Positions 1 to 64,000 of a DNA stretch of 64,000 nucleotides are shown piece by piece. Under the pieces are notes generated by a model. It did no database searches, was not told where the DNA came from, and was given only the letters and a program-made list of their open reading frames with translations. The position numbers were made by a program, and so were the translations under genes. Source of the DNA: Confluentibacter flavum (GTDB lineage Bacteria > Bacteroidota > Bacteroidia > Flavobacteriales > Flavobacteriaceae); NCBI RefSeq assembly GCF_002843175.1, contig NZ_PJEO01000009.1:1-64000 (forward strand), given 5' to 3'. Each line of letters opens with the position of its first letter. The stretch's first letter is position 1.

Positions 1-978
1 ACCCGTTGTGCATTATGATTTAAAAGAAAAAAGTTGTCCATATTACTGATAATCAGTAAATTGTTTTAGCGATAAAACATTAATTATGAACAACTTAAAT
101 GCAAATTACGAAAGAATATTGGAAGTATTACAAAAAATATCAAAAGAACAACTTTTGGACTATCAAAGACGTCGACCGAAGCTGAGTGATTTGGAACTGA
201 TTTGTTTAAGCTTAACAGCTGAATTTATGGGAATAGATAGTGAGAATGATTTATTTAGAAAGCTCCCTGTCATTATTGCCTCAAAAATAGACAGGAGCGT
301 CTACAATCGAAGAAGACGGAAATTAGTAGGTTACATGGATGATATCCGATTAAGATTAGCCTCTCATTTTAATGAATTTGAAGATTATTTTATAGTGGAC
401 AGTATGCCTTTAGAGGTTTGTAAATTATCACGAAGTTCCCGTTCGAGAGTCTGTAAAGAGGATGCCTATGCTTTTCCTGACAAAGGCTATTGTGCCTCCC
501 AAGGTTCCAATTATTATGGTTATAAGCTGCACGCCGTCTGTTCTATTAAAGGTGTTTTTCAAAGTGTCGATTTGAGCCCTGCATCGGTACACGATGTCAA
601 TTACCTTAAGGACATTAAAGCACAAATGGGCGATTGCACTTTAATTGGAGATAGAGGGTATCTATCAGCAGAAATACAGCTCAATTTGTTTGAAACCTGT
701 AACATAAAGCTAAATACACCTATGAGAAGCAATCAAAAAGATTATAAAAAACAACCTTACATTTTCAGAAAAAAGAGAAAAAGAATAGAGACATTGTTCT
801 CACAATTATGTGACCAATTTATGATAAGACGTAATTATGCCAAGTCTTTTCGAGGATTTAAGACTAGGATCCTATCTAAAATAGCGGCCCTTACAACAAT
901 TCAATATATCAATAAGTTTATTTTTGATAGAAACATCAACAATATTAAAATTAGCATTATTTAAAATGCACAACGAGT
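1..978 (+). mobile_element. IS982-family insertion sequence, apparently complete
   Basis: Terminal inverted repeats can be read at 1-14 (ACCCGTTGTGCATT) and, on the opposite strand, at 965-978, with one mismatch in 14. They enclose a single transposase gene. The total length of about 1 kb is usual for IS982. The left end coincides with the first base of the window, so the flanking target duplication and the exact left boundary cannot be checked. The element lies about 0.8 kb upstream of the catabolic operon, in the same orientation. Confidence 0.85.
86..964 (+). CDS. IS982-family transposase
   Basis: This 292-residue transposase is the only gene of the insertion sequence and fills it almost end to end. 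The N-terminal part (about 1-95) is the basic helical region of the family. The DDE-type catalytic core starts near residue 104 with the VDSMPLEVCK stretch, continues through GYKLHAVCS and LIGDRGYLS, and ends with the RKRIETLFSQL segment that carries the glutamate. Expected acidic residues are all present and there is no frameshift, so the enzyme is probably functional. The stop codon directly abuts the right terminal repeat, as is common for small IS elements. Confidence 0.93.
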   Translation: MNNLNANYERILEVLQKISKEQLLDYQRRRPKLSDLELICLSLTAEFMGIDSENDLFRKLPVIIASKIDRSVYNRRRRKLVGYMDDIRLRLASHFNEFEDYFIVDSMPLEVCKLSRSSRSRVCKEDAYAFPDKGYCASQGSNYYGYKLHAVCSIKGVFQSVDLSPASVHDVNYLKDIKAQMGDCTLIGDRGYLSAEIQLNLFETCNIKLNTPMRSNQKDYKKQPYIFRKKRKRIETLFSQLCDQFMIRRNYAKSFRGFKTRILSKIAALTTIQYINKFIFDRNINNIKISII

Positions 979-1722
979 TAATGTAATTATTTTAGAATTG
1001 TAGGATGAGAAGTTGTTAACTTCCCACAGCAGAGTGAAAATGAGCTATAAAGTTAATTTTTATCACTCAAAGTGATATTTTTGTTTTATTTCCCCACTAG
1101 GAGAAGTTGATAACTTTAGTATAATTAACGAATATTACTCATAATCATTTCACAGAAAACATTTTGATACCATTTGTAGCATTCTAAATAATCATGGATT
1201 TGTATGTGTGGAACTATATTAATTAGAAATAATAAAGCAATTGGTGTCAAATAATCAAACTACCACTTTTCTAGTTAAAAGAGTAGAATAAATAAATAAT
1301 ATCTTACTAGCATTAGACTTAACCTTGTAAGCCTCTTACATTTCTTCAAAATTTTATGTTATTAGGGCATATGACTTTCCTTAATTCGGTTTTCTTATTT
1401 TTTTGTTAAAATATTTAACATATGGTAATATTAAATACTTTTTATTCTTAATATTATAGACCTTATCAAATAAATCATGGCTTTTAAAAAAAAATTAAAG
1501 TCTTATTTTTTGATTAAAAGTTTGCGGATTGAGTAAATCTTGAAAAAGATCAAGAGACAATTTTGAAAGATGGCTACACGGCCCGAGATGGAGGCAATAT
1601 ATTTTAAAGGTCTTTTTAAGTGTTATAAAAAACCTTATTGTGAAGATGAAAATGAATGATGGAAGATTTAAACAAGAACCATATATTTTATTTTAACCAA
1701 CTATAATTCTCTATCGTTTTTT
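979..1722. other. Non-coding spacer between the IS and the catabolic operon
   Basis: No credible gene was found in these 744 bases. A short hairpin at 1061-1077 (7-bp stem, 3-base loop), followed by a T-rich run to about 1085, may be a weak terminator. A dyad TGTTAAA-ATA-TTTAACA lies at 1404-1420 and could be an operator, but no regulator gene is nearby. A 29-codon reading frame at 1570-1659 has no recognisable similarity. The promoter of the operon starting at 1768 should lie in this spacer, but no convincing flavobacterial -33/-7 pair was seen. Confidence 0.5.
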
Positions 1723-1767
1723 ATGAAAATCAAAAACTTTGATCTCTCCGTAATTTCATTTACTAAC

Positions 1768-4032
1768 ATGAAATTATACTTAAATCCAATAATAAAGTCA
1801 GGTCTAATTTTAATACTTTTTACTCTTTTAGGCTGTAATAAAAACGAAGATAGCCAACATAAAAGTTGGAAGGATTATGGGGGTGGCCCAGATCAATCTA
1901 AATATGTCGATTTAAATCAAATAGACAAATCCAATGTAAAGGATTTGGAAGTTGCTTGGTTCTATCCAACTGGAGACAATAAGATTTACCAATTTAATCC
2001 AATAATCGCAAACAATCACATGTATGTGTTGGCAAAAAACAATTCACTTGTAGCATTAAATGCAACAACTGGAGAGGAAATTTGGATTCATGCAAATTTA
2101 TCTGGAATTACCAGAAGAGGCATAAATTATTGGGAAAGTAAAGATGGAAAAGATAAAAGATTAATATTCCAAATAAATAGCTATTTACAGGCTATAGATG
2201 CTACAACGGGAAAATCCATTCTCTCATTTGGTGAAAATGGTTTGGTAGACTTAAGACAGGGGTTGGGAAGAGATCCAAATTCTTTTTCTAGGGTTCAGTC
2301 CGCAACACCTGGTAAAATTTTTGAAGATTTAATTTTGTTAGGATCATCTCCTGGAGAACAATATTCCTCTCCCCCCGGGTATCTGAGAGCTTTTAATGTA
2401 GTAACAGGTAAATTGGAATGGACATTTCATACCGTTCCCCAACCAGGAGAATATGGGTATGATACTTGGCCAAAGGATGCGTATAAATATGTTGGGGGTG
2501 TTAATACATGGGGAGAGATTTCCATAGATGAAGAAAGAGGCATTGCTTATTATCCCTTAGGCTCACCAACCTACGATTATTATGGGGCAGACCGCCTTGG
2601 AAGTAATTTGTTTGGTAACTGTATTTTGGCACTAGATGCCAGAACAGGCAAAAGAATATGGCACTTTCAAACCGTTCACCATGATATATGGGATTATGAT
2701 TTAACGGCCGCTCCCCAACTTATTACGGTTAAACATGACGGTAAAAAAATTGATGCGGTAGCAGTTGCTTCTAAGAATGGATTCATGTTTGTTTTTAATA
2801 GGGTAACAGGTGAGCCTTTATGGCCTATTGAAGAGCGACCAGTTCTGCCAAGTAAAATTGCTGGGGAACAAGCGTGGCCAACACAACCATTTCCTACGGT
2901 TGTGCCGCCTATATCTAAGCAAGAAATGAAAAAGGAAGATTTAAGTTTAGTGTTTCTAAGTGCTGAAGAGCGAAAAGAATGGGAGCAAAAATTAGATAGT
3001 GCTGAAATAGGGTTTTATACACCACTTTCCAATAAAAATAGCACATTAGCAATTCCAGGTGCAGTAGGTGGGGTTAATTGGGGAATGACAGCCGCGAATC
3101 CAGGCAAAGGCATGGTATATGTGATTTCAATGAATTACCCATCATTTTATGAAAAATTGATGACTCTAGATGAAATACAAGAGAAAAACAACAGTATGCG
3201 TGTTGCAAGAGGGAATTCTTTACTCTATCAACAGAACTGTGCAACATGTCATGGACAAAATAGGGAAGGTATAGCTGGCCCTGCACTTGTAAATCTGGGT
3301 CAAAGAATGAATATGAATGATTTTAAGAGAATTTTATTTTCGGGTCGAGGTGACATGCCATCTTATTCCCATTTAAAAACAGAAGAGTTGGAAGATCTTT
3401 ATAATTTTTTATCTGGTTTAAATCAGAATCAAACAACCAGAAATAATGAAGAAACCCAAGTGCCAACGGGTCCTGTGATAGAAGTTGGTGGTGCTCCAGG
3501 TGGATTAGAACAAAGAAAAGTAGAGAATAGTGGTGGGCGCTACGGAGCTCCTTATCCTGAAGGTGTTAAAATAGACCATGAACGTTTGTATATGTATCAA
3601 TGGGGTCTTGAGTATCCTTATATCATTAACCCACCTTGGTCTGAAATTATGGCATACGATTTAAATAAAGGAGAGATTAAATGGAAAAGAGCATTGGGAG
3701 AGGATCCTGATGCCAATAAATTAGGGTTTAAAAATACGGGCTTAATGAGAGCTCAAAGGAACGGAATGATTGTAACGTCTAGCGGATTGATTTTTTCAAC
3801 ATCTAAGGATGGTAAGATTTATGCATTTGATGCTGATAATGGCGAAGAATTATGGAGTGCAACATTGCCAACTGGATCTGAAGGTCTTCCGGCCATGTAC
3901 GAAGAGAATAACAAACAATACTTAGTAATAACTGCTACCACACCTGTACGGGTTGGTAAAAATGCAGATGAAATCAATGACGGTAAGGAACCGCAAGGGG
4001 GGTATGTGGTTTATGCATTGCCTAACAAATAA
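1768..4032 (+). CDS. PQQ-dependent quinohemoprotein dehydrogenase (lipoprotein), copy 1
   Basis: This is a membrane-anchored, periplasm-facing PQQ dehydrogenase of the glucose/quinate dehydrogenase type, which oxidises sugars or polyols and passes electrons to a c-type haem. The beta-propeller contains the HHDIWDYD block, where the catalytic aspartate of this family lies. A cytochrome c segment with CATCH and a later candidate axial Met (GRGDMP) is inserted between propeller blades, and the propeller then resumes to the C-terminus. The start at 1768 is preferred over an in-frame ATG at 1723 because it leaves a 22-residue signal peptide ending LLGC, as in the two paralogues at 28508-30799 and 39294-41546. 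It is the first gene of the plus-strand operon. The substrate cannot be read from sequence. No PQQ biosynthesis genes lie in the window. Confidence 0.9.
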   Translation: MKLYLNPIIKSGLILILFTLLGCNKNEDSQHKSWKDYGGGPDQSKYVDLNQIDKSNVKDLEVAWFYPTGDNKIYQFNPIIANNHMYVLAKNNSLVALNATTGEEIWIHANLSGITRRGINYWESKDGKDKRLIFQINSYLQAIDATTGKSILSFGENGLVDLRQGLGRDPNSFSRVQSATPGKIFEDLILLGSSPGEQYSSPPGYLRAFNVVTGKLEWTFHTVPQPGEYGYDTWPKDAYKYVGGVNTWGEISIDEERGIAYYPLGSPTYDYYGADRLGSNLFGNCILALDARTGKRIWHFQTVHHDIWDYDLTAAPQLITVKHDGKKIDAVAVASKNGFMFVFNRVTGEPLWPIEERPVLPSKIAGEQAWPTQPFPTVVPPISKQEMKKEDLSLVFLSAEERKEWEQKLDSAEIGFYTPLSNKNSTLAIPGAVGGVNWGMTAANPGKGMVYVISMNYPSFYEKLMTLDEIQEKNNSMRVARGNSLLYQQNCATCHGQNREGIAGPALVNLGQRMNMNDFKRILFSGRGDMPSYSHLKTEELEDLYNFLSGLNQNQTTRNNEETQVPTGPVIEVGGAPGGLEQRKVENSGGRYGAPYPEGVKIDHERLYMYQWGLEYPYIINPPWSEIMAYDLNKGEIKWKRALGEDPDANKLGFKNTGLMRAQRNGMIVTSSGLIFSTSKDGKIYAFDADNGEELWSATLPTGSEGLPAMYEENNKQYLVITATTPVRVGKNADEINDGKEPQGGYVVYALPNK

Positions 4033-4096
4033 TACTTTATAAAGGAGCTTGAGATTGTATCTATGGTGTATAACTCATTATAAATAATAAGTAAAA

Positions 4097-6046
4097 ATGT
4101 ATCTTATGTATATTAAAAAATATGTAGCCTTAATAGTATCTTTCTTAATTGCATGTAGTGCTTTTTCTCAAGATTTTAAGGATTTACAAGATTTAAAAGC
4201 AATGACTTTTATTCCAGATTATCTTTTCAAAGAATCTACTCTTGATGGGTGGAATAGTCTCGGTTCTGCAAAGTGGAGTGCTAACGATGGAAGTATTATT
4301 GGAAAAACAGACAATGAAAGTCAATCCGGGATTTTAGCTTTTAATGAGTCTTATCAAGATGTTGCGTTCCAAGTTTCTGTTAAACGAAACAGTATGATTG
4401 AAACAGGGTTGCTTTTTAGATTTGAAAAAAACGATAACACTATAGATGCCGTTTTGATGTCTGTTGATGGAACAGGAGATTTATCCTTGTTTAACATTCA
4501 TTTTGATATGCAGGGTAATGAGATTGGTCGGGAAAAGCTGGCGAGGGCAGGAGGTATAAATTATCGAATAGCCCCTCCCGTAAAAGAAGATGCTAACCAA
4601 AACCAAAGTAGAAGATCTAACTCGCCACCCCAAGTACCAAGCGATCTTCCCGTTAAACAGGTGAATACAGAATTTGTAAACGGAGAATGGAATCAATTGG
4701 AAGCGTATGTGGATGTTAACACCATACGGACTTTTATGAACGATGGAAGAGAAGTTGGAGGGACCATGGGAGAAGAAAAAGATGAAGATGGTTATGGTCC
4801 TGTGGCTCTATATATTAAAGGATATGGAGAGGTTCAGTTCAAAAATATTATGCTAAAGGATTTATCCATAAAAGAAACCCCGATTGAAAAAACCTCAGAA
4901 AGATTTAAAATCCAGAGAATAAGCGATATGTACTACTCATGGGCAACTGATGCAGCCGACTTTAATAAAGACGGAAATTTAGATATAGTTGCTGGTCCCT
5001 ATATTTATTACGGACCCGATTTCACTAAACGTACTGAAATTTTCCCTGCCATTACGGGAAGCCCTTCTTTACAGTTTGCCTATAACCGAGTTCAGGATGC
5101 CTATGATTTTAATAATGATGGTTGGCCCGATGTATTAAGCACTGCTTTTTCATCATTACTTTATATAAATCCAAAAGGAGAACATAGACGTTGGGAAAGT
5201 TATGAGATTCTTCCCGGTGCCAGACAAGGCGAAATAACGGCATTTGAAGACATAGACAACGACGGTAAACCAGAGTTGATTTATGGTGCCAATGGGCATG
5301 TGCGTTATGCTAAGCCTAATGAAAATGATCCAACTAAAGCATGGAAAGAATATAATGTTTCAGAGCAAGGATATCATTTAGCTCATGGTATCGGAACGGG
5401 AGATATAAATAATGACGGAAGAATTGATATATTGAATGCCGTAGGATGGTGGGAACAACCAGCTGTGTTGGATAGTACCAAAACGTGGACATACCATCCC
5501 GTAGCATTTGGCAGATATGGAAAGCGGTCTGGTGGGATTGGTGGTAGCATCATGGCAGTTTATGATGTCAATGGCAATGGTTTGAATGATGTGGTTACAA
5601 ATTTAAATGCTCATGGTTTTGGGCTAGCATGGTATGAGCAAAAAAAGAATGCTGGTGGGGAAATTACTTTTGTCAGGCACATGATAAGTGATGATTACCA
5701 ATTCAACAATAAGGATGGTGTCACATTTTCACAGGCTCACGGAGCTACTTTTGCTGATATTGATGGTGATGGCATTGAGGATTTTATTGTTGGTAAACGG
5801 TATTTTACTCATTTAGATAATTATTTGGATCCAGATACCTATGGCCCTCCTGTATTATATTGGTATAAAACTGTCAGGAATAAAGAAGCTCCAGGTGGCG
5901 CTGAATTTATTCCAGAACTCATACATAATCGTTCTGGAGTTGGTTCAGAAGTTGATGCTGTAGATCTTGATAATAATGGCACTGTAGATATTATTACATC
6001 TACAAACAACGGCACGTTTATTTATTGGAACAATACAAAAAAATAG
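4097..6046 (+). CDS. Secreted DUF1080-like / seven-repeat VCBS (FG-GAP) protein
   Basis: The protein has 649 residues and a signal peptide ending near residue 24 (SAFSQ). Residues about 40-260 form a jelly-roll of the DUF1080 (3-keto-disaccharide hydrolase/LamG-like) type. The rest is a VCBS/FG-GAP propeller with seven calcium-loop motifs: DFNKDG (288), DFNNDG (337), DIDNDG (385), DINNDG (436), DVNGNG (490), DIDGDG (554) and DLDNNG (623). It lies 64 bp after the dehydrogenase, consistent with co-transcription. It may bind or cleave an oxidised glycoside outside the cytoplasm. Hydrolase activity is inferred from the family name only, since no catalytic residue can be assigned. An ATG three codons downstream is an equally good start. 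Confidence 0.8.
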   Translation: MYLMYIKKYVALIVSFLIACSAFSQDFKDLQDLKAMTFIPDYLFKESTLDGWNSLGSAKWSANDGSIIGKTDNESQSGILAFNESYQDVAFQVSVKRNSMIETGLLFRFEKNDNTIDAVLMSVDGTGDLSLFNIHFDMQGNEIGREKLARAGGINYRIAPPVKEDANQNQSRRSNSPPQVPSDLPVKQVNTEFVNGEWNQLEAYVDVNTIRTFMNDGREVGGTMGEEKDEDGYGPVALYIKGYGEVQFKNIMLKDLSIKETPIEKTSERFKIQRISDMYYSWATDAADFNKDGNLDIVAGPYIYYGPDFTKRTEIFPAITGSPSLQFAYNRVQDAYDFNNDGWPDVLSTAFSSLLYINPKGEHRRWESYEILPGARQGEITAFEDIDNDGKPELIYGANGHVRYAKPNENDPTKAWKEYNVSEQGYHLAHGIGTGDINNDGRIDILNAVGWWEQPAVLDSTKTWTYHPVAFGRYGKRSGGIGGSIMAVYDVNGNGLNDVVTNLNAHGFGLAWYEQKKNAGGEITFVRHMISDDYQFNNKDGVTFSQAHGATFADIDGDGIEDFIVGKRYFTHLDNYLDPDTYGPPVLYWYKTVRNKEAPGGAEFIPELIHNRSGVGSEVDAVDLDNNGTVDIITSTNNGTFIYWNNTKK

Positions 6047-6196
6047 AACCATGATTTTGATGTTATTTGTTGCTTCAAATACCTGATTAGCATGTATCGA
6101 CAATAATTATTAATTTAGAAAACTGACATTGTTTATATGAATTGACCTAAAAATATTGTTTTTATAGAACCATACTAAACTAAATATTAATTTAAA

Positions 6197-6646
6197 ATGA
6201 AACCAAAAATGTATCTTTATGTATTAATGTTATTAATAGGCGTCGTGTTGGCAGTGCATTTGTCAATGAATTCGCAAGTAGGAGCGATTGTTAAAAACCC
6301 ACAAATGGGAAATGCCATTTTTTGGTGTATTGGTGGAATTACTGCAATCATCATTGGGGCTACCAATTGGGACCCAGAAGTATTTGTTAGACTGAAAGAA
6401 GTCCCTGTTTGGCTATTGATAGCAGGTGCCATGGGGGCTGCATTGGTATTTGGAATCGCATGGATTATTCCAAAAATAGGGGCTGCACCAGCATTTGTTA
6501 TAATGATAGCAGGTCAAGTGATAGCAGGCATGGTGATGTCACATTATGGATGGCTTGGCGCACCCGTAGAACCTATTTCAACCACAAAAGTGTTGGGTGC
6601 ATTACTGCTAATAGGTGGTGCAGGATTGGTTACTTTTTCTAAATAA
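6197..6646 (+). CDS. YdcZ/DUF606-type small membrane permease
   Basis: The product is 149 residues and almost entirely hydrophobic, with about five transmembrane segments. Its organisation matches the DUF606 (YdcZ) branch of the drug/metabolite transporter superfamily, including a glycine-rich last helix. Family members are short and work as dimers. The substrate is unknown; its place between an exported dehydrogenase set and cytoplasmic dehydrogenases suggests it may import the oxidised product. The leader contains ACTAAACTAAA at 6174-6184, a motif that recurs before many genes of the catabolic region. The next gene starts 12 bp downstream. Confidence 0.82.
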   Translation: MKPKMYLYVLMLLIGVVLAVHLSMNSQVGAIVKNPQMGNAIFWCIGGITAIIIGATNWDPEVFVRLKEVPVWLLIAGAMGAALVFGIAWIIPKIGAAPAFVIMIAGQVIAGMVMSHYGWLGAPVEPISTTKVLGALLLIGGAGLVTFSK

Positions 6647-6658
6647 AAAATATAAATT

Positions 6659-7600
6659 ATGAGTAAAGAGTTTGAATTTTCCAGAAGAGATTTTGTTAAA
6701 AAAACAAGTCTAGGGGGTTTGTCATTATTGGCTCTACCTACTTTGACCAGTATGGGGCTTTCTGAAGATTTTAAAAAGAAATTTGATATTGGAGCAACTT
6801 TTATTTTGTGGGGCTATGGTCCAGACAATCTAGAGCCTGCATTAGCCGATTTATCCAAGTTGGGATATCATTCTTTCGAAACATTTGGAAATGTCATTCA
6901 GGATTATGATGAAAAACGTGGGGGATTGGAAGCCCTTATTGATAAAACGGGCTTACCAATCACATCCGCTTTTTGTATGACTGATGTTTTAGATCCATCC
7001 AAAAAAAAGGAAGAGCTTGAGAAGTTAATAAAGTGGACTAAACTTCTTAAAAGAGCTGGGGGTAAAGTCGTTGAATATTGTCCGTCTAGCATCAATAGAA
7101 AGGACTATGATTACAAAGAGCATAAAAAATATATGGTGGAATCCATGAACGACTATGCGAAAGCGGTGACCGACCTTGGTTTGGTATGTGCACTTCATCC
7201 GCATACAGGTACGCCCATAGAGACCGAAGAGGAAGTGTATTTTATCATGGAAAATGTAAACACGGAATATATGAAATTTGGGCCTGATGTTGGTCAGCTC
7301 CAAAAAGGTGGTGCAGATCCCGTTAAAATATGTAATGATTTTATGTCATTAATAGAGCATGTACATCTTAAGGATTATGAAGGTGGGGATAATGGCTATT
7401 TAGGATATGCTCCGTTGGGAGAGGGTGAGGTTAATATAAAAAAAATATTAAAACAGTTAGAAAAGGAAAGGCCAAGTATGGCTGGTGCCATTATGTTTGA
7501 GTTGGATTATGATAGAAGGGTCAAACCAATACATACCACCTTTGAGGCTGCTGAAATTTCAAGAGATTACCTGAAAAAATTAGGTTACAAATTTAGTTGA
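6659..7600 (+). CDS. Tat-exported sugar isomerase/epimerase (xylose isomerase-like TIM barrel)
   Basis: The protein has 313 residues. A twin-arginine signal SRRDFVK (residues 8-14) is followed by a hydrophobic stretch to about residue 33, so the enzyme is probably exported folded with its metal. The remainder is an AP-endonuclease-2/xylose-isomerase-like barrel. Candidate metal ligands are the Glu in VVEYCPS, the His residues of LHPHTG, the Asp of GPDVGQ, the His residues of HVHLKD and the Glu of MFELDYD. Relatives include 3-keto sugar and inosose-converting enzymes, so it could act on a 3-keto sugar together with the DUF1080 proteins. The exact reaction is not shown by sequence. Confidence 0.82.
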   Translation: MSKEFEFSRRDFVKKTSLGGLSLLALPTLTSMGLSEDFKKKFDIGATFILWGYGPDNLEPALADLSKLGYHSFETFGNVIQDYDEKRGGLEALIDKTGLPITSAFCMTDVLDPSKKKEELEKLIKWTKLLKRAGGKVVEYCPSSINRKDYDYKEHKKYMVESMNDYAKAVTDLGLVCALHPHTGTPIETEEEVYFIMENVNTEYMKFGPDVGQLQKGGADPVKICNDFMSLIEHVHLKDYEGGDNGYLGYAPLGEGEVNIKKILKQLEKERPSMAGAIMFELDYDRRVKPIHTTFEAAEISRDYLKKLGYKFS

Positions 7601-7659
7601 AATTAATAAGTTATTGTATTTCAGTTTGTTGTTAGTTTCAAGTTTATAAGAAAAATTTA

Positions 7660-7690
7660 AAGGTTTCTAGATTAAACGTTTAGAAACCTT
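7660..7690 (+). terminator. Intercistronic hairpin before the semialdehyde dehydrogenase gene
   Basis: AAGGTTTCTA (7660-7669) pairs exactly with TAGAAACCTT (7681-7690) around an 11-base loop. The hairpin ends 16 bp before the ATG at 7707. The following tract (ATTAATTAATTATTTT) is only moderately T-rich. It may be a partial terminator or attenuator, or an mRNA-processing/stability structure that splits the operon into a three-protein exported/transport part and a cytoplasmic part. Confidence 0.5.
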
Positions 7691-7706
7691 ATTAATTAAT
7701 TATTTT

Positions 7707-9179
7707 ATGGATATATTAAAAAATTATATAGGAGGATCATGGTTAAGCAGTAGGGAAAAAAATTCAATTGAAGTCATTGATCCTGCTTCACAAGAAGTAT
7801 TAGCTAAAGTTCCTTATGGCGAAAATACCATTTCAGATGTTCAAGAAGCGGTAAAAATAGCTTCAAAAGCATATCAGGAATGGCGGGAAGTGCCTGTCAT
7901 GAGAAGGGTTCAGCCTCTTTATAAGCTAAAGACCTTATTAGAAGAGCATGCAGAAGACATCGCTAGAATAATTACGAAAGAATGTGGAAAAACACTGAAT
8001 GAATCTAGAGGTGAAATCCAGCGAGCCATTGAAAATGTAGAAGTTGCTTGTGGAACGCCAATTTTAATGCAAAGTGAATTTTCAGAGAATATAGCTTCTG
8101 GTATTGATGAGTTTATGATTCGTCAACCATTAGGAGTCTGTGCCTGTATTGCACCTTTCAACTTTCCTGGAATGATTCCATTCTGGTTTTTGCCCTATGC
8201 GATAGCCTGTGGTAATACATTTATTCTTAAACCTTCAGAAAAAGTGCCATTGACCATGATGAAGGTATTTGAACTGCTGGATCAAATTGATTTGCCCAAG
8301 GGTGTAGTAAACTTAGTTCACGGTGGTAAAGAATCAGTCGATGAATTATTGGAAAATAAAGAAGTAAAAGCGATAAGCTTTGTGGGTTCCACAAATATTG
8401 CAAAATATGTTTATTCCAAAGGAGCTGCTAACGGTAAAAGGGTTCAAGCACAGGGAGGTGCAAAAAATCCTGTTGTTATATTGCCTGATGCCGATTTAGA
8501 AATGTCTGCGAAAATCATTATCGATAGTGTTTATGGCTGTGCCGGTCAACGATGTCTTGCGGCTTCCAATATCATAACGGTTGGTGATAATGGCAAAATT
8601 AAAGAGGCACTTTATGAAATGGCTAAAGCCCGAACAACAGGATATGGTTTGGATGAAAGTGTGGAAATGGGTCCCGTAATTACAAAAGATAGTCAGGATA
8701 GGATTTTACATTTAATTGATAAAGGCGTTAAAGAAGGCGCTAATCTATTATTGGATGGCAGGAATGCAAAAATCACGGGGTTTGAAAATGGTAATTTTTT
8801 AAAGCCAACCATATTACAAAATCTGCCTTTACATGGAGAGGTGATAAGAACTGAGATTTTTGGACCGGTGATGAGTTTAATTGAACTAAAATCGGTTGAT
8901 GATGCTCTGGAATTTATCAATAGTGGCCGTTATGGAAACATGGCTTGTTTATTTACCAGTAGTGGAGCCAATGCCAGAAAGTTTAGAAATCAAGCCAATG
9001 CTGGGAATATAGGGATTAATATTGGTGTCGCTGCTCCTATGGCTCAATTTCCGTTTAGCGGATGGAATGAAAGTTTCTTTGGAGATTTACATGGTCAAGG
9101 TCGCCATGCTATAGAATTTTTTACCCAAACAAAAGTGGTTATAGAAAGATGGCCAAAAGAGTGGTCAAGAAAATTTTAA
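7707..9179 (+). CDS. mmsA: Methylmalonate-/malonate-semialdehyde dehydrogenase (CoA-acylating)
   Basis: This 490-residue, full-length cytoplasmic aldehyde dehydrogenase converts (methyl)malonate semialdehyde with CoA and NAD to propionyl- or acetyl-CoA plus CO2. The cofactor motif PFNFPGMIPFWF, the catalytic Cys283 in GCAGQRCLA and the C-terminal INIGVAAPMAQFPFSG block are typical of the MmsA/IolA branch. GGAKN replaces the usual general-base region, another branch mark. In this operon it probably consumes a three-carbon semialdehyde from sugar-acid breakdown. A role in valine or inositol catabolism is less likely because no other genes of those routes are adjacent. Confidence 0.9.
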   Translation: MDILKNYIGGSWLSSREKNSIEVIDPASQEVLAKVPYGENTISDVQEAVKIASKAYQEWREVPVMRRVQPLYKLKTLLEEHAEDIARIITKECGKTLNESRGEIQRAIENVEVACGTPILMQSEFSENIASGIDEFMIRQPLGVCACIAPFNFPGMIPFWFLPYAIACGNTFILKPSEKVPLTMMKVFELLDQIDLPKGVVNLVHGGKESVDELLENKEVKAISFVGSTNIAKYVYSKGAANGKRVQAQGGAKNPVVILPDADLEMSAKIIIDSVYGCAGQRCLAASNIITVGDNGKIKEALYEMAKARTTGYGLDESVEMGPVITKDSQDRILHLIDKGVKEGANLLLDGRNAKITGFENGNFLKPTILQNLPLHGEVIRTEIFGPVMSLIELKSVDDALEFINSGRYGNMACLFTSSGANARKFRNQANAGNIGINIGVAAPMAQFPFSGWNESFFGDLHGQGRHAIEFFTQTKVVIERWPKEWSRKF

Positions 9180-9202
9180 AATGGGGAATATAATATTAAG
9201 CT

Positions 9203-10231
9203 ATGACTAATTACAAAGATAATCCCTTGGACAATTTTGAATTGTCCCATTCAGATATAAAAACTATAGGGAAAGACTTACAAAGACCCGAGTGTATTTT
9301 GGCAGAACCTAATGGCTCGCTTTGGGTTGCTGATGCCAGAGGCGGAGTGATGAGAATCTCAAAAGACGGTTCGCAACAATTGATAACGCAAACCGGTTCC
9401 GATTTTTTTGGAGCAGCTAAAAGTGAAGCTACAAGATATTTAGAGGGAACTTTGCCCAATGGTTTGGCTTTCGCCGATAATGGTGATATATTAATTTCGA
9501 ATTTTGGCACGGATCGTTTGGAACGTATGACACGAACTGGACATACCATAGTATTGGCCGATAAAATAGAAGGTGAAGAAATAGGGAAAGTTAATTTTGT
9601 TTTAAGGGATTCTAAAAACAGAATTTGGATAACTATTTCTACCAAAACCAAGAATTGGATGCATGCTTTAAAGCATGACCTTAAAGATGGATATGTCGCC
9701 AGATATGAAAATGGTGCTTTTCGGATTATGGCCGATGGATTTGGGTTTACCAATGAAATACGATTCGATAAAAACGAAGAATATTTATATATTGTGGAAA
9801 CAACAGGCGGTTGTATTACTAGAATGAGGCTTACCGAAAATGGCGATTTGGTTGATAGGGAAATTTTTGGACCGAGCAAACTAGGAAAAGGTGCTTGGCC
9901 AGATGGCATTGCCTTTGATGATTATGGAAATCTATGGGGAACCACTGTGTATTCAGATAAGCTGTTCGTTTTAACTCCAGAAGGCGATATGAAAACGCTC
10001 TTGGATGAAGGTGATCCAGTAAAGGTTGAGGCGCTTGAAAAGGCATTTTATAGCAACAGTGTCACAGAAGACGTTCTTTTCGCTACGGGTCAAGGCATTG
10101 CACCTTGGATGGCTAGTGTGACCTTTGGTGGCCCTGATTTGCGAACGGTTTATATCGGTTCTCTTAAAGGAAAAAATATTCCCTATTTTAAATCTCCAGT
10201 GCCTGGTTTACCCATGGTTCATTGGAAATAA
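9203..10231 (+). CDS. SMP-30/gluconolactonase-family lactonase, cytoplasmic
   Basis: This is a 342-residue six-bladed propeller of the SMP-30/LRE family, which hydrolyses aldonolactones using a divalent metal. Candidate ligands are the Glu in RPECILAEP, the Asn in FTNEIRFD and the Asp in WPDGIAFDD. No signal peptide is present, unlike the paralogues at 25451-27388 and 27427-28407, so the same reaction type seems to be encoded for both compartments. It lies 23 bp after the semialdehyde dehydrogenase gene and 22 bp before the alcohol dehydrogenase gene, so co-transcription is likely. Confidence 0.85.
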   Translation: MTNYKDNPLDNFELSHSDIKTIGKDLQRPECILAEPNGSLWVADARGGVMRISKDGSQQLITQTGSDFFGAAKSEATRYLEGTLPNGLAFADNGDILISNFGTDRLERMTRTGHTIVLADKIEGEEIGKVNFVLRDSKNRIWITISTKTKNWMHALKHDLKDGYVARYENGAFRIMADGFGFTNEIRFDKNEEYLYIVETTGGCITRMRLTENGDLVDREIFGPSKLGKGAWPDGIAFDDYGNLWGTTVYSDKLFVLTPEGDMKTLLDEGDPVKVEALEKAFYSNSVTEDVLFATGQGIAPWMASVTFGGPDLRTVYIGSLKGKNIPYFKSPVPGLPMVHWK

Positions 10232-10253
10232 TTATTAAATAATAAAAAAAAGA

Positions 10254-11330
10254 ATGATGCAATTACCAAAAGAAATGGATGCTCTTGTTTTAAAAGGAGT
10301 CAGGGATTTTTCAATAGAAACGGTGCCCGTTCCCATTCCCGATGCAGATGAGGTTATTTGTAAAGTGGACACGACGTTTATTTGTGGCACAGATCCACAT
10401 ATAATTAATGGCGATTTTCCTAATTTTTGGCCAACTGGTTATCCTTTTATCCCCGGGCACGAATGGTCTGGTACCATTGTACAAACAGGAAAAAGAGCTT
10501 CACAATTAGGTTGGAATGAAGGCGATAGAGTTTGCGGCATTTCCCATTGTGGCTGTGGCTATTGTGAAATGTGTTTAAAAGGACGATATAATATCTGTTT
10601 AAATTATGGAAACGAGAACAAAGGTCATAGACAGTATGGTCATTATACACCTGGTGCTTATGCGCAATACATGAGGTCTTCAGTAAAAAGCATCTTTAAA
10701 GTTCCTGATGACATGTCTCTTGAATATGCTGCATGCGTCGATCCATTAAGCATTGCTTTATATACTGTAAAAAGATCTAGAATGCAGCCTGGTGACGATA
10801 TTCTCATTTTAGGAACAGGTCCACAAGGTTTAATGGCCATTTTATGTGCGAAAGCCATGGGAGCAGGAAGAATATTCGCTGCGGGCAATGGAGAAAGACT
10901 TAAGAAAGCCGAGGAATTAGGAGCTATTCCCATTGATTACAGGGTAGAAGATGTTGTCGAAAAAATAAAGGATTTAACCAATGGAAGAGGTGTTCCGGCT
11001 GTTTTGGAATGTGCGGGAACGTCCAAATCAATTACCCAAGCCTGTTTAGCTGTATCTAAGGGTGGTGTTGTATCAGTTATTGGTATTCCGCATTCAGACC
11101 CTTCGCTTCCATTAAAAAGAATTGTTTTGGAGGAAGTTGAGATTGTGGGCAACAGGGCCAATCCCAATACGGCGCAACCGACCATTGAACTGCTCCAAAA
11201 TAAAAGAATCGATTTAACACCATTGATGACACATCGGTTTGCCCTAAAGGATTTTGGTAAAGCGTTGGACATTTTTGAGAAACGGGAAGATGGAGCCATT
11301 AAAGTGGCGACCAAACCAAATGGGTTATAA
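10254..11330 (+). CDS. Zinc-dependent medium-chain alcohol/polyol dehydrogenase
   Basis: The protein has 358 residues in the two-domain MDR fold. Candidate catalytic-zinc ligands are Cys44 (ICGTD) and His69-Glu70 (GHEW). The structural zinc is held by Cys101, Cys104, Cys107 and Cys115. The nucleotide-binding motif GTGPQG is at 187-192. It resembles threonine/sorbitol dehydrogenase-type enzymes that oxidise secondary alcohols of sugars or sugar acids with NAD(P). The start is a double ATG, and either codon is possible. It is a probable cytoplasmic step in the operon, next to a lactonase and an SDR. The substrate is unknown. Confidence 0.88.
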   Translation: MMQLPKEMDALVLKGVRDFSIETVPVPIPDADEVICKVDTTFICGTDPHIINGDFPNFWPTGYPFIPGHEWSGTIVQTGKRASQLGWNEGDRVCGISHCGCGYCEMCLKGRYNICLNYGNENKGHRQYGHYTPGAYAQYMRSSVKSIFKVPDDMSLEYAACVDPLSIALYTVKRSRMQPGDDILILGTGPQGLMAILCAKAMGAGRIFAAGNGERLKKAEELGAIPIDYRVEDVVEKIKDLTNGRGVPAVLECAGTSKSITQACLAVSKGGVVSVIGIPHSDPSLPLKRIVLEEVEIVGNRANPNTAQPTIELLQNKRIDLTPLMTHRFALKDFGKALDIFEKREDGAIKVATKPNGL

Positions 11331-11362
11331 TAAGAATAAAAAACTATTAAACTAAACTAATT

Positions 11363-12118
11363 ATGAGTAACAAAGTAATGATTGTAAGTGGCGGTGCTTC
11401 TGGCTTAGGCCTTGCAGCTGCAGAAAAATTTGCAAAAAACGGTTATAATATCGTAATCATAGACATAGATAAAGAAAAAGGAGAAAAGGCAGAAGCAAAA
11501 ATTAAAAGCATGGGACAAGACGCTATTTTTTGCCTGTGTGATATCTCAAATAATGAACAAATAAAAGAGGCAGAAAAACAGACAAAAGAACGTTTTGGAA
11601 GGGCTGATGTTCTTATCAACAATGCTGGTCTAGAAGTAAGGGGTAGCATCTTACAGTGTAGCGAAGAAGATTGGGTAAAATTATATAATATCAACCTAAA
11701 AGGAATTTACTATATGACCAATGCTTTTGCGCCAATGATGATTGAACAAGGCAAAGGAGCTATTGTAAATACAGGTTCTATTCTTGGTTATAGAACGGTT
11801 GGTGAACGCGCTGCTTATTCTTCTTCAAAGGGGGCGATTGATACATTAACTAGGAGTATGGCTTTTGATTTAGCCCAAAATAATATCAGGGTTAATTGTG
11901 TGGCACCAGGAGCTATTGATACACCTTTATTAAGAGGATCCATAAACGATTCTCCAGACCCTGAAGAAACAGAAAACTTCTTAAATTCAAAGAGTGTGTT
12001 AAATAGAATGGGAACGTCTGAGGAAGTTGCTAATGTGATGTATTTTTTAGCATCAGATGAAGCGTCGTTTGTTACTGGAGCCACTTATTTTGTTGATGGT
12101 GGATGGTCTATAATGTAA
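11363..12118 (+). CDS. Short-chain dehydrogenase/reductase (SDR)
   Basis: This 251-residue classical SDR has the glycine motif GGASGLG at 10-16, NNAG at 86-89, catalytic Ser139, Tyr152 and Lys156 (YSSSK), and the C-terminal FVTGATYFVDGGW signature. It probably oxidises or reduces a sugar or keto-sugar-acid hydroxyl with NAD(H) or NADP(H) in the cytoplasm. The leader has AAACTAAACTAA at 11349-11360, a motif shared with many genes of the region. Non-phosphorylative L-fucose and rhamnose routes use SDR, lactonase, dehydratase and aldolase steps. That parallel is suggestive only. Confidence 0.88.
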   Translation: MSNKVMIVSGGASGLGLAAAEKFAKNGYNIVIIDIDKEKGEKAEAKIKSMGQDAIFCLCDISNNEQIKEAEKQTKERFGRADVLINNAGLEVRGSILQCSEEDWVKLYNINLKGIYYMTNAFAPMMIEQGKGAIVNTGSILGYRTVGERAAYSSSKGAIDTLTRSMAFDLAQNNIRVNCVAPGAIDTPLLRGSINDSPDPEETENFLNSKSVLNRMGTSEEVANVMYFLASDEASFVTGATYFVDGGWSIM

Positions 12119-12175
12119 AATTTATCAGACTAAAATCAGTAAATAATTAATAATTTCATTAAAACATAGAGGCTA

Positions 12176-14263
12176 GTGATTTATTTAGAAAATAAAGAAA
12201 ACCTAATCAATAAGGGTATAACCCAATTGCTTGAAATAAAGGATGCCGAAATCCGATTATTAAGTCTTTACCAATGCAGACACGCCATCGATAATGGCAT
12301 TCACATAGGTGGTGCTTTTTCGGCCACGATTCCTATGGTAAGTCTTTTCTATGGGGGTATTATCGATGTCAATATTGAAAACCCAACGGCTATTGATCAA
12401 GATCAATTTGTATTAAGTAAAGGACATGCCGTGGCCACGTTGGCTTCCATTTATGCGGACTTAGGTTATTTTGATAAAGAAATTTTAAAAAATTCCAGAT
12501 CTATTTCAAGTGTGCTCAATGGTCATCCAGGACCTGTGCTTCCTGGTGTTCACGTTGCTACAGGCCCTATGGGACAAGGTATGGGTGTGGCACAAGGTTT
12601 TGCAATTGCCGGACAACAAACTACAAATTTCGATGTTTATGCATTAACGGGAGATGGGGAATTACAAGAAGGCCCCATTTGGGAAGCTGTTATGTTTGCA
12701 GGTGCCAAGCGTTTGGAGAATTTATGTGTAATGGTAGATAACAATGGTGGCCAATTGGACATTGTTTCAAGCTTACATTTTCCTTATCATAATTTAAGAG
12801 CAAACTTTGAAAGTTTTGGTTGGAGGGTTCTTGAAATTGATGCTACACAATACCATACAGTTTACGAAGCATTACATCAGTTTAAATATCAACCAAGAGA
12901 CGGAAGGCCAACAGCTATTATTTGTAAATCAACCAAAGGACATGGTGGATTTTCAAACCTAATGAATAATCACAAATCAACCTTAGGCGCTGAATTGCTT
13001 GATCAAGAAGAAGCTTTTCATAAGAATACTAGAGCACAAAAGGAAAAAGCATTTTGCAATTTTTTCAATAAGATTTTAAAGGAAGTAAATTTATCTGAGG
13101 TTACCAATGTTTTAGAGCAACACGCACAGCAAATGGGTTTTGCACTCAATTTGGATGGTTCAGAGTTAAAAAAAGTATCCAATATACCTGCTAAAGTTAA
13201 ACTAAAGAAGGCTGATGTAAGGAACAAAAAAATAGAATATAAGTCTGAAAAACTGCCTAAACTAGAACATGGAAAGCTTTATGCGGCAGACAAAGTGATA
13301 GAAAGTGCCATGAAGATTTTTGCTTTGGATGAACGTATTTTTTCAATTGACTCTGATTTGGCATCTACCAGCGGACTTCAATCTGGAGTGGGGCATGTTG
13401 ATAAAAGAAGGGCGTTGAATGTAGGTGTTGCAGAAGCAAACATGATGTTGATTGGTGAAGCGTTGAGTGTTCTTGGTTCCAATGTTTGGGTAAGTACTTT
13501 TTGTCCGTTTTTCGATTGGAAAATACTTAGAAGAATTGCTGTTGGGCATCAAGAAAGATTAGAGATTATTGAATCTAAAGGCTGGCTGTCTGAAGGTCAT
13601 GGCATTGATTATACCATGGTGGTCACTGCGGCAGATTTAGATACACAATCCAACGGAGCTACCCACATGGGTAATGATGACGCCTTGTTAATGAATGAGG
13701 CGGCTCATGTTAACATAATAAATGTTTCGTGTCCACAACAATTGTTGAGCATCATGAAATGGATTGTAGAAGGAAATAAAGGGATTATTTACCTAAGAAT
13801 TCTAAGAGCGCCTTCTAAAGTAATTTATAATGCCGATTTTAAATTTGAATTTGGAAAATCCTACCCCGTTGTTCAAAGAGATAAAGTTCATGCCTATATC
13901 GTAACAAGTGGCAGAAGCGTTTTTGAATCCATGGATGCCAGTGATATTTTATTGGCTGACGGATTTGGTGTGAATATCATCGATATGCCTTCGATTGATT
14001 CTAATACCATCATCGAACTGTACAATACAGGAAAACCTATTTTTATTGCTGAACAGAATAATGGTTATTTATGGACAAATTTCAGAAAAGTACTTTTTTC
14101 AAATTTAGAATCAATTAATACCAAAAACATACACCCTATCAATCTAACCGTTGATGGTGAAATAAATTATATCCATTCCGGAACTTATAGCGAATTGGCA
14201 GAACATTATGGGTTAAATGCCGATAGGCTCAGTAAACAAATTCTTAACATACTAAAAAGTTAG
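12176..14263 (+). CDS. Transketolase-like thiamine-diphosphate enzyme, single chain
   Basis: The protein has 695 residues. The N-terminal half has the thiamine-diphosphate motif, starting GDGELQEG (159) and ending with NN (189-190), and the substrate-side blocks SKGHAVAT and GHPGP. The second half has the pyrimidine-binding domain with the catalytic glutamate near residue 420 (NVGVAEANM), followed by a C-terminal domain. Many accessory bacterial transketolases are split into two genes; this one is fused. The start is GTG with AGAGG a few bases upstream. It overlaps nothing and the next gene begins 4 bp after its stop. It may move two-carbon units between sugars made by this operon, but it could also be a DXS-like side branch. 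Confidence 0.85.
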   Translation: MIYLENKENLINKGITQLLEIKDAEIRLLSLYQCRHAIDNGIHIGGAFSATIPMVSLFYGGIIDVNIENPTAIDQDQFVLSKGHAVATLASIYADLGYFDKEILKNSRSISSVLNGHPGPVLPGVHVATGPMGQGMGVAQGFAIAGQQTTNFDVYALTGDGELQEGPIWEAVMFAGAKRLENLCVMVDNNGGQLDIVSSLHFPYHNLRANFESFGWRVLEIDATQYHTVYEALHQFKYQPRDGRPTAIICKSTKGHGGFSNLMNNHKSTLGAELLDQEEAFHKNTRAQKEKAFCNFFNKILKEVNLSEVTNVLEQHAQQMGFALNLDGSELKKVSNIPAKVKLKKADVRNKKIEYKSEKLPKLEHGKLYAADKVIESAMKIFALDERIFSIDSDLASTSGLQSGVGHVDKRRALNVGVAEANMMLIGEALSVLGSNVWVSTFCPFFDWKILRRIAVGHQERLEIIESKGWLSEGHGIDYTMVVTAADLDTQSNGATHMGNDDALLMNEAAHVNIINVSCPQQLLSIMKWIVEGNKGIIYLRILRAPSKVIYNADFKFEFGKSYPVVQRDKVHAYIVTSGRSVFESMDASDILLADGFGVNIIDMPSIDSNTIIELYNTGKPIFIAEQNNGYLWTNFRKVLFSNLESINTKNIHPINLTVDGEINYIHSGTYSELAEHYGLNADRLSKQILNILKS

Positions 14264-14266
14264 AAA

Positions 14267-14647
14267 ATGACAATAATACATGAAAGTGATGTAGAAGAAG
14301 TAAGCCACCCTGGGCGATTTATGAAATGGTTAGCCAATGAAGATTCTTTACAAGCTAAAAATTTATCAGTTTGCGTCATCAGGGTGTTGCCAGGTGAAAC
14401 GGTGAGACCTGCACATTCCCATCCCAATAGTGAGGAATTGATATATATTATTAATGGTGAAGGAAAAGTAATGATCGAAAATGAAGTCGGCGATGTGAGA
14501 TCTGGCTCGGCCATTCTTTTTGAACAGGGAAAAATCCATATGCTGAAAAACACGGGAGATACAGAAATGAAGGTCATTTGTTTTTTTGCTCCTGCAACCA
14601 ATATTGATAATTATAAAACCTTTGACGATATTACATTTCCTGAATAA
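14267..14647 (+). CDS. Small single-domain cupin
   Basis: This 126-residue protein has one cupin fold. Likely metal ligands are in HSHPNSEELIYIINGEG (two His and a Glu) and the second-motif histidine in GKIHML. It is the last gene of the plus-strand operon, immediately after the transketolase-like gene and before a strong terminator. Cupins of this size include sugar-acid isomerases, lyases and binding proteins, so its function stays open. Confidence 0.78.
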   Translation: MTIIHESDVEEVSHPGRFMKWLANEDSLQAKNLSVCVIRVLPGETVRPAHSHPNSEELIYIINGEGKVMIENEVGDVRSGSAILFEQGKIHMLKNTGDTEMKVICFFAPATNIDNYKTFDDITFPE

Positions 14648-14670
14648 TAGTTAGATTTCCGTACAAAACA

Positions 14671-14703
14671 AAAAACCACAGATTTTATACTGTGGTTTTT
14701 TCT
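14671..14703 (+). terminator. Rho-independent terminator of the first operon
   Basis: AAAACCACAG pairs with CTGTGGTTTT around an 8-base AT-rich loop, followed by a T run. The A-rich 5' flank makes it usable from the minus strand as well, where it would serve the convergent acetylesterase gene ending at 14723. Confidence 0.88.
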
Positions 14704-14722
14704 TATAAAAACTATTTGATTT

Positions 14723-16693
14723 TTATTTAATTTCAATTTCAAAAGGAGACGCCGGTAATCCTTCCTTATTATAAAGATTTGGATTATCTGGATTATCTGC
14801 CCAAGCATAGCGTACATATTTAGGTTCTAAAATGGTATCACTCCAAACAACTATATTATCTCCTTCAATTTTAGCTTGTGCCCAAACAAATTTTTTGTCT
14901 TCGCCTGCTATTGCAAATTCACTTAATGCTTCACCATCATAACTTGTCAATCCGCTTCCTATATGACTGAACGACATAATAACTTTGTTTTCTTCCATTT
15001 TATAATTCTTATATAAAGGTCCAGAATAAACAATGTCTTGACCATAAGCAAGTTTTAGACCAGCTAGGGCCATACGCTCGCCAACATCTTTTTTGTTGTC
15101 TGGATGAATATCGTTCCATTCGCCCAAATCAATGTTTACGGTCATGGCGGTATTTGGTATGGAAAGTGCTTTTAATTGAGACTGTCTAAGTTCTGCCCAA
15201 TTACTTTCAGAAGGCACATAAGACACATCCATAAAATTAGGGAGTTGTGCATAAATTACAGGCATGTCTGGGCGGTTAAACACGGTTCTCAAACCATCGA
15301 TTAAGGCATGCATATAACTTTCATAAATTTTAGCTTGACCTGTATTGCTTTCACCTTGATACCATAATATGCCTGTCATAGGGAATTGTTTGTAGGGTGC
15401 TATCATGGCATTATATAAAGATGTGGGCTCGTTTTGTGGATTGATTCTTCTTGGTCGTGGTGCATCAGTATTATTTCTTCTAAAAGCTGAAAAATCCATT
15501 GGAGGGAATACCTCGCCGACTTTATATTGCCAATAACCTTTTAAGTCGATAGTATCTTTTTCTGTAAACATATAATACGGTTTATCAGGTACAAAACCAC
15601 CTTTTCCATTATTATTGGTGACCCTTACTACAAAAATGTTCTTACCAGCTTTCAATAAGTTAGCAGGAACTTTATATCGCCTTTGTGGGTATTGGTATGT
15701 TTTTTCACCAACTTTTACACCGTTAATATATAGCTCGTCGGCATCTATAATTCTACCCAAAAAGACTCTGGCTTCTTTATTTTGCATAGACTCGGGTAGT
15801 TCAATCTCCCTGCGGTACCAAACCACGCCGTTTAAATCTTTAGCACCTTGATCTTCCCAATAACCAGGAATATTAATGGTTCGCCAATTTTTCGGAGTAA
15901 AATTAACATCATACCAAGGTAATTCACCTATTAATCCTTTATCTGTAGGTTTAGACGGCGTTCGGTTAATGGCGGGGCCATTTCTCATTTGGCTATTTAC
16001 AAATGCGGTGTCTCTATCTTCTTCAATAATTTTTAAAATTTCTGGTAAATTCTTGAAGCCCTCTTTTGGTGTCCAGGCTTCTATGGGTGTGCCACCCACG
16101 CTCGCATTCACTAAACCAATGGGGATATGGTATTTTTCATAAATCTTCTTTGCAAAAAAGTAAGCCACAGCCGAAAAAGGTCTGACGTCTTCACCAACGG
16201 CTTTTAGCCATTCACCACCTTCTAAATCGTCTTTAGGGCCCGAAATACTAGTTGTTGTTGGTATTTTAAAATGACGAATTTCTGTGTTGTTGGCATTTTT
16301 AATTTCATCGGCATAGGTAACATCATGAATATCCAATTCGTGTACCATGTTAGATTGTCCGGTGCATAACCATACATCACCAATTAAAATATCTTTAACT
16401 TCAACAGTATTATTTCCAGAAATGTTCATGGTGAAAGGGCCGCCAGCTTTCATTTTTGGTAAGGTTATGGTCCAATTGCCTTCAGCAGAAGCTTTTGTTC
16501 TATATTTTTTTCCTTTAAAGGTCACTACAACTGATTCACCGGGAGAAGCCCATCCCCACACGGGAATTTTAGCATCACGTTGAAGCACAACGCCATCACT
16601 TATTAGTTTAGGAAGTTTTACATCGGCGAAGCAAGTTGAAATTGAAATTAAAAAGAGGATTAATGTAATGATGCTCTTAGTTTGTTTAATCAT
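14723..16693 (-). CDS. Sialate O-acetylesterase-family SGNH esterase with inserted jelly-roll
   Basis: This exported protein has 656 residues and a signal peptide to about residue 23. The SGNH domain has the nucleophile Ser114 in GQSNM, the QGESN block and the NDIHPDNK segment with the catalytic Asp/His. Residues about 270-385 form an inserted beta-sandwich (galactose-binding-like) not present in the shorter paralogue at 30942-32369. Family members remove O-acetyl groups from sialic acids and from plant or algal glycans. Here a generic deacetylase role on the substrate of the locus is more likely, because no sialic acid genes are near. Its leader ends in CTACTAAATATG, a weak form of the shared leader motif. 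Confidence 0.87.
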   Translation of the reverse strand: MIKQTKSIITLILFLISISTCFADVKLPKLISDGVVLQRDAKIPVWGWASPGESVVVTFKGKKYRTKASAEGNWTITLPKMKAGGPFTMNISGNNTVEVKDILIGDVWLCTGQSNMVHELDIHDVTYADEIKNANNTEIRHFKIPTTTSISGPKDDLEGGEWLKAVGEDVRPFSAVAYFFAKKIYEKYHIPIGLVNASVGGTPIEAWTPKEGFKNLPEILKIIEEDRDTAFVNSQMRNGPAINRTPSKPTDKGLIGELPWYDVNFTPKNWRTINIPGYWEDQGAKDLNGVVWYRREIELPESMQNKEARVFLGRIIDADELYINGVKVGEKTYQYPQRRYKVPANLLKAGKNIFVVRVTNNNGKGGFVPDKPYYMFTEKDTIDLKGYWQYKVGEVFPPMDFSAFRRNNTDAPRPRRINPQNEPTSLYNAMIAPYKQFPMTGILWYQGESNTGQAKIYESYMHALIDGLRTVFNRPDMPVIYAQLPNFMDVSYVPSESNWAELRQSQLKALSIPNTAMTVNIDLGEWNDIHPDNKKDVGERMALAGLKLAYGQDIVYSGPLYKNYKMEENKVIMSFSHIGSGLTSYDGEALSEFAIAGEDKKFVWAQAKIEGDNIVVWSDTILEPKYVRYAWADNPDNPNLYNKEGLPASPFEIEIK

Positions 16694-16786
16694 ATTTAGT
16701 AGTTTATCAAGTTTTGTTTTTTTTTAAAATATTTATTTATGGAACCATATAAAGGATAAATAAAAAGTTAATAAATGTGACTTGTT

Positions 16787-17902
16787 TTAGAATTTTTTTT
16801 GCGAAAATTTTTCAGCATTTACAGAAGGATTAACAACAACTTCAAACTCTATGACTCCTAGAATTAATTCTTCTTTTGTTAGGACTTCAACTTCCCATTC
16901 ACCTTCCTTAATATTGCTTTTGTATGTGTAACCGCGATAACCATTGTTTCTTCCTCCGGTTATTTCAAATTCAATATCATCAGCAATTTCCCAAGCTTCC
17001 TGTGTTTTATTATACCATTTCCATCTATGGATAATGGATTGCTCTAAAGCCGTTGGAGCAAATATGGATGAAAAAATATATACTTTTTCAGTTGGCGTAT
17101 AATTAAATTTTAAATTATGGTCACGCCAAAAAATGTCCTGGCTATCTGCTTCATATGTTACAATATATGTATTGTCTTCAATAGTAACATTATGTGCAAC
17201 AATACCAGCCTCTAATGCTAATGGAACTGGTGGGATTAATTTGAAAAAGTAAAAAGAATTAATGGAAAAATAAATGGAAAGTATTAAGCCAATAATTCTC
17301 CCCAAATGTACTTCTGCTCTCATGCTTGGGCTCACCGAATAAATAAAAATAATTAATGTAAGGGTGCAAGCTAAACTTACCACACCTGAGATAAGAAATA
17401 TGTTCATGTTCATTTCTTTGGCCAGTACAGGAATCATAAATGCAAAGAAAGTGAAGCTTATAAAAAAATAGATGCTGAACTGTAAATACTTATTTGAAAT
17501 TCGTTTTTTGAGAAATTCATTAGCCACAAGTAACGTCACTAAAATTATAAAAAAACAGACTGTTTTAGAAAGAGAGACGCTTCTGGAAAAATAAATAACA
17601 TAGGCACCAGAAAGACCACCAAAGAAAAATTGTATGACCAATGGAAAATATGCTTCATACTTTTCAAGCCAGGTGTTTTTCCATTTTCCGTCATCTGCTA
17701 CATTATAAAAATAAAGACTTATACTTAAAAGAGACATGTACAAGCACAACACAATTAAATCATATAACTGATCAATTCTACCAAGTGTTAAGGTGTCAAA
17801 AATAAATCCGCCAATAAAAAAAATAAGGGGAACATACTTTTGGTGCTTTTTTAGAAACCTATTTATGGCACTGTTTCTATACTTCGCCCAAATTCTTTTC
17901 AT
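16787..17902 (-). CDS. DUF2914-type polytopic membrane protein
   Basis: The protein has 371 residues. The first two thirds contain about seven hydrophobic segments starting near residue 28. The C-terminal soluble domain of about 140 residues, with HRWKWYN and EGEWEVEVLT, matches the DUF2914 type. Its function is unknown. The gene is preceded by a leader of about 90 bp containing a long dyad that is almost the same as the one before the beta-helix protein gene at 35023-36654, which suggests shared control. It lies 93 bp upstream of the acetylesterase gene on the same strand. Confidence 0.7.
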   Translation of the reverse strand: MKRIWAKYRNSAINRFLKKHQKYVPLIFFIGGFIFDTLTLGRIDQLYDLIVLCLYMSLLSISLYFYNVADDGKWKNTWLEKYEAYFPLVIQFFFGGLSGAYVIYFSRSVSLSKTVCFFIILVTLLVANEFLKKRISNKYLQFSIYFFISFTFFAFMIPVLAKEMNMNIFLISGVVSLACTLTLIIFIYSVSPSMRAEVHLGRIIGLILSIYFSINSFYFFKLIPPVPLALEAGIVAHNVTIEDNTYIVTYEADSQDIFWRDHNLKFNYTPTEKVYIFSSIFAPTALEQSIIHRWKWYNKTQEAWEIADDIEFEITGGRNNGYRGYTYKSNIKEGEWEVEVLTKEELILGVIEFEVVVNPSVNAEKFSQKKF

Positions 17903-17998
17903 ATGTAAATAATTATTGTTTTAGAGGTCATATGGTATCGCTTTATTTTCATTGGTGTTTATTTGCAATAAACTTGTTATTAATGGCGATTTCATATG
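17900..17998 (-). promoter_or_regulatory. Leader with long dyad, shared with the gene starting at 36654
   Basis: Arms CATATGGTATCGC (17929-17941) and GCGATTTCATATG (17986-17998) form an imperfect inverted repeat with 44 bases between them. The interval also matches 36652-36742 nearly base for base, from the start codon outward. The match stops where coding begins, so this is a duplicated non-coding leader and not a duplicated gene. It could be an operator, a structured 5' UTR or a small non-autonomous repeat. Confidence 0.6.
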
Positions 17999-18164
17999 TT
18001 TATCTTAACAGGATTAAATATAGGGTAATAATCAAATTATACCCCCTTTGTTTAAGTTATTTGTGAACCTAACAAATATGAAGCCAGAATTAATTTGAAA
18101 CCTAATAAAAAAAATAATCATTCAGTCACCTTTCATATAAATGATTTATTAGAAATGTAGAGGA

Positions 18165-19163
18165 TTATTTAGTTTTTCGATTTATTAAGACTGTGGGATT
18201 TACAATATGTGGAATTCTATTGTTTCTATAAAATTCAATGATATTTGTGGCTGCCAATCGAGCCATCTCATTTCTCGCCTCAATAGTAGCAGAACCAATA
18301 TGGGGTAAAATGGATACATTTTCCATGTGTAACAACGGATTGTTTGGAAGCATTGGTTCCGGATTTGAAACATCCAATCCAGCTCCCCAAATCATGTTAG
18401 TGTTTAATGCTTCAATTAAATCCAATTCATTATGAACCATGCCGCGAGATGTGTTTATAAATATGGATGTCGGTTTCATTTTGCTAAAAGCATCTTTATT
18501 AAAAATACCTTCGGTTTTAGCGTTTAATGAACAGTGTACCGAAATAACATCACTTTGTGATAATAACCTATTGAAATCAACAAAGGTGGCATCAATTTCC
18601 TTTTCAGCATCTAAATTGGGTTTTGAGTTAGTGTATATAATGTTCATGTTGTAAGCACCTTTACATCTTTTAGCCATTTCAATACCTATTCTACCCAAAC
18701 CAAAAACACCTAATGTTTTATTTTTGAGCTCCATACCTAAATTTGCTTTAGGTCTAAAATAACTCCACTCGCCATTAATGATCTGCTTATGCATGTAAAA
18801 CATTTTTCTGGAAGTAGCAATCATTAACCCAAAAGCTATGTCTGCTGTTGCGTCACTCATGGCATTGGGTGCGTAACCAATTGGGATTCCTAATTTGGTG
18901 GCTTCAGGAATATCAATATTATCATATCCAGCTGCAAATTGGGAAATAATATCAAGGTGAGAACACGCGTTTAAAAATCGCTTGTCTATATTATCAGAGC
19001 CTGCACAAAATAAGGCATCGTGCAACTTGGCGTTTTCAATTAACTCATCTTGGGTCATGGGCCTATCTTCATTCCAAGTTGTGACGTTAAACCCATTATT
19101 TCTTAATAGATAGACCCCAATCTCAGGGAAAAGTTTAGAGATAAATATCTTTTTACTGTTCAT
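18165..19163 (-). CDS. D-2-hydroxyacid dehydrogenase (glyoxylate/hydroxypyruvate reductase-like)
   Basis: This 332-residue cytoplasmic enzyme of the D-isomer-specific 2-hydroxyacid dehydrogenase family has the Rossmann motif GLGRIG at 155-160 and the catalytic triad Arg240 (NTSRG), Glu269 (NPEPM) and His288 (LPHIGS). It reversibly reduces 2-keto acids such as glyoxylate, hydroxypyruvate or 2-ketogluconate with NAD(P)H. That fits a locus expected to produce keto acids or hydroxy-aldehyde fragments. It is monocistronic in appearance, with about 260 bp to the gene starting at 17902. Confidence 0.88.
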   Translation of the reverse strand: MNSKKIFISKLFPEIGVYLLRNNGFNVTTWNEDRPMTQDELIENAKLHDALFCAGSDNIDKRFLNACSHLDIISQFAAGYDNIDIPEATKLGIPIGYAPNAMSDATADIAFGLMIATSRKMFYMHKQIINGEWSYFRPKANLGMELKNKTLGVFGLGRIGIEMAKRCKGAYNMNIIYTNSKPNLDAEKEIDATFVDFNRLLSQSDVISVHCSLNAKTEGIFNKDAFSKMKPTSIFINTSRGMVHNELDLIEALNTNMIWGAGLDVSNPEPMLPNNPLLHMENVSILPHIGSATIEARNEMARLAATNIIEFYRNNRIPHIVNPTVLINRKTK

Positions 19164-19311
19164 ACTTTATATGCCGAATATTAGAAAACTTTACTATACT
19201 ATCTAATACTATTTGGCTCCTTTAATTTGCTTGTTGAATTTATAAATATAACAAACTAATTTATCTTAGGATATAATTGATTGTAGAAGTGTGGATGTTA
19301 CAACTTTGAAT

Positions 19312-20193
19312 TTATTTTTTTGTGGCGGCAGGTTTTCTTAATAATATATTAATCGATCCCGCTAGTAGTTGTTCCTCGTTAAATTTGACATAATCAGAAT
19401 GAATTTTTAATTTTTTATAATCTTCATATTTTTTAGAGTTGTTGGAAACTTTATCATATTCTAAATATAATATTTTAAAACCTATTTTTTCAAATATATC
19501 AATGTATTGAGGAAGTCTTAATCTGTTATGATAATCAAATTTTGTTTGTATGTTGTCCCATTCGCTCTGGGAATATTTTAAGAAATCGTAATATGATAGT
19601 GACGAGTCTGAATAAGCTCGATGATCACTTGGCGATATTAAGTGTAAAATGGCGGCATCTTCTTCCATGTGATCGAATAGTTTTCTATGCATGTTATCAA
19701 GATCTTCTGGAGTGACATGCTCTAAAACAAATCTAGAAAAATAAAGCTTGACGTTTTTAGGTAGTTTTGAATTTACTAGATTCTGTTTAGGGTTGTATTT
19801 TATAAAATCTGGAAGATATAAACCATTGGATTTTTTTAATTCGAAATCATGTGTTTTAAAATATGAGTGTACCATTAAAATCCTTTTGTTATTATAATGT
19901 TTATTTATATCATAGGTGTAAATAATGTTAATGTTTTCATTAATTTTCAAAATATATGGCATTAATGGTAACCATCCCGAACCAATTTCAAGAATATTGT
20001 TGTTTTCTAAACTTAGGTCGTTTTTTCTTAAAATGTATTTAATTTTCTCATAACTATTTTGATTGGCATAGATTTTATCTTCAATTTTAAGAAAGGATTT
20101 TTTTTGTAATTGGTGATATATATAGTACCCAATTTTGTTGGGCAGTTTGTCCAAGATTTTGAATATATTACTTTTTAATTTATGAAATTTCAT
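19312..20193 (-). CDS. Class I SAM-dependent methyltransferase-like protein
   Basis: The protein has 293 residues. The stretch NILEIGSGWLPLMPYI resembles SAM-binding motif I, and YTYDIN resembles motif II with its acidic residue. LYFSRFVLEHVTPED matches the post-motif found in many class I methyltransferases. There is no signal peptide. The coding sequence is noticeably richer in A and T, and in Lys, Asn and Ile codons, than the neighbouring enzymes. That, with its isolated position between two long spacers, hints at separate acquisition. The substrate is unknown. Confidence 0.68.
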   Translation of the reverse strand: MKFHKLKSNIFKILDKLPNKIGYYIYHQLQKKSFLKIEDKIYANQNSYEKIKYILRKNDLSLENNNILEIGSGWLPLMPYILKINENINIIYTYDINKHYNNKRILMVHSYFKTHDFELKKSNGLYLPDFIKYNPKQNLVNSKLPKNVKLYFSRFVLEHVTPEDLDNMHRKLFDHMEEDAAILHLISPSDHRAYSDSSLSYYDFLKYSQSEWDNIQTKFDYHNRLRLPQYIDIFEKIGFKILYLEYDKVSNNSKKYEDYKKLKIHSDYVKFNEEQLLAGSINILLRKPAATKK

Positions 20194-21020
20194 ATATATG
20201 TAATTACGCTAGCACGTTTCAGTTTGGTATGTAGGTTGTAAGAACTAAAATAGTAAAAGAAAACAAACCAAAAGATAATCAGTAGGATTTCCATGTAGGC
20301 AAACCAGCAATTAAATATACGCGTCTTAATTTTGTTTTTTGTTAAGATATATAGTCGATTTTAATTGAATGTACATACCGTTTGATTTTTGTCAAAATTC
20401 GAACAGCTTGTATCTGTAAATTACAAAATTGTCTTGTAGATAAGATTAAGGAGTCAACCGTATCAATATCAATACGATAAGCAAATTCCATAGACTATTA
20501 AAATATCAAAATTTTTCGCATTTAAGATTGAACTCCGGCAAGTATTTAAGTTTTAATTGTTAAAATTATTATTGGTTTTTTTGTCATAATATGCTGTTTA
20601 ACAGCTATGTGATATATTGAATTGCGTGTAAAGCCCAATAATAATTAACAAAATATAAATAAAATCAGTCTTAATTTCAATGGTTTTTGATATCAATATT
20701 CATTACATATTTTACATTTCAATCTTTAAAGCAAAATTAACTCAATCGATTTCGTTGACTGAAATTTTAAATGCAAATTATTTCTTAAAATAAGTCTTTA
20801 ATTTTTTTTTAAACGGAAATAATTTGTATGTTCGAAAAATTAAATGGAAAAAATTAAGAATTAGCAAATAAATGGCATAAAAATTACACTAAATACTTAC
20901 GGATTTAATAGTTTTTAATCATTTCTTATTTTTAATCAATTTGTCATTTTGTATTATAAATGTTTGTTATCGTTATTGATAGCTGAACTTTATTTAACCA
21001 ACTAAACCAAATTATAAAGA
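20194..21020. other. Long AT-rich spacer between divergent genes
   Basis: These 827 bases separate the methyltransferase-like gene (minus) from the BASS transporter gene (plus). No convincing gene was found; a 49-codon frame on the minus strand at 20342-20491 has no recognisable relatives. Runs of A and T dominate 20500-20900. The leader of the transporter gene has CAACTAAACCA at 20999-21009, a form of the recurrent ACTAAAC motif. Promoters for both flanking genes should be here, but none could be assigned firmly. Confidence 0.5.
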
Positions 21021-22142
21021 ATGCCATCTACTACTAAAGATTTTTACAAGTATTTTTACATTGCAGCCCTTGTTTTTTTAATAGCCTACATTTATATTGT
21101 AGTTGATTCTCATGCCCCTTCTGCTGGATGGGCTTTGCTGTTTTTTTTTACAAGTCTTGCGGTTGCTTTTAAAGGAAGTGAATTACTCAGCGGATTATCC
21201 TTTACCATGGTCATTTTTGGTACTGTAGGACTGTCTTTGTACCATCCAGAATATTTTACCCAATGGGGTGACTTTAATTTAAAGGTCTTAATAATACCGC
21301 TTATACAGATAATCATGTTCGGTATGGGAACATCTATGAGCGTAAAAGATTTTGCTGCTGTAATTAAAACGCCTAAAGGAGTTATTATTGGGGTAGTTAG
21401 TCAGTTTATGATTATGCCCATAATAGGCTTAACATTAGCAAATTTATCTGGTTTAGAACCTGAAATTGCAGCGGGTATTATTTTAATTGGATGTTCGCCA
21501 AGTGGGCTAGCATCTAATGTCATGTGCTATTTAGCAAAAGCTAATCTGGCACTTTCACTAACGGTAACATCTATTACTACATTATTGGCACCATTTATTA
21601 CACCCGTTTTAATGAAATTATTAGCAGGGTCGCTTATAGAAATTGATGTTTATGGAATGATGTGGGAAATATTCAAAATGATAATTATACCAATAGGAGC
21701 TGGTTTAATATTCAATAAACTATTGAGCGGAAAATCACATTGGATAGATAAGGCTATGCCGATAGTTTCCATGATTGGTATTGCATTGATTCTTACTATT
21801 ATAACAGCGGCAGGTAGGGATAGCTTATTAACAATAGGGCCTATATTAATAGTTGTTGTACTAATTCATAACACGTGTGGGTATACCTTAGGATATTGGT
21901 CGGCCAGATTATTTAAAATGCCAGAAAGTGATTGTAGAACTGTTGCATTGGAAGTAGGAATGCAAAATGCAGGTCTTGCATCAGGTATTGCTACACAATT
22001 AGGAAAATTAGCCACATTAGGATTGGCACCTGCAGTGTTTGGTCCATTAATGAATATTACCGGTTCTGCACTAGCTAGTTGGTGGCATAACCGTCAGCCA
22101 GAAGGAGAACAAGAGGAAGAGGTAGAATTCAAAAGGCATTGA
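21021..22142 (+). CDS. BASS-family sodium-dependent organic anion transporter
   Basis: This 373-residue inner-membrane protein has about ten hydrophobic segments. It has the bile acid:sodium symporter features: paired repeats, the GCSPSGLASNVMCYLAKAN stretch of the first discontinuous helix and EVGMQNAGLASGI in the second. Known relatives carry bile acids, pantoate or, in the plant BASS2 group, pyruvate. Its place directly upstream of an exported aldolase and an exported dehydratase suggests sodium-driven uptake of a 2-keto acid or sugar acid made in the periplasm. That substrate is inference. The C-terminus is a short acidic tail. Confidence 0.87.
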   Translation: MPSTTKDFYKYFYIAALVFLIAYIYIVVDSHAPSAGWALLFFFTSLAVAFKGSELLSGLSFTMVIFGTVGLSLYHPEYFTQWGDFNLKVLIIPLIQIIMFGMGTSMSVKDFAAVIKTPKGVIIGVVSQFMIMPIIGLTLANLSGLEPEIAAGIILIGCSPSGLASNVMCYLAKANLALSLTVTSITTLLAPFITPVLMKLLAGSLIEIDVYGMMWEIFKMIIIPIGAGLIFNKLLSGKSHWIDKAMPIVSMIGIALILTIITAAGRDSLLTIGPILIVVVLIHNTCGYTLGYWSARLFKMPESDCRTVALEVGMQNAGLASGIATQLGKLATLGLAPAVFGPLMNITGSALASWWHNRQPEGEQEEEVEFKRH

Positions 22143-22197
22143 TTAAGAATAATAACTTAACTAAACATTCATAAAACTAAACTAAATTTTACCTAAT

Positions 22198-23142
22198 ATG
22201 TCAAAATTAAAATTCGTATTGTTAGCGGTTGCAGCAATAACTCTTGGGATTCAAGTTAATGCCCAAGAGGTACAAATGAGTAAAGAAGAATTAATTTCCT
22301 TAACACCTTCATGGAAAGGAGAACGTTTTCCAGATGGAAGGCCTAAAGTGCCAGACGCTATTCTAAAAAGAATGAAACATGTAAGTGTCGAAGAAGCTTG
22401 GGCAACCATGAAAAATGCTGGATTTGCTCACCAAATTGCTGAAGGATGGATGCAAATAAATCCTGACAGTGTTTTGGTTGGTCGTGCTTTTACAACTATT
22501 TTCATGCCTGGAAGAGCTGATGTATGGAAAGCCATAGATTCAGTTGGTAAGGCTAAAGGCTGGAGAGGACAAAATTCTTGGCCAATAGATATGTTGTCTA
22601 ATGGCGATGTTTATGTGGTCAATCAATTTGGGGCTAAACTTGATGGACCTACTATTGGAGACAATGTTGGTAACGCTATTTATGCGAAAAGTGGCAATGG
22701 TGTTGTTTATGATGGTGCACTTAGGGATGTAGAAGGATTAGAAGAGATTGGAGGCTTTACGTCTTACTATACCAGTTACGACCCTTCATATCACAATCCT
22801 GGAAGAAATCCTAATACCATGATTATGGGAATTAACAAACCTACCTTGATTCGTCAAGTAACCGTAATGCCAGGTGATGTTGTTTTAGGTAGAATGGGTG
22901 TAGTTGTATTTGTTCCACCCCATTTAGCTGAGAGAATTGTTAAAACTTCAGAAGTTGTAAGACTTAGAGATATGTTTGGTCACGAACGTTTGAGAGAAGG
23001 AACCTATACTGCTGGACAGATAGATGGACGTTGGGCCGATGATATTGAAAAGGATTTCTCTAAATGGCTAAATGATCATATAGACGAACTTCCTGTACCT
23101 AAAGAACAAATTCAAGAATTGTTAAAGGAAAGGACTTGGTAG
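22198..23142 (+). CDS. Exported RraA-like aldolase/lyase
   Basis: The protein has 314 residues with a Sec signal peptide ending near residue 22 (VNA-QEV). The body is the RraA / 4-hydroxy-4-methyl-2-oxoglutarate aldolase fold, with GDNVG (154-158) and the Arg176-Asp177 pair that in active aldolases binds substrate and metal. Retention of the pair argues for catalysis and not an RNase E inhibitor role. The family normally cleaves 4-hydroxy-2-keto acids to pyruvate in the cytoplasm, so a signal peptide is unusual. The leader has AACTAAACTAAA at 22175-22186. It is followed after 47 bp by the dehydratase gene. Confidence 0.86.
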   Translation: MSKLKFVLLAVAAITLGIQVNAQEVQMSKEELISLTPSWKGERFPDGRPKVPDAILKRMKHVSVEEAWATMKNAGFAHQIAEGWMQINPDSVLVGRAFTTIFMPGRADVWKAIDSVGKAKGWRGQNSWPIDMLSNGDVYVVNQFGAKLDGPTIGDNVGNAIYAKSGNGVVYDGALRDVEGLEEIGGFTSYYTSYDPSYHNPGRNPNTMIMGINKPTLIRQVTVMPGDVVLGRMGVVVFVPPHLAERIVKTSEVVRLRDMFGHERLREGTYTAGQIDGRWADDIEKDFSKWLNDHIDELPVPKEQIQELLKERTW

Positions 23143-23189
23143 TAAACTAAACAAAAACTATATAAATTACTAATTAATAAACAATTAAA

Positions 23190-24464
23190 ATGGCAAATTC
23201 AAATTCTAGGAGATCGTTCATTACCAAAGCCACCATGGTAGCGGCAGCGGCTCCACTAGTAACATTCGGACAAGGGTATCAAAATGCCGTTGATAAAAAT
23301 GAAAAACTTTCGGCACCGTCCGATTTAAAAATTACAGATATTCAATGCGGAATCATAGGTGGTAGTCTGTTTGTGAAAATATTTAGCGATCAGGACATAT
23401 ACGGTTGTGGCGAAGGTGTAGACGCCATAAGAGGGGCAGAAAGTCTTGCTTTAGGATTTGGTCGTAGATTGAGAGGACAAAGTCCGTTTAACATGCACAA
23501 AATTTTCGAGGATATCCGTAGAGGAGGTCATTTTGGTGGTGGTCAATCGGGTATGTATGTTGCCGTGCTTTCTGCTATAGAAACTGCACTATGGGATTTA
23601 ACAGGTAAAGCACTGGGCCTTCCTATATACCAACTTTTAGGAGGGAAGTTTAGAGATAAAGTACGCGTATATTGTGATACGGCACTTTACCGTGTACGAT
23701 TCCCATCACCAGAAGATTTTGCTACAGCCGCAAAAGATGCTATTAACAATTGGGGATTCAATGCCTTGAAATTCGATATAGATTATGCTTCAGATCCAGA
23801 TAAATACGATCGTTATAACTGGACCGCGAGTCCAGGTGAAATAATAAGAATGTACGATCAATTAGCTGCAGTACGCGAGGCAGTGGGACCAAAAATAGAT
23901 TTATGTGTAGATATGCACGGACGTTACGACCATGTAACTGCACAAACCATTGCTAAGAAAGTGGAAGATTTAAACTTAACATGGTTAGAAGAGCCCATTC
24001 CAGCAGAGAACTATGATGCGTTCAAAACACTTACGGAAGAAACAAGTACGCCAATTTCGGCAGGTGAAAACGTATATCTTGGCCATGGTTTCTTGCAATT
24101 ACTAAATAATGGTGTAGATATTATTATGCCAGATTTACAAAAATGTGGTGGGTTAGGAGAAGGCCAACGTATTGCTAACCTAGCAAACTTATATTATGTG
24201 CCATTCTCTCCACACATGGTGGCATCTTTCTTAGGGGCTATGGCTTGTGCACATGTTTGTGCTTCTGTACCTAACTTCCATTTGATGGAGTGGCAGTCTT
24301 ACTTCCATACTAATGAAATGTACAAGAAAATTGTAATATATGATGAAGGCGACTGGGTAAAAGACAGTTTTGTAACCGTATCTAACAAACCAGGTATTGG
24401 TGTTGACCTTAACATTGAAGCCATGAAAGAGTACAAAAGAGGTGATGCACCATTCTTTGAATAA
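23190..24464 (+). CDS. Tat-exported acid-sugar dehydratase (enolase superfamily)
   Basis: The protein has 424 residues with a twin-arginine signal SRRSFITK (residues 6-13) and a hydrophobic segment to about residue 26. The enolase-superfamily barrel shows metal ligands Asp241, Glu267 or Glu268, and Glu293. His243 lies in DMHGR, and an Asp315/His342 dyad lies in MPDLQKCGG and SPHMVAS. The D-x-HGR pattern is that of mannonate/galactonate-type dehydratases, which convert aldonic acids to 2-keto-3-deoxy acids. A Tat-exported form is unusual, since such enzymes are generally cytoplasmic. Together with the adjacent exported RraA-like aldolase it points to sugar-acid cleavage outside the cytoplasm. 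Confidence 0.88.
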   Translation: MANSNSRRSFITKATMVAAAAPLVTFGQGYQNAVDKNEKLSAPSDLKITDIQCGIIGGSLFVKIFSDQDIYGCGEGVDAIRGAESLALGFGRRLRGQSPFNMHKIFEDIRRGGHFGGGQSGMYVAVLSAIETALWDLTGKALGLPIYQLLGGKFRDKVRVYCDTALYRVRFPSPEDFATAAKDAINNWGFNALKFDIDYASDPDKYDRYNWTASPGEIIRMYDQLAAVREAVGPKIDLCVDMHGRYDHVTAQTIAKKVEDLNLTWLEEPIPAENYDAFKTLTEETSTPISAGENVYLGHGFLQLLNNGVDIIMPDLQKCGGLGEGQRIANLANLYYVPFSPHMVASFLGAMACAHVCASVPNFHLMEWQSYFHTNEMYKKIVIYDEGDWVKDSFVTVSNKPGIGVDLNIEAMKEYKRGDAPFFE

Positions 24465-24491
24465 TTAACGTTCAACTGTGTATTATTCAAC

Positions 24492-24524
24492 AAAAAACCA
24501 CTTCATTTTGAAGTGGTTTTTTAC
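24492..24524. terminator. Bidirectional rho-independent terminator
   Basis: AAAACCACTTCA pairs with TGAAGTGGTTTT around a short TTT loop, with A-rich and T-rich flanks. It lies between convergent genes (dehydratase, plus; DUF1080 lipoprotein, minus) and can serve both. Confidence 0.9.
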
Positions 24525-24549
24525 TTTATAAATTGTCTTTAAAAGATAT

Positions 24550-25149
24550 TTATTTTAAAGGTGTTATCTTTATATTTCTAAATTGAATCTTGCCATCAGT
24601 TTGGTTGTTTCCTAATGCTTGTAATGCAATAAAACCATCCGATAGTTTATCGTCCGTTGCATCTGCCGTTAAAGTACCATTGGTCCAAGCTTGAAAATGG
24701 TTGCCCTCTACTTTAATCTTAAGGGTATTCCATTTATTAATGGTTTCTACAGCTACTAATTGTGGAGCTATAGGCACAATAGATCCAGTTCGATTCGCTG
24801 GAGTTGGATTGGTATCAGAAATATTTACTTCGTAACACTTCTCTGTGTTAATAACCCTTTCACTACAATGAATGTATACACCAGAATTTATAGCGGCATC
24901 TGGACTAAATTCCATTTCTAAAATATAATCATCGTATTTTTGGTTTGTCATCACAAAGCTGTTGCCTCTCATAATACTACCATTTAATATACCATCAGAG
25001 AATTCCCAAGTGGCATCTCCATTTTTGTCCCAGTTTGAAGCATTTTCTTGAAATAGTGTTTGCGAATTTTTACAAGAACTGTTTAAAACTAGAATAGCTA
25101 AAATTAATAGATGTAACCTTGCTTTTTTAATAAAATTTGTAACGTTCAT
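24550..25149 (-). CDS. DUF1080 (3-keto-disaccharide hydrolase-like) lipoprotein
   Basis: This 199-residue protein has a lipoprotein signal ending in SSC at Cys26. The rest is a single DUF1080 jelly-roll with the typical LFQENASNWDKNGDATWEFSDG opening (shortened here to its features: the W-D and the D-G turn), GVYIHCSE in the middle and a closing IQFRNIKI strand. Some family members cleave 3-keto glycosides. It is transcribed against the neighbouring plus-strand genes, with its own leader CAACTAAAAATG. It probably acts at the cell envelope together with the DUF1080-VCBS protein at 4097-6046. The enzymatic role is inferred from family annotation. Confidence 0.8.
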   Translation of the reverse strand: MNVTNFIKKARLHLLILAILVLNSSCKNSQTLFQENASNWDKNGDATWEFSDGILNGSIMRGNSFVMTNQKYDDYILEMEFSPDAAINSGVYIHCSERVINTEKCYEVNISDTNPTPANRTGSIVPIAPQLVAVETINKWNTLKIKVEGNHFQAWTNGTLTADATDDKLSDGFIALQALGNNQTDGKIQFRNIKITPLK

Positions 25150-25450
25150 TTTTAGTTGTTTTTTTAATATTTATTTATAATTATTGCTGTTTTGTAGTTA
25201 TTTTTATTATGAAAGTAACAAAACAACAATGGTTTTAGTTGTAATCTAATATAAGTAAATTTTATATAAATGGAATAAATTAGATTTATTGTTTTAATTA
25301 TTTTTTATTGATTTTTTTAATCAAATATGATACTATTAGAGGTCTGTTTCATCAATAGATTTTTTAAAATCTTAACTTTTTAAGATGAGCCATTTATCAT
25401 AAAAATAACTATTTTTATAAAAATAAATTAAATCAACAAAAACTAAACTA
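25150..25450. promoter_or_regulatory. Divergent promoter region
   Basis: This 301-bp AT-rich interval separates the DUF1080 lipoprotein gene (minus) from the cupin-SMP-30 gene (plus). No gene was found. On the plus strand AAACTAAACTA runs into the ATG at 25451, the tightest example of the recurrent leader motif. No exact TAnnTTTG promoter element could be fixed. Confidence 0.5.
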
Positions 25451-27388
25451 ATGAATTTGAAATTAACCAATAGAATATTTAACAGTGTTTTTCTTGTCGT
25501 TGTCACTTTTGCAATGGTTCAGTGCAAACAATCAACGGCACCAGAGTGGCAAGAGACAAATGAAGCACTCATAAGTCAGCATAGTCTTTCTGTAAGAGAG
25601 TTGACTGACTTACCAGAAAACGGCATAGCATCTAACCTTGAGGCCGGTAAAGTAATAAATCTTGATAAAGTGGATAGTCTTGAACTTCACCCAGGTGTAA
25701 ACGCAAAGATTTTTTGGGGCACAGGAACCATGGTGAGTGTTATTCAAATGGCACCTAATTCAAAAATTCCTGATGAGGTATTATCAGAAGATAGATTTCT
25801 TTTTGTACAAGAAGGATCCATCAATCAACTTATAAACGACTCGGCTGTTACATTGGCTTCAGTAAAGAGAGAAGAACCAGATGGAAGCCACAGTGGCACA
25901 CCTAAAACAGAATTTGTTTATTTAAAAAAAGGCACAAAAAGTAGCATCACCGCTGGTGATTCTGGAGCTAGACTACTTGAATTGTATAGCCCACTGCGAT
26001 TAGATTATCTTAAACAATTAGGTATTGAAAATCTTCCGAGTGACATAATAGATGTTAAAAACACCCAAGAACCTAATATTGAGTTCAATAAGGTATATGA
26101 TTTATATGATTTTCAATTAACTAAATTGGCTGAAGGGGCTCATTCTAGGTTGATTTCTGGAAGAAATACGCAGTTAAGTTTTATTTCTATGGACCCAGGT
26201 TCCACATTTCCACACCATATACATCCAGAAGAACAAATGATGTTCGTAATGCGTGGTGAATGTGATGAAATAATACTTGATGGCAAAGCACGTATGGTAG
26301 AAAATGACGTAGTTCGCTTACCTGGAAATATGGTTCATGGCGCTTACATTAGTGAACTTGGCTGTGATGCGTTGGACATTTTTTGGCCTGCGCGAGCAGA
26401 TTATTCTGAAAAGGAAAAGGCGGTTTTATCCGCTTATCATGAGATCATTCCTGAAGATGCCAAACCAGAATTATTGGTTGATGGGACAAAAACAGAACCC
26501 GCTTTAACATTTAGCGAAGGACCTAAATGGATGAATGGTAAGGTATATTTTTCGAATATGTATTTTGATCAAAATTGGAATGCCGACCCCAAAAAGAGTT
26601 CTATTGTAGAACTAGACCCTAGTGGCAGTTACAAAAATATCACAGAAGGTAAGATGCAAGCAAATGGCTTATATCCTTACAAAAATGGAAATTTAATTGT
26701 TTGTGATATGATAGGGCATCGTGTTGTTGAAATGACTACCACAGGACAAGTAGTGAGGGTTTTGGTTGATAAGTATGACGGAAAGCCTATTGACGGTCCT
26801 AATGATGTAATCACAGATACCAAAGGTGGCTTCTATTTTACTGACCCTCAGTTTACTATGGAAGCAGAGAAATCGCAACCTGGACGTGCAGTATATTATG
26901 TGTCACCAGAAGGTAAAATAACAAGAATTGTTGAGCCTAATGAATTCGCCATGCCAAACGGTATTTTATTGTCGCCTGATGGTAAAATACTTTACATAAA
27001 TAATTGTTATGATGATGAATCATGGTATCCTGTAAACAGCGAGAAAGATAATTTTATTTGGGCGTATGATGTGAATGAGGATGGAACAATAACTAACGGT
27101 CGCCAATTTGCAAAACTGTTTTTGACAGGAAATGTTTTGGATAGAAAAGGAAAATCCTCTAGTGCCGATGGTATGGCCATTGATAAAATGGGTAACATTT
27201 ATGTTGGTACGTATTATGGTGTTCAAATCTTTAACAATAAAGGTGAATATGTAGGGATGATTAATTTACCTTCATTTCCAGTAAGCCTTTGTTTTGGTGA
27301 CGAGGATATGAAAACACTATACATTGTAAGTTACAGTAAAGTGTATAAAATCCGAACCAATATGGAAGGGTATATTAACTACTTATGA
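25451..27388 (+). CDS. Cupin-SMP-30 fusion lipoprotein
   Basis: The protein has 645 residues and a lipoprotein signal with lipidated Cys25 (AMVQC). Residues about 60-165 look like a degenerate cupin. Residues about 225-305 are a clear cupin with HHIHPEE, GECDEI and a later HG. From about 335 to the end is a complete SMP-30/gluconolactonase propeller with SEGPKWM, GPNDV, NGILLSPDG and SADGMAID. Fusion of a sugar-binding or isomerising cupin to a lactonase suggests that the two act in sequence on one lactone at the envelope. A second exported SMP-30 gene follows after 38 bp. Confidence 0.85.
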   Translation: MNLKLTNRIFNSVFLVVVTFAMVQCKQSTAPEWQETNEALISQHSLSVRELTDLPENGIASNLEAGKVINLDKVDSLELHPGVNAKIFWGTGTMVSVIQMAPNSKIPDEVLSEDRFLFVQEGSINQLINDSAVTLASVKREEPDGSHSGTPKTEFVYLKKGTKSSITAGDSGARLLELYSPLRLDYLKQLGIENLPSDIIDVKNTQEPNIEFNKVYDLYDFQLTKLAEGAHSRLISGRNTQLSFISMDPGSTFPHHIHPEEQMMFVMRGECDEIILDGKARMVENDVVRLPGNMVHGAYISELGCDALDIFWPARADYSEKEKAVLSAYHEIIPEDAKPELLVDGTKTEPALTFSEGPKWMNGKVYFSNMYFDQNWNADPKKSSIVELDPSGSYKNITEGKMQANGLYPYKNGNLIVCDMIGHRVVEMTTTGQVVRVLVDKYDGKPIDGPNDVITDTKGGFYFTDPQFTMEAEKSQPGRAVYYVSPEGKITRIVEPNEFAMPNGILLSPDGKILYINNCYDDESWYPVNSEKDNFIWAYDVNEDGTITNGRQFAKLFLTGNVLDRKGKSSSADGMAIDKMGNIYVGTYYGVQIFNNKGEYVGMINLPSFPVSLCFGDEDMKTLYIVSYSKVYKIRTNMEGYINYL

Positions 27389-27426
27389 ACATCCAATAAT
27401 ACTAAACATAATTTAAATTAAACTGA

Positions 27427-28407
27427 ATGAAAAAAATTGTAACATTAGGTCTATTTGCTTTTGCATTAACCGTTTCCGGTCAAGATATAGGAAGCATTGA
27501 AATTATTTCAGACGAATTATCAGGCGTTATAGACACAAATGCCAAAGTTGAAAAAATTGCTGATGGCTGTCAATTTACTGAAGGACCATTATGGATTAAA
27601 AAAGAAAACATGTTATTGTTTTCTGATGTTCCTGCAAATACTATTTATAAATGGACTGAGGCTAAGGGTAAAGAGGTGTATTTAAAGCCAGCCGGTTATA
27701 CATCTACTGAATCTAGAGGTGGGTTTATGGGCTCAAACGGACTTTATCTTACTAAAAAGGGAGAATTGTTAATTTGTCAGCATGGCGACAGAAGAATAGC
27801 AAAAATGGATGCGCCCCTGAATGCTCCGCAAACAAATTATATAACGGTTGTTGGTGAGTACGATGGCAAGAGACTTAACAGTCCAAATGATTTGGTAATG
27901 TCTAAAAAGGGAGATTTGTATTTTACCGACCCAGGATATGGTTTTGAAAAAGGCATGAACGATCCTAAAAAAGAAATTTCTTTTCAAGGTGTTTATAAAA
28001 TGGATAAAAAAGGAAAAGTAACCCTTCAAGATGATGCCATTCCTCAACCAAACGGTATTGCTATTTTTCCAGATAAAAAAACCATGATTGTTGCTAGTAC
28101 GGATGGGCCGGATAAGGGTTGGTTTTTATACGATATTGATAAAGATGGCATTTTAAAAAACAAACGCGTATTCTATAATGTTGCCAAAGAAAGAGGTATG
28201 GGAGGCTGTGATGGATTGAAGATTGATAAATCTGGTAATGTTTTTGCAACAGGCCCTGGTGGGATATGGATATTTACCCAACAAGGTAAACTTATTGGAA
28301 AAATAAAGTTTGATAGGCTAACAGTAGCCAACCTTGCTTTTACTCCAGATGAGAAAACAATGTATATTACGGCTACAAGTAATGTATTTAGATTAAAAAT
28401 AAAATAA
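27427..28407 (+). CDS. Exported SMP-30/gluconolactonase-family lactonase
   Basis: The protein has 326 residues with a Sec signal peptide ending near residue 19 (TVSGQ). The six-bladed SMP-30 propeller has the metal-site segments TEGPLWI (Glu), NSPNDLV (Asn), QPNGIAIF and GCDGLKID (Asp). It hydrolyses lactones, here presumably those made by the periplasm-facing PQQ dehydrogenases. It is likely co-transcribed with the upstream cupin-SMP-30 gene, and its leader has ACTAAAC at 27401-27407. A strong hairpin terminator follows. Confidence 0.87.
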   Translation: MKKIVTLGLFAFALTVSGQDIGSIEIISDELSGVIDTNAKVEKIADGCQFTEGPLWIKKENMLLFSDVPANTIYKWTEAKGKEVYLKPAGYTSTESRGGFMGSNGLYLTKKGELLICQHGDRRIAKMDAPLNAPQTNYITVVGEYDGKRLNSPNDLVMSKKGDLYFTDPGYGFEKGMNDPKKEISFQGVYKMDKKGKVTLQDDAIPQPNGIAIFPDKKTMIVASTDGPDKGWFLYDIDKDGILKNKRVFYNVAKERGMGGCDGLKIDKSGNVFATGPGGIWIFTQQGKLIGKIKFDRLTVANLAFTPDEKTMYITATSNVFRLKIK

Positions 28408-28426
28408 TAATAGTAAGTAAATTAAA

Positions 28427-28466
28427 AAACAACAGCGCCATGGTTTTAACTATGGCGCTGTTGTTT
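28427..28466. terminator. Bidirectional terminator, 15-bp stem
   Basis: The arms 28427-28441 and 28452-28466 are perfectly complementary (AAACAACAGCGCCAT and its complement) around a 10-base loop, with A and T flanks. It lies between the convergent SMP-30 gene (plus) and quinohemoprotein gene copy 2 (minus). Confidence 0.9.
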
Positions 28467-28507
28467 AACTAAATCACTATGGCACTTGGGTCCATAGCGG
28501 TTTAGTT

Positions 28508-30799
28508 TCAAGGAATTTGTTTTTCTTCCTTTTCAGGAAGCGCATAAACCACATATCCTTTAGGAATGTCCTCTTCGTTTAGCGAATCGTCCATTAAGCG
28601 TCCTGTAGAGCACAATACGAGGTATTGTCGTCCATTTGCTTGATACATGGCAGGAATACCCTGGGGATTTAAGCGTCCTACTTCTTTTTTCCAAAGAATA
28701 TCGCCATTATCAGCATCATAGGCATAAACCCTGCCATCGCCTGCAGTAGCAAATACCAGTCCTGTTGCTGTAACGACCATTCCTTTTCGTAGGGATCCGT
28801 TGGCTGTTCCTGTATTTTCTTCGCTATCAATGTCATCATCATCACCTAAAGGCACCTTCCATTTAATAACTCCCTTATTTAAATCATAAGCGACAATCCA
28901 TGACCACGCTGGTGTTAAAATATCGTTAGCTGCCTCACCATAGTTATTGGATTCTATATAAATTGCTTTAGGACCCATGTAATCCTTGGGATACCCAACT
29001 TCTTTTCGTGGTGGGTAATCGGGAACTTTTACTCCCCCGGAAGCTACTACAGGCCCCGATGGCGGGGGTGCCTGCTCTTGTTGGCTGTTATTACCTCTTG
29101 TTCTGGCTAAGGATGCAAGGTAGGTGTATAGATTACTCAAGGTTTCACCATCTAGGTGCGGCATTGCAGGCATACGACCCTTACCATTGGTCACTGTCAA
29201 TTTGAAGGCATCCAATCCTCCACTTCGATCCATAGTGAGCAAACTGGTTCCTAATCCCTCCAAACCATTTTTATCAGCACCATGGCATACCAAGCAGGTT
29301 TGTTTATATGAAGCCTCTGCTTTTGCTATTAGATCACCAGACAGTTCCAAGTTGTTCTTTCTCGGCTCCCGAATTTTTAACCTATAAATTGATGCAGATT
29401 CTTTGGTTTGCACATAGACAATACCTTTCTTAGGGTTTGCCGCCGTATTGCCATAATTAGCACCACCTGTGGAGCCTGGAATGGCAATGGTTTCATACTT
29501 ATCGGAAAGTGGCTGGAACATACCTACTTTCGCTTTACCAATTCTTTCAATCATTTCTTCACGTTTTTCGTCGCTCAAATAAGGATTCAAATCCTCTACG
29601 GTCACTACTTGGCGATTGAATGGTGGTATGACGGTCGGAAAGGGTTGGGTTGGCCATGATTTTTCATCAGGCATGTCACTTTGTGGAACAGGCCTTTCCT
29701 CAATAGGCCAAAGCGGTTTCCCAGTTACCCGATCAAACACGTACAAAAACCCTGTTTTAGCAGCAACTGCTACAGCATCAACCTCTTTGCCATCGTGCTG
29801 AACGGTAATCAACTGAGGTGCAGCCGTGAGGTCATAGTCCCACAAATCATGGTGTACCGTTTGAAAATGCCAGAGTCTTTTGCCTGTGCGTGCATCAAGT
29901 GCGATGATACAATTTCCAAACAGATTAGCTCCTTGACGGTCAACACCATCAAAATCATAGGTTGGTGACCCAGTTGGGAAGTAAGCAATGCCACGTTCCG
30001 CATCTACAGATATTTCCCCCCAGGTATTGGTAGCCCCTGCATATTTGTAAGCATCCTTTGGCCAGGTTTCGTAACCATATTCGCCTGGAAGGGGGATGGT
30101 ATGAAAAATCCATTCCATTTTTCCAGTGATTACACTATAAGCACGAAGGTGTCCAGGCCCAACAAATGGGTTTTCTCCTGGAGCTGAACCTACGAGAATC
30201 AGGTCCTCAAATACATGACCAGGAATAACTGGTGTCATACGGCCAAGTGTTTCGGGATCCCGATCTACTCCAAGTCGCATGTCGGTATATCCCGGACCGG
30301 TATCGCCAAAGTCCATGATGGACTTTCCAGTAATGGCATCGATTGCCTGCATGGTGTTGTTCAGAAATATGATCAGTCGCTTCATACTCTTATTTTCACT
30401 TTGCCAGAAATTGATTCCGCGGGTAATGATCCCACGGAGATTCTCATGAATCCAGATTTCTGCTCCGGTACTAGCATTTACCGCAATAATCGAATTATTT
30501 CGACCCATCACATACATCACGTTATCCACGATGATGGGATTGAAATTATAGTTGGAATTATCGTAGGTGGGAACAACAAATGCCACTTCTAGTTGATTGA
30601 CATTTTCCTTAGTGATCTGGTTGAATTCCACAAATTTTGAATGATCAGGTCCCCCGCCATAGTCTTTCCATTCAATGTGTTGTTGTGTTGCTAGAGGTGC
30701 TGAATTTTCATCATTACAGCTGGCTAAAAGGAGACTGAAGGGAAATAAAATCCAAAATGATGGTGATATTCTTCCTGAAAGAGTTCTTGAGAGTAGCAT
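28508..30799 (-). CDS. PQQ-dependent quinohemoprotein dehydrogenase (lipoprotein), copy 2
   Basis: This 763-residue paralogue of the proteins at 1768-4032 and 39294-41546 has a signal peptide ending LLASC (Cys28). The propeller has HHDLWDYD near 316, the cytochrome c insert has CLVCH at 502-506, and Met543 (GRMP) is the likely sixth haem ligand. The propeller resumes afterwards. Its GC content and codon choice look slightly higher than copy 3, so it is not a very recent duplicate. It is the last gene of the minus-strand block and the leader carries the ACTAAACTAA motif (30809-30818). A sugar or polyol is the likely substrate, not determined. Confidence 0.9.
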   Translation of the reverse strand: MLLSRTLSGRISPSFWILFPFSLLLASCNDENSAPLATQQHIEWKDYGGGPDHSKFVEFNQITKENVNQLEVAFVVPTYDNSNYNFNPIIVDNVMYVMGRNNSIIAVNASTGAEIWIHENLRGIITRGINFWQSENKSMKRLIIFLNNTMQAIDAITGKSIMDFGDTGPGYTDMRLGVDRDPETLGRMTPVIPGHVFEDLILVGSAPGENPFVGPGHLRAYSVITGKMEWIFHTIPLPGEYGYETWPKDAYKYAGATNTWGEISVDAERGIAYFPTGSPTYDFDGVDRQGANLFGNCIIALDARTGKRLWHFQTVHHDLWDYDLTAAPQLITVQHDGKEVDAVAVAAKTGFLYVFDRVTGKPLWPIEERPVPQSDMPDEKSWPTQPFPTVIPPFNRQVVTVEDLNPYLSDEKREEMIERIGKAKVGMFQPLSDKYETIAIPGSTGGANYGNTAANPKKGIVYVQTKESASIYRLKIREPRKNNLELSGDLIAKAEASYKQTCLVCHGADKNGLEGLGTSLLTMDRSGGLDAFKLTVTNGKGRMPAMPHLDGETLSNLYTYLASLARTRGNNSQQEQAPPPSGPVVASGGVKVPDYPPRKEVGYPKDYMGPKAIYIESNNYGEAANDILTPAWSWIVAYDLNKGVIKWKVPLGDDDDIDSEENTGTANGSLRKGMVVTATGLVFATAGDGRVYAYDADNGDILWKKEVGRLNPQGIPAMYQANGRQYLVLCSTGRLMDDSLNEEDIPKGYVVYALPEKEEKQIP

Positions 30800-30941
30800 A
30801 AGTTATGGTTAGTTTAGTATGGTTGTATATTAGTTTTTCTTAACGAAAAGAGAAGCACTCTATTGCTAAGAAATTGAAAACGCCGTGGCTTTGTCACGAT
30901 AAATTCCACGCACTATCTATAAGCTCAAGCGTATGTTTATT

Positions 30942-32369
30942 TTATTGAGTATGATCGACTTCCCAAGTGTCTGTTCTAAATGGTACGATTGGGAATCCTT
31001 CTTTGCTCAGTACGTTGGACATGCCAGTATTGCTGAAAGAAAACCTGACAGCAATAGGTTCTTTTACATGTTTACTTGAAACAATTATCCTGTCCTTTTC
31101 CAATTTCACATCAGCAGGAACGAAATTTTTGTCACTTCCCGAAATCAGGAATTCAGTTGGTTTTTCACCATTCTTAGTGATAAAGCCGTTTGATGCGTTA
31201 TCGAAATATAGATTAACTTTCCCTTTGTTCACTTCCATACTTTTCAACATAGGGTTGGTATAAACTGGTATATCTTTTCCATAAGTATCTGCCAGAGCCA
31301 ATATAGCAAGACGTTCGCCTACATCCTTTTTATTTTGAGGATGAAGGTTGGTGACGTCATCTACTAAGTCGGTGACTACCACCATGCCAGTTTTAGGATA
31401 TGAAAGGGATTTGGACTGTGCTTCTTGGAGTAAAGCACCTTCATACAAAGAAGTCTCGTATTTCCAGGGTGCAATCTGTACGTAGTAGAATGGAAAATCT
31501 TTCTGAAAAGCCTCACGCCATGCACCGATCATCCCTGTCAGCATCTTTTCATAGGCATAAGCTCGTGGTGTGTTGCTTTCCCCCTGATACCAGACTGCTC
31601 CAGCGATACTGTAATTTGAAATAGGATAAATCATAGCATTGTAGATATAGCCGGGTTGATGTGGTCGGTGCGTTTTTACCACTATTTCACTAGCTGCTTT
31701 CTTCATAACAGGGTCCGACTCTATCACAGATGCTGGCTCCCATAATTCTATAGGAGTACCCGACCAAGTAGATTGGATAAGACCAATAGGGATATTGCCC
31801 AACTCATCCTGTAGTTTTTTACCAAAGAAATAGCCCGCAGCGCAGAAGCGTCTTAATGTTTCTTCATTGCATGATACCCAATCCCCATCTGCATAATCCT
31901 GAGGATGTTCAGAGGCTTTTTGGTCAACTCGAAAGAAGCGCATCTTGACATTGGCAGAATTAGGGAGTATTTCTTTTATCTGGCTGTTATTGCTCATCTC
32001 CATATTGGACTGCCCGGAAAGTATCCAAACCTCACCAATCATGATGTCTTCCAATACAATACTATCTCCTCCTCCGAATCTACTCCTCGATTGAAAGGTT
32101 ATCGTGTATGGCCCTCCTGCTGAAGGTGTCTTGATGCTCGCTTTCCATTTACCAATGTTAGAGGTCTGTACGGTATCAGCCTCTTCTTTCCAGGAAGAGA
32201 TAATGATAAAGCGCTCACTTGCACCAGCCCAACCCCATAGGTTGGCCTCAGAATTTTGCTGCAATACCATTCCGCTGCTTATGATTGGAGGTAAACGAAT
32301 AATAGCAACAACTTTTGGAGTAAAAAATAGGCTAAAGATTAGGGAACCAATTAAAAGAAGCTTTTTCAT
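30942..32369 (-). CDS. Sialate O-acetylesterase-family SGNH esterase
   Basis: This 475-residue exported protein (signal peptide to about residue 22) is the compact form of the family. The nucleophile is Ser121 in GQSNM, followed by the QGESNTPRA block and the catalytic segment NLHPQNKKDVGERLA near the C-terminal third. It lacks the jelly-roll insert of the 656-residue paralogue at 14723-16693. It lies 39 bp downstream of the RraA-family gene on the same strand, so co-transcription is likely. A glycan or acyl-sugar deacetylase role is inferred. Confidence 0.87.
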   Translation of the reverse strand: MKKLLLIGSLIFSLFFTPKVVAIIRLPPIISSGMVLQQNSEANLWGWAGASERFIIISSWKEEADTVQTSNIGKWKASIKTPSAGGPYTITFQSRSRFGGGDSIVLEDIMIGEVWILSGQSNMEMSNNSQIKEILPNSANVKMRFFRVDQKASEHPQDYADGDWVSCNEETLRRFCAAGYFFGKKLQDELGNIPIGLIQSTWSGTPIELWEPASVIESDPVMKKAASEIVVKTHRPHQPGYIYNAMIYPISNYSIAGAVWYQGESNTPRAYAYEKMLTGMIGAWREAFQKDFPFYYVQIAPWKYETSLYEGALLQEAQSKSLSYPKTGMVVVTDLVDDVTNLHPQNKKDVGERLAILALADTYGKDIPVYTNPMLKSMEVNKGKVNLYFDNASNGFITKNGEKPTEFLISGSDKNFVPADVKLEKDRIIVSSKHVKEPIAVRFSFSNTGMSNVLSKEGFPIVPFRTDTWEVDHTQ

Positions 32370-32408
32370 AATAAAATGGTTTTAAAGTTTAATATATTTA
32401 GTAAAACA

Positions 32409-33335
32409 CTACCATGTTCTCTTGCTCATCACTTTATCTAGTTCGGCACGGGTCATAGTCCCTAATTCAGGGTGTTTTTTTAGCCATTCTAGAAAAGCAA
32501 TTTTTATGTCATCACCCCATTGACTATCTATTTCACCTGTGCTGTATTTACCGGTTTTTACCATTTCAAAACCAAATTGGTCTTTTCTGGTTACAAATTC
32601 TGAGGTACTCACCACTTGCTCAGCCATATGCGCAGGAACAAAAAGCACACCTTCAATGGTGGCAATTACTAAGTCACCAGGAAGTACAATGGCATCACCA
32701 ATACGGATAGGTGTATTAAGTCCCATAAGGACCATGAATTCTGTAAACGACGGATGAAAATCACGTACAAAAGCATTAAAGCCTTTAATATTCTGTAATT
32801 CCTGTAAATCCCTAGAGGCGCCATTAAACACCACACCGTTTCCTGACTTACTGAATATGGAGTTCGCTAAAGTAGCGCCCATAATGGGGCCACCATTAAT
32901 CTTGCCATAAGCATCGGCAACATATAAATCACCTTTTGAAAGCATATCAATAGGCCAAGCGTTGGTATTACCTTTTTTTCCTTGTGTGGCGCCTCTTTCT
33001 TTAATATTTTTTTCCACATCAGGTCGACTAGGCATATACATCGCAGTAACGGCACGACCTGTCATAGTCGTACTATTGACCATTTTCCAATCACCAGCAT
33101 ATTGGTTTATATAACCTTCATTTCTCAATACGGTCCAAGCATCATCAATCATAATGTTTTTAGCTCTTTCCAATAAATCATCGGAAATTTTTGGCCTTCC
33201 ATCTTCAAACCGTTCGCCTTGCCATTCTGAAGTAAGGAATAGCATTTCTTCTTTTGCAATGGTCTGAGCATCTAATTGACTTACAAAACCTAGAGTAAAT
33301 AGAATAATAGCACTAAATAATTTCATTGTATTCAT
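32409..33335 (-). CDS. Exported RraA-like aldolase/lyase, second copy
   Basis: The protein has 308 residues with a signal peptide ending near residue 23 (LDAQT). It is a full-length paralogue of the protein at 22198-23142, with the same opening EWQGERFEDGRPK, the Arg175-Asp176 pair in GASRDLQ and the C-terminal TGEIDSQWGDD segment. A short decayed copy of the C-terminal segment lies just upstream (33384-33470), so the gene family has duplicated or recombined here. It probably cleaves a 4-hydroxy-2-keto acid in the periplasm; the exact substrate may differ from copy 1. Confidence 0.85.
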   Translation of the reverse strand: MNTMKLFSAIILFTLGFVSQLDAQTIAKEEMLFLTSEWQGERFEDGRPKISDDLLERAKNIMIDDAWTVLRNEGYINQYAGDWKMVNSTTMTGRAVTAMYMPSRPDVEKNIKERGATQGKKGNTNAWPIDMLSKGDLYVADAYGKINGGPIMGATLANSIFSKSGNGVVFNGASRDLQELQNIKGFNAFVRDFHPSFTEFMVLMGLNTPIRIGDAIVLPGDLVIATIEGVLFVPAHMAEQVVSTSEFVTRKDQFGFEMVKTGKYSTGEIDSQWGDDIKIAFLEWLKKHPELGTMTRAELDKVMSKRTW

Positions 33336-33383
33336 ATTAAAATATTTTAATCATTCTAAAAAGCAACTTTTATTTTGTGAGTT

Positions 33384-33470
33384 CATTGACTGTCAATTTC
33401 GCCCGTACCGTAAGTTTTTGATTTAACTATTTCAAAACCAAATTGATTTTTTTATGGTGACAAATTCTAA
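33384..33470 (-). pseudogene. Remnant of a third RraA-family gene (C-terminal fragment)
   Basis: On the minus strand this stretch encodes EFVT and, after a one-base shift, NQFGFEIVKSKTYGTGEIDSQ. The intact downstream gene encodes EFVTRKDQFGFEMVKTGKYSTGEIDSQ at the matching place. A TGA then replaces the following Trp codon. About 28 codons remain with one frameshift and a stop, so it cannot be functional. It marks loss of a tandem RraA copy or a recombination scar between the carboxylesterase and RraA genes. Confidence 0.82.
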
Positions 33471-33508
33471 GAATATTATAGCTTTCATGGTTATTTGGTT
33501 CATTTCAT

Positions 33509-34936
33509 TTACTTCCTAGGTGAAGGTCCTAAGTATTCTGGACTGTCGGTCATAGATAAGTCTGCACCTTCCCCATCTACATCAAATAATATAAAATTAG
33601 GATTTTCAGCACTGTATGCTTCCCAAAGACCTCCGTTCTTACCATTAGGATCACCAAACTTGGCAAAATTGGTATAATAATCCACCATTTGATTGCTCAA
33701 TGCCTCGTCACCCGCAGTGAAGGGCCTCCAACTGTGCTCAAGCGCATGGAATACATACCACAAATCAGAAGAATGGAAAGCCCCATTTTCGTCACCCGGC
33801 AGTTGGCGTTGGAACAAATAAGCGAATGTAGGTTGGTCACTCTGCTCTGCTCGTAAGGCACAAAAATCTTTTATGGCCTGAGATGCATCACTTCCATCAT
33901 TTGCAGTAAATCCAAAAATATAGGGAATATCTGCAATTTTATTGGCAAGCGCAACTTCGCTAAAAGTACCTTCTAATAAATAATCATCAACAACGGGACG
34001 CCATGAAACATTTGTGTTTGTAGTATCCGTGTATTCTCTTGCCATTTGAAGCAATTCATCAAACGAAAGCGCACGCATATCATCCAATGTCGTTTTGTCG
34101 AAATAATCCATCATTTTCTTATTGGTTGCTTGAGCGGTATCCAAAGTTATACCCAATTCAGACTTGTTTAAACCACCACCACTCATACTTATTGCTTTAC
34201 TCACCAATTTTTTTGATAAAGGTGAAGCAACTAATGACTTTACACTCCCTGCTCCGGCACTTTGACCGAATATGGTGATGTTGTTAGGATCACCACCAAA
34301 CTGTTGAATATTTTTGTTAATCCATTTCAAAGCTGCAACTTGATCCAAAAGGCCATAATTGCCAGACACTGCATTAGGGCTTTCACTTGACAACAATGGA
34401 TGTGAGAAGAAGCCCATTACACCAAGACGGTAAGTTACCTGTATTAAAATTACACCGCGGGAGGCCCAATCTTCACCTCCGTCCATTTCCGGTTCAAAAG
34501 CAAATCCTTCACGATAACCCCCTCCATGTATCCATAAGGCCACAGGGAGTTTCTCTTCTATTTTACCAGCTGCAGGAGTCCAAATATTCAGGTAGAGACA
34601 ATCCTCGCTGAATGGAACTGATCCGCTGGCTCTCCATTCCCTGCCGTAAAAACTTTCAGGGTTCCATGTTACCTGAGAGGCGGCATTGCCATAAGAATCG
34701 GCTGCTTTTATGCCTTCCCAGGGAACTACTGGCTGTGGTTCTCTCCAACGCAGGTCTCCTACAGGAGGCGCTGCAAATGGAATACCTTTGTAGGCAATAA
34801 TTCCCTCTGTAGGGGTTTCTACTCCTTGAACTTGCCCACCTTCGATGGTCAATACAGGGTTTGGATCACTTTTTTCAACACATGAGGCAAATGCTCCTAT
34901 GATCGATATCAAAACGAATAAAGATAAATTTTTCAT
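33509..34936 (-). CDS. Type-B carboxylesterase lipoprotein
   Basis: This 475-residue alpha/beta hydrolase of the carboxylesterase type-B family has the oxyanion motif HGGG (137-140), nucleophile Ser226 in FGQSAGAGS and a likely catalytic His in GAFHSSDL near 397. The signal peptide ends FASC (Cys19), so it is probably envelope-anchored. It is slightly shorter than the usual 500-550 residues, mainly in the C-terminal half. It would release acyl or aromatic groups from an ester substrate. The leader has two copies of the ACTAAAC motif within 20 bp of the ATG. Confidence 0.88.
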   Translation of the reverse strand: MKNLSLFVLISIIGAFASCVEKSDPNPVLTIEGGQVQGVETPTEGIIAYKGIPFAAPPVGDLRWREPQPVVPWEGIKAADSYGNAASQVTWNPESFYGREWRASGSVPFSEDCLYLNIWTPAAGKIEEKLPVALWIHGGGYREGFAFEPEMDGGEDWASRGVILIQVTYRLGVMGFFSHPLLSSESPNAVSGNYGLLDQVAALKWINKNIQQFGGDPNNITIFGQSAGAGSVKSLVASPLSKKLVSKAISMSGGGLNKSELGITLDTAQATNKKMMDYFDKTTLDDMRALSFDELLQMAREYTDTTNTNVSWRPVVDDYLLEGTFSEVALANKIADIPYIFGFTANDGSDASQAIKDFCALRAEQSDQPTFAYLFQRQLPGDENGAFHSSDLWYVFHALEHSWRPFTAGDEALSNQMVDYYTNFAKFGDPNGKNGGLWEAYSAENPNFILFDVDGEGADLSMTDSPEYLGPSPRK

Positions 34937-35022
34937 GTTTAGTTATGTTTAGTTGATTTGTTATAGAATATTATTATTTGTATTCGTAGTATAGATAAAA
35001 AATTAAGGGTTTCGTATCATTC

Positions 35023-36654
35023 CTAAAACGCTATTAATGTATTGTTTACTGCATCCATGCCTAAACGTTCTTTAAGCTGTGTTAGGTAAAGACTTTTTGG
35101 TGTTACGTGCCTATCAGTAGACTCCACAAATCCGTTTGGTTTGGTAAGATCCTGCAAGGCCGCATTGAAAACCACGGCATTGACCCCAATGTGACCAAAA
35201 GAATAATTGTTGGCAGTAGGAGGACTCTGAATTAGGTAATCACCTTCACAATTCCAAAAAACAATGTTTGCACCAGCCCATCCTATGATGTAATCCCAGA
35301 ACCTTGCTGTCAACGGAGCTTTTACATTATCATATAACACACCATTGGCCCAACGGTTATGCGGTTCACTAGAAGAGTAGGGGTTAATTGCAGTGCACTC
35401 AAGGAATACATTGCCACTGGATTCAGAGCCCTGAAGTACAAAAGAGTGACGGCCTTTTTGCGAAATGCATCTTTGAACCAACGACAATTGCCCGTTAACT
35501 TGAAAAGTAAACCTTCGTCCACCCCATCGTTGGCTCACTGGCTCACGGGATTCACAGTCCTGAATGGTAATCCATTTTGTGCCGGCATTGGTCTGGATCA
35601 CACTGCTTGCAAAATGTAAGGCAGTGATATTTCTTACCCATCCATTTTGAATATTACTGAAGTCTACTAAGCTTGAATAGTGGTTTTCATCGGAATAATA
35701 TTCTTCTCCTTCATATCTATGTTCTGCACCCAAATCATCCCTATCCATGTTTCCATAGGCGGTTTGCCGAACTGAGGGGTCGTATTCTGAAATTCCTCGT
35801 AAATTTTCAATACCCACCTGCTCAATCCGTGCATCTGAATATTTGCTGATATTTCCACCGCCCCATTGACTGTCAACAGCAGTATAAATTGGAGCGTCTA
35901 TTGTAATCCTATTGCCATTTATAGCAGTGATGATACGATCATAAGTAATGTCGAAGGGTCTCCAACGATTTCTTCCAACAGAAGCAGAATCAAGACCAAT
36001 AGCTTTGATAAAATCTTCATTTCCAATTCTTTTTATAGAAATTTTATCGCCTTCCTTAAACCCTTTTCCTGATTTCACATTGAAACTTTTGGCTCCAACG
36101 GGCACATAATTGTCCGTAATATCCTGAGTAGAATTTTCATCAATGCTAATTCCAGATTCACCTGCAATATTGATCAAGGCAGGTCTTCTAAATCGACCAC
36201 CTCCTTCTGGCGCAGTGAGTATTTTACCATAAAGGATGGTGCCAGTATCACCTTGACCTTCCCCTCTTAGAACAACCCCAGACGCTTTGATATATATAGG
36301 ATTTTCTAGAACGTAAAAACCTGCCTTAAGCAAAACAGCACCTCTGAAACCAAAAGCATCAGGTGTTAATACAGAAACACTATCGATTGCTTTTTGAATG
36401 CGTTCGGCATTATCTCCCAAAACAGGCCATACAGTTGCTTTAGATTGAACGTATGGAATTGGTACGCCTCCTCCTTTGTAACCAGCATTTGAAAAGTCGG
36501 GAATAACATTGCCAAGGCTATCTGGAACATACACCAGTTTGCCATCTGGGCCAGGATAAACTTTAGATGTGGTGGGCGGAATATCTTGTGCATGACTAGC
36601 AAAAATACATGCAAATAATGTAAACAAAACAATCCAAGAAATCTTAATTTTCAT
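35023..36654 (-). CDS. Exported right-handed beta-helix protein (pectate-lyase-like)
   Basis: The protein has 543 residues with a signal peptide ending ASHAQ near residue 23. From about residue 80 it shows the N-terminal cap of pectate-lyase-superfamily proteins (NAERIQKAIDSV, GAVLLKAGFYVL, GVVLRGEGQG), followed by repeated helix rungs with Asn/Ser turns to about 480. Such proteins are polysaccharide lyases, epimerases or hydrolases. No family-specific catalytic set could be recognised, so only the fold is claimed. It is the only candidate glycan-chain-cleaving enzyme of the locus. Its leader contains the long dyad shared with the gene starting at 17902. Confidence 0.75.
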   Translation of the reverse strand: MKIKISWIVLFTLFACIFASHAQDIPPTTSKVYPGPDGKLVYVPDSLGNVIPDFSNAGYKGGGVPIPYVQSKATVWPVLGDNAERIQKAIDSVSVLTPDAFGFRGAVLLKAGFYVLENPIYIKASGVVLRGEGQGDTGTILYGKILTAPEGGGRFRRPALINIAGESGISIDENSTQDITDNYVPVGAKSFNVKSGKGFKEGDKISIKRIGNEDFIKAIGLDSASVGRNRWRPFDITYDRIITAINGNRITIDAPIYTAVDSQWGGGNISKYSDARIEQVGIENLRGISEYDPSVRQTAYGNMDRDDLGAEHRYEGEEYYSDENHYSSLVDFSNIQNGWVRNITALHFASSVIQTNAGTKWITIQDCESREPVSQRWGGRRFTFQVNGQLSLVQRCISQKGRHSFVLQGSESSGNVFLECTAINPYSSSEPHNRWANGVLYDNVKAPLTARFWDYIIGWAGANIVFWNCEGDYLIQSPPTANNYSFGHIGVNAVVFNAALQDLTKPNGFVESTDRHVTPKSLYLTQLKERLGMDAVNNTLIAF

Positions 36655-36742
36655 ATGTAAATATTTATTGTTTTTTAGGTCATATGTTATCGCCTTATTC
36701 TTATTTGTTTACAACAAACTTATTGTTAATGGCGATTTCATA
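36652..36742 (-). promoter_or_regulatory. Leader with long dyad, shared with the gene starting at 17902
   Basis: Arms CATATGTTATCGC (36681-36693) and GCGATTTCATA (36732-36742) are the same as at 17929-17998 apart from a few changes, and the bases between them and the ATG also match. The spacing is about 6 bases shorter than in the other copy. Both copies lie immediately upstream of an ATG on the minus strand, which favours a regulatory leader over a random repeat. Confidence 0.6.
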
Positions 36743-36783
36743 ATATATTTAGTTAGTGGTTTACAGATATAATCTAGTAAGCT

Positions 36784-37962
36784 TTATTTGAAAAGTTTTT
36801 GTGCAAAATCGTGAAGTGATTTTCTCCAAACCTGCCATTCGTGGTCACCCGGGAATGATGCAAATTCAACATTTAACCCTTTGTTTTTGAAAGTTTCAAT
36901 GAGCTTTTTCGTCGCTTCAATTCTATTATCCTGTTCACCGACCGAAATATAAAATACCTTCAGGCTATTATTGAATTTTTGTGGGTTGGTTAATATTCCG
37001 GGAATTACAGATTCTGCATCAAACGATGCCTGCTCTCTAATACCTCCAAAAAGGCCTGTACTAAAAACACCCACATAGTTGAACATGTCCGTGTTTCTTA
37101 AACCCGTAAAAAATGATTGGCCACCACCCATTGATAGGCCGGAAAGTGCTCTATGTTCTGCATCCGGCTTCACTCTATAATTCTTTTCCACAAACGGAAT
37201 GATATTCTCAAAAAGCTCTTCCTTAAAAACGGCCATTGCTTCGTCATTATAGCCTCTAGCATTCACGCCTGGTTTGGTGGCATTTCCGTTTGGAATGGCT
37301 ACAATCATAGGGACTGCTTTTCCTTCTGCAATCAAATTATCTAAAATGAGATTGGTTTTTCCTTGAACGGCCCAACCGCGCTCATCCTCACCACCACCAT
37401 GTTGAATATACAAAACGGGATATGTTTTATTTGGATTTTCATCATACCCCGGAGGTGTATAAAGATTGATGTTTCGCCAGGTGCCTGTGGTTTTTGAAAA
37501 ATAAACACGCGACCGCATGTCGCCGTGGGGTACATCTTTAATATCGTAAAAATCAATACCTTCTTCTGGAACATCTATCGCACTAGCCATTCTACCAGTA
37601 CCATAAAATGATTCACTAGCGGGATCAGCAAATTTGAAACCATCAATGACTAAAGAATAGTAATGAAACCCAGGAACTTGTGGATCGGTTGTGACTGTCC
37701 AAACCCCAGTATCATTTTTTTGCATGTCGTACAGCTTCCCTAAATCTAATTGAACCTTAGTAGCTTCTGGTGCATTTACCGTGAAAAGAACACGGTTGTC
37801 CTGAAAAATACATGGACAACCGTTCTGATTTATATTGGTAGGAGCAGGACTGGCATTCGCTGGAACTTGAGCTTCTGAATTACTAAATGTAAAACCAAGC
37901 ACTAAAGCCAATATCGAATACATTGACCTCCGATTGATATTTATTTTGATATTATCCATCAT
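36784..37962 (-). CDS. CE1-like esterase (enterochelin/feruloyl esterase type) with N-terminal E-set domain
   Basis: The protein has 392 residues with a signal peptide (residues 1-32). An immunoglobulin-like E-set domain spans about 50-130, followed by an alpha/beta hydrolase. The catalytic triad can be read as Ser277 (GLSMGG), Asp345 (GEQDN) and His374 (GDHEW). Relatives are feruloyl and acetyl-xylan esterases and trehalose-ester hydrolases. Its start lies 8 bp from the upstream cupin gene's stop, so the two are co-transcribed. It is one of four esterases of three folds in the locus, pointing to an acylated or ester-linked substrate. Confidence 0.87.
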   Translation of the reverse strand: MMDNIKININRRSMYSILALVLGFTFSNSEAQVPANASPAPTNINQNGCPCIFQDNRVLFTVNAPEATKVQLDLGKLYDMQKNDTGVWTVTTDPQVPGFHYYSLVIDGFKFADPASESFYGTGRMASAIDVPEEGIDFYDIKDVPHGDMRSRVYFSKTTGTWRNINLYTPPGYDENPNKTYPVLYIQHGGGEDERGWAVQGKTNLILDNLIAEGKAVPMIVAIPNGNATKPGVNARGYNDEAMAVFKEELFENIIPFVEKNYRVKPDAEHRALSGLSMGGGQSFFTGLRNTDMFNYVGVFSTGLFGGIREQASFDAESVIPGILTNPQKFNNSLKVFYISVGEQDNRIEATKKLIETFKNKGLNVEFASFPGDHEWQVWRKSLHDFAQKLFK

Positions 37963-37970
37963 AAATAGTA

Positions 37971-39185
37971 TTATCGTTGATCGTCATCGCCCATTACATC
38001 ATAACCTCTCCATTTATACTCTTTAGCTAAAGATGTTGCCGCAGGCCATGCAATTTTATGTTGATCGCTACCTACCCATTTCATTCTATTTGCTTCAGTA
38101 TCAAAACTAATTTGTACTTGATAGTTGTAAGTTGTTGGTTCTGCTTGTATTTGTTTAGAAAGATTTTCATCATAAAGTCTCAATAGTTTTGAACTTATAT
38201 AACCTTGCTGAACAGTCATAGCTGGTACATAGATGGAATAATACATACTTTCAAACGCTTCTGCATTTTCTTTTGCCACCACAAAATCCATTTGCAAAGC
38301 CATGGCTTTTGGTTGGGTTAAAGGCTTTTTAATGCCCAATCCAATAGATTTGGAAGCAGCAACACCAATAACCAATAGTTCTAGGTCTTCGTTGCCAGTA
38401 TTGGATATGGTAGCTTTTTCACCCAATTTAGCAAAGAAAGCATCATCACCTTGTATATCTCCAGAATGCCCATCAATTGAAATAGTTCCAGAACCGTTAA
38501 CAACAAAGTACACTTCCTCAATACCCAAAAGTTGTCTTTCTTCGGTAGATTTACCAGCAGGAATGATCACATGGTCAACATGGTTCCAATCCGTACTAAA
38601 AACATTTGGATCAAATAAACGACGAGAAAGCACACCATCACCAGTGTATAAACGATTGTTTGCCCTTGTTTTTTCTTTTTCTAACCGACCTGAAACAAAA
38701 ACGGGAACAGGATCTAATACCGCGCCTTCACGCGTGTCTGCTAAGTCAAAATTATCGCTACTTGCTTTAACTGAACTAACGGCAAAATTCAACCAACGAA
38801 GTGATTCGTTCGACGCATTATAAATGCCATGAGCGTCACCCATTTTACAAGGGACAATGGCAGGTGCTTGTATTTTTGAAGTGCGTCCATTAATGGTGAA
38901 TTCTGCTTCGCCATTTAAGATAACATACATTTCCTCAATGTTATGGTGGAAATGGTGACCGATACCCGATTTCGGATCAATGACTCCAGAGTGTAAGTAA
39001 AGAAAGTTTGTTGATAAATCGTTTCTTCCTATTAATTGTGTAAATCCCATTGTTCCAGCACCAGCATGTACGGCTGAAAGCGCTCTGTATTTTGAGGCAT
39101 CATTATGTATAATACGTTCTTTTACAGTTTGAGACGTAGCATGGAATGTTACAAAAGCTAGTAATAAGGTGATTAATTGTTTCAT
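37971..39185 (-). CDS. Exported double-cupin protein
   Basis: This 404-residue protein has a signal peptide ending FHATSQ (about residue 19). A first cupin with HHFHHNIEEMYVILNGEA lies near 75-150. A second, with less canonical ligands (EEVYFVVNGSGTISID), lies near 215-285. A C-terminal domain of about 110 residues resembles a ferredoxin-like dimeric barrel. The function is unknown; metal-dependent sugar or keto-acid conversion is possible. It is followed 8 bp later by the CE1-like esterase gene and preceded by the ACTAAAC motif (39196-39204). Confidence 0.78.
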   Translation of the reverse strand: MKQLITLLLAFVTFHATSQTVKERIIHNDASKYRALSAVHAGAGTMGFTQLIGRNDLSTNFLYLHSGVIDPKSGIGHHFHHNIEEMYVILNGEAEFTINGRTSKIQAPAIVPCKMGDAHGIYNASNESLRWLNFAVSSVKASSDNFDLADTREGAVLDPVPVFVSGRLEKEKTRANNRLYTGDGVLSRRLFDPNVFSTDWNHVDHVIIPAGKSTEERQLLGIEEVYFVVNGSGTISIDGHSGDIQGDDAFFAKLGEKATISNTGNEDLELLVIGVAASKSIGLGIKKPLTQPKAMALQMDFVVAKENAEAFESMYYSIYVPAMTVQQGYISSKLLRLYDENLSKQIQAEPTTYNYQVQISFDTEANRMKWVGSDQHKIAWPAATSLAKEYKWRGYDVMGDDDQR

Positions 39186-39293
39186 ATCTATTATGGTTTA
39201 GTTGGCTTTTAAATTAAATAAATTATCTATATCTGTAAATTTATAAAATTTACAGATATAGATATAACATCTTATGACAAGAAGTAAAACAAA

Positions 39294-41546
39294 CTACTTT
39301 TTGTCTGGAAGTGCATAGACGACATACCCTTTAGGTAAGGCGCCAGGTTCTTTTGAATGGTCAAAACTATCTCGCGAAAATGTACCAGTAGCATTGATAA
39401 CTAAATATTGTTTGCCATTTATAGCATACATCGCTGGTACTGCAACAGATTCATTACTTAAAGTGGTTTCCCATAAAACGTAGCCAGTGTCTTGATCTAA
39501 TGCATATAGTTTACCACCTTTTGCAGTAACAAATACAATACCTGTAGAGGTTACCACCATACTTTTACGTTGAACGCCTACAATTGCCCCTTTAGTTTTA
39601 TCTCCATTAACGAATTCGTAGTCTTCACCTATGGGTGTTTTCCATTTTATGGTACCGTCATTTAAGTCGTAAGCCACAATATAAGACCAAGGTGGAGACA
39701 TTAAACTAGTCCACTCAAGACCATAATCTGTTGTGTATCTACTTTCGGGATGTTCAACATCTTCTGGATAATCTAACATTGGTGCGGCACGTTTTTCATC
39801 TTCTCTCATTTTGACGCCTCCCGATGCTACAACGGGGCCTTCGGGCATTACTTCTTCATCGGTATCTCCTCCTCTTCTAAAATTCATGCTTCTTGGATTT
39901 CCTCCCATAAAACGATATAAACTTGCTAATGATGCTTCATCTACATGCACAAAGCCTGGCATTTGCCCACGACCATTTAATACGATGGCTTTAAATTCAT
40001 CATAAAATATATGTTGTGTTACATTTTTAAGGGTTGGTCCAACACCACCTTCCATATTTGGTCCGTGACAAGTTTTACAAGAGTTGTCGTATAGCGTTTT
40101 AGCTTTTTTAGCCTCATCCTCAGAAAGATTTATTTTTGGTGGCTCTACTTTGCTCAACTTATAAATTGAAGGATGTTCTTGGGACATTACAAACATTAAT
40201 CCTTTTTCAGGGTTACTTCCTGTATTGCCATAATTGGCACCTCCTAATGGGCCAGGTAATATAATGGTTTCATATTTGTCTGATGGCGGTACAAACAAAC
40301 CTGTTTTAGCAGCATCTATTCTAGCATGCCATACTTGCTTTAAACTGTCCGAAAAATATGGGTTAATGTTCTCTTTTGTCACTTCATGCCTCATAAAACT
40401 AGGAATTGTTGGTATGGGCTGGGTAGGCCAGGCTTTTTCATCTGGCATGTCACTAGCAGGAAAAGGTTTTTCTTCGATAGGAAATACGGGTTCACCCGTT
40501 ACACGATCAAAAACAAATACATAACCATGTTTAGTGGCTGAAGCAACGGCATCAATTTTTTTACCATCCTTGTTAATGGTTAATAATTGAGGAGCAGGAG
40601 AGAGGTCGTAATCCCAAAGGTCATGATGCACTGTTTGGTAATGCCAAAGACGCTTTCCGGTTGTAACATCTAGTGCAACCAATGAATTTCCAAATAGGTT
40701 GCTTCCTATACGGTCGGCTCCATAATAATCATACGTTGGGGATCCTAGTGATAGGTAAACAATGTTTCTTTCAATATCTGCAGACATTTCGCTCCAAACA
40801 TTTACACCGCCAGCATATTTATAAGCATCTTTTGGCCACGTGTCGTAACCAAACTCTCCTGGGTGTGGTATGGTATGAAAGGTCCATTCCAATTTTCCTG
40901 TAATAACACTATAAGCTCTTACATAGCCTGGCGCTGAATAGTAACCTTCTCCAGGTGCAGAACCTAAAATAAGTATATCGCCACAAATAACACCGGGCAT
41001 CATCGCTTGTACCCTTCTAATGGAGCTTGGTTCACGATCTAGACCTTCTCTTAAATCGGTATAGCCCCCTTCGCCAAAAGTTAGAATGGATTTTCCAGAA
41101 ACAGCGTCTATAGCTTGTAATGAATTATTAAGCGTAAATATTAATCTTTTATCTTTTTTATCGTTACTTTCCCAGTAATTGATCCCTTTTCTTGTTAGCC
41201 CTCTTAAATTGGCATGTATCCAGATTTCCTCACCTGTTAAAACATTTAAAGCAATCAAGGAATTGTTTTTTCCTACTACATACATGGTAGTATCTGCCAC
41301 TATAGGGCTAAAGTTATTAAAACCTCCTTCGGCAGGATAGCTCCAGGCGACTTCTAATTGGTTAACATTTTCCTTAGTGATTTCAGAGCCATCAAAATAT
41401 TTGGATTGATCTGGACTTCCGCCATAATGTGTCCAAGTTGTATGTTTGATGGTTGAATTATCTTTTCCGCAACTTACTAATAAAGTAAGACATAATAAAG
41501 CAGCAAAAGTTGTGGTTAATTTAGTTGGATTTTTTTTGGTGTGCAT
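39294..41546 (-). CDS. PQQ-dependent quinohemoprotein dehydrogenase (lipoprotein), copy 3
   Basis: This 750-residue paralogue has a signal peptide ending LLVSC (Cys26). The propeller has HHDLWDYD near 307, the inserted cytochrome c has CKTCH at 490-494, Met529 (GQMP) is a candidate axial ligand, and the propeller C-terminus follows. It is the first gene of the minus-strand block that runs down to 28508. Its leader holds the best example of the shared motif, with three ACTAAA units. Three diverged paralogues in one locus suggest oxidation of different positions or different sugars. The substrates cannot be separated by sequence alone. Confidence 0.9.
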   Translation of the reverse strand: MHTKKNPTKLTTTFAALLCLTLLVSCGKDNSTIKHTTWTHYGGSPDQSKYFDGSEITKENVNQLEVAWSYPAEGGFNNFSPIVADTTMYVVGKNNSLIALNVLTGEEIWIHANLRGLTRKGINYWESNDKKDKRLIFTLNNSLQAIDAVSGKSILTFGEGGYTDLREGLDREPSSIRRVQAMMPGVICGDILILGSAPGEGYYSAPGYVRAYSVITGKLEWTFHTIPHPGEFGYDTWPKDAYKYAGGVNVWSEMSADIERNIVYLSLGSPTYDYYGADRIGSNLFGNSLVALDVTTGKRLWHYQTVHHDLWDYDLSPAPQLLTINKDGKKIDAVASATKHGYVFVFDRVTGEPVFPIEEKPFPASDMPDEKAWPTQPIPTIPSFMRHEVTKENINPYFSDSLKQVWHARIDAAKTGLFVPPSDKYETIILPGPLGGANYGNTGSNPEKGLMFVMSQEHPSIYKLSKVEPPKINLSEDEAKKAKTLYDNSCKTCHGPNMEGGVGPTLKNVTQHIFYDEFKAIVLNGRGQMPGFVHVDEASLASLYRFMGGNPRSMNFRRGGDTDEEVMPEGPVVASGGVKMREDEKRAAPMLDYPEDVEHPESRYTTDYGLEWTSLMSPPWSYIVAYDLNDGTIKWKTPIGEDYEFVNGDKTKGAIVGVQRKSMVVTSTGIVFVTAKGGKLYALDQDTGYVLWETTLSNESVAVPAMYAINGKQYLVINATGTFSRDSFDHSKEPGALPKGYVVYALPDKK

Positions 41547-42096
41547 AAAAAATAATCATTAATGATTTTAGTGAAAATGTTTAGTTTAGTTTAGTTTGTT
41601 GTTGTTAAAAGAACTTGGTGTTTTAATTACTTAAATTTTTTATTAGACTTAACTTATTGGTTTTAGTTTAATTGTACGAAAAAACACGAGTGTTTTCGGC
41701 TCGAAAAACCAAGATAGTAAAAAATTCAAATCAACAAACTTAGGTCAATATGGTTGTGTTTTTTTAGTTCGATTAAACTAGAATAATAGGTCTTTTATAT
41801 GCCGTAAATACTTGATAAACTTCATGTTCAGTAGGCATCGTTAAAACTTTGTTAAAAAACAAAACCATCGAAAACTTTAAGCAAAAGCGTGCCAATGAGC
41901 TTATGGAAATTCAATCTCAGATTTCTTGGAAATGGATCGAAGCAAAAATTGAGCAGGCCTTGAAAGCGGTTATAAAAAGAAAAAAAGCAGGAAGAAATAT
42001 ATGGTAATTTTGTAAATTAATTTAAAATATTTGTAATTCATTTGATTATCGATTGTTGTACTTTGCGTGCTTATCTATAAATTAAAACATAGAAAA
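41547..42096. other. Spacer at the right edge of the catabolic region, with an ORF remnant
   Basis: No full gene was found in this interval. A reading frame at 41903-42007 (34 codons from its ATG, open for about 25 codons before it) encodes a helical, strongly basic peptide (SWKWIEAKIEQALKAVIKRK) and looks like the 3' end of a lost gene. The stretch 41580-41598 holds the leader motif of quinohemoprotein copy 3. The sequence TACTTTG at 42059-42065 could be the -7 element of the following lipoprotein gene, though no -33 element lies at the usual distance. Confidence 0.45.
41580..41598 (-). promoter_or_regulatory. Triple ACTAAA leader motif
   Basis: On the minus strand this reads as three tandem ACTAAA units, about 35-50 bp upstream of the ATG at 41546. 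The same motif, one or two units, occurs shortly before at least ten other genes of the catabolic region and was not seen before secA, the ABC-F gene, the HxlR gene or the export genes. Confidence 0.5.
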
Positions 42097-42342
42097 ATGA
42101 AAAAAGGAACATTAATATTTAGCAAGTTTTTGAGTTTAGCCGTTTTTGCAACTTTAATATTTTCTGCTTTTACCAGCTGCAGAGAAGAGAAAGCAAAAAC
42201 AGAAACTGTAATTATTGAAAAACCAGTAGAACAACCAAAAGCTGAAGAAAAAGATGGAACTTCGATTAGTGTTGATGGAGATGGGGTTGAATATTCGAAC
42301 AAAAGCGGAGATAATAAAACTGAAATAACTATTAAAGATTAA
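42097..42342 (+). CDS. Small acidic lipoprotein, unknown function
   Basis: This 81-residue protein has a signal peptide and lipidated Cys28 (FTSC), then a charged Glu/Lys-rich tail with a short VDGDGVEYSNKSGDNKTEI segment. The ATG at 42097 is preferred over an upstream in-frame GTG at 42067 because it gives a normal signal-peptide length. No family was recognised. It is monocistronic, with its own terminator at 42368-42393. Confidence 0.7.
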   Translation: MKKGTLIFSKFLSLAVFATLIFSAFTSCREEKAKTETVIIEKPVEQPKAEEKDGTSISVDGDGVEYSNKSGDNKTEITIKD

Positions 42343-42367
42343 GTAGTTTTTAAACTTTAAGAAATAG

Positions 42368-42393
42368 AAAAACCGACACTAGTGTCGGTTTTT
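42368..42393. terminator. Palindromic terminator
   Basis: AACCGACACTAGTGTCGGTT is a perfect 20-base palindrome flanked by A and T runs. It lies between the convergent lipoprotein genes at 42097-42342 and 42440-42889. Confidence 0.88.
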
Positions 42394-42439
42394 GTCATTT
42401 TAAAACTATTTTATAATTTAAAGCGGGCGTTTTAGAACT

Positions 42440-42889
42440 CTATAAGTATATTGTTAATTTTTTTAATTCGGAGTCGAACTCAAACGGATAATTATCAACC
42501 ATCAAATTTTCAATATCACCAAGGTCACAACATTCATTGGTTTTAGGTGATGAAACCTCGTAAGGAATGGTCATCTCATCTAGATTTTTGATATTTAAAA
42601 CTAGAGTATTTTCATGACTGGCATATAATAGTATGGTTCCATTGTAAGGCGATGTGGGATTGGAAACCAATTCAAAATAATTTGATTCGTTTTTAGAGTT
42701 GGTTACTTCTATATCATTTTTAGTAATCTTATTTTCAATAATATAGTTATCGTTGGTTTCTTCATCTATAATATTAACTGATATTGTCAGTGCGGCACAA
42801 AGAACTGCAGAACAGTCAGGTTTGTTCGATTCATTTGTTTCACAACCAACCACCAAAATAAAAAAGAGAACAATCAAAATGCCTTTCAT
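42440..42889 (-). CDS. Putative lipoprotein, unknown function
   Basis: The protein has 149 residues with a short lipoprotein signal ending VVGC (Cys16). The rest is predicted mainly beta, with Cys pairs in DCSAVLCAALT and ECCDLGD. Bacteroidetes genomes hold many such small envelope proteins with an Ig-like fold. No family could be named. It is convergent with the gene before it and followed upstream by a decayed dioxygenase fragment. Confidence 0.65.
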   Translation of the reverse strand: MKGILIVLFFILVVGCETNESNKPDCSAVLCAALTISVNIIDEETNDNYIIENKITKNDIEVTNSKNESNYFELVSNPTSPYNGTILLYASHENTLVLNIKNLDEMTIPYEVSSPKTNECCDLGDIENLMVDNYPFEFDSELKKLTIYL

Positions 42890-42955
42890 AAACTTTCCAT
42901 TTTTAATTAGATGCGTAATATGTAAATGGTTGCGTTGATGGGCATGTAAACGTTG

Positions 42956-43101
42956 CTATTTTTTACCCAATTGTCTAAAGGAAGCAATAAAATCGTTTTC
43001 ATCAATAGCATTCATGGGTTACCATGACCTAAAAACAATACCGGCGTTTTTTTGGTATTGCCTAAGGGTGAGGTTATTTTGTTTAAGTTTCTTAAATTCA
43101 T
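42956..43101 (-). pseudogene. N-terminal remnant of a LigB-type extradiol dioxygenase (4,5-DOPA dioxygenase-like)
   Basis: From the ATG at 43101 the minus strand encodes a short leader and then TPVLFLGHGNP. A one-base deletion breaks the frame. In the next frame it continues MNAIDENDFIASFRQLGKK before a stop. PVLFLGHGxPMNAI is the N-terminal signature of YgiD-like 4,5-DOPA extradiol dioxygenases, with a metal-binding His. Only about 48 of roughly 260-280 codons remain and the rest of the gene is absent, so it is a decayed fragment. Confidence 0.8.
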
Positions 43102-43197
43102 AAGATATATGATTAATAAACCTCTGTTTCGAAAAACTTTATTATTAATATTTAAGCTTTACTAATTAGGTGTTTTATACCAATAACTAGAATGTAT

Positions 43198-44085
43198 TTA
43201 TTGGTAAACATCTTTAATATAAGCTATCATGGTTTTTGTTTTTCTGCCTAATATTGTTTCTAAATCATTTTCGATTTTATCAAATTCATCATTAGCTATG
43301 CCTAAACTAAACATGGTTTTCACATTAATAATAGCATCGGGCAATCCCATAGATTTTAATGTTGCTTCAAATTCAGTTACTGATGGCGAAATGTATTGAA
43401 TGTCTTCTCCTAAAGTTTCAGATAACCATGTTGCAATATCACTAAAAGAGACTGTAGCGCTAGCATTAAATTCATATATTTTGTTCTTATGTTTTTCAGG
43501 TTCGCTCAGAATAATGGCTTCCGCTTCAGCAAAATCTTCTCTTGCCACAAAAGCTATTTTGCCATTACCGGTAGGTAGATATACGACTTTTGATTTCTGT
43601 AGTAGGGTTTTATCACCTATGAACATAGTAACAACTTCACTATATAAATTATGTCTTAATATAGTATAGGCTAAACCAGATTCCTGAATCCATATTTCCG
43701 TTTGTTTGTGTGCATTAACGACTAAATGTAGTGGTGCTTTTTCTGACTCATTCTTTCTAACGGTACTGGTGTAAAGAATATGTTTTACGCCTGCTTGTTT
43801 AGCTGCCTGTACAACATTTTTATGTTGTTGAAACCGATTGTTAATGTCACTCCCGGATATAAAATACAGCGTTTCAATTCCTGCAAAGGCATTTGTTAAA
43901 GTTTCAAAATCATCATAATCTCCAACACGTACTTCAAAACCATCGGTATGGTATTGTTTGGCTTTTTCAGAATGTCCGTTTCTAACCAAAACAGCTATGG
44001 AATTAGTGCCTATTTTATCTTTTAACCGTTTAGCAACTTCACTTCCTAAATTGCCTGTTGCGCCTGTAATTAATATTTTATTCAT
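43198..44085 (-). CDS. NmrA-like NAD(P)-binding oxidoreductase
   Basis: The protein has 295 residues with the atypical-SDR nucleotide motif GATGNLG (8-14) at the N-terminus, VLVRNG in the second strand and a QAGVKHILYTST strand typical of NmrA/quinone-oxidoreductase-2 (QorB-like) proteins. It probably senses or reduces quinones or aldehydes with NADPH in the cytoplasm. It is divergent from the HxlR regulator gene at 44251, a common arrangement in which the regulator controls the reductase. Confidence 0.83.
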   Translation of the reverse strand: MNKILITGATGNLGSEVAKRLKDKIGTNSIAVLVRNGHSEKAKQYHTDGFEVRVGDYDDFETLTNAFAGIETLYFISGSDINNRFQQHKNVVQAAKQAGVKHILYTSTVRKNESEKAPLHLVVNAHKQTEIWIQESGLAYTILRHNLYSEVVTMFIGDKTLLQKSKVVYLPTGNGKIAFVAREDFAEAEAIILSEPEKHKNKIYEFNASATVSFSDIATWLSETLGEDIQYISPSVTEFEATLKSMGLPDAIINVKTMFSLGIANDEFDKIENDLETILGRKTKTMIAYIKDVYQ

Positions 44086-44250
44086 TGTATTATAATTTAT
44101 AAATGTTTCTATTATATTTTATTTGCGTATTAAAGTAAAGTTACTTACTTTTAGTTAGTCAAAGATATAAAGTTATTATTGGCAAAACAAGAACTGTTGT
44201 AGAAGTTGGATACTAACTTTCAAGTTATTAATGTTGAAAATCAATAAGTT

Positions 44251-44619
44251 ATGAGTGTAGAAAATATAAATAAATATTCAGATGTAGATGATTGTCCTGT
44301 TAGAAATGTGTTGGATAGAATAGGAGATAAGTGGTCGATGCTTGTTTTGTTAATTTTGAATGACAATGAAGTGCTTCGATTTAATGAAATTGATAAATAT
44401 ATTGATACGATTTCCCAAAAGATGCTTTCGGTAACTTTAAAAGGATTGGAAGCAGATGGTTTGGTTAAGCGCACCATTTATCCCCAAATACCACCTAAAG
44501 TAGAGTATCAATTAACTGAACGTGGAAAAAGCCTTATTCCACTTTTACACAATCTTGTTATTTGGGCTAAAGATAATATAGGGGAGATTAGACAATCGCG
44601 GGTAGCGTATTCCAGTTAA
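44251..44619 (+). CDS. HxlR-family transcriptional regulator
   Basis: This 122-residue winged-helix protein has the HxlR signature: CPVRNVLDRIGDKWSMLVL with Cys15 as a possible redox or electrophile sensor, followed by ISQKMLSVTLKGLEADGLV, the recognition region, and the wing YPQIPPKVEYQLT. The 165-bp interval to the divergent NmrA-like gene should hold its operator. It is the only DNA-binding regulator recognised in the window and is far from the catabolic operons. Confidence 0.9.
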   Translation: MSVENINKYSDVDDCPVRNVLDRIGDKWSMLVLLILNDNEVLRFNEIDKYIDTISQKMLSVTLKGLEADGLVKRTIYPQIPPKVEYQLTERGKSLIPLLHNLVIWAKDNIGEIRQSRVAYSS

Positions 44620-44645
44620 GTTATTTCAAAGTCAAGATGAGTTCA

Positions 44646-44680
44646 TAAAAAAACCCTGATAGGAAGCTATCAGGATTTTT
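44646..44680. terminator. Terminator between HxlR and secA
   Basis: CCTGATAG pairs with CTATCAGG around GAAG, with an A run before and a T run after. It serves the HxlR gene and can act for secA on the other strand. Directly after it (44700-44724) comes a copy and a half of the CCCGATAGCTATCGGGA palindrome. Confidence 0.85.
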
Positions 44681-44744
44681 AAATTATGAGATTTCTTCCC
44701 GATAGCTCCCGATAGCTATCGGGACGGGATTCGCAGAAATAGTA

Positions 44745-47700
44745 TTAATCTTCAACCAAAACCCAGTCGCCTTTGGCCAATAAAGGTTCTGCTTGTTTGT
44801 ATTTTAGGGTTTTATTTTCACCAGTAATAACCTGCTTAATAGTTACTTGATCATTACGTCCAATTTTTGGTCGTTCACGAACAATGGTCTCAACCACATG
44901 AGGTTGACGTTGCGTATTACCAGCGGCTCTGCTTTGGACAGAACGTTCATCTAAATTGGGTATCTCGTCTTTTTGAACGTTTAATTTCTCTTGTCGGCGT
45001 ACCTTGGCTTCTTGTATGGTGTTTTGAGTTTCACTTGGTAATTCACCTTTAAACAAGAATGAAATTACGTCTTTATTGACTTCATCAATCATACTTTTAA
45101 ACAGTTCGAACGCTTCAAATTTATAAATCAATAAAGGGTCTTTTTGCTCATGGACCGCTAATTGCACAGATTGTTTTAACTCATCCATTTTACGTAAATG
45201 CGTTTTCCAAGCATCGTCAATAATGGCAAGTGTGATGTTTTTTTCAAAATCGGTGATTAATTGTTTACCACCTGTTTGATACGCTTTTTCAAGATCGGTA
45301 ACAACGCTTAAGCTTTTAACACCATCGGTAAAAGGAACCACAATGCGTTTAAATTTATCGCGCTGTGTTTCATATACATTTTTAATCACAGGAAATGCCA
45401 TGTCTGCATTTCTGGTCATTTTATCTCTGTAATGGTTAAAGGCGTCCTTATACACTTTGGATGTGATTTCCTGTGCTGATAATTTTCCGAATTCGGCTTC
45501 TGTGATGGGAGAACCCATGGAGAAATAACGAATCAGTTCAAACTCAAAATTCTTAAAATCGTTAGCAGCTTTATTGGTTTCTGAAATGTTTTCGGTAATA
45601 TCAAAAATCATGTTAGCTAAGTCAACACGAAGGCGTTCACCGTGCAAGGCATGGCGACGACGTTTATAAACAACTTCACGTTGGGCATTCATAACATCAT
45701 CATACTCTAACAAACGCTTACGAACCCCAAAGTTGTTTTCTTCTACTTTTTTCTGGGCGCGCTCAATGGATTTTGAAATCATGGAATGTTGAATCACTTC
45801 ACCTTCCTTCAAGCCCATTCTATCCATCATTTTAGCGATACGCTCGCTACCAAATAAACGCATCAAATTATCTTCCAACGATACATAAAATTGTGAACTT
45901 CCTGGGTCACCTTGACGACCGGCACGACCACGTAACTGTCTGTCAACACGACGGGAATCATGGCGTTCGGTACCAATAATGGCTAAACCACCTGCTTTTT
46001 TAACCGCGTCACTTAATTTAATATCCGTACCACGACCAGCCATGTTGGTGGCAATCGTTACCTGACCTGATTGACCAGCTTCGGCAACAATATCAGCCTC
46101 TTTTTTATGGAGCTTGGCATTTAATACATTATGTGGAATTTTTCTAATGGTAAGCATTTTACCAAGTAATTCACTGATCTCTACAGATGTAGTACCAATT
46201 AATATGGGACGGCCTGCTTGCGATAACTGCGTTACTTCGTCAATAACCGCATTGTATTTTTCGCGTTTGGTTTTATATACCAAATCGTCTCTATCGTCTC
46301 TGGAAACAGGTCGGTTCGTTGGGATTTCAACAACATCCAATTTATAGATTTCCCAAAACTCTCCAGCCTCCGTCACCGCAGTACCCGTCATACCAGACAG
46401 TTTGCGATACATTCTAAAATAATTTTGAAGCGTTACGGTTGCAAAGGTTTGGGTAGCATCTTCAATTTTTACATTTTCCTTGGCCTCAATAGCTTGGTGT
46501 AACCCATCACTATAACGGCGACCATCCATAATACGTCCCGTTTGCTCATCAACAATCATGACTTTGTTGTCAATCACCACATATTGAATGTCTTTTTCAA
46601 ACAAGGCATAGGCTTTTAAAAGCTGATTAAGTGTATGGATACGCTCCGATTTTATACCAAAATCTTTAAATAATTCTTCTTTAAGTTTCGCTTCTTCTTC
46701 TTTGGAAAGGTTTTGGTTTTCAATTTTAGCGATTTCAATACCTATTTCAGGCATGATGAAAAAGGTTGGATTGTCAGCTCCAGAGATGTATTCAACTCCT
46801 TTATCTGTCAATTCTATTTGATTGTTTTTTTCTTCAATAACATAGTAAAGTTCAGCATCAACCTTTGGCATTTCACGGTTGTTGTCCTGCATATACGAAT
46901 TCTCCGTTTTTTGAAGTAACTGTTTAATGCCCTCTTCACTTAAAAACTTAATGAGTGCTTTATTTTTAGGCATACCACGATACACACGTAGCAATTGAAA
47001 ACCACCTTCTTTAGTATCGCCAGCAGCAATTAATTTTTTGGCTTCAGCTAAAACGCCTGTTAAATATTTGCGTTGTACGGCAACAATATCATCTACCTTA
47101 GGTTTCAGCTCATTAAATTCATGGCGTTCGCCTTGTGGAATGGGTCCAGAAATAATCAAAGGTGTACGCGCATCATCCACTAAAACCGAATCCACCTCAT
47201 CTACAATAGCATAGTGGTGTGGGCGTTGAACCAAATCATTTGGTGCATGCGCCATATTATCACGTAAGTAATCAAAACCGAATTCGTTGTTGGTTCCATA
47301 AGTAATATCGGCATTATAAGCTTTTATACGGGCTTCAGAATTTGGTTGGTGGTAATCAATACAATCCACTGTTAATCCATGAAATTGAAAAATGGGTGCC
47401 ATCCAAGCACTATCACGTTTTGCCAAATAATCATTTACCGTTACCAGATGCACCCCTTTACCCGAAAGCGCATTTAAATACATGGGCAATGTGGCTACCA
47501 ATGTTTTACCCTCACCAGTTTGCATTTCGGCAATTTTACCTTGGTGAAGTGCAATACCACCAATAAGTTGTACATCGTAATGCACCATATCCCATGTAAT
47601 GGGTTTTCCTGCAGCATCCCAAGAGTTAGACCAAATAGCTTTATCATTATCTAAGGTCACATAGTCCTTAGCACCTGAAATTTCACGGTCAAAGGTATTG

Positions 47701-48098
47701 GCAGTAACTGTAAGAGTCGTATTGTTTTTAAAACGTTTAGCCGTTTCTTTAACCACAGCAAACGCTTCGGGTAAAATGGCATTTAAAACATCTTCGGTTA
47801 TGGTGTAAGCATCATCTTTAAGTTTATCAATGTCTTGATAAATATCTTCACGTTTATCAATATCCTCGGTATTTTCGGCTTCAACAAGCAATTTTGCTAT
47901 TTGCTCGTTATTATCTTTATTGGCGTCGGCAATTTTGGCCTTAAATTCTGCGGTTTTTGCCCTTAGTTCGTCGTGAGATAAGGCTTCCATTGCCTTTTCA
48001 AATGTTTTTATTTTATCGACTAAAGGAGTGATGGCTTTTACGTCTTGTTTCGATTTGTCTCCGACAAATGCTTTAAGAACGGCATTTAAAAAACTCAT
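44745..48098 (-). CDS. secA: Preprotein translocase ATPase SecA
   Basis: This 1117-residue motor of the Sec pathway drives unfolded proteins through SecYEG. Walker A is GEGKT (195-199) in MQTGEGKT, the DEAD-like box is VDEVDSVLVDDARTPL, and helicase motifs IATNMAGRGTDIKL and DRQLRGRAGRQGDPGSSQF follow. It is longer than the roughly 900 residues of E. coli SecA, as is usual in Bacteroidetes. The C-terminus ends without the Cys-rich zinc-binding tail. It is a conserved housekeeping gene that marks ordinary chromosome. Confidence 0.97.
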   Translation of the reverse strand: MSFLNAVLKAFVGDKSKQDVKAITPLVDKIKTFEKAMEALSHDELRAKTAEFKAKIADANKDNNEQIAKLLVEAENTEDIDKREDIYQDIDKLKDDAYTITEDVLNAILPEAFAVVKETAKRFKNNTTLTVTANTFDREISGAKDYVTLDNDKAIWSNSWDAAGKPITWDMVHYDVQLIGGIALHQGKIAEMQTGEGKTLVATLPMYLNALSGKGVHLVTVNDYLAKRDSAWMAPIFQFHGLTVDCIDYHQPNSEARIKAYNADITYGTNNEFGFDYLRDNMAHAPNDLVQRPHHYAIVDEVDSVLVDDARTPLIISGPIPQGERHEFNELKPKVDDIVAVQRKYLTGVLAEAKKLIAAGDTKEGGFQLLRVYRGMPKNKALIKFLSEEGIKQLLQKTENSYMQDNNREMPKVDAELYYVIEEKNNQIELTDKGVEYISGADNPTFFIMPEIGIEIAKIENQNLSKEEEAKLKEELFKDFGIKSERIHTLNQLLKAYALFEKDIQYVVIDNKVMIVDEQTGRIMDGRRYSDGLHQAIEAKENVKIEDATQTFATVTLQNYFRMYRKLSGMTGTAVTEAGEFWEIYKLDVVEIPTNRPVSRDDRDDLVYKTKREKYNAVIDEVTQLSQAGRPILIGTTSVEISELLGKMLTIRKIPHNVLNAKLHKKEADIVAEAGQSGQVTIATNMAGRGTDIKLSDAVKKAGGLAIIGTERHDSRRVDRQLRGRAGRQGDPGSSQFYVSLEDNLMRLFGSERIAKMMDRMGLKEGEVIQHSMISKSIERAQKKVEENNFGVRKRLLEYDDVMNAQREVVYKRRRHALHGERLRVDLANMIFDITENISETNKAANDFKNFEFELIRYFSMGSPITEAEFGKLSAQEITSKVYKDAFNHYRDKMTRNADMAFPVIKNVYETQRDKFKRIVVPFTDGVKSLSVVTDLEKAYQTGGKQLITDFEKNITLAIIDDAWKTHLRKMDELKQSVQLAVHEQKDPLLIYKFEAFELFKSMIDEVNKDVISFLFKGELPSETQNTIQEAKVRRQEKLNVQKDEIPNLDERSVQSRAAGNTQRQPHVVETIVRERPKIGRNDQVTIKQVITGENKTLKYKQAEPLLAKGDWVLVED

Positions 48099-48217
48099 GT
48101 GCTATTTATTGTTAATCTGGAAAGTTCCAGAGGTTTTTATTTCTTATTTTTATTTTGAAGCTTAAATAAGCATTCAAAGATACAGTTTGTTAGGTTGTTT
48201 TGTAAATTTAGAGCATA

Positions 48218-48244
48218 AAAAAAGTCTCTAATCGAGACTTTTTA
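48218..48244 (-). terminator. Terminator of the DUF2795 gene
   Basis: AAAAAGTCTC pairs with GAGACTTTTT around a 5-base loop. It lies just downstream of the DUF2795 gene and upstream of secA, so secA has its own promoter in 48099-48217. Confidence 0.85.
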
Positions 48245-48261
48245 AAATTCTTTATGCTTTA

Positions 48262-48483
48262 TTAATATTCATCCTCATTCCAGAGGTAATCTTCATCAGT
48301 TGGATAGTCAGACCAAATCTCATCAATTGAATCGTAAGCGTCACCTTCGTCTTCAATAGACTGTAAATTTTCAACAACTTCCAAAGGGGCTCCCGTTCTA
48401 ATAGCGTAATCTATTAACTCGTCTTTTGTTGCTGGCCAAGGCGCATCACTTAAATACGATGCCAATTCTAAAGTCCAATACAT
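48262..48483 (-). CDS. DUF2795 small protein
   Basis: This 73-residue acidic protein opens MYWTLELASYLSDAPWPATKDELIDYA and continues RTGAPLEVVENLQ, the pattern of the DUF2795 family found next to secA-region genes in many Flavobacteriia. The C-terminus is very acidic (IDEIWSDYPTDEDYLW). Its function is unknown. It is small and soluble with no signal peptide. Confidence 0.85.
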   Translation of the reverse strand: MYWTLELASYLSDAPWPATKDELIDYAIRTGAPLEVVENLQSIEDEGDAYDSIDEIWSDYPTDEDYLWNEDEY

Positions 48484-48853
48484 TTTATATGCGTTTTAAT
48501 TTTGTGCAAAAATAATTTTTTAGTTCAAACACACAAGAAAAAAATGAATTATTTAATTATTATTTTTAAGAACGTGTTTTTTTACTAGGTAAGCAGCTGA
48601 TATTTAACCTTTAATTTACTCCGTCAGTTCGCTATCGCTCGTGTGGGCGTTACCACACCCTTCGACTCCGCTCAGGGCAGGCGGTCGGGCTTTGCATTGC
48701 AATCTTTTTTATTTGTTCTCGATACTCCCGATAGCAATCGGGATTGCTCATGCTTCACAAAATACTCGAACTGACATAAAAAAGGATTTCCATTGCAATC
48801 CCTAACGCAATTGATTTAGGATTTCTCAGTCATAAAAAGATGTCTTCGAAAAA
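48484..48853. repeat. Intergenic repeat-like region with a palindrome variant
   Basis: The interval holds no gene. Around 48620-48700 there is GC-richer sequence with several short inverted segments (such as CTCCGCTCAGGGCAGGCGG), of a kind often found dispersed in flavobacterial genomes. At 48727-48743 lies CCCGATAGCAATCGGGA, a one-base variant of the dispersed palindrome. The direct pieces CCATTGCAATC and GCATTGCAATC at 48660-48810 also suggest old repeat insertions. Confidence 0.55.
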
Positions 48854-49426
48854 CTACTTTTTCTCAGGAATCCATTTGATTTCATCTGCTTGCAAGTCGT
48901 AGGTCAACTTTCGTGCCAACACAAACAGATAGTCAGATAGGCGGTTCAAGTATACCAGAGTATTAGGTTCTACAGGCTCTAATTCATTAAGTGCAGCGGT
49001 TAAACGTTCAGCTCTACGGCACACACAACGCGCAATATGACAGAATGACACCGTTTGATGCCCGCCTGGCAATACAAAATGCGTCATAGGCGGTAACACG
49101 TCATTCATGTTATCTATCTCCTGTTCCAAACGCTCAATGTCTTCAGTTGAGATTTTTGGAATATTCAATCGTTCTTTACCATTTTTCAACATCGCTTTTT
49201 CGGGATCGGTTGCTAAAATGGCCCCCACGGTAAACAATTTCTCTTGAATAAGTACAAGTATATTTTTGTAATGGGAGTCGATGTCTTGGTCGCGAATCAA
49301 TCCTAAATACGAATTCAATTCATCAACAGTCCCGTAGCTTTCAATACGAATGTGGTGCTTCGGTACACGTGTGCCGCCAAATAATGCGGTGGTTCCTGTA
49401 TCGCCTGTTTTGGTGTAAATCTTCAT
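48854..49426 (-). CDS. Cob(I)yrinic acid a,c-diamide adenosyltransferase, PduO type
   Basis: This 190-residue enzyme transfers adenosyl from ATP to cob(I)alamin to make coenzyme B12. The ATP site KTGDTGTTALFGGTRVPK lies at the N-terminus. Conserved RIESYGTVDELNS and CRRAERLTAAL with RLSDYLFVLAR follow. It supports B12-dependent enzymes such as methylmalonyl-CoA mutase. A 7-base tandem repeat runs almost up to the start codon (see 49432-49480), which is unusual for this gene. Confidence 0.93.
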   Translation of the reverse strand: MKIYTKTGDTGTTALFGGTRVPKHHIRIESYGTVDELNSYLGLIRDQDIDSHYKNILVLIQEKLFTVGAILATDPEKAMLKNGKERLNIPKISTEDIERLEQEIDNMNDVLPPMTHFVLPGGHQTVSFCHIARCVCRRAERLTAALNELEPVEPNTLVYLNRLSDYLFVLARKLTYDLQADEIKWIPEKK

Positions 49427-49431
49427 GTAAC

Positions 49432-49480
49432 AAAGTTAAAAGTTAAAAGTTAAAAGTTAAAAGTTAAAAGTTAAAAGTTT
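49432..49480. repeat. Seven-base tandem repeat (TTAAAAG) beside the adenosyltransferase start
   Basis: About seven perfect units of TTAAAAG follow each other, ending 5 bases from the start codon of the minus-strand adenosyltransferase gene. The repeat therefore lies in its 5' leader, and changes in unit number would alter leader length. Confidence 0.85.
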
Positions 49481-49503
49481 TTGCCACTAATTCTCTGATG
49501 TTT

Positions 49504-49590
49504 GTTGTTGAGTTGTTTGTTGTTGAGTTGTTTGCTGTTGAGTTGTTTGCCGTTGAGTTGTTTGTTGTTGAGTTGTTTGCTGTTGAGTTT
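49504..49590. repeat. Fifteen-base tandem repeat (GTTGTTGAGTTGTTT)
   Basis: Nearly six units of 15 bases, differing only at the second and third base (GTT, GCT or GCC), lie between divergent genes at 48854-49426 and 49749-51164. The rest of the interval 49427-49748 holds no gene. Confidence 0.85.
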
Positions 49591-49748
49591 GTTATGAAAT
49601 AAATATGTGCCCAATTCAAAAAAAGTCAAGATGAGTTCTTATATAAATTTTACTAAACGATATTTTTTATTATATATTTAGCTTCAATTAGCTTTTTAAT
49701 ATTACGGAACTAATTCATTGTTTTTGGGAAAGGTATTGTTGGAAAAAT

Positions 49749-51164
49749 ATGAGAAAAATCATTTTGTTAATGGTATTATTTGGGGCCTTATGTCATGTAA
49801 ACGCCCAATCTTTTATAGGGTTTCTTAGTGAAAATTATGCGGGAGTGAATAGTGTGATTGTAAATCCAGCCAATATTGTGGATTCTCGTTTTAAAGCTGA
49901 TATAAATCTTGTTGGCATTAGTGTTTTTGGAGGCAATGATTATTATAATTTAAATATAATAAAAGCTATTAAAGATGATGATTATAATTTTGATGTAGAA
50001 TCTCGATTTACCCCAAAAATAAATAATAATGGTGCGGTTAATATAGATGTTATGGGGCCTTCATTTATGTTTAATATAAACGACAATAATGCGATCGCTC
50101 TTTTTACAAGAGCTCGCTCTTTTGTTAATGCTAATGGAATTAATGGTAGGGATTTATATGCTATTGATGAAAACTTATCAAATGATTTTATTGTTAATGA
50201 AGATGATTTTAATGCTTTTGGACAAACTTGGGCAGAAATCGGACTTTCCTATGCCAGCGTATTGGTTAATGAAAGAGAGACCTTTTTAAAAGGTGGGATT
50301 TCCTTAAAATATCTAAAAGGAGGTGGTAGTGCTTATGTAGCGGGCAGAAATATTACGGTAGTTTATGATGAAGATGGAGCTATACATTCTGGAGGAGGAA
50401 CCACAGGGAGTGTTTCGTCTACTGGCGACGTCATTTATGGACGTTATGATGATTTTGAGAGAGATGATTATGAATATGAATTCCCGAAAAATGCTGTTGG
50501 TTTAGGTGTAGATATAGGAATCATTTACGAGTGGCGTCCCAATCATGGAGCTTATAAACCTAGAAAAGAATGGCCACAACGCCTCACCTATAAAGAACAA
50601 AATAAGTACAAATTAAAACTAGGTTTTTCTATAACCGATATTGGTTACATCAATTATAAAGATGGCATTGAAGATGTTTTTGATGTTACAAATACCAATG
50701 TAAGCGAAGAAGCCATTGAAAATGAAGATAATTTATATGATGTATTAAATAATCTATATACCTTAACAAATTCTTCAATAGGCTATAAAGCCACATTGCC
50801 AACAGCATTACATCTCAATGCGGATTGGCGTTTTACGAATAAGTTTTATTTAAATTTTAATACAGATTTATCACTTATAGCAAAAAGCAAATTACATGCT
50901 AGTAAAATTACAAACATCGTATCCCTTACCCCACGTTTTGAGAGTAAATGGTTTAGTGCTTATGTGCCTTTAAGCCTTGTTCAATATGCCGGTTTCCAGA
51001 TGGGTGCTGGTTTAAGATTAGGGCCACTTTATCTAGGTTCAAGTTCTTTGTTTACTAATTTAATAAGTGAAAAAAGTAAAGGCGCAAATTTTTATATGGG
51101 ATTAAAAATGCCTTTTTTACATGGGAAAACAGATAAGGGAAGTAACTGCAATTGTAACCAGTAA
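49749..51164 (+). CDS. DUF5723-family outer-membrane beta-barrel protein
   Basis: The protein has 471 residues with a signal peptide ending VNAQS near residue 19. The body is rich in alternating hydrophobic strands and Asn/Gly turns, typical of the DUF5723 (PorV/OmpA-barrel-like) group of Bacteroidetes. It opens with ENYAGVNSVIVNPANIVDSRFKAD features (short NPA motif). Its function is unknown; an envelope structural or export role is likely. The last 27 bases of the gene belong to a 217-bp unit that is repeated downstream, so the C-terminal sequence GSNCNCNQ recurs outside the gene. Confidence 0.78.
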   Translation: MRKIILLMVLFGALCHVNAQSFIGFLSENYAGVNSVIVNPANIVDSRFKADINLVGISVFGGNDYYNLNIIKAIKDDDYNFDVESRFTPKINNNGAVNIDVMGPSFMFNINDNNAIALFTRARSFVNANGINGRDLYAIDENLSNDFIVNEDDFNAFGQTWAEIGLSYASVLVNERETFLKGGISLKYLKGGGSAYVAGRNITVVYDEDGAIHSGGGTTGSVSSTGDVIYGRYDDFERDDYEYEFPKNAVGLGVDIGIIYEWRPNHGAYKPRKEWPQRLTYKEQNKYKLKLGFSITDIGYINYKDGIEDVFDVTNTNVSEEAIENEDNLYDVLNNLYTLTNSSIGYKATLPTALHLNADWRFTNKFYLNFNTDLSLIAKSKLHASKITNIVSLTPRFESKWFSAYVPLSLVQYAGFQMGAGLRLGPLYLGSSSLFTNLISEKSKGANFYMGLKMPFLHGKTDKGSNCNCNQ

Positions 51165-51605
51165 ACTAATTTAATCTAAAATTTTTCAGGACATTATTGA
51201 GCTAGCGCAAGCATCTTGCTTGTGCTGTTAAACAAACTAACTTTACCTTTACATTTTATATTCATACTTCTAAAACTTAAATTTATTCTTATAGCTTATT
51301 CTTTTTCCTTTTCTTACTCATGCCGTCACGAGCGGAACGCTCGCGATAGCGGAGGGAAGTAACTGCAATTGTAACCAGTAAACTAATTTAATCTAAAATT
51401 TTTCAGGACATTATTGAGCTAGCGCAAGCATCTTGCTTGTGCTGTTAAACAAGCTAACATTACCTTTACTTTTTATATTCATATTTCTAAAACTTAAATT
51501 TATTCTTATAGCTTACTTCTTTTTCCTTTTTACTCATGTCGTCACGAGCGGAACGCTCGTGATAGCGGAGGAAGTAACTGCAATTGTTACGAGGTAAACT
51601 AATGT
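51138..51605. repeat. Imperfect tandem duplication of about 216 bp
   Basis: Unit 1 (51138-51354) and unit 2 (51355-51569) are nearly identical, and a third copy begins at 51570 and fades after about 35 bases. Each unit starts with GGAAGTAACTGCAATTGT, from the 3' end of the DUF5723 gene, and ends with the inverted repeat GAGCGGAACGCTC near an rRNA-unrelated GATAGCGGA. No gene occurs in 51165-51648. Confidence 0.9.
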
Positions 51606-51648
51606 CATCTTAAACACCTAAACAACTCAACACCTAAACAACAAACAC

Positions 51649-52440
51649 CTAACACCGAACAATAAAATCCTCTTTATTCACCTGTTCTTTCCTAAAAAAT
51701 ACAAATCCCCAAAAAAACGTATCGATGGTTAGGGTCACTTTTGGGTGTTGCTTGATGATTTCCCAAGCTTCGGTCATGGATTTAGACCAATAAATATCAT
51801 CAAAAATAAATACGGAATCGTTATGGGTGGTTTCTAAAAGGGATTCGAAATACTGTAAAGTCGCTTCTTTTTGGTGGTTGCCATCGAAGAAAATGAGGTC
51901 TAAGGTTTTTGTCCCGATAGCTATCGGGATTAGGTTTTTTATGACATCATTAAAATTTCCAGTAATTACCTGGATATTTTCTAGATTATATTTTTTAAAA
52001 GTTGATTTTGTGAATTTTGAAATATTCGGACAACCTTCAACAGTTGTGATGGTGGCTTTTGGGTTGGCTAAACTCATGGCCTGCGTCGCAATGCCAAGTG
52101 ATGTGCCCAATTCCAAGATGTTATTAAATTTAAAATAGCTAGTAAGTCTAAATAAAAGTTTAGCTCTTTTATAAGTAGTACCTGCATTTTTAGCCATTTC
52201 AGAAATAATGCGGTCTTGTTGTTTTGTTATTTGGGAACCGACACCTAAATCGGTTACATTAATTTTAGTCCTATTTTTACGTAGCGCGTTTTTGTAATTA
52301 TAAATCAATTTATAAGACTCATATTCAGATGCATCATAAAAACATTTAGTAATTAAATTAAATACAAAAGGGGAGTGGACCCCATGTTGGTTGGTGGATT
52401 TAATTAGGAATTTTATGTATTGAATGGCTTGGTAATACAT
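51649..52440 (-). CDS. Class I SAM-dependent methyltransferase (O-methyltransferase-like)
   Basis: The protein has 263 residues with SAM motif I NILELGTSLGIAT near 110, the acidic strand-2 residue in ITTVEG and the post-motif DLIFFDGNHQKEAT. It is related to catechol/caffeoyl O-methyltransferase-type folds common in Flavobacteriaceae, with unknown substrate. The coding sequence contains one exact copy of the dispersed 17-base palindrome (51913-51929), which encodes IPIAIG in frame between motif regions. This looks like an in-frame insertion that the protein tolerates. Confidence 0.83.
   Translation of the reverse strand: MYYQAIQYIKFLIKSTNQHGVHSPFVFNLITKCFYDASEYESYKLIYNYKNALRKNRTKINVTDLGVGSQITKQQDRIISEMAKNAGTTYKRAKLLFRLTSYFKFNNILELGTSLGIATQAMSLANPKATITTVEGCPNISKFTKSTFKKYNLENIQVITGNFNDVIKNLIPIAIGTKTLDLIFFDGNHQKEATLQYFESLLETTHNDSVFIFDDIYWSKSMTEAWEIIKQHPKVTLTIDTFFWGFVFFRKEQVNKEDFIVRC
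51913..51929. repeat. Dispersed palindrome CCCGATAGCTATCGGGA inside a gene
   Basis: The exact 17-base palindrome is present inside the methyltransferase gene, in frame. All other copies recognised in this window are intergenic. Confidence 0.85.
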
Positions 52441-52445
52441 GCTTT

Positions 52446-52680
52446 ATCTTGAGAGTTACAAAGTTTCAGAGCTTCAAAGTAGCAAAGTTTCAAAGTTGCA
52501 AAGCTTCAAAGTTTCTGAGATTCAAAGACTAAAAGTTTCAAAGTAGCAAAGTTTCTGAGATTCAAAGACTCAAAGGCTCAAAGTTTCAAAGGTTAAGCTT
52601 AACTACTTTGTCACTTTGCTACTTTGTATCTTTGCAACTGTTGCGAAGCCACTTTGCAGCTTTGTAACTCTGCGACTTTG
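52446..52680. repeat. Low-complexity CAAAGTTT-type repeat
   Basis: The 235 bases between the methyltransferase and ABC-F genes consist largely of 8-10-base variants of TTTCAAAG, AGCAAAGTT and GATTCAAAG. They turn to the complementary form (ACTTTGC) in the last third, so the whole could fold as a long imperfect hairpin. No gene was found. Confidence 0.75.
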
Positions 52681-52685
52681 TCCCT

Positions 52686-54545
52686 TTATTCCAATTTCGA
52701 CAACAACTCCAACCAGCGTTCTTCTTTAGATTCCATATCATCAATAACTTTCTGCAATGATTGGGATAGTTTGTTTATCTCATCAGGTGATAAATCTGGG
52801 TTGTTAAATTTTGCTTCTAGTTCTTTTTTATCGAAAGAAAGTGAATTCAACTTACTTTCAATATTTTTAAGTTCTTTTTCTTCGTTGTAGGTCAGTTTCG
52901 TATCCTCGGTTTTTTTCCAGGCTTTTTTGTCTTTCTTTTCTTCCGACGTGTTAGAAACAACAGATTGACTATCTTCATAAACACGGTAATCGGTATAATT
53001 GCCTGGGAAATCTTCAATTTCTCCGTCACCTTTAAAAACAAAAAGATGGTCTACGACTTTATCCATAAAATAACGGTCATGCGACACCACAATCACGCAG
53101 CCTGGAAAATCCAATAAGAAGTTTTCCAACACATTTAAGGTTACAATATCCAAATCGTTGGTAGGCTCATCGAGGATTAAAAAATTCGGATTTTGGATTA
53201 ACACCGTACATAAATATAAACGCTTGCGTTCGCCACCGCTCAACTTTTCAACAAAATCGTATTGTTTTTTTCGGTCGAATAAAAAGCGTTCTAAAAGTTG
53301 TTGGGCACTTATTTGTCTTCCTTTTTTTAACGGAATGTAGTCCCCAAATTCTTTAATCACATCGATCACTTTTTGTTCTGGCTTTATGGTCATGCCATTT
53401 TGGGTGTAATAACCAAATTTAACGGTATCACCTTTAATGATTTTTCCAGAATCTGGTTGTTCCGTTTGGGTTAAAAGATTTAAAAAAGTCGTTTTTCCAG
53501 TGCCGTTTTTACCAATGATGCCCGTACGTTCGCCATTTTTAAATAGGTATTCAAAACCATCTAAAATCACTTTATCTTCAAATGATTTATGGACTTTGTG
53601 GAATTCAACAACCTTTCCACCTAAGCGTTCCATGTTCAGTTCCAATTGCACTTCATGATCATTTCGGCGTTGGCTGGCACGGTGTTTAATATCGTGAAAA
53701 TCGTCTATTCTGGATTTTGATTTTGTGGTTCGTGCTTTGGGCTGGCGACGCATCCATTCCAATTCTTTTTTGAACAATTGTTTAGCTTTACCGGTTTCTA
53801 CTTCGGTTTGTTCAATTCGAGCCTCGCGTTTTTCTAGGTAATACGAATAGTTGCCTTTGTAGCTGTATAGTTGGCCTTCATCTAATTCAATAATTTCATT
53901 GCACACACGTTCCAAAAAATAACGGTCGTGCGTCACCATAAAAAGCGTGATATTTTCTTTAGCAAAAAAAGTTTCCAACCATTCAATCATTTCTAAATCC
54001 AAATGATTGGTAGGCTCGTCCAAAATCAACAAATCGGGTTTGTTTATTAAGGCATTGGCTAATGACAGTCGCTTTTTTTGACCTCCAGAAAGCGTGCTTA
54101 CCTTTTGGTTTAAATCTTCAAGATTGAGTTTGAATAAGATTTGTTTGTATTGTGTTTCAAAATCCCATGCTTGGTGCTGTTCCATTTGCTCGAACGCCTT
54201 TTGGTAGGCATCGGCATCTTCAGGGTCTAAAAGCGCATGTTCGTAATCTAAAATGACTTTTAAAATAGGATTGTCGCTCGCAAAAATGGTTTCTTCAACC
54301 GTTAAATCCTTATCCAGTTTTGGGTCTTGCGATAAGAATGCTACTTTAATGTCTTTCCTGTAAATAACGTTGCCCGTATCGGCTTCATCATCGCCCGAAA
54401 GAATGTTTAAAATAGATGTTTTACCGGTACCGTTTTTAGCAACAAAGGCTATTTTTTGGTCTTTATGGACACTAAAAGAGAGGTTTTCGAAAAGCGTTAG
54501 CTCTCCGTAGGATTTTGATATGTTTTCGACAGTTAAATAATTCAA
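52686..54545 (-). CDS. ABC-F family ATPase (Uup-like)
   Basis: The protein has about 619 residues with two ABC domains and no membrane segments. It carries AKNGTGKTS and GKNGTGKTT as Walker A motifs, LSGGQKKR and LSGGERKR as signatures, LILDEPTNHLD and LILDEPTNDLD as Walker B, and a C-terminal coiled coil (about 545-619). ABC-F proteins act on ribosomes. The Uup type with this C-terminal domain also links to DNA. There is no ATG at the start: the TTG at 54545 gives the family-like opening NYLTVENISKSYGE, while a TTG at 54563 would add six residues. Confidence 0.93.
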   Translation of the reverse strand: MNYLTVENISKSYGELTLFENLSFSVHKDQKIAFVAKNGTGKTSILNILSGDDEADTGNVIYRKDIKVAFLSQDPKLDKDLTVEETIFASDNPILKVILDYEHALLDPEDADAYQKAFEQMEQHQAWDFETQYKQILFKLNLEDLNQKVSTLSGGQKKRLSLANALINKPDLLILDEPTNHLDLEMIEWLETFFAKENITLFMVTHDRYFLERVCNEIIELDEGQLYSYKGNYSYYLEKREARIEQTEVETGKAKQLFKKELEWMRRQPKARTTKSKSRIDDFHDIKHRASQRRNDHEVQLELNMERLGGKVVEFHKVHKSFEDKVILDGFEYLFKNGERTGIIGKNGTGKTTFLNLLTQTEQPDSGKIIKGDTVKFGYYTQNGMTIKPEQKVIDVIKEFGDYIPLKKGRQISAQQLLERFLFDRKKQYDFVEKLSGGERKRLYLCTVLIQNPNFLILDEPTNDLDIVTLNVLENFLLDFPGCVIVVSHDRYFMDKVVDHLFVFKGDGEIEDFPGNYTDYRVYEDSQSVVSNTSEEKKDKKAWKKTEDTKLTYNEEKELKNIESKLNSLSFDKKELEAKFNNPDLSPDEINKLSQSLQKVIDDMESKEERWLELLSKLE

Positions 54546-54563
54546 GGCGTATTTTTTTTGCAA

Positions 54564-54983
54564 AGAACGTGTAAATTACCAAAATTTATATGCTAAGCCA
54601 ATAAAGAATTTTGAAATGAACTATCATCGAGGCAGTACCGATAGCTATCGGGATTCATCGGAAATCGAAGATTCGACGAAGTCAATGACAATTTCAACGG
54701 AAACCCCGACGCTGAGCGTCGAGCAGGACAAACCCATACTTTAATAGAAAGGAGAGCCACGAATACACAAATTTTTCTATTTTTTAGGTAAAACAAAAAG
54801 GATTATCACTAATTTCTAAAAAAATCTATAGATTTTTTAGTCGTGATAATAATATTTTCACATAACGCTAAGTTTTATTCGTGTATTCGTGTCAAATTAA
54901 TTCTCAAATAAAAGTGTGAGTTTGCCCTGGAGCGTCGAGGAATTCTTTTCGATTAAAATAAAAAATTTATGTAGATTTGTCTT
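54564..54983. other. Spacer with palindrome variant upstream of the export locus
   Basis: No gene is supported in these 420 bases. A variant of the dispersed palindrome (ACCGATAGCTATCGGGA) lies at 54637-54653. A short inverted repeat GACGCTGAGCGTC lies near 54709-54721, and AAAAATCTATAGATTTTT near 54823. The right part holds the likely promoter of wza (54946-54979). Confidence 0.55.
54946..54979 (+). promoter_or_regulatory. Candidate flavobacterial promoter of the export operon
   Basis: TAGATTTG at 54972-54979 fits the Bacteroidetes -7 consensus TAnnTTTG exactly. A weak -33-like TTTTC lies 21 bases upstream (54946-54950). Transcription would begin near 54986, which supports translation from the ATG at 55005 and not from 54984. 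Confidence 0.5.
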
Positions 54984-55004
54984 TTGCCCAACCGGCCTCT
55001 CCAT

Positions 55005-55799
55005 ATGAAGAATCATTTTTTAGTCGTCATTATACTTATAAATGCCCTATTGGTGTCTTGTATTCCCCATAAGGATACGCTCTATTTTCAAAATAAAAGC
55101 AACGCTACAGATTCTACTCAAACCATTGTAGAAAATCCGAAACCCTATCGGATACAAATCAATGATATTTTAAATATTCGTATTAAAGTCACAGATCAGG
55201 ATAATGTACAAATTTTCAATCCTATTGGTGAAGGAAACTTAAACGCTACAGCCGGAGAACGCGCTTATTTTGATGGGTTTACTGTTGACCTACATGGTAA
55301 CATACGCATTCCAGAATTGGGGTATATGAATGTTCTGGGCTTTACCACGGAAGATATTGAAGGGCTTATTAAGGATAAACTTTTAGAAGAGCAGTTTAAG
55401 GAACAGGCCAATATTTTTGTGACAGTAAAACTGACAGGCCTGAATTTTACAACCATGGGTGAGATTGGCAATAATGGTACAAGAATCATCTATAAAGAAC
55501 GGGTTAATATTTTTGAGGCGATTGCAAATTCTGGTGATATTCCTGATACAGGTAATAAAAAGGATGTGATGATCATACGGCAATACCCGCACGGGCAAAA
55601 AATTTATCATATCGATTTAACCGATGTTGCTGTTATGAATTCGCCCTATTATTATATACAGCCCAATGATTTGATTTATGTAAAACCCTTAAAGCAAAAA
55701 GCGTGGGGCACGGGTACGACGGTTATACAAAACATAGGTGCCATTGCTACTATATTATCTTTAGTTACAACCTCCATTTTATTATTAAACCGAATTTAA
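55005..55799 (+). CDS. wza: Polysaccharide export outer-membrane lipoprotein (Wza family)
   Basis: This lipoprotein forms the outer-membrane exit channel for a capsule or exopolysaccharide. From the ATG at 55005 the signal peptide is 18 residues, ending LLVSC. The Poly_export domain (RIQINDILNIRIKV) is followed by an SLBB domain, with INPI-like GNIRIPELGYMNV and VTVKLTGLNF, and the protein ends in a hydrophobic segment. A longer form starting at 54984 is less likely given the promoter position. The wzc gene follows after 3 bp. Confidence 0.92.
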   Translation: MKNHFLVVIILINALLVSCIPHKDTLYFQNKSNATDSTQTIVENPKPYRIQINDILNIRIKVTDQDNVQIFNPIGEGNLNATAGERAYFDGFTVDLHGNIRIPELGYMNVLGFTTEDIEGLIKDKLLEEQFKEQANIFVTVKLTGLNFTTMGEIGNNGTRIIYKERVNIFEAIANSGDIPDTGNKKDVMIIRQYPHGQKIYHIDLTDVAVMNSPYYYIQPNDLIYVKPLKQKAWGTGTTVIQNIGAIATILSLVTTSILLLNRI

Positions 55800-55802
55800 G
55801 CC

Positions 55803-58271
55803 ATGTCTTACAACGAATTTGATGATATTGAACATATTGAATCCAGTAGGATGGTCTTTGATTTTAAAGGTTTTTTGTTTAAGGTCTTGAATTTGTGGAA
55901 GTTGGTGGTTTTAAGCATTGTGGTTGCGCTTTTAATAGCCTATGCCATTAACGTTAGAAAGGAGAATATATATAGATTAGATTCGTTAATTATTGTTGAA
56001 AATGATCAAAATCCCTTTTTTACGGCCAACACCAGTATCTCCTTTAACTGGGGAGGTGTTTCTGGAGAAGTAGGAAAGGTTATTACCACCCTAAATACAC
56101 GTACCCATAATGAAAAGGTGGTAGATTCCCTGCAATTTTACGTTAATTATCTGGTACAAGGTAAATATAGAATGGTGGATGTTTATAAAAACGCCCCTTT
56201 TTACTTAGAGCTAGATAAAACAAAAGGTCAAATTTTAAATACACCCATCGGTGTTCGTTTTATCAATGACACCCAATATGAATTGTTTGCTGAATTTGGG
56301 AGCGACCTTGTAAACACGCAACGGTATGGTGATAAGAAAACTCAAATGAGTCCCGTTACTAAAGGTGCCTTTAAACAAACCTTTACCATAGGACAACCCG
56401 TTGTGCTCCCTTTTTTGAATTTTACACTTCATAAAAGACCAGATACCGTGCTTGTTCTGGGGTCAGAATATTATATTCAATTTTTATGGTTTGACAGTGT
56501 GGTTAATAATTATAAAAATGCTGTAAAAGCCTCTCCTTTATCGCAAGCATCGTCTGTATTAAGATTGTTATTGGTAGGGAACAACAAAGCAAAAATTGTC
56601 GATTATTTAAATACGACTTCCGCTATTTTAAGCAAAACGGAATTGGAACGTAAAAATTTATATGCCACCAATACCATCAAGTTTATAGATAGTAGTTTAA
56701 ATGCCGTTAATGTCAATTTAAAAGATGTAAACGAGGAAATGAACGCCTTTAGAAAACAAAATAAGGTGTTTGATTTGAATGATGAATTAAAGCAAACATC
56801 GGAAAAATTGAAAGGGTATGATTTGGAAAAAGAAGGTAAACAAGGGCAACTTAATTATTTAGATTTACTGGAAAACTACCTTAGAACCAAAACTGACTAC
56901 AGCCATATTGCAGCACCATCCTCCGTAGGGATTACAGAGGGAAACATATTAAGCAGTGTAGCCAAAATTACTGGTCTTGCCATCGAGCGTCAAAATTTAG
57001 AGGCGACCACACGCGAAGGTTCCAGTTTGTTTAAAGAACTGGATAGCCGTATTGATGCGGAGAAAAATGTACTATTGGAAACCATTGATGCTACCAAAAA
57101 GACGATAGGCACGCAGTTAAATACCATTAATAGACAAATAGCGAATTTAGAATCTAAATTAAGTGGTCTACCAGAAGACCAACAACAGTTTTTAAGAATA
57201 CAACGTAAATTGGATTTGAGCCAAGAGGCTTATAATATTTACTTGTCTAAACGTAGTGAGGCCGCTATTGTGAAAGCTGCCAATGTATCGGATATTTCCA
57301 CGATTGATGAAGCCAAAGATATTGGAGGCGGGCTTATAGGGCCTAACAAGAACCTGAATTACATGATGGCCCTGATGGTCGGTTTTTTTGCCCCTTTACT
57401 TTTTATATTTATTATATTCCTTTTGGATAGCACGATTCATGGCTCTGATGAAATCGAGCGTTTATCCAATATCCCCATCATCGGGTTGGTAGGTAAATAT
57501 AGGTATCCAAATAACCTGGTGGTATTGGAAAAACCAAAATCGGCCGTTGCCGAGTCCTTTCGAGCCATTCGTTCCAGCCTGCAATTTCTATATAAAAAAA
57601 ACCACAAAGCGGGAGGGCGTACGGTTATGTTTACCTCTTCAGTGAGTGGGGAGGGCAAAACATTTTGTGCTATCAATTTAGCCTCTGCCTATGCCTTATC
57701 TGGAAAAAAAACGATTTTGTTGGGATTCGATTTAAGAAGGCCAAAGATTTTCAATGATTTTGATATCAAGAATGACCTCGGGCTTGTTAATTACTTATTA
57801 GGAGATCATTCTATTGCCGAAATCACCAATAACACTCATATTGAAAACTTGCATGTGATTACCTCGGGGCCTATACCGCCCAATCCTTCGGAGTTGTTAA
57901 TGGACAGCTCGTTGGGGACCCTTATGGACGAGTTACGTGAAACGTATGATATTATTGTATTGGATACGCCTCCTTTAGGACTGGTGACTGATGCTTTTGA
58001 ATTATCATCATTTGCTGATGTTACTTTTTTCGTGGTCCGTTTAGATTATACCAAAAAGGGCATGCTACAACTTATTAATTCCAAGTTTAGAACTGGAGAA
58101 GTAAAAAATGTCAGTTATATTTTAAACTTTTATAAGCACAAAACCAATCAGAATTATGGCTATGGCTATGGTTACGGCTATGGTTATGGTTATGGTGTGT
58201 ATGGAGAGTCTTATTTGGAAGGGCAGAAGGAAACGCTGTTTACTAAGATTAAGCGGTGGTTTTCGAGATAG
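55803..58271 (+). CDS. wzc: Polysaccharide co-polymerase / BY-kinase (Wzc)
   Basis: The protein has 822 residues. A Wzz-type transmembrane/periplasmic region comes first (transmembrane near 33-50 and 530-550, with a long coiled-coil part between). It is followed by a cytoplasmic tyrosine autokinase with Walker A SGEGKT near 615, Walker A' LLGFDLRRPK and Walker B VLDTPPLG near 720. A C-terminal YG-repeat tail contains eight Tyr that can be phosphorylated. It controls chain length and export with Wza, to which it is directly linked. Confidence 0.93.
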   Translation: MSYNEFDDIEHIESSRMVFDFKGFLFKVLNLWKLVVLSIVVALLIAYAINVRKENIYRLDSLIIVENDQNPFFTANTSISFNWGGVSGEVGKVITTLNTRTHNEKVVDSLQFYVNYLVQGKYRMVDVYKNAPFYLELDKTKGQILNTPIGVRFINDTQYELFAEFGSDLVNTQRYGDKKTQMSPVTKGAFKQTFTIGQPVVLPFLNFTLHKRPDTVLVLGSEYYIQFLWFDSVVNNYKNAVKASPLSQASSVLRLLLVGNNKAKIVDYLNTTSAILSKTELERKNLYATNTIKFIDSSLNAVNVNLKDVNEEMNAFRKQNKVFDLNDELKQTSEKLKGYDLEKEGKQGQLNYLDLLENYLRTKTDYSHIAAPSSVGITEGNILSSVAKITGLAIERQNLEATTREGSSLFKELDSRIDAEKNVLLETIDATKKTIGTQLNTINRQIANLESKLSGLPEDQQQFLRIQRKLDLSQEAYNIYLSKRSEAAIVKAANVSDISTIDEAKDIGGGLIGPNKNLNYMMALMVGFFAPLLFIFIIFLLDSTIHGSDEIERLSNIPIIGLVGKYRYPNNLVVLEKPKSAVAESFRAIRSSLQFLYKKNHKAGGRTVMFTSSVSGEGKTFCAINLASAYALSGKKTILLGFDLRRPKIFNDFDIKNDLGLVNYLLGDHSIAEITNNTHIENLHVITSGPIPPNPSELLMDSSLGTLMDELRETYDIIVLDTPPLGLVTDAFELSSFADVTFFVVRLDYTKKGMLQLINSKFRTGEVKNVSYILNFYKHKTNQNYGYGYGYGYGYGYGVYGESYLEGQKETLFTKIKRWFSR

Positions 58272-58311
58272 GTTTTTGAGTGGAACACATCCGTAATCCG
58301 TTTAGATTTCA

Positions 58312-59103
58312 ATGAATGCATTACTTATATTGGCCATTGAAGCAGCCATCAAGGCTGGCGCAGACATCATGAACATCTATTCAGGTGATTTTGACGTGGT
58401 TTATAAATCAGATAGTTCGCCGTTAACCTTAGCCGATGCAAACGCCAATGCTGTGATAAACGCCTATCTGGAAAACACCAACATCCCTATCATTAGTGAA
58501 GAGAATAAGCAAACCGACTATAGCATCAGAAAGCATTGGGATACCTGTTGGATGGTCGATCCCTTGGACGGAACCAAGGAGTTTGTAAAACGCAACGGTG
58601 AGTTTACAGTGAACATCGCCTTAATTAAAGATAACAAACCCATATTGGGCGTCATTTATATACCTGTTACAAATACTTTATATTATGGTGATGTTTTGGA
58701 AGGGAAGGCCTATAAAAGTGTGGTGTTGGGTCATAGGTTTTCAAACGAGGATTTATTACAAAACAGCACAGCATTGCATCCAAATACCAACAACACTAAT
58801 ACGCTGGTGGTTGTAGGCAGTAAATCGCATGCCAGTGAAGCTACCGACCGTTACATACAAACCTTAAAAGACCAAGGCAAAGACATCCAACTGGTATCTA
58901 AAGGCAGCTCTTTAAAGTTTTGCTTGGTGGCAGAAGGCCAAGCGGATATTTATCCCAGATTTGCACCGACGATGGAGTGGGATACGGCAGCGGGCCATGC
59001 CATTTGTAATGCCGTAGGCTTAAAAGTGACACAGGTGGATACCCATGAAGCATTGCAATACAATAAAGAACATTTGTTGAATCCCTTTTTTTTAGTTTGT
59101 TAG
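58312..59103 (+). CDS. cysQ: 3'(2'),5'-bisphosphate nucleotidase
   Basis: This 263-residue inositol-monophosphatase-fold enzyme removes the 3' phosphate of PAP made when PAPS donates sulfate. The metal residues are Glu63/Glu64 (SEENK) and DPLDGT (83-88), with WDTAAGHAI near 222 closing the site. Next to cysC and within the export locus, it suggests that sulfation of the exported polysaccharide, or supply of PAPS, is linked to this locus. General sulfate assimilation is the alternative. Confidence 0.92.
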   Translation: MNALLILAIEAAIKAGADIMNIYSGDFDVVYKSDSSPLTLADANANAVINAYLENTNIPIISEENKQTDYSIRKHWDTCWMVDPLDGTKEFVKRNGEFTVNIALIKDNKPILGVIYIPVTNTLYYGDVLEGKAYKSVVLGHRFSNEDLLQNSTALHPNTNNTNTLVVVGSKSHASEATDRYIQTLKDQGKDIQLVSKGSSLKFCLVAEGQADIYPRFAPTMEWDTAAGHAICNAVGLKVTQVDTHEALQYNKEHLLNPFFLVC

Positions 59104-59110
59104 AGACACT

Positions 59111-59695
59111 ATGGAGCATGTAAATAAACAGGATTACAGTATTAAAAAACAAGATAGAACACAGGTTAATAAACATAAAACGTGTTTAATCTGGTTTACG
59201 GGTCTGTCGGGTTCTGGTAAATCTACCATTGCCAATTTATTGGAAAAGGAATTATATAGCCAAAACATCCATACCTATACTTTAGATGGCGATAATTTGC
59301 GGAGGGGACTCAATAAAGATTTAAGCTTTACGAAAGAAGACCGTATAGAAAATTTAAGGCGTACTGCCGAAGTCGGGAAATTGTTATTGGATGCCGGTTT
59401 GGTGGTTATTGCGGCATTTATAACGCCTTACAATAAAACCAGGGAAGATATCAAAGCCATTATTGGCGAGCCATTTTATATTGAGGTTTTTGTCAATACC
59501 CCTTTGGAAGTGTGTGAGCAACGCGATGTTAAAGGGCTTTATAAAAAGGCAAGAGCGGGCGAGATTAAGAACTTTACGGGTATTAGTGCGCCTTTTGAGG
59601 TGCCTTTGCATCCCACGATTGAAATTCAAACGGTGAATGAGAGCCCGGAGGAAGCGGTGGCTCGGATTTTGGAGGTTTTGAAGGGGCGGTTGTAA
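59111..59695 (+). CDS. cysC: Adenylylsulfate kinase
   Basis: This 194-residue enzyme phosphorylates APS to PAPS. The P-loop is GLSGSGKST (31-39), and LDGDNLRRGLNKDL, RRTAEVGKLL and GLYKKARAGEIKNFTGI are typical of CysC. It begins 7 bp after cysQ, so both are co-transcribed. ATP sulfurylase and sulfotransferase genes are not in the window and may lie further right or elsewhere. Confidence 0.94.
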   Translation: MEHVNKQDYSIKKQDRTQVNKHKTCLIWFTGLSGSGKSTIANLLEKELYSQNIHTYTLDGDNLRRGLNKDLSFTKEDRIENLRRTAEVGKLLLDAGLVVIAAFITPYNKTREDIKAIIGEPFYIEVFVNTPLEVCEQRDVKGLYKKARAGEIKNFTGISAPFEVPLHPTIEIQTVNESPEEAVARILEVLKGRL

Positions 59696-60195
59696 CGATC
59701 ACATGATTGATTTGTCATGCTGTCCCAATGTTTGTCATGCTGAACTAGTTTCAGCATCTCAGTTCAAGTTGGGTGGAGACCCTGAAATAAATTCAGGGTG
59801 ACAAGTCTGAAGGGGGCTCAGGGGATAAATTCGGGTTTTCAGTTTCTGGATTAAATTGAATGAGATTCCGAAATACTGAAATACTGAAATACTGAAACAA
59901 GTTCAGCACAGGCAAGTTCGGAATGACAAAATATGGATGGTTTGTCCTGCTGTCCCAATGTTTGTCATGCTGTCCCGATAGCTATCGGGATGGTTTCAGC
60001 ATCTCGTTCAAGTTTGGAGTTAGACCCTGAAATAAATTCAGGGTGACAAGTCCGAAGGGCTAAGGGTGACAAGTTCTAGGGGGATAAGGGTGACAAGTCC
60101 GAGGGGCTCAGGTGACAAGTCATAGTGGGCTCAGGGAGAAAAGTTTGTTTTCAGCACCTCTAACTAAAACAATACATAATATAAATTCATAAAGC
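59696..60195. repeat. Interspersed repeats, left of the GIY-YIG gene
   Basis: The 500 bases hold no gene. They consist of repeated modules: TTTGTCATGCTG, then either GAACT-type or the palindrome CCCGATAGCTATCGGGA (59974-59990), then TTTCAGCATCTC, a variable stretch, and GACCCTGAAATAAATTC with its complement-like AGGGTGACAAGTC. Many modules are hairpin-forming by themselves (CATGCTGAA with TTCAGCATC; CCCTGAAAT with ATTCAGGG). Confidence 0.85.
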
Positions 60196-60549
60196 ATGAA
60201 AAGAGCCTATCACAATTACTGGGTTTACATTCTAACCAACAAACCCAGAGGTACCCTTTACATAGGTGTAACAGGAGGCATTGATGACCGTATGGAACGC
60301 CATGTGGCAGGGGAGGGCTCAAAGTTCACCAAAAAGTATAGGCTCAAGCAATTGGTCTATTTTGAAGAGTTTCAGTATATAGATGATGCTATAAAGCGTG
60401 AGAAACAGTTAAAGAACTGGCATCGGGAATGGAAAATCAATCTTATTGAAGCAGATAATCCGGAATGGGAAAATTTGTGGGTAGCTTTAGACCCTAAAAC
60501 AATTGAGGGTGACAAAGCCAAGGTGATTTTATCATGTTTGACCAGATGA
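60196..60549 (+). CDS. GIY-YIG domain nuclease, embedded in repeats
   Basis: This 117-residue protein of the UvrC/URI-like GIY-YIG group has the motifs NYWVYILTN and TLYIGVTGG, followed by the Arg in DRMERH and a catalytic Glu in AIKREKQLKNW. No DNA-binding domain is added. The last coding stretch (DPKTIEGDKAKVILSC) derives from a sequence of the surrounding repeat module, GACCCTAAAACAATTGAGGG, so the gene and the repeats are physically fused. A second, decayed copy of this 3' end lies 780 bp downstream. The nuclease may be involved in spreading these repeats, by analogy with REP/RAYT pairs. Confidence 0.87.
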   Translation: MKRAYHNYWVYILTNKPRGTLYIGVTGGIDDRMERHVAGEGSKFTKKYRLKQLVYFEEFQYIDDAIKREKQLKNWHREWKINLIEADNPEWENLWVALDPKTIEGDKAKVILSCLTR

Positions 60550-61060
60550 ACGTAACTCTTGCCTTATAATTCTCAATGTTTGTCATGCTGTCCCGATAGC
60601 TATCGGGATGGTTTCAGCATCTCGGTTAATGATGGAGTTAGACCCTGAAATAAATTCAGGGTGACAAGTCGTAGGGGGCTTAGGGGGCAAAAAGATGGTG
60701 TTTCTTGGGTTTTTAGTGGATTCCTGCCTGCGCAGGATGACAAATAAGGGTGTTTGTTGTTTAGGTGTTTGTTGTTTAGTTGTCCTGTTGTTCCAACCTT
60801 TGTCATGCTGTCCCGATAGCTATCGGGATGGTTTCAGCATCTCGTTTAAGATTTGGATGGATTCCGAAATAAATTCGGAATGACAAAACATCATTGATTT
60901 GTTCTGCTGTCCCAATGTTTGTCATGCTGTCCCGATAGCTATCGGGATGGTTTCAGCATCTCAGTTCAATTTGGAGAGACCCTGAAACAAGTTCAGGGTG
61001 ACAAGTCTGAAGGGATAAGGGTGACAAGTCGGAAGGGATATGGGTGACAAGTCCTAACAA

Positions 61061-61125
61061 AGTTCAGCACAGGCAAGTTCAATACAGGCAAGTTCAGCAC
61101 AGGCGAGTTCAGTACAGGCGAGTTT
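61061..61125. repeat. Fifteen-base tandem array AGTTCAGCACAGGCA, with a second array at 61225-61279
   Basis: Four units and a partial one lie at 61061-61125, and a similar array of about four units lies at 61225-61279 on the other side of a palindrome copy. Units differ at two positions only. They sit between repeat modules and look like local slippage products of the module's CAGGCAAGTTC end. Confidence 0.8.
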
Positions 61126-61281
61126 AGGGGGACGAGTTTTAGTTTCAGCATCTAGATAAGGTTGGATGAGACCCTGAAATACTGAAATACTGAAATACTG
61201 AAACAATCCCGATAGCTATCGGGACAGCACAGGCAAGTTCAGCACAGGCGAGTTCAGCACAGGCGAGTTCAGCACAGGCTA

Positions 61282-61329
61282 ATTGAGGGAGATAAAGCCA
61301 AGGTGATTTTATCATGTTTGTCTAGATGA
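61282..61329 (+). pseudogene. 3' remnant of a second GIY-YIG gene
   Basis: The 90 bp 61281-61370 match 60501-60590 with five differences. In frame the copy encodes IEGDKAKVILSCLSR and a stop, against IEGDKAKVILSCLTR in the intact gene. Upstream of it the match stops in a tandem array. The fragment shows that the gene end and its flanking repeat were duplicated or that a second GIY-YIG gene was deleted. Confidence 0.85.
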
Positions 61330-62153
61330 ACGTAACTCTTGCCCTATAATTCTCAATGTTTGTCATGCTGAACTTGTTTCAGCATCTCGGTTAAGTTGGG
61401 TGAGACCCTGAAATAAATTAACTTCGTTGAATCTTCGATTTCAGGGTGACAAGTCATAGAGGGCTTAGCGTGACAAGATCGGGTTGGGTGACAAGTTTGG
61501 GTTTTAGCATCTCGGGTTTGATTGGAGATAGACCCTGAAACGAGTTCAGGGTGACAAGTCTGAAGGGGTAAGGGTGACAGGTCCTAGGGGGCTTAGGGTA
61601 ATAAATTTGGGTTTTCAGCATCTAGATAAGGTTGGGTGAGACCCTGAAATACTGAAACCAGTTCAGCACAGGCGAGTTCAGCACAGGCGAGTTCGGAATG
61701 ACAAAATATGATTGATTTGTCATGCTGAATTTATTTCAGCATCTTGGGTTAGATTGGAGTTAGACCCTGAAATAAATTCAGGGTGACAAGTCCTAACAAA
61801 GTTTAGGACAGGCGAGTTCAGGGTGACAAGTCGTAGGGGGCTTAGGGGTCAAAAAGGGGTGTTTGTTGTTGATTTGTTGATTTGTTCTGCTGTTCCAATG
61901 TTTGTCATGCTGAATTTATTTCAGCATCTCTGGTTACGTTGGAGTTAGACCCTGAAACGAGTTCAGGGTGACAAGTCCTAAGGGGTATGGGTGACAAGTC
62001 CTAACAAAGTTTGTTACAGGCGAGTTCAGGGTGACAAGTCGGAAGGGATATGGGTGACAAGTCTTAGTAAGTTCAGGAGACAAATTTCAAGTTAGGAATA
62101 CCAAGTACAACCCAAATAACACAAAAATCAGGGAAATATGCCCCAATCATTTT

Positions 62154-62181
62154 TTTGAAAGCATTTACCTTTCTATATTTA
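62154..62181 (+). promoter_or_regulatory. Possible promoter of wzm
   Basis: TTTG at 62154-62157 and TATATTTA at 62174-62181 are 16 bases apart, a weak match to the flavobacterial promoter pattern. It lies in the first unique sequence after the repeats, so the ABC transporter genes may not depend on transcription through the array. Confidence 0.35.
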
Positions 62182-62242
62182 CTCTGTATACCAAAGTCAT
62201 TTAGTAAATTGCGATACAAAGCGTAAACGGCTTTGAAAATCT

Positions 62243-63088
62243 ATGTCATTGGAAACCAAAATTTACCAAAAGGAAAATAATCTAAATTTTTTCAAGCTTT
62301 TAAAAGCGAGCTTAAATGATATGTACCGTTCGCGTTTTTTGGCTAGGCAGCTTACGGTTCGCGATATCAGTGCCCAGTACAGACAATCGTATTTAGGTAT
62401 CATTTGGGCTTTTATCATGCCGCTTACTACGGCTATTGTATGGATTTTTTTAAATGGAACAGGAACGGTTAAACTATCGGATACCGGTGTGCCCTATCCC
62501 GTTTATGCCTTTTCGGGTACGCTTGTATGGTCTATTATAGTAGGAGCCATAAATGCGCCGTTAAATGGTACCAAATCGGCCAAAGGCATCATCAGTAAAA
62601 TAAACTTTCCTAAAGAGGCCCTTATCGTGTCGAGCATCTATAAGCTCTTGTTTGATAGTAGCATTAAAATTATTATTCTTTTGTTTTTTGTGTTCGTTTA
62701 TGGGGTTGGCTTCCATGCGTCCATGTTGTTGTTTCCGTTTGCCATACTGGGCTTGATATTATTTGGTGTTACTTTAGGCATGTTTATGGCTCCCTTGGGC
62801 TTGTTGTATCATGACATTTCAAAACTACTGACCATGGGCTTGGGTTTGGTCATGTATATCACACCCGTTGTGTATGCGGTACCCAAAACAGGATTAATGA
62901 AAACGGTGATGGAATGGAATCCGCTAACCGCTTTAATTTTAACCTCGCGAGACTTTGTTGTGGGGGGCAGCCTAGATTATGTAGCCTATTATATTTGGGT
63001 TGTATTGGCGTGTATTCCTTTGTGTTTTTTGGCCTTGGTGTTTTATCGCATCTCTATTCCTATTATTGTTGAACGTTCAAATGCGTAA
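62243..63088 (+). CDS. wzm: ABC-2 type polysaccharide export permease (Wzm)
   Basis: This 281-residue inner-membrane protein has about six hydrophobic segments and the ABC2 membrane-domain pattern. The N-terminal amphipathic stretch RSRFLARQLTVRDISAQYR is typical of O-antigen/teichoic acid permeases, followed by FSGTLVWS and KINFPKEALIVSS. It works with the ATPase encoded directly downstream to flip undecaprenol-linked polysaccharide. Presence of both Wzc/Wza and Wzm/Wzt near each other suggests export of more than one glycan or a joined locus. Confidence 0.93.
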   Translation: MSLETKIYQKENNLNFFKLLKASLNDMYRSRFLARQLTVRDISAQYRQSYLGIIWAFIMPLTTAIVWIFLNGTGTVKLSDTGVPYPVYAFSGTLVWSIIVGAINAPLNGTKSAKGIISKINFPKEALIVSSIYKLLFDSSIKIIILLFFVFVYGVGFHASMLLFPFAILGLILFGVTLGMFMAPLGLLYHDISKLLTMGLGLVMYITPVVYAVPKTGLMKTVMEWNPLTALILTSRDFVVGGSLDYVAYYIWVVLACIPLCFLALVFYRISIPIIVERSNA

Positions 63089-63089
63089 T

Positions 63090-64000
63090 ATGGAAGAGAA
63101 CGAGGTATTGGTAAACGTGGAAGGGGTTTCCAAAAAGTTTTGTAAAGATTTAAAAACCAGCTTGTGGTATGGCGTTAAGGATTTGGTTTCCAATGTTTAT
63201 GGAAATAAAAATGAGAGAGCGTTACGTAACAAAGAATTCTGGGCGGTAAAAGACGTGAGTTTCCAGTTACGCCGTGGCGAGTGTTTGGGGCTAATAGGGC
63301 ACAATGGCGCTGGTAAAAGTACCTTACTTAAAATATTAAACGGTTTATTAATGCCCGATGCCGGCAAAGTCACCATCAAGGGGCGCGTTGGGGCACTCAT
63401 TGAGCTGGGCGCAGGCTTTAACCCCATATTAACAGGGCGTGAAAACATTTATAACAATGGTGCGGTACTGGGTTTTACCAAAAAAGAGATAAATGCCAAA
63501 GTAGAAGATATTATTGATTTTGCCGAAATACGTGAGTTTATAGACATGCCCGTGCAAAACTACAGCAGCGGTATGAAAGTACGTTTGGGCTTTGCCGTAG
63601 CGGCACAAATGGAACCCGATGTATTGATTATTGATGAGGTGTTGGCGGTAGGCGACCTTGGGTTTATTATGAAATGTTTTAAAACTATTGATAATCTCTT
63701 GGATAATACCGCTATTATTTATGTATCTCATAATATGCCAACCGTTTCAAGGTTATGTGATCACGTCATTTTAATGGAAAAAGGGAAAAGTGTTTTTCAA
63801 GGGGATGAAGTAGGGAAAGCCATAGATCTATATTATAAAAGTTTTGGTGATAATGACACTCAAGTAATTTATACCAATGGAAGCTTAGAATTATTAAGCG
63901 CAAATCTTCTAAACTCTACAAAAAGTATAGATAATATACCTCAAATTAATTGGAAAGAAGATTTGGTATTAAATTTTAAATTTAAATTAAAAGAAAAGAT
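63090..64000 (+). CDS. wzt: ABC transporter ATPase for polysaccharide export (Wzt), partial
   Basis: The gene runs off the right end of the window after about 303 codons. Walker A is GHNGAGKST, the signature is YSSGMKVRLGFA as is typical of the Wzt/TagH group, Walker B is VLIIDEVLAVGD, and the switch histidine is in VSHNM. The C-terminal part present is the start of the carbohydrate-binding Wzt_C region. An in-frame ATG at 63081 overlaps the wzm stop and would add three residues. Confidence 0.93.
   Translation, partial: MEENEVLVNVEGVSKKFCKDLKTSLWYGVKDLVSNVYGNKNERALRNKEFWAVKDVSFQLRRGECLGLIGHNGAGKSTLLKILNGLLMPDAGKVTIKGRVGALIELGAGFNPILTGRENIYNNGAVLGFTKKEINAKVEDIIDFAEIREFIDMPVQNYSSGMKVRLGFAVAAQMEPDVLIIDEVLAVGDLGFIMKCFKTIDNLLDNTAIIYVSHNMPTVSRLCDHVILMEKGKSVFQGDEVGKAIDLYYKSFGDNDTQVIYTNGSLELLSANLLNSTKSIDNIPQINWKEDLVLNFKFKLKEK

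Follow-up and report, generated by a model that had tools for sequence, protein, structure and literature searches.

A conserved Bacteroidota module of an exported sugar-acid dehydratase, an exported RraA-family protein and a BASS carrier suggests sugar-acid breakdown in the cell envelope

The genes described here raise the question whether sugar acids can be broken down outside the cytoplasm, and if so, how far. They lie in a stretch of 64,000 nucleotides of Confluentibacter flavum DNA, which was analysed as a whole and is called the window. In the known non-phosphorylative routes, dehydration and the later steps are cytosolic. The Dahms and Weimberg pentose routes proceed through oxidation, lactone hydrolysis and dehydration to either an aldol cleavage or a second dehydration, and a similar series can be drawn up for the window; its dehydratase and the next enzyme differ, however, in carrying export signals and in belonging to other families (DgoD-type and RraA-type). 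A sequence-only reading of the window had proposed that all steps up to a retro-aldol release of pyruvate take place outside the cytoplasm. What it observed is confirmed, the named genes being open reading frames of the families it described, and its interpretation of the locus is supported in part.

Three tightly spaced genes on the plus strand form an operon with the carrier first. They encode a BASS/SBF-family sodium symporter (21021..22142; Pfam SBF 129.5 bits), a predicted exported RraA-family lyase of 314 aa, here RraA1 (22198..23142; Pfam RraA-like 51.1 bits, cut-off 24.5), and a predicted DgoD-like sugar-acid dehydratase of the enolase superfamily with 424 aa, here MR_MLE (23190..24464; Pfam MR_MLE_C 182.6 bits). 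The BASS carrier, which had been placed beside the pathway genes, is part of the RraA–dehydratase operon itself. RraA1 starts with a predicted Sec-type signal peptide (22198..22263, plus strand; MSKLKFVLLAVAAITLGIQVNA, then Q at the putative cleavage site), and MR_MLE with a predicted Tat-type signal containing the motif RRSFI (23190..23273, plus strand). The DUF1080 and PQQ genes lie on the minus strand, and two SMP-30 genes form a separate pair on the plus strand.

Both the dehydratase and the putative 2-keto-3-deoxy-acid lyase carry export signals according to simple sequence rules that were applied together with controls. The motif RRx[FLI] occurs within the first 75 residues of 77/77 MR_MLE orthologs and 22/23 paralogs, as compared with 0/126 neighbouring cytosolic proteins. 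A Sec-like N-terminus was called in 102 of 110 RraA relatives versus 0/126 of the cytosolic neighbours and 0/10 short RraA proteins, by a rule that was made stricter once false positives had appeared and that is blind to the difference between a signal and a membrane helix, the BASS carrier being called as well (51/51). A TatC gene is found in the window's genome (G000:C48). The predicted export of the two enzymes appears borne out by these counts, and the N-termini of the window's PQQ dehydrogenase and SMP-30 proteins, for which export had also been predicted, are export- or lipoprotein-like.

The dehydratase gene adjoins RraA1 in 75/80 loci, with a median gap of 34 bp, and both are neighbours in 14/14 sampled Flavobacteriaceae (RraA1 at least 63% identical; the window's genome counted), for which reason the pairing is more than chance. 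In the tree of RraA proteins, those paired with the type-1 dehydratase group in a single clade with full support, which has 79 rows and holds 75 of the 76 such proteins, while the RraA proteins paired with dehydratase type 2 lie outside this clade in 22/22 cases. A counterexample is locus L097, where RraA1 occurs without a type-1 dehydratase on a contig continuing beyond. Taken together, the functional linkage of the exported dehydratase and the RraA protein is supported by these comparisons, and the linkage and the paired clades suggest that dehydratase and lyase may act successively on one acid.

We propose, giving the proposal an even chance, that these genes constitute a conserved Bacteroidota module for two consecutive envelope steps of non-phosphorylative sugar-acid breakdown, a dehydratase followed by an RraA lyase, with import by the BASS carrier. 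The Tat-exported, metal-dependent dehydratase would convert an aldonate, most likely a pentonate, to a 2-keto-3-deoxy acid, on which the Sec-exported RraA-family metal lyase would act next, most likely through a retro-aldol reaction yielding pyruvate and a short aldehyde, and the BASS sodium symporter would import the organic-acid product, probably a keto- or hydroxy-acid. Exported PQQ dehydrogenase and SMP-30 lactonases could make the aldonate from free sugar, here and in a minority of relatives. Exported dehydration with a lyase step and product import would be a new form of a known pathway. Sequence shows the export signals, the catalytic residues and the linkage; the substrate, the RraA reaction and what the carrier transports are inferred. 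Should this model be correct, soil and marine Bacteroidota would perform part of their sugar-acid catabolism in the envelope, a compartment from which intermediates can be lost to neighbouring cells and in which neither phosphorylation nor NAD is at hand; it would also provide a function for the exported RraA class, which shares its name with an RNase E regulator, and would predict what a class of bacterial BASS carriers transports. Since the pair can be recognised from sequence and is found in cultivated species, the proposal is directly testable.

In an alignment with E. coli DgoD (29% identity), D241, H243, E267, E293, D315, H342 and E367 of MR_MLE are all matched, i.e. seven of the seven catalytic positions compared are common to both; we take the matched positions to have the roles of the DgoD metal ligands and His-Asp dyad. 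Among orthologs with letters at the respective columns, the metal ligands are kept in 76/76 (D241), 75/75 (E267) and 75/75 (E293) and the dyad D315-H342 in 73/73, so the metal and His-Asp residues noticed earlier are not only present but invariant, as are H243 and E367. In the alignment DgoD lacks the N-terminal extension and the Tat motif of MR_MLE. With the NCBIfam galactonate dehydratase model MR_MLE reaches 224.6 bits, below the cut-off of 311, and both RraA1 and MR_MLE stay under the cut-offs of all NCBIfam models of the known aldolase and dehydratases.

The carrier belongs to the same-strand gene run of RraA1 in 50/80 loci, and among PDB entries it is closest to 3ZUY/8OYF, which bear the label Transporter. 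When positions were matched by eye on the alignment, BASS Asn316 was found at the position of ASBT_NM Asn265 and is Asn in 52/52 carriers, while Leu163, at the position of Thr112, is Leu in 45, Met in 5 and Val in 2 of the 52. According to PMC10645422, the plant keto-acid BASS carriers have Ser and Gln at these two positions, and the analogy with pyruvate-carrying BASS2 that had been drawn for the window therefore fails on sequence. The window's carrier shares the BASS fold family with ASBT_NM and PanS and keeps the pantoate-site Asn265; as far as these aligned residues indicate, its signature is pantoate-type and not plant BASS2-type.

The AlphaFold model of RraA1 (pLDDT 88.8) matches RraA-fold structures including the HMG/CHA aldolase 3NOJ (LigK/PcmE) with an E-value of 2.6e-11. 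The Arg-Asp pair already pointed out in the sequence, R176-D177, is kept in 110/110 relatives and D155 in 75/76 type-1 partners; in the aldolase, these residues correspond to the RD pair (Arg123-Asp124) and to the GD ahead of it. According to PMC5065237, the aldolase works in aromatic breakdown, with a role for Arg123 and with Asp124 as a metal ligand. At the sequence level, the likeness to 3NOJ amounts to 16.9 bits in phmmer with an E-value of only 0.026, and RraA1 scores 33 bits with the NCBIfam LigK/PcmE model, below its cut-off of 304.5. The retro-aldol cleavage that had been assigned to RraA is not established, as the characterised flavobacterial homolog that was found, FlDet from Flavobacterium sp. 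UMI-01, acts on a 2-keto-3-deoxy acid, as proposed for RraA1, but is a dehydratase/decarboxylase (PMC8563752). FlDet has 237 residues, the purified protein starting at the initiator Met; it turns 2-keto-3-deoxy-aldarate into alpha-ketoglutaric semialdehyde and recognises none of DEHU, KDG, KDPG and 4-hydroxy-2-oxoglutarate (PMC8563752). RraA1 was ruled out as a member of this short, signal-less class, having about 20–24% identity to FlDet-like proteins, 314 residues, a signal and Asp for Ser. The FlDet-like class, a non-aldolase one, is nevertheless the nearest class of known sugar-acid activity found for RraA1, an observation that speaks against the two-step envelope model.

It is conceivable, if unlikely, that RraA1 carries out the FlDet reaction and that the exported dehydratase acts on an aldarate, e.g. 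galactarate or glucarate. RraA1 scores 47–63 bits (blastp) with FlDet-like proteins, which were chosen by length plus, by eye, N-terminal likeness and stand in for FlDet's own sequence, and thus more than with 3NOJ in phmmer, the two programs not being strictly comparable. However, Ser replaces RraA1 D155 in the five FlDet-like proteins that were aligned, whereas the aldolase also has Asp there, and the dehydratase scores far better as a galactonate dehydratase than as a glucarate dehydratase (24.6 bits), with L-talarate/galactarate dehydratase (119.8 bits) in between. We consider it still less probable that the substrates of the exported enzymes are not free sugar acids but oligosaccharides that enter through SusC/SusD and are attacked at their acid ends, as no carbohydrate-binding domain was detected in MR_MLE or RraA1 (Pfam, E 0.001) and DgoD-type catalytic residues suggest open-chain acid substrates. 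On the other hand, SusC and SusD, the usual outer-membrane importers, are encoded in 32/47 and 24/47 full-length loci, respectively, which agrees with the two-step envelope model as well, esterase genes occur in 12/80 and GH3 genes in 9/80 loci, and a dehydratase of Formosa agariphila is known to act on oligosaccharide ends (PMC8511951).

The likeliest substrate, as judged from gene neighbourhoods, would be a pentonate. On another contig of the window's genome (C21), a GH10 xylanase lies together with a homolog of 2-keto-3-deoxypentonate dehydratase (FAH), an aldehyde dehydrogenase (ALDH), a permease of the GntP kind and an IlvD-type dehydratase, which makes the earlier statement that only the keto acid is imported too strong. 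The best match of the FAH protein found as a neighbour is the 2-keto-3-deoxy-D-arabinonate dehydratase 2Q18 (E 1.8e-44), and a relative of at least 52% identity exists in 11/14 genomes with RraA1 versus 0/14 without, being missing altogether from three of the former; in 6/11 genomes an exported-type RraA gene lies within 10 kb of the FAH gene. Same-strand runs of BASS, RraA, dehydratase, FAH and ALDH genes are found at L064 and L099, both with full 10 kb flanks, and on the short contigs of L068 and L076, with no IlvD in the stretch covered, and IlvD, FAH and ALDH are all absent from 24/47 full-length loci. Because FAH and ALDH directly follow in the runs of several relatives, the 2-keto-3-deoxy acid may reach the cytosol uncleaved. 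Possibly, though with considerable doubt, the route is of the Weimberg type, i.e. the exported dehydratase makes 2-keto-3-deoxypentonate, BASS imports it intact, and in the cytosol it is converted to 2-oxoglutarate by a KdaD-like dehydratase and a dehydrogenase for the semialdehyde, leaving RraA1 to a branch, to salvage or to another acid. Ketopantoate is, like a 2-keto-3-deoxy acid, a 2-keto-4-hydroxy acid without the 3-hydroxyl, and the carrier is related to PanS (231.3 bits, under the cut-off of 400). The reported cargo of PanS includes ketopantoate, but ASBT_NM itself binds pantoate and not ketopantoate (both PMC10645422). Moreover, such a route assigns no obvious function to the RraA partner, strictly conserved as it is, and the FAH and ALDH of the window's genome, being on the other contig, are already supplied by the neighbouring IlvD and GntP. 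That the signals are non-functional or the genes mere neighbours, with enzymes that are cytosolic or act on unrelated substrates, is very improbable in view of the conserved signals, the paired clades and the adjacency of the two genes, even though the export rules are simple and have the weaknesses mentioned above.

The proposed two-step module does not extend to the genes for sugar oxidation and lactone hydrolysis. Of the four-step set taken as one unit, and of the cluster expected to be conserved in flavobacterial genomes, the RraA1/MR_MLE pair and its carrier hold, whereas PQQ genes (6/80 loci; 5/48 with full 10 kb flanks) and SMP-30 genes of either kind (10/80; 8/48) are outside the conserved unit and represent a minority front end. 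This accessory front end comprises a fusion of a cupin to SMP-30 (lactonase family) that starts with a signal-like sequence (25451..27388, plus strand; Pfam SGL 129.4 bits, Cupin_2 33.9 bits), an exported SMP-30/gluconolactonase-family protein (27427..28407, plus strand; SGL 155 bits) and a glucose-dehydrogenase-type PQQ dehydrogenase, a lipoprotein into which a cytochrome c domain is inserted (28508..30799, minus strand; Pfam PQQ 498.3 bits, Cytochrome_CBB3 37 bits). The fusion is a best hit in 6/80 loci, one at 28% identity only, and the other SMP-30 protein in 7/80; 7/14 Flavobacteriaceae have SMP-30 homologs, some only 34–37% identical, at most 10 kb away from RraA1. A complete extracytoplasmic route, in which the envelope is the site of oxidation, delactonisation, dehydration and aldol cleavage of the sugar and nothing but a three-carbon acid and a short aldehyde is imported, is rather doubtful; if true, it would place both sugar-acid dehydration and C-C cleavage outside the cytoplasm and define a new class of RraA-family aldolase.

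The window's PQQ dehydrogenase is 27% identical to E. coli Gcd, whose N-terminal membrane part is missing from this lipoprotein. Gcd W404, T424, D466 and K493, presumably positions with a role in PQQ glucose dehydrogenases, are common to Gcd and the five sequences aligned with it, none of which keeps H262, N607 or H775. As to PQQ synthesis by the cell, the search was for PqqE only, with a best score of 65.4 bits against a cut-off of 381.35, and PQQ synthesis genes are reported to be absent from the 206 Bacteroidota PqqU producers of PMC12124388. The best homolog of the PQQ importer PqqU in the window's genome (G000:C30) has 27% identity; of the signature residues Y99, R304 and R365, Y99 and R365 are aligned and R304 stands opposite Gln in an uncertain alignment.

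The gene at 24550..25149 (minus strand), absent from the sequence-only reading, encodes an accessory DUF1080 protein (3-keto-disaccharide hydrolase family; PF06439 113.8 bits) with a signal-like N-terminus and is found in 4/80 loci only. The window further contains RraA2, a second exported RraA-family protein (32409..33335, minus strand; Pfam RraA-like 55.5 bits), which forms a separate clade in the RraA tree and has no dehydratase partner here. Two more PQQ dehydrogenase lipoproteins, at 39294..41546 (minus strand; Pfam PQQ 513.6 bits; 54% identical to the one at 28508..30799) and at 1723-4032 (plus strand), belong to the same clade as the first, and one PQQ clade travels with exported-type RraA genes in 8/8 hits at an identity of at least 50%.

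All genes named in the sequence-only reading of 21021-30799 are open reading frames at the coordinates given, and Pfam places them in the families proposed. A BASS carrier (21021-22142, +), the RraA-family protein RraA1 (22198-23142, +) and an enolase-superfamily (MR_MLE) dehydratase (23190-24464, +) follow each other in close succession. DUF1080 and the PQQ dehydrogenase are encoded on the opposite strand; the two SMP-30 genes are again on the + strand, as a pair of their own.

Relatives of RraA1 were searched for in one genome per species using peptide patterns of this single protein. The scan found 105 loci, of which the best 80 were kept; because of this procedure they favour close relatives and are non-independent samples. 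By title they belong to the Bacteroidota, save one locus from Rhodothermia (L100) and one from the actinobacterium Williamsia (L046), which may be a mis-binned contig. Homologs of the window's proteins were sought in the loci by tblastn with a cut-off of E 1e-15, which distant homologs escape. Neighbouring genes were called as the longest non-overlapping frames and grouped by similarity clustering, and each group was named from a database search with a single representative. As only 48 of the 80 loci have full flanks of 10 kb, the neighbour counts over the 80 are lower bounds.

Among these best 80 of 105 loci, an MR_MLE-family dehydratase was found in 79 (L097 has a distant type only) and BASS in 52 (tblastn). 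DUF1080 was found in 4 (tblastn), the PQQ dehydrogenase in 6 (5 of the 48 with full flanks), SMP-30 as best hit in 7 and the cupin-SMP-30 fusion as best hit in 6, one of them at only 28% identity; any match to either SMP-30 protein was present in 10 (8 of the 48 with full flanks). RraA1 and the type-1 dehydratase, i.e. the ortholog of the window's enzyme, are direct neighbours on the same strand in 75 of the 80; the gap between them has a median of 34 bases. In the remaining five, BASS lies between them (L045), the contig ends (L067), the type-1 dehydratase is missing (L097) or the RraA1 frame was missed by the gene caller (L069, L113). An exported-type RraA was present in 32 of 299 genomes of the same family (E 1e-20 or better) and in 24 of 395 genomes of a phylum sample (E 1e-60 or better). 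In the search of flavobacterial genomes, which the earlier reading had proposed, the dehydratase accompanied RraA at 63% identity or more in 14 of 14 genomes, own genome included. These counts define the conserved unit as RraA plus dehydratase, often with BASS. The suggestion that 21021-30799 as a whole is one conserved pathway cluster was rejected, since only these three genes recur widely and the full set was seen only in L037, from the cultivated species Confluentibacter citreus, and in one congener (L146-L147).

Both proteins of the pair carry predicted export signals. The motif RRx[FLI] occurs within the first 75 residues of 77 of 77 dehydratase orthologs and of 22 of 23 type-2 dehydratases (Tat-motif paralogs), the single exception reading RRDVLKK; in the type-2 proteins the motif is preceded by a long n-region. 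A Sec-like N-terminus was called by a simple rule in 102 of 110 RraA proteins and in 0 of 10 short ones. Neither signal was found in any of 126 neighbouring cytosolic controls (AraC 36, FGGY 34, aldehyde dehydrogenase 21, IlvD 18, FAH 17). The Sec threshold, a mean hydropathy of 2.0, was raised from 1.6 after false calls had been seen: at 1.6, six of the 10 short RraA proteins passed as exported, all of them resembling FlDet, the RraA-family enzyme of Flavobacterium sp. UMI-01, which reportedly retains its initiator Met (PMC8563752), contrary to the laxer call. The rule is blind to signal versus membrane helix and also calls BASS (51 of 51) and GntP (4 of 11). TatC is present in the own genome. 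The proposed export of dehydratase and RraA is thus borne out by rules applied to sequence, and the observation stands more strongly than it had been put, as the putatively exported pair is kept in many Bacteroidota. No description of such a pair came up among the open-access papers of the PMC library, most of which were judged by title and the opening of the abstract.

In a tree of 116 RraA proteins, 75 of the 76 neighbours of a type-1 dehydratase fall into one clade of 79 rows with a support of 100/100, which also takes in the window's RraA1 and three RraA proteins that lack a direct partner. The remaining type-1 neighbour, in L083, is of the RraA2 type, is encoded downstream of a type-1 pair and falls outside this clade; all 22 neighbours of a type-2 dehydratase are placed outside as well. 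RraA and dehydratase have diverged together, which argues for the two proteins working together.

Aligned with E. coli DgoD (29% identity), the dehydratase has kept the positions that have catalytic roles in this family: three metal ligands, all acidic, the DxH motif, the dyad of Asp and His and a late Glu. None of them varies among the orthologs that have a letter in the respective column. Of the 23 type-2 dehydratases, 22 lack the DxH histidine of type 1.

The structural model of RraA1 shows the RraA fold (pLDDT 88.8), with 3K4I, 5X15, 5IR2 and 3NOJ as the best PDB entries. A role as RNase E regulator, which the family name suggests, is thought unlikely since RraA1 is exported by sequence and the aldolase-type Arg-Asp pair is present in 110 of 110 RraA proteins. 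This pair is no proof of retro-aldol chemistry, because FlDet-like proteins carry it as well and FlDet is a dehydratase/decarboxylase acting on 2-keto-3-deoxy-D-glucarate (PMC8563752). A difference is seen at Asp155, ahead of the pair: this Asp is found in 75 of the 76 type-1 partners and is shared by HMG/CHA aldolase, whereas five aligned FlDet-like proteins have Ser. The residue pattern leans towards RraA1 being an aldolase, with a FlDet-like dehydratase/decarboxylase as the other candidate. The entry 5IR2, which matches the RraA-fold model (Foldseek E 1.7e-12), was deposited as a novel cellulase from gut-associated microbes, a label that may deserve a check.

For the carrier, a relative of ASBT_NM, pyruvate had been suggested by analogy with plant BASS2. 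The position of Asn265 is Asn in 52 of 52 carriers and that of Thr112 is Leu in 45 of 52. Asn265 has been tied to pantoate binding, pantoate being a 2-hydroxy acid, and the two positions are Ser and Gln in the remaining plant BASS carriers of that comparison, among them BASS2 (PMC10645422). The analogy therefore lacks sequence support and was abandoned; a 2-keto-3-deoxy acid resembling ketopantoate, or a small hydroxy acid, would be as likely a cargo. Release of pyruvate by retro-aldol cleavage and its import are putative steps, not established ones.

A PQQ dehydrogenase search of 32 genomes gave 43 matches. All 8 matches with at least 50% identity have an exported-type RraA gene no more than about 20 kb away (three in the own genome, three in a congener, one each in two other genomes), compared with 1 of the 35 below 50% (G289:C25), which indicates that in a minority of lineages one PQQ clade accompanies the module. 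Two further members of this clade are found in the window at 1723-4032 and 39294-41546. The lactonase link is wider, since 7 of 14 Flavobacteriaceae with RraA1 have SMP-30 homologs no more than 10 kb away from it. These are close homologs in G226 and the own genome, one close and one distant homolog in G110, and distant ones (34–37% identity) in G129, G227, G172 and G011. In comparison with E. coli Gcd, the PQQ enzyme has kept Trp404, Thr424, Asp466 and Lys493 and has not kept His262, Asn607 and His775. No PqqE over the cut-off was found in the own genome; PQQ would probably need to be scavenged, as has been reported for Bacteroidota (PMC12124388). The complete four-step envelope pathway that had been proposed is plausible for this species and a few relatives only. 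Its PQQ and SMP-30 front end falls outside the conserved unit.

In 47 full-length loci (L069, with its RraA1 frame uncalled, was left out) the neighbours were BASS (37), SusC (32), AraC (25), SusD (24), FGGY kinase (24), aldehyde dehydrogenase (16), IlvD-type dehydratase (13), FAH (13) and GntP (10). The best solved relative of the FAH protein is 2-keto-3-deoxy-D-arabinonate dehydratase (2Q18, E 1.8e-44), and L-arabinonate dehydratase is a close match of the IlvD protein (846 bits against a cut-off of 882). The best NCBIfam models of the aldehyde dehydrogenase, 2,5-dioxovalerate and alpha-ketoglutaric semialdehyde dehydrogenases, score far below their cut-offs, so that its role is suggested by context. 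FAH and aldehyde dehydrogenase come next in the module's gene run, with IlvD absent from the sequence available, in L064, L068, L076 and L099. An FAH gene (at least 52% identity) was found in 11 of the 14 sampled Flavobacteriaceae with RraA1. Of the 14 sampled genomes lacking RraA1 none has it at this level, a single one showing a weak match (35%); these controls were taken from the top of the RraA no-match list with less complete genomes omitted, and the counts ignore kinship. In 6 of the 11 the coordinates put an exported-type RraA within 10 kb of the FAH gene, with gene maps covering five of them. The semialdehyde dehydrogenase homolog discriminates poorly (13 of 14 genomes with RraA1 versus 6 of the 14 controls). 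On contig C21 of the own genome (L171, 4300-11912) a GH10 xylanase, an IlvD-type dehydratase, a GntP permease, a KdaD-like FAH protein, an esterase and an aldehyde dehydrogenase stand in a row, which is probably a gene cluster of the Weimberg type acting on pentoses from xylan. The FAH and IlvD neighbours, the co-occurrence of FAH and this row point to pentonates from xylan or arabinan as the likelier substrate, with hexonates as the other candidate, and to a second route, in the cytosol, besides the exported one. The FGGY kinase, present near the module in 34 of the best 80 of 105 loci, is nearest to gluconokinase (416 bits, cut-off 649; e.g. L085, 7308-8831), and its substrate is unexplained by the proposed model.

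The own genome has two more exported-type RraA genes. RraA3 adjoins a type-2 dehydratase on contig C4 (L158, 9332-11680), forming a second pair. RraA2 (32409-33335) has Ala where RraA1 and HMG/CHA aldolase have Asp; it is without a dehydratase partner in the window, and its nearest relatives in the tree are mostly without one too.

A second gene row at 1723-14647, in which some names were given by eye, comprises a PQQ dehydrogenase, a DUF1080/FG-GAP protein, a YdcZ-like membrane protein, a Tat-type sugar isomerase-like protein, an aldehyde dehydrogenase, a signal-less SMP-30 protein, a zinc dehydrogenase, an SDR, a transketolase-like protein and a cupin; most of it is kept in a congener (L146). 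A transposase-like open reading frame (by eye) lies at the left window edge (86-964). Finally, 35023-36654 encodes a protein of 543 residues with a signal-like N-terminus and no Pfam match, which is present in two copies in the relatives L038, L147 and L151.
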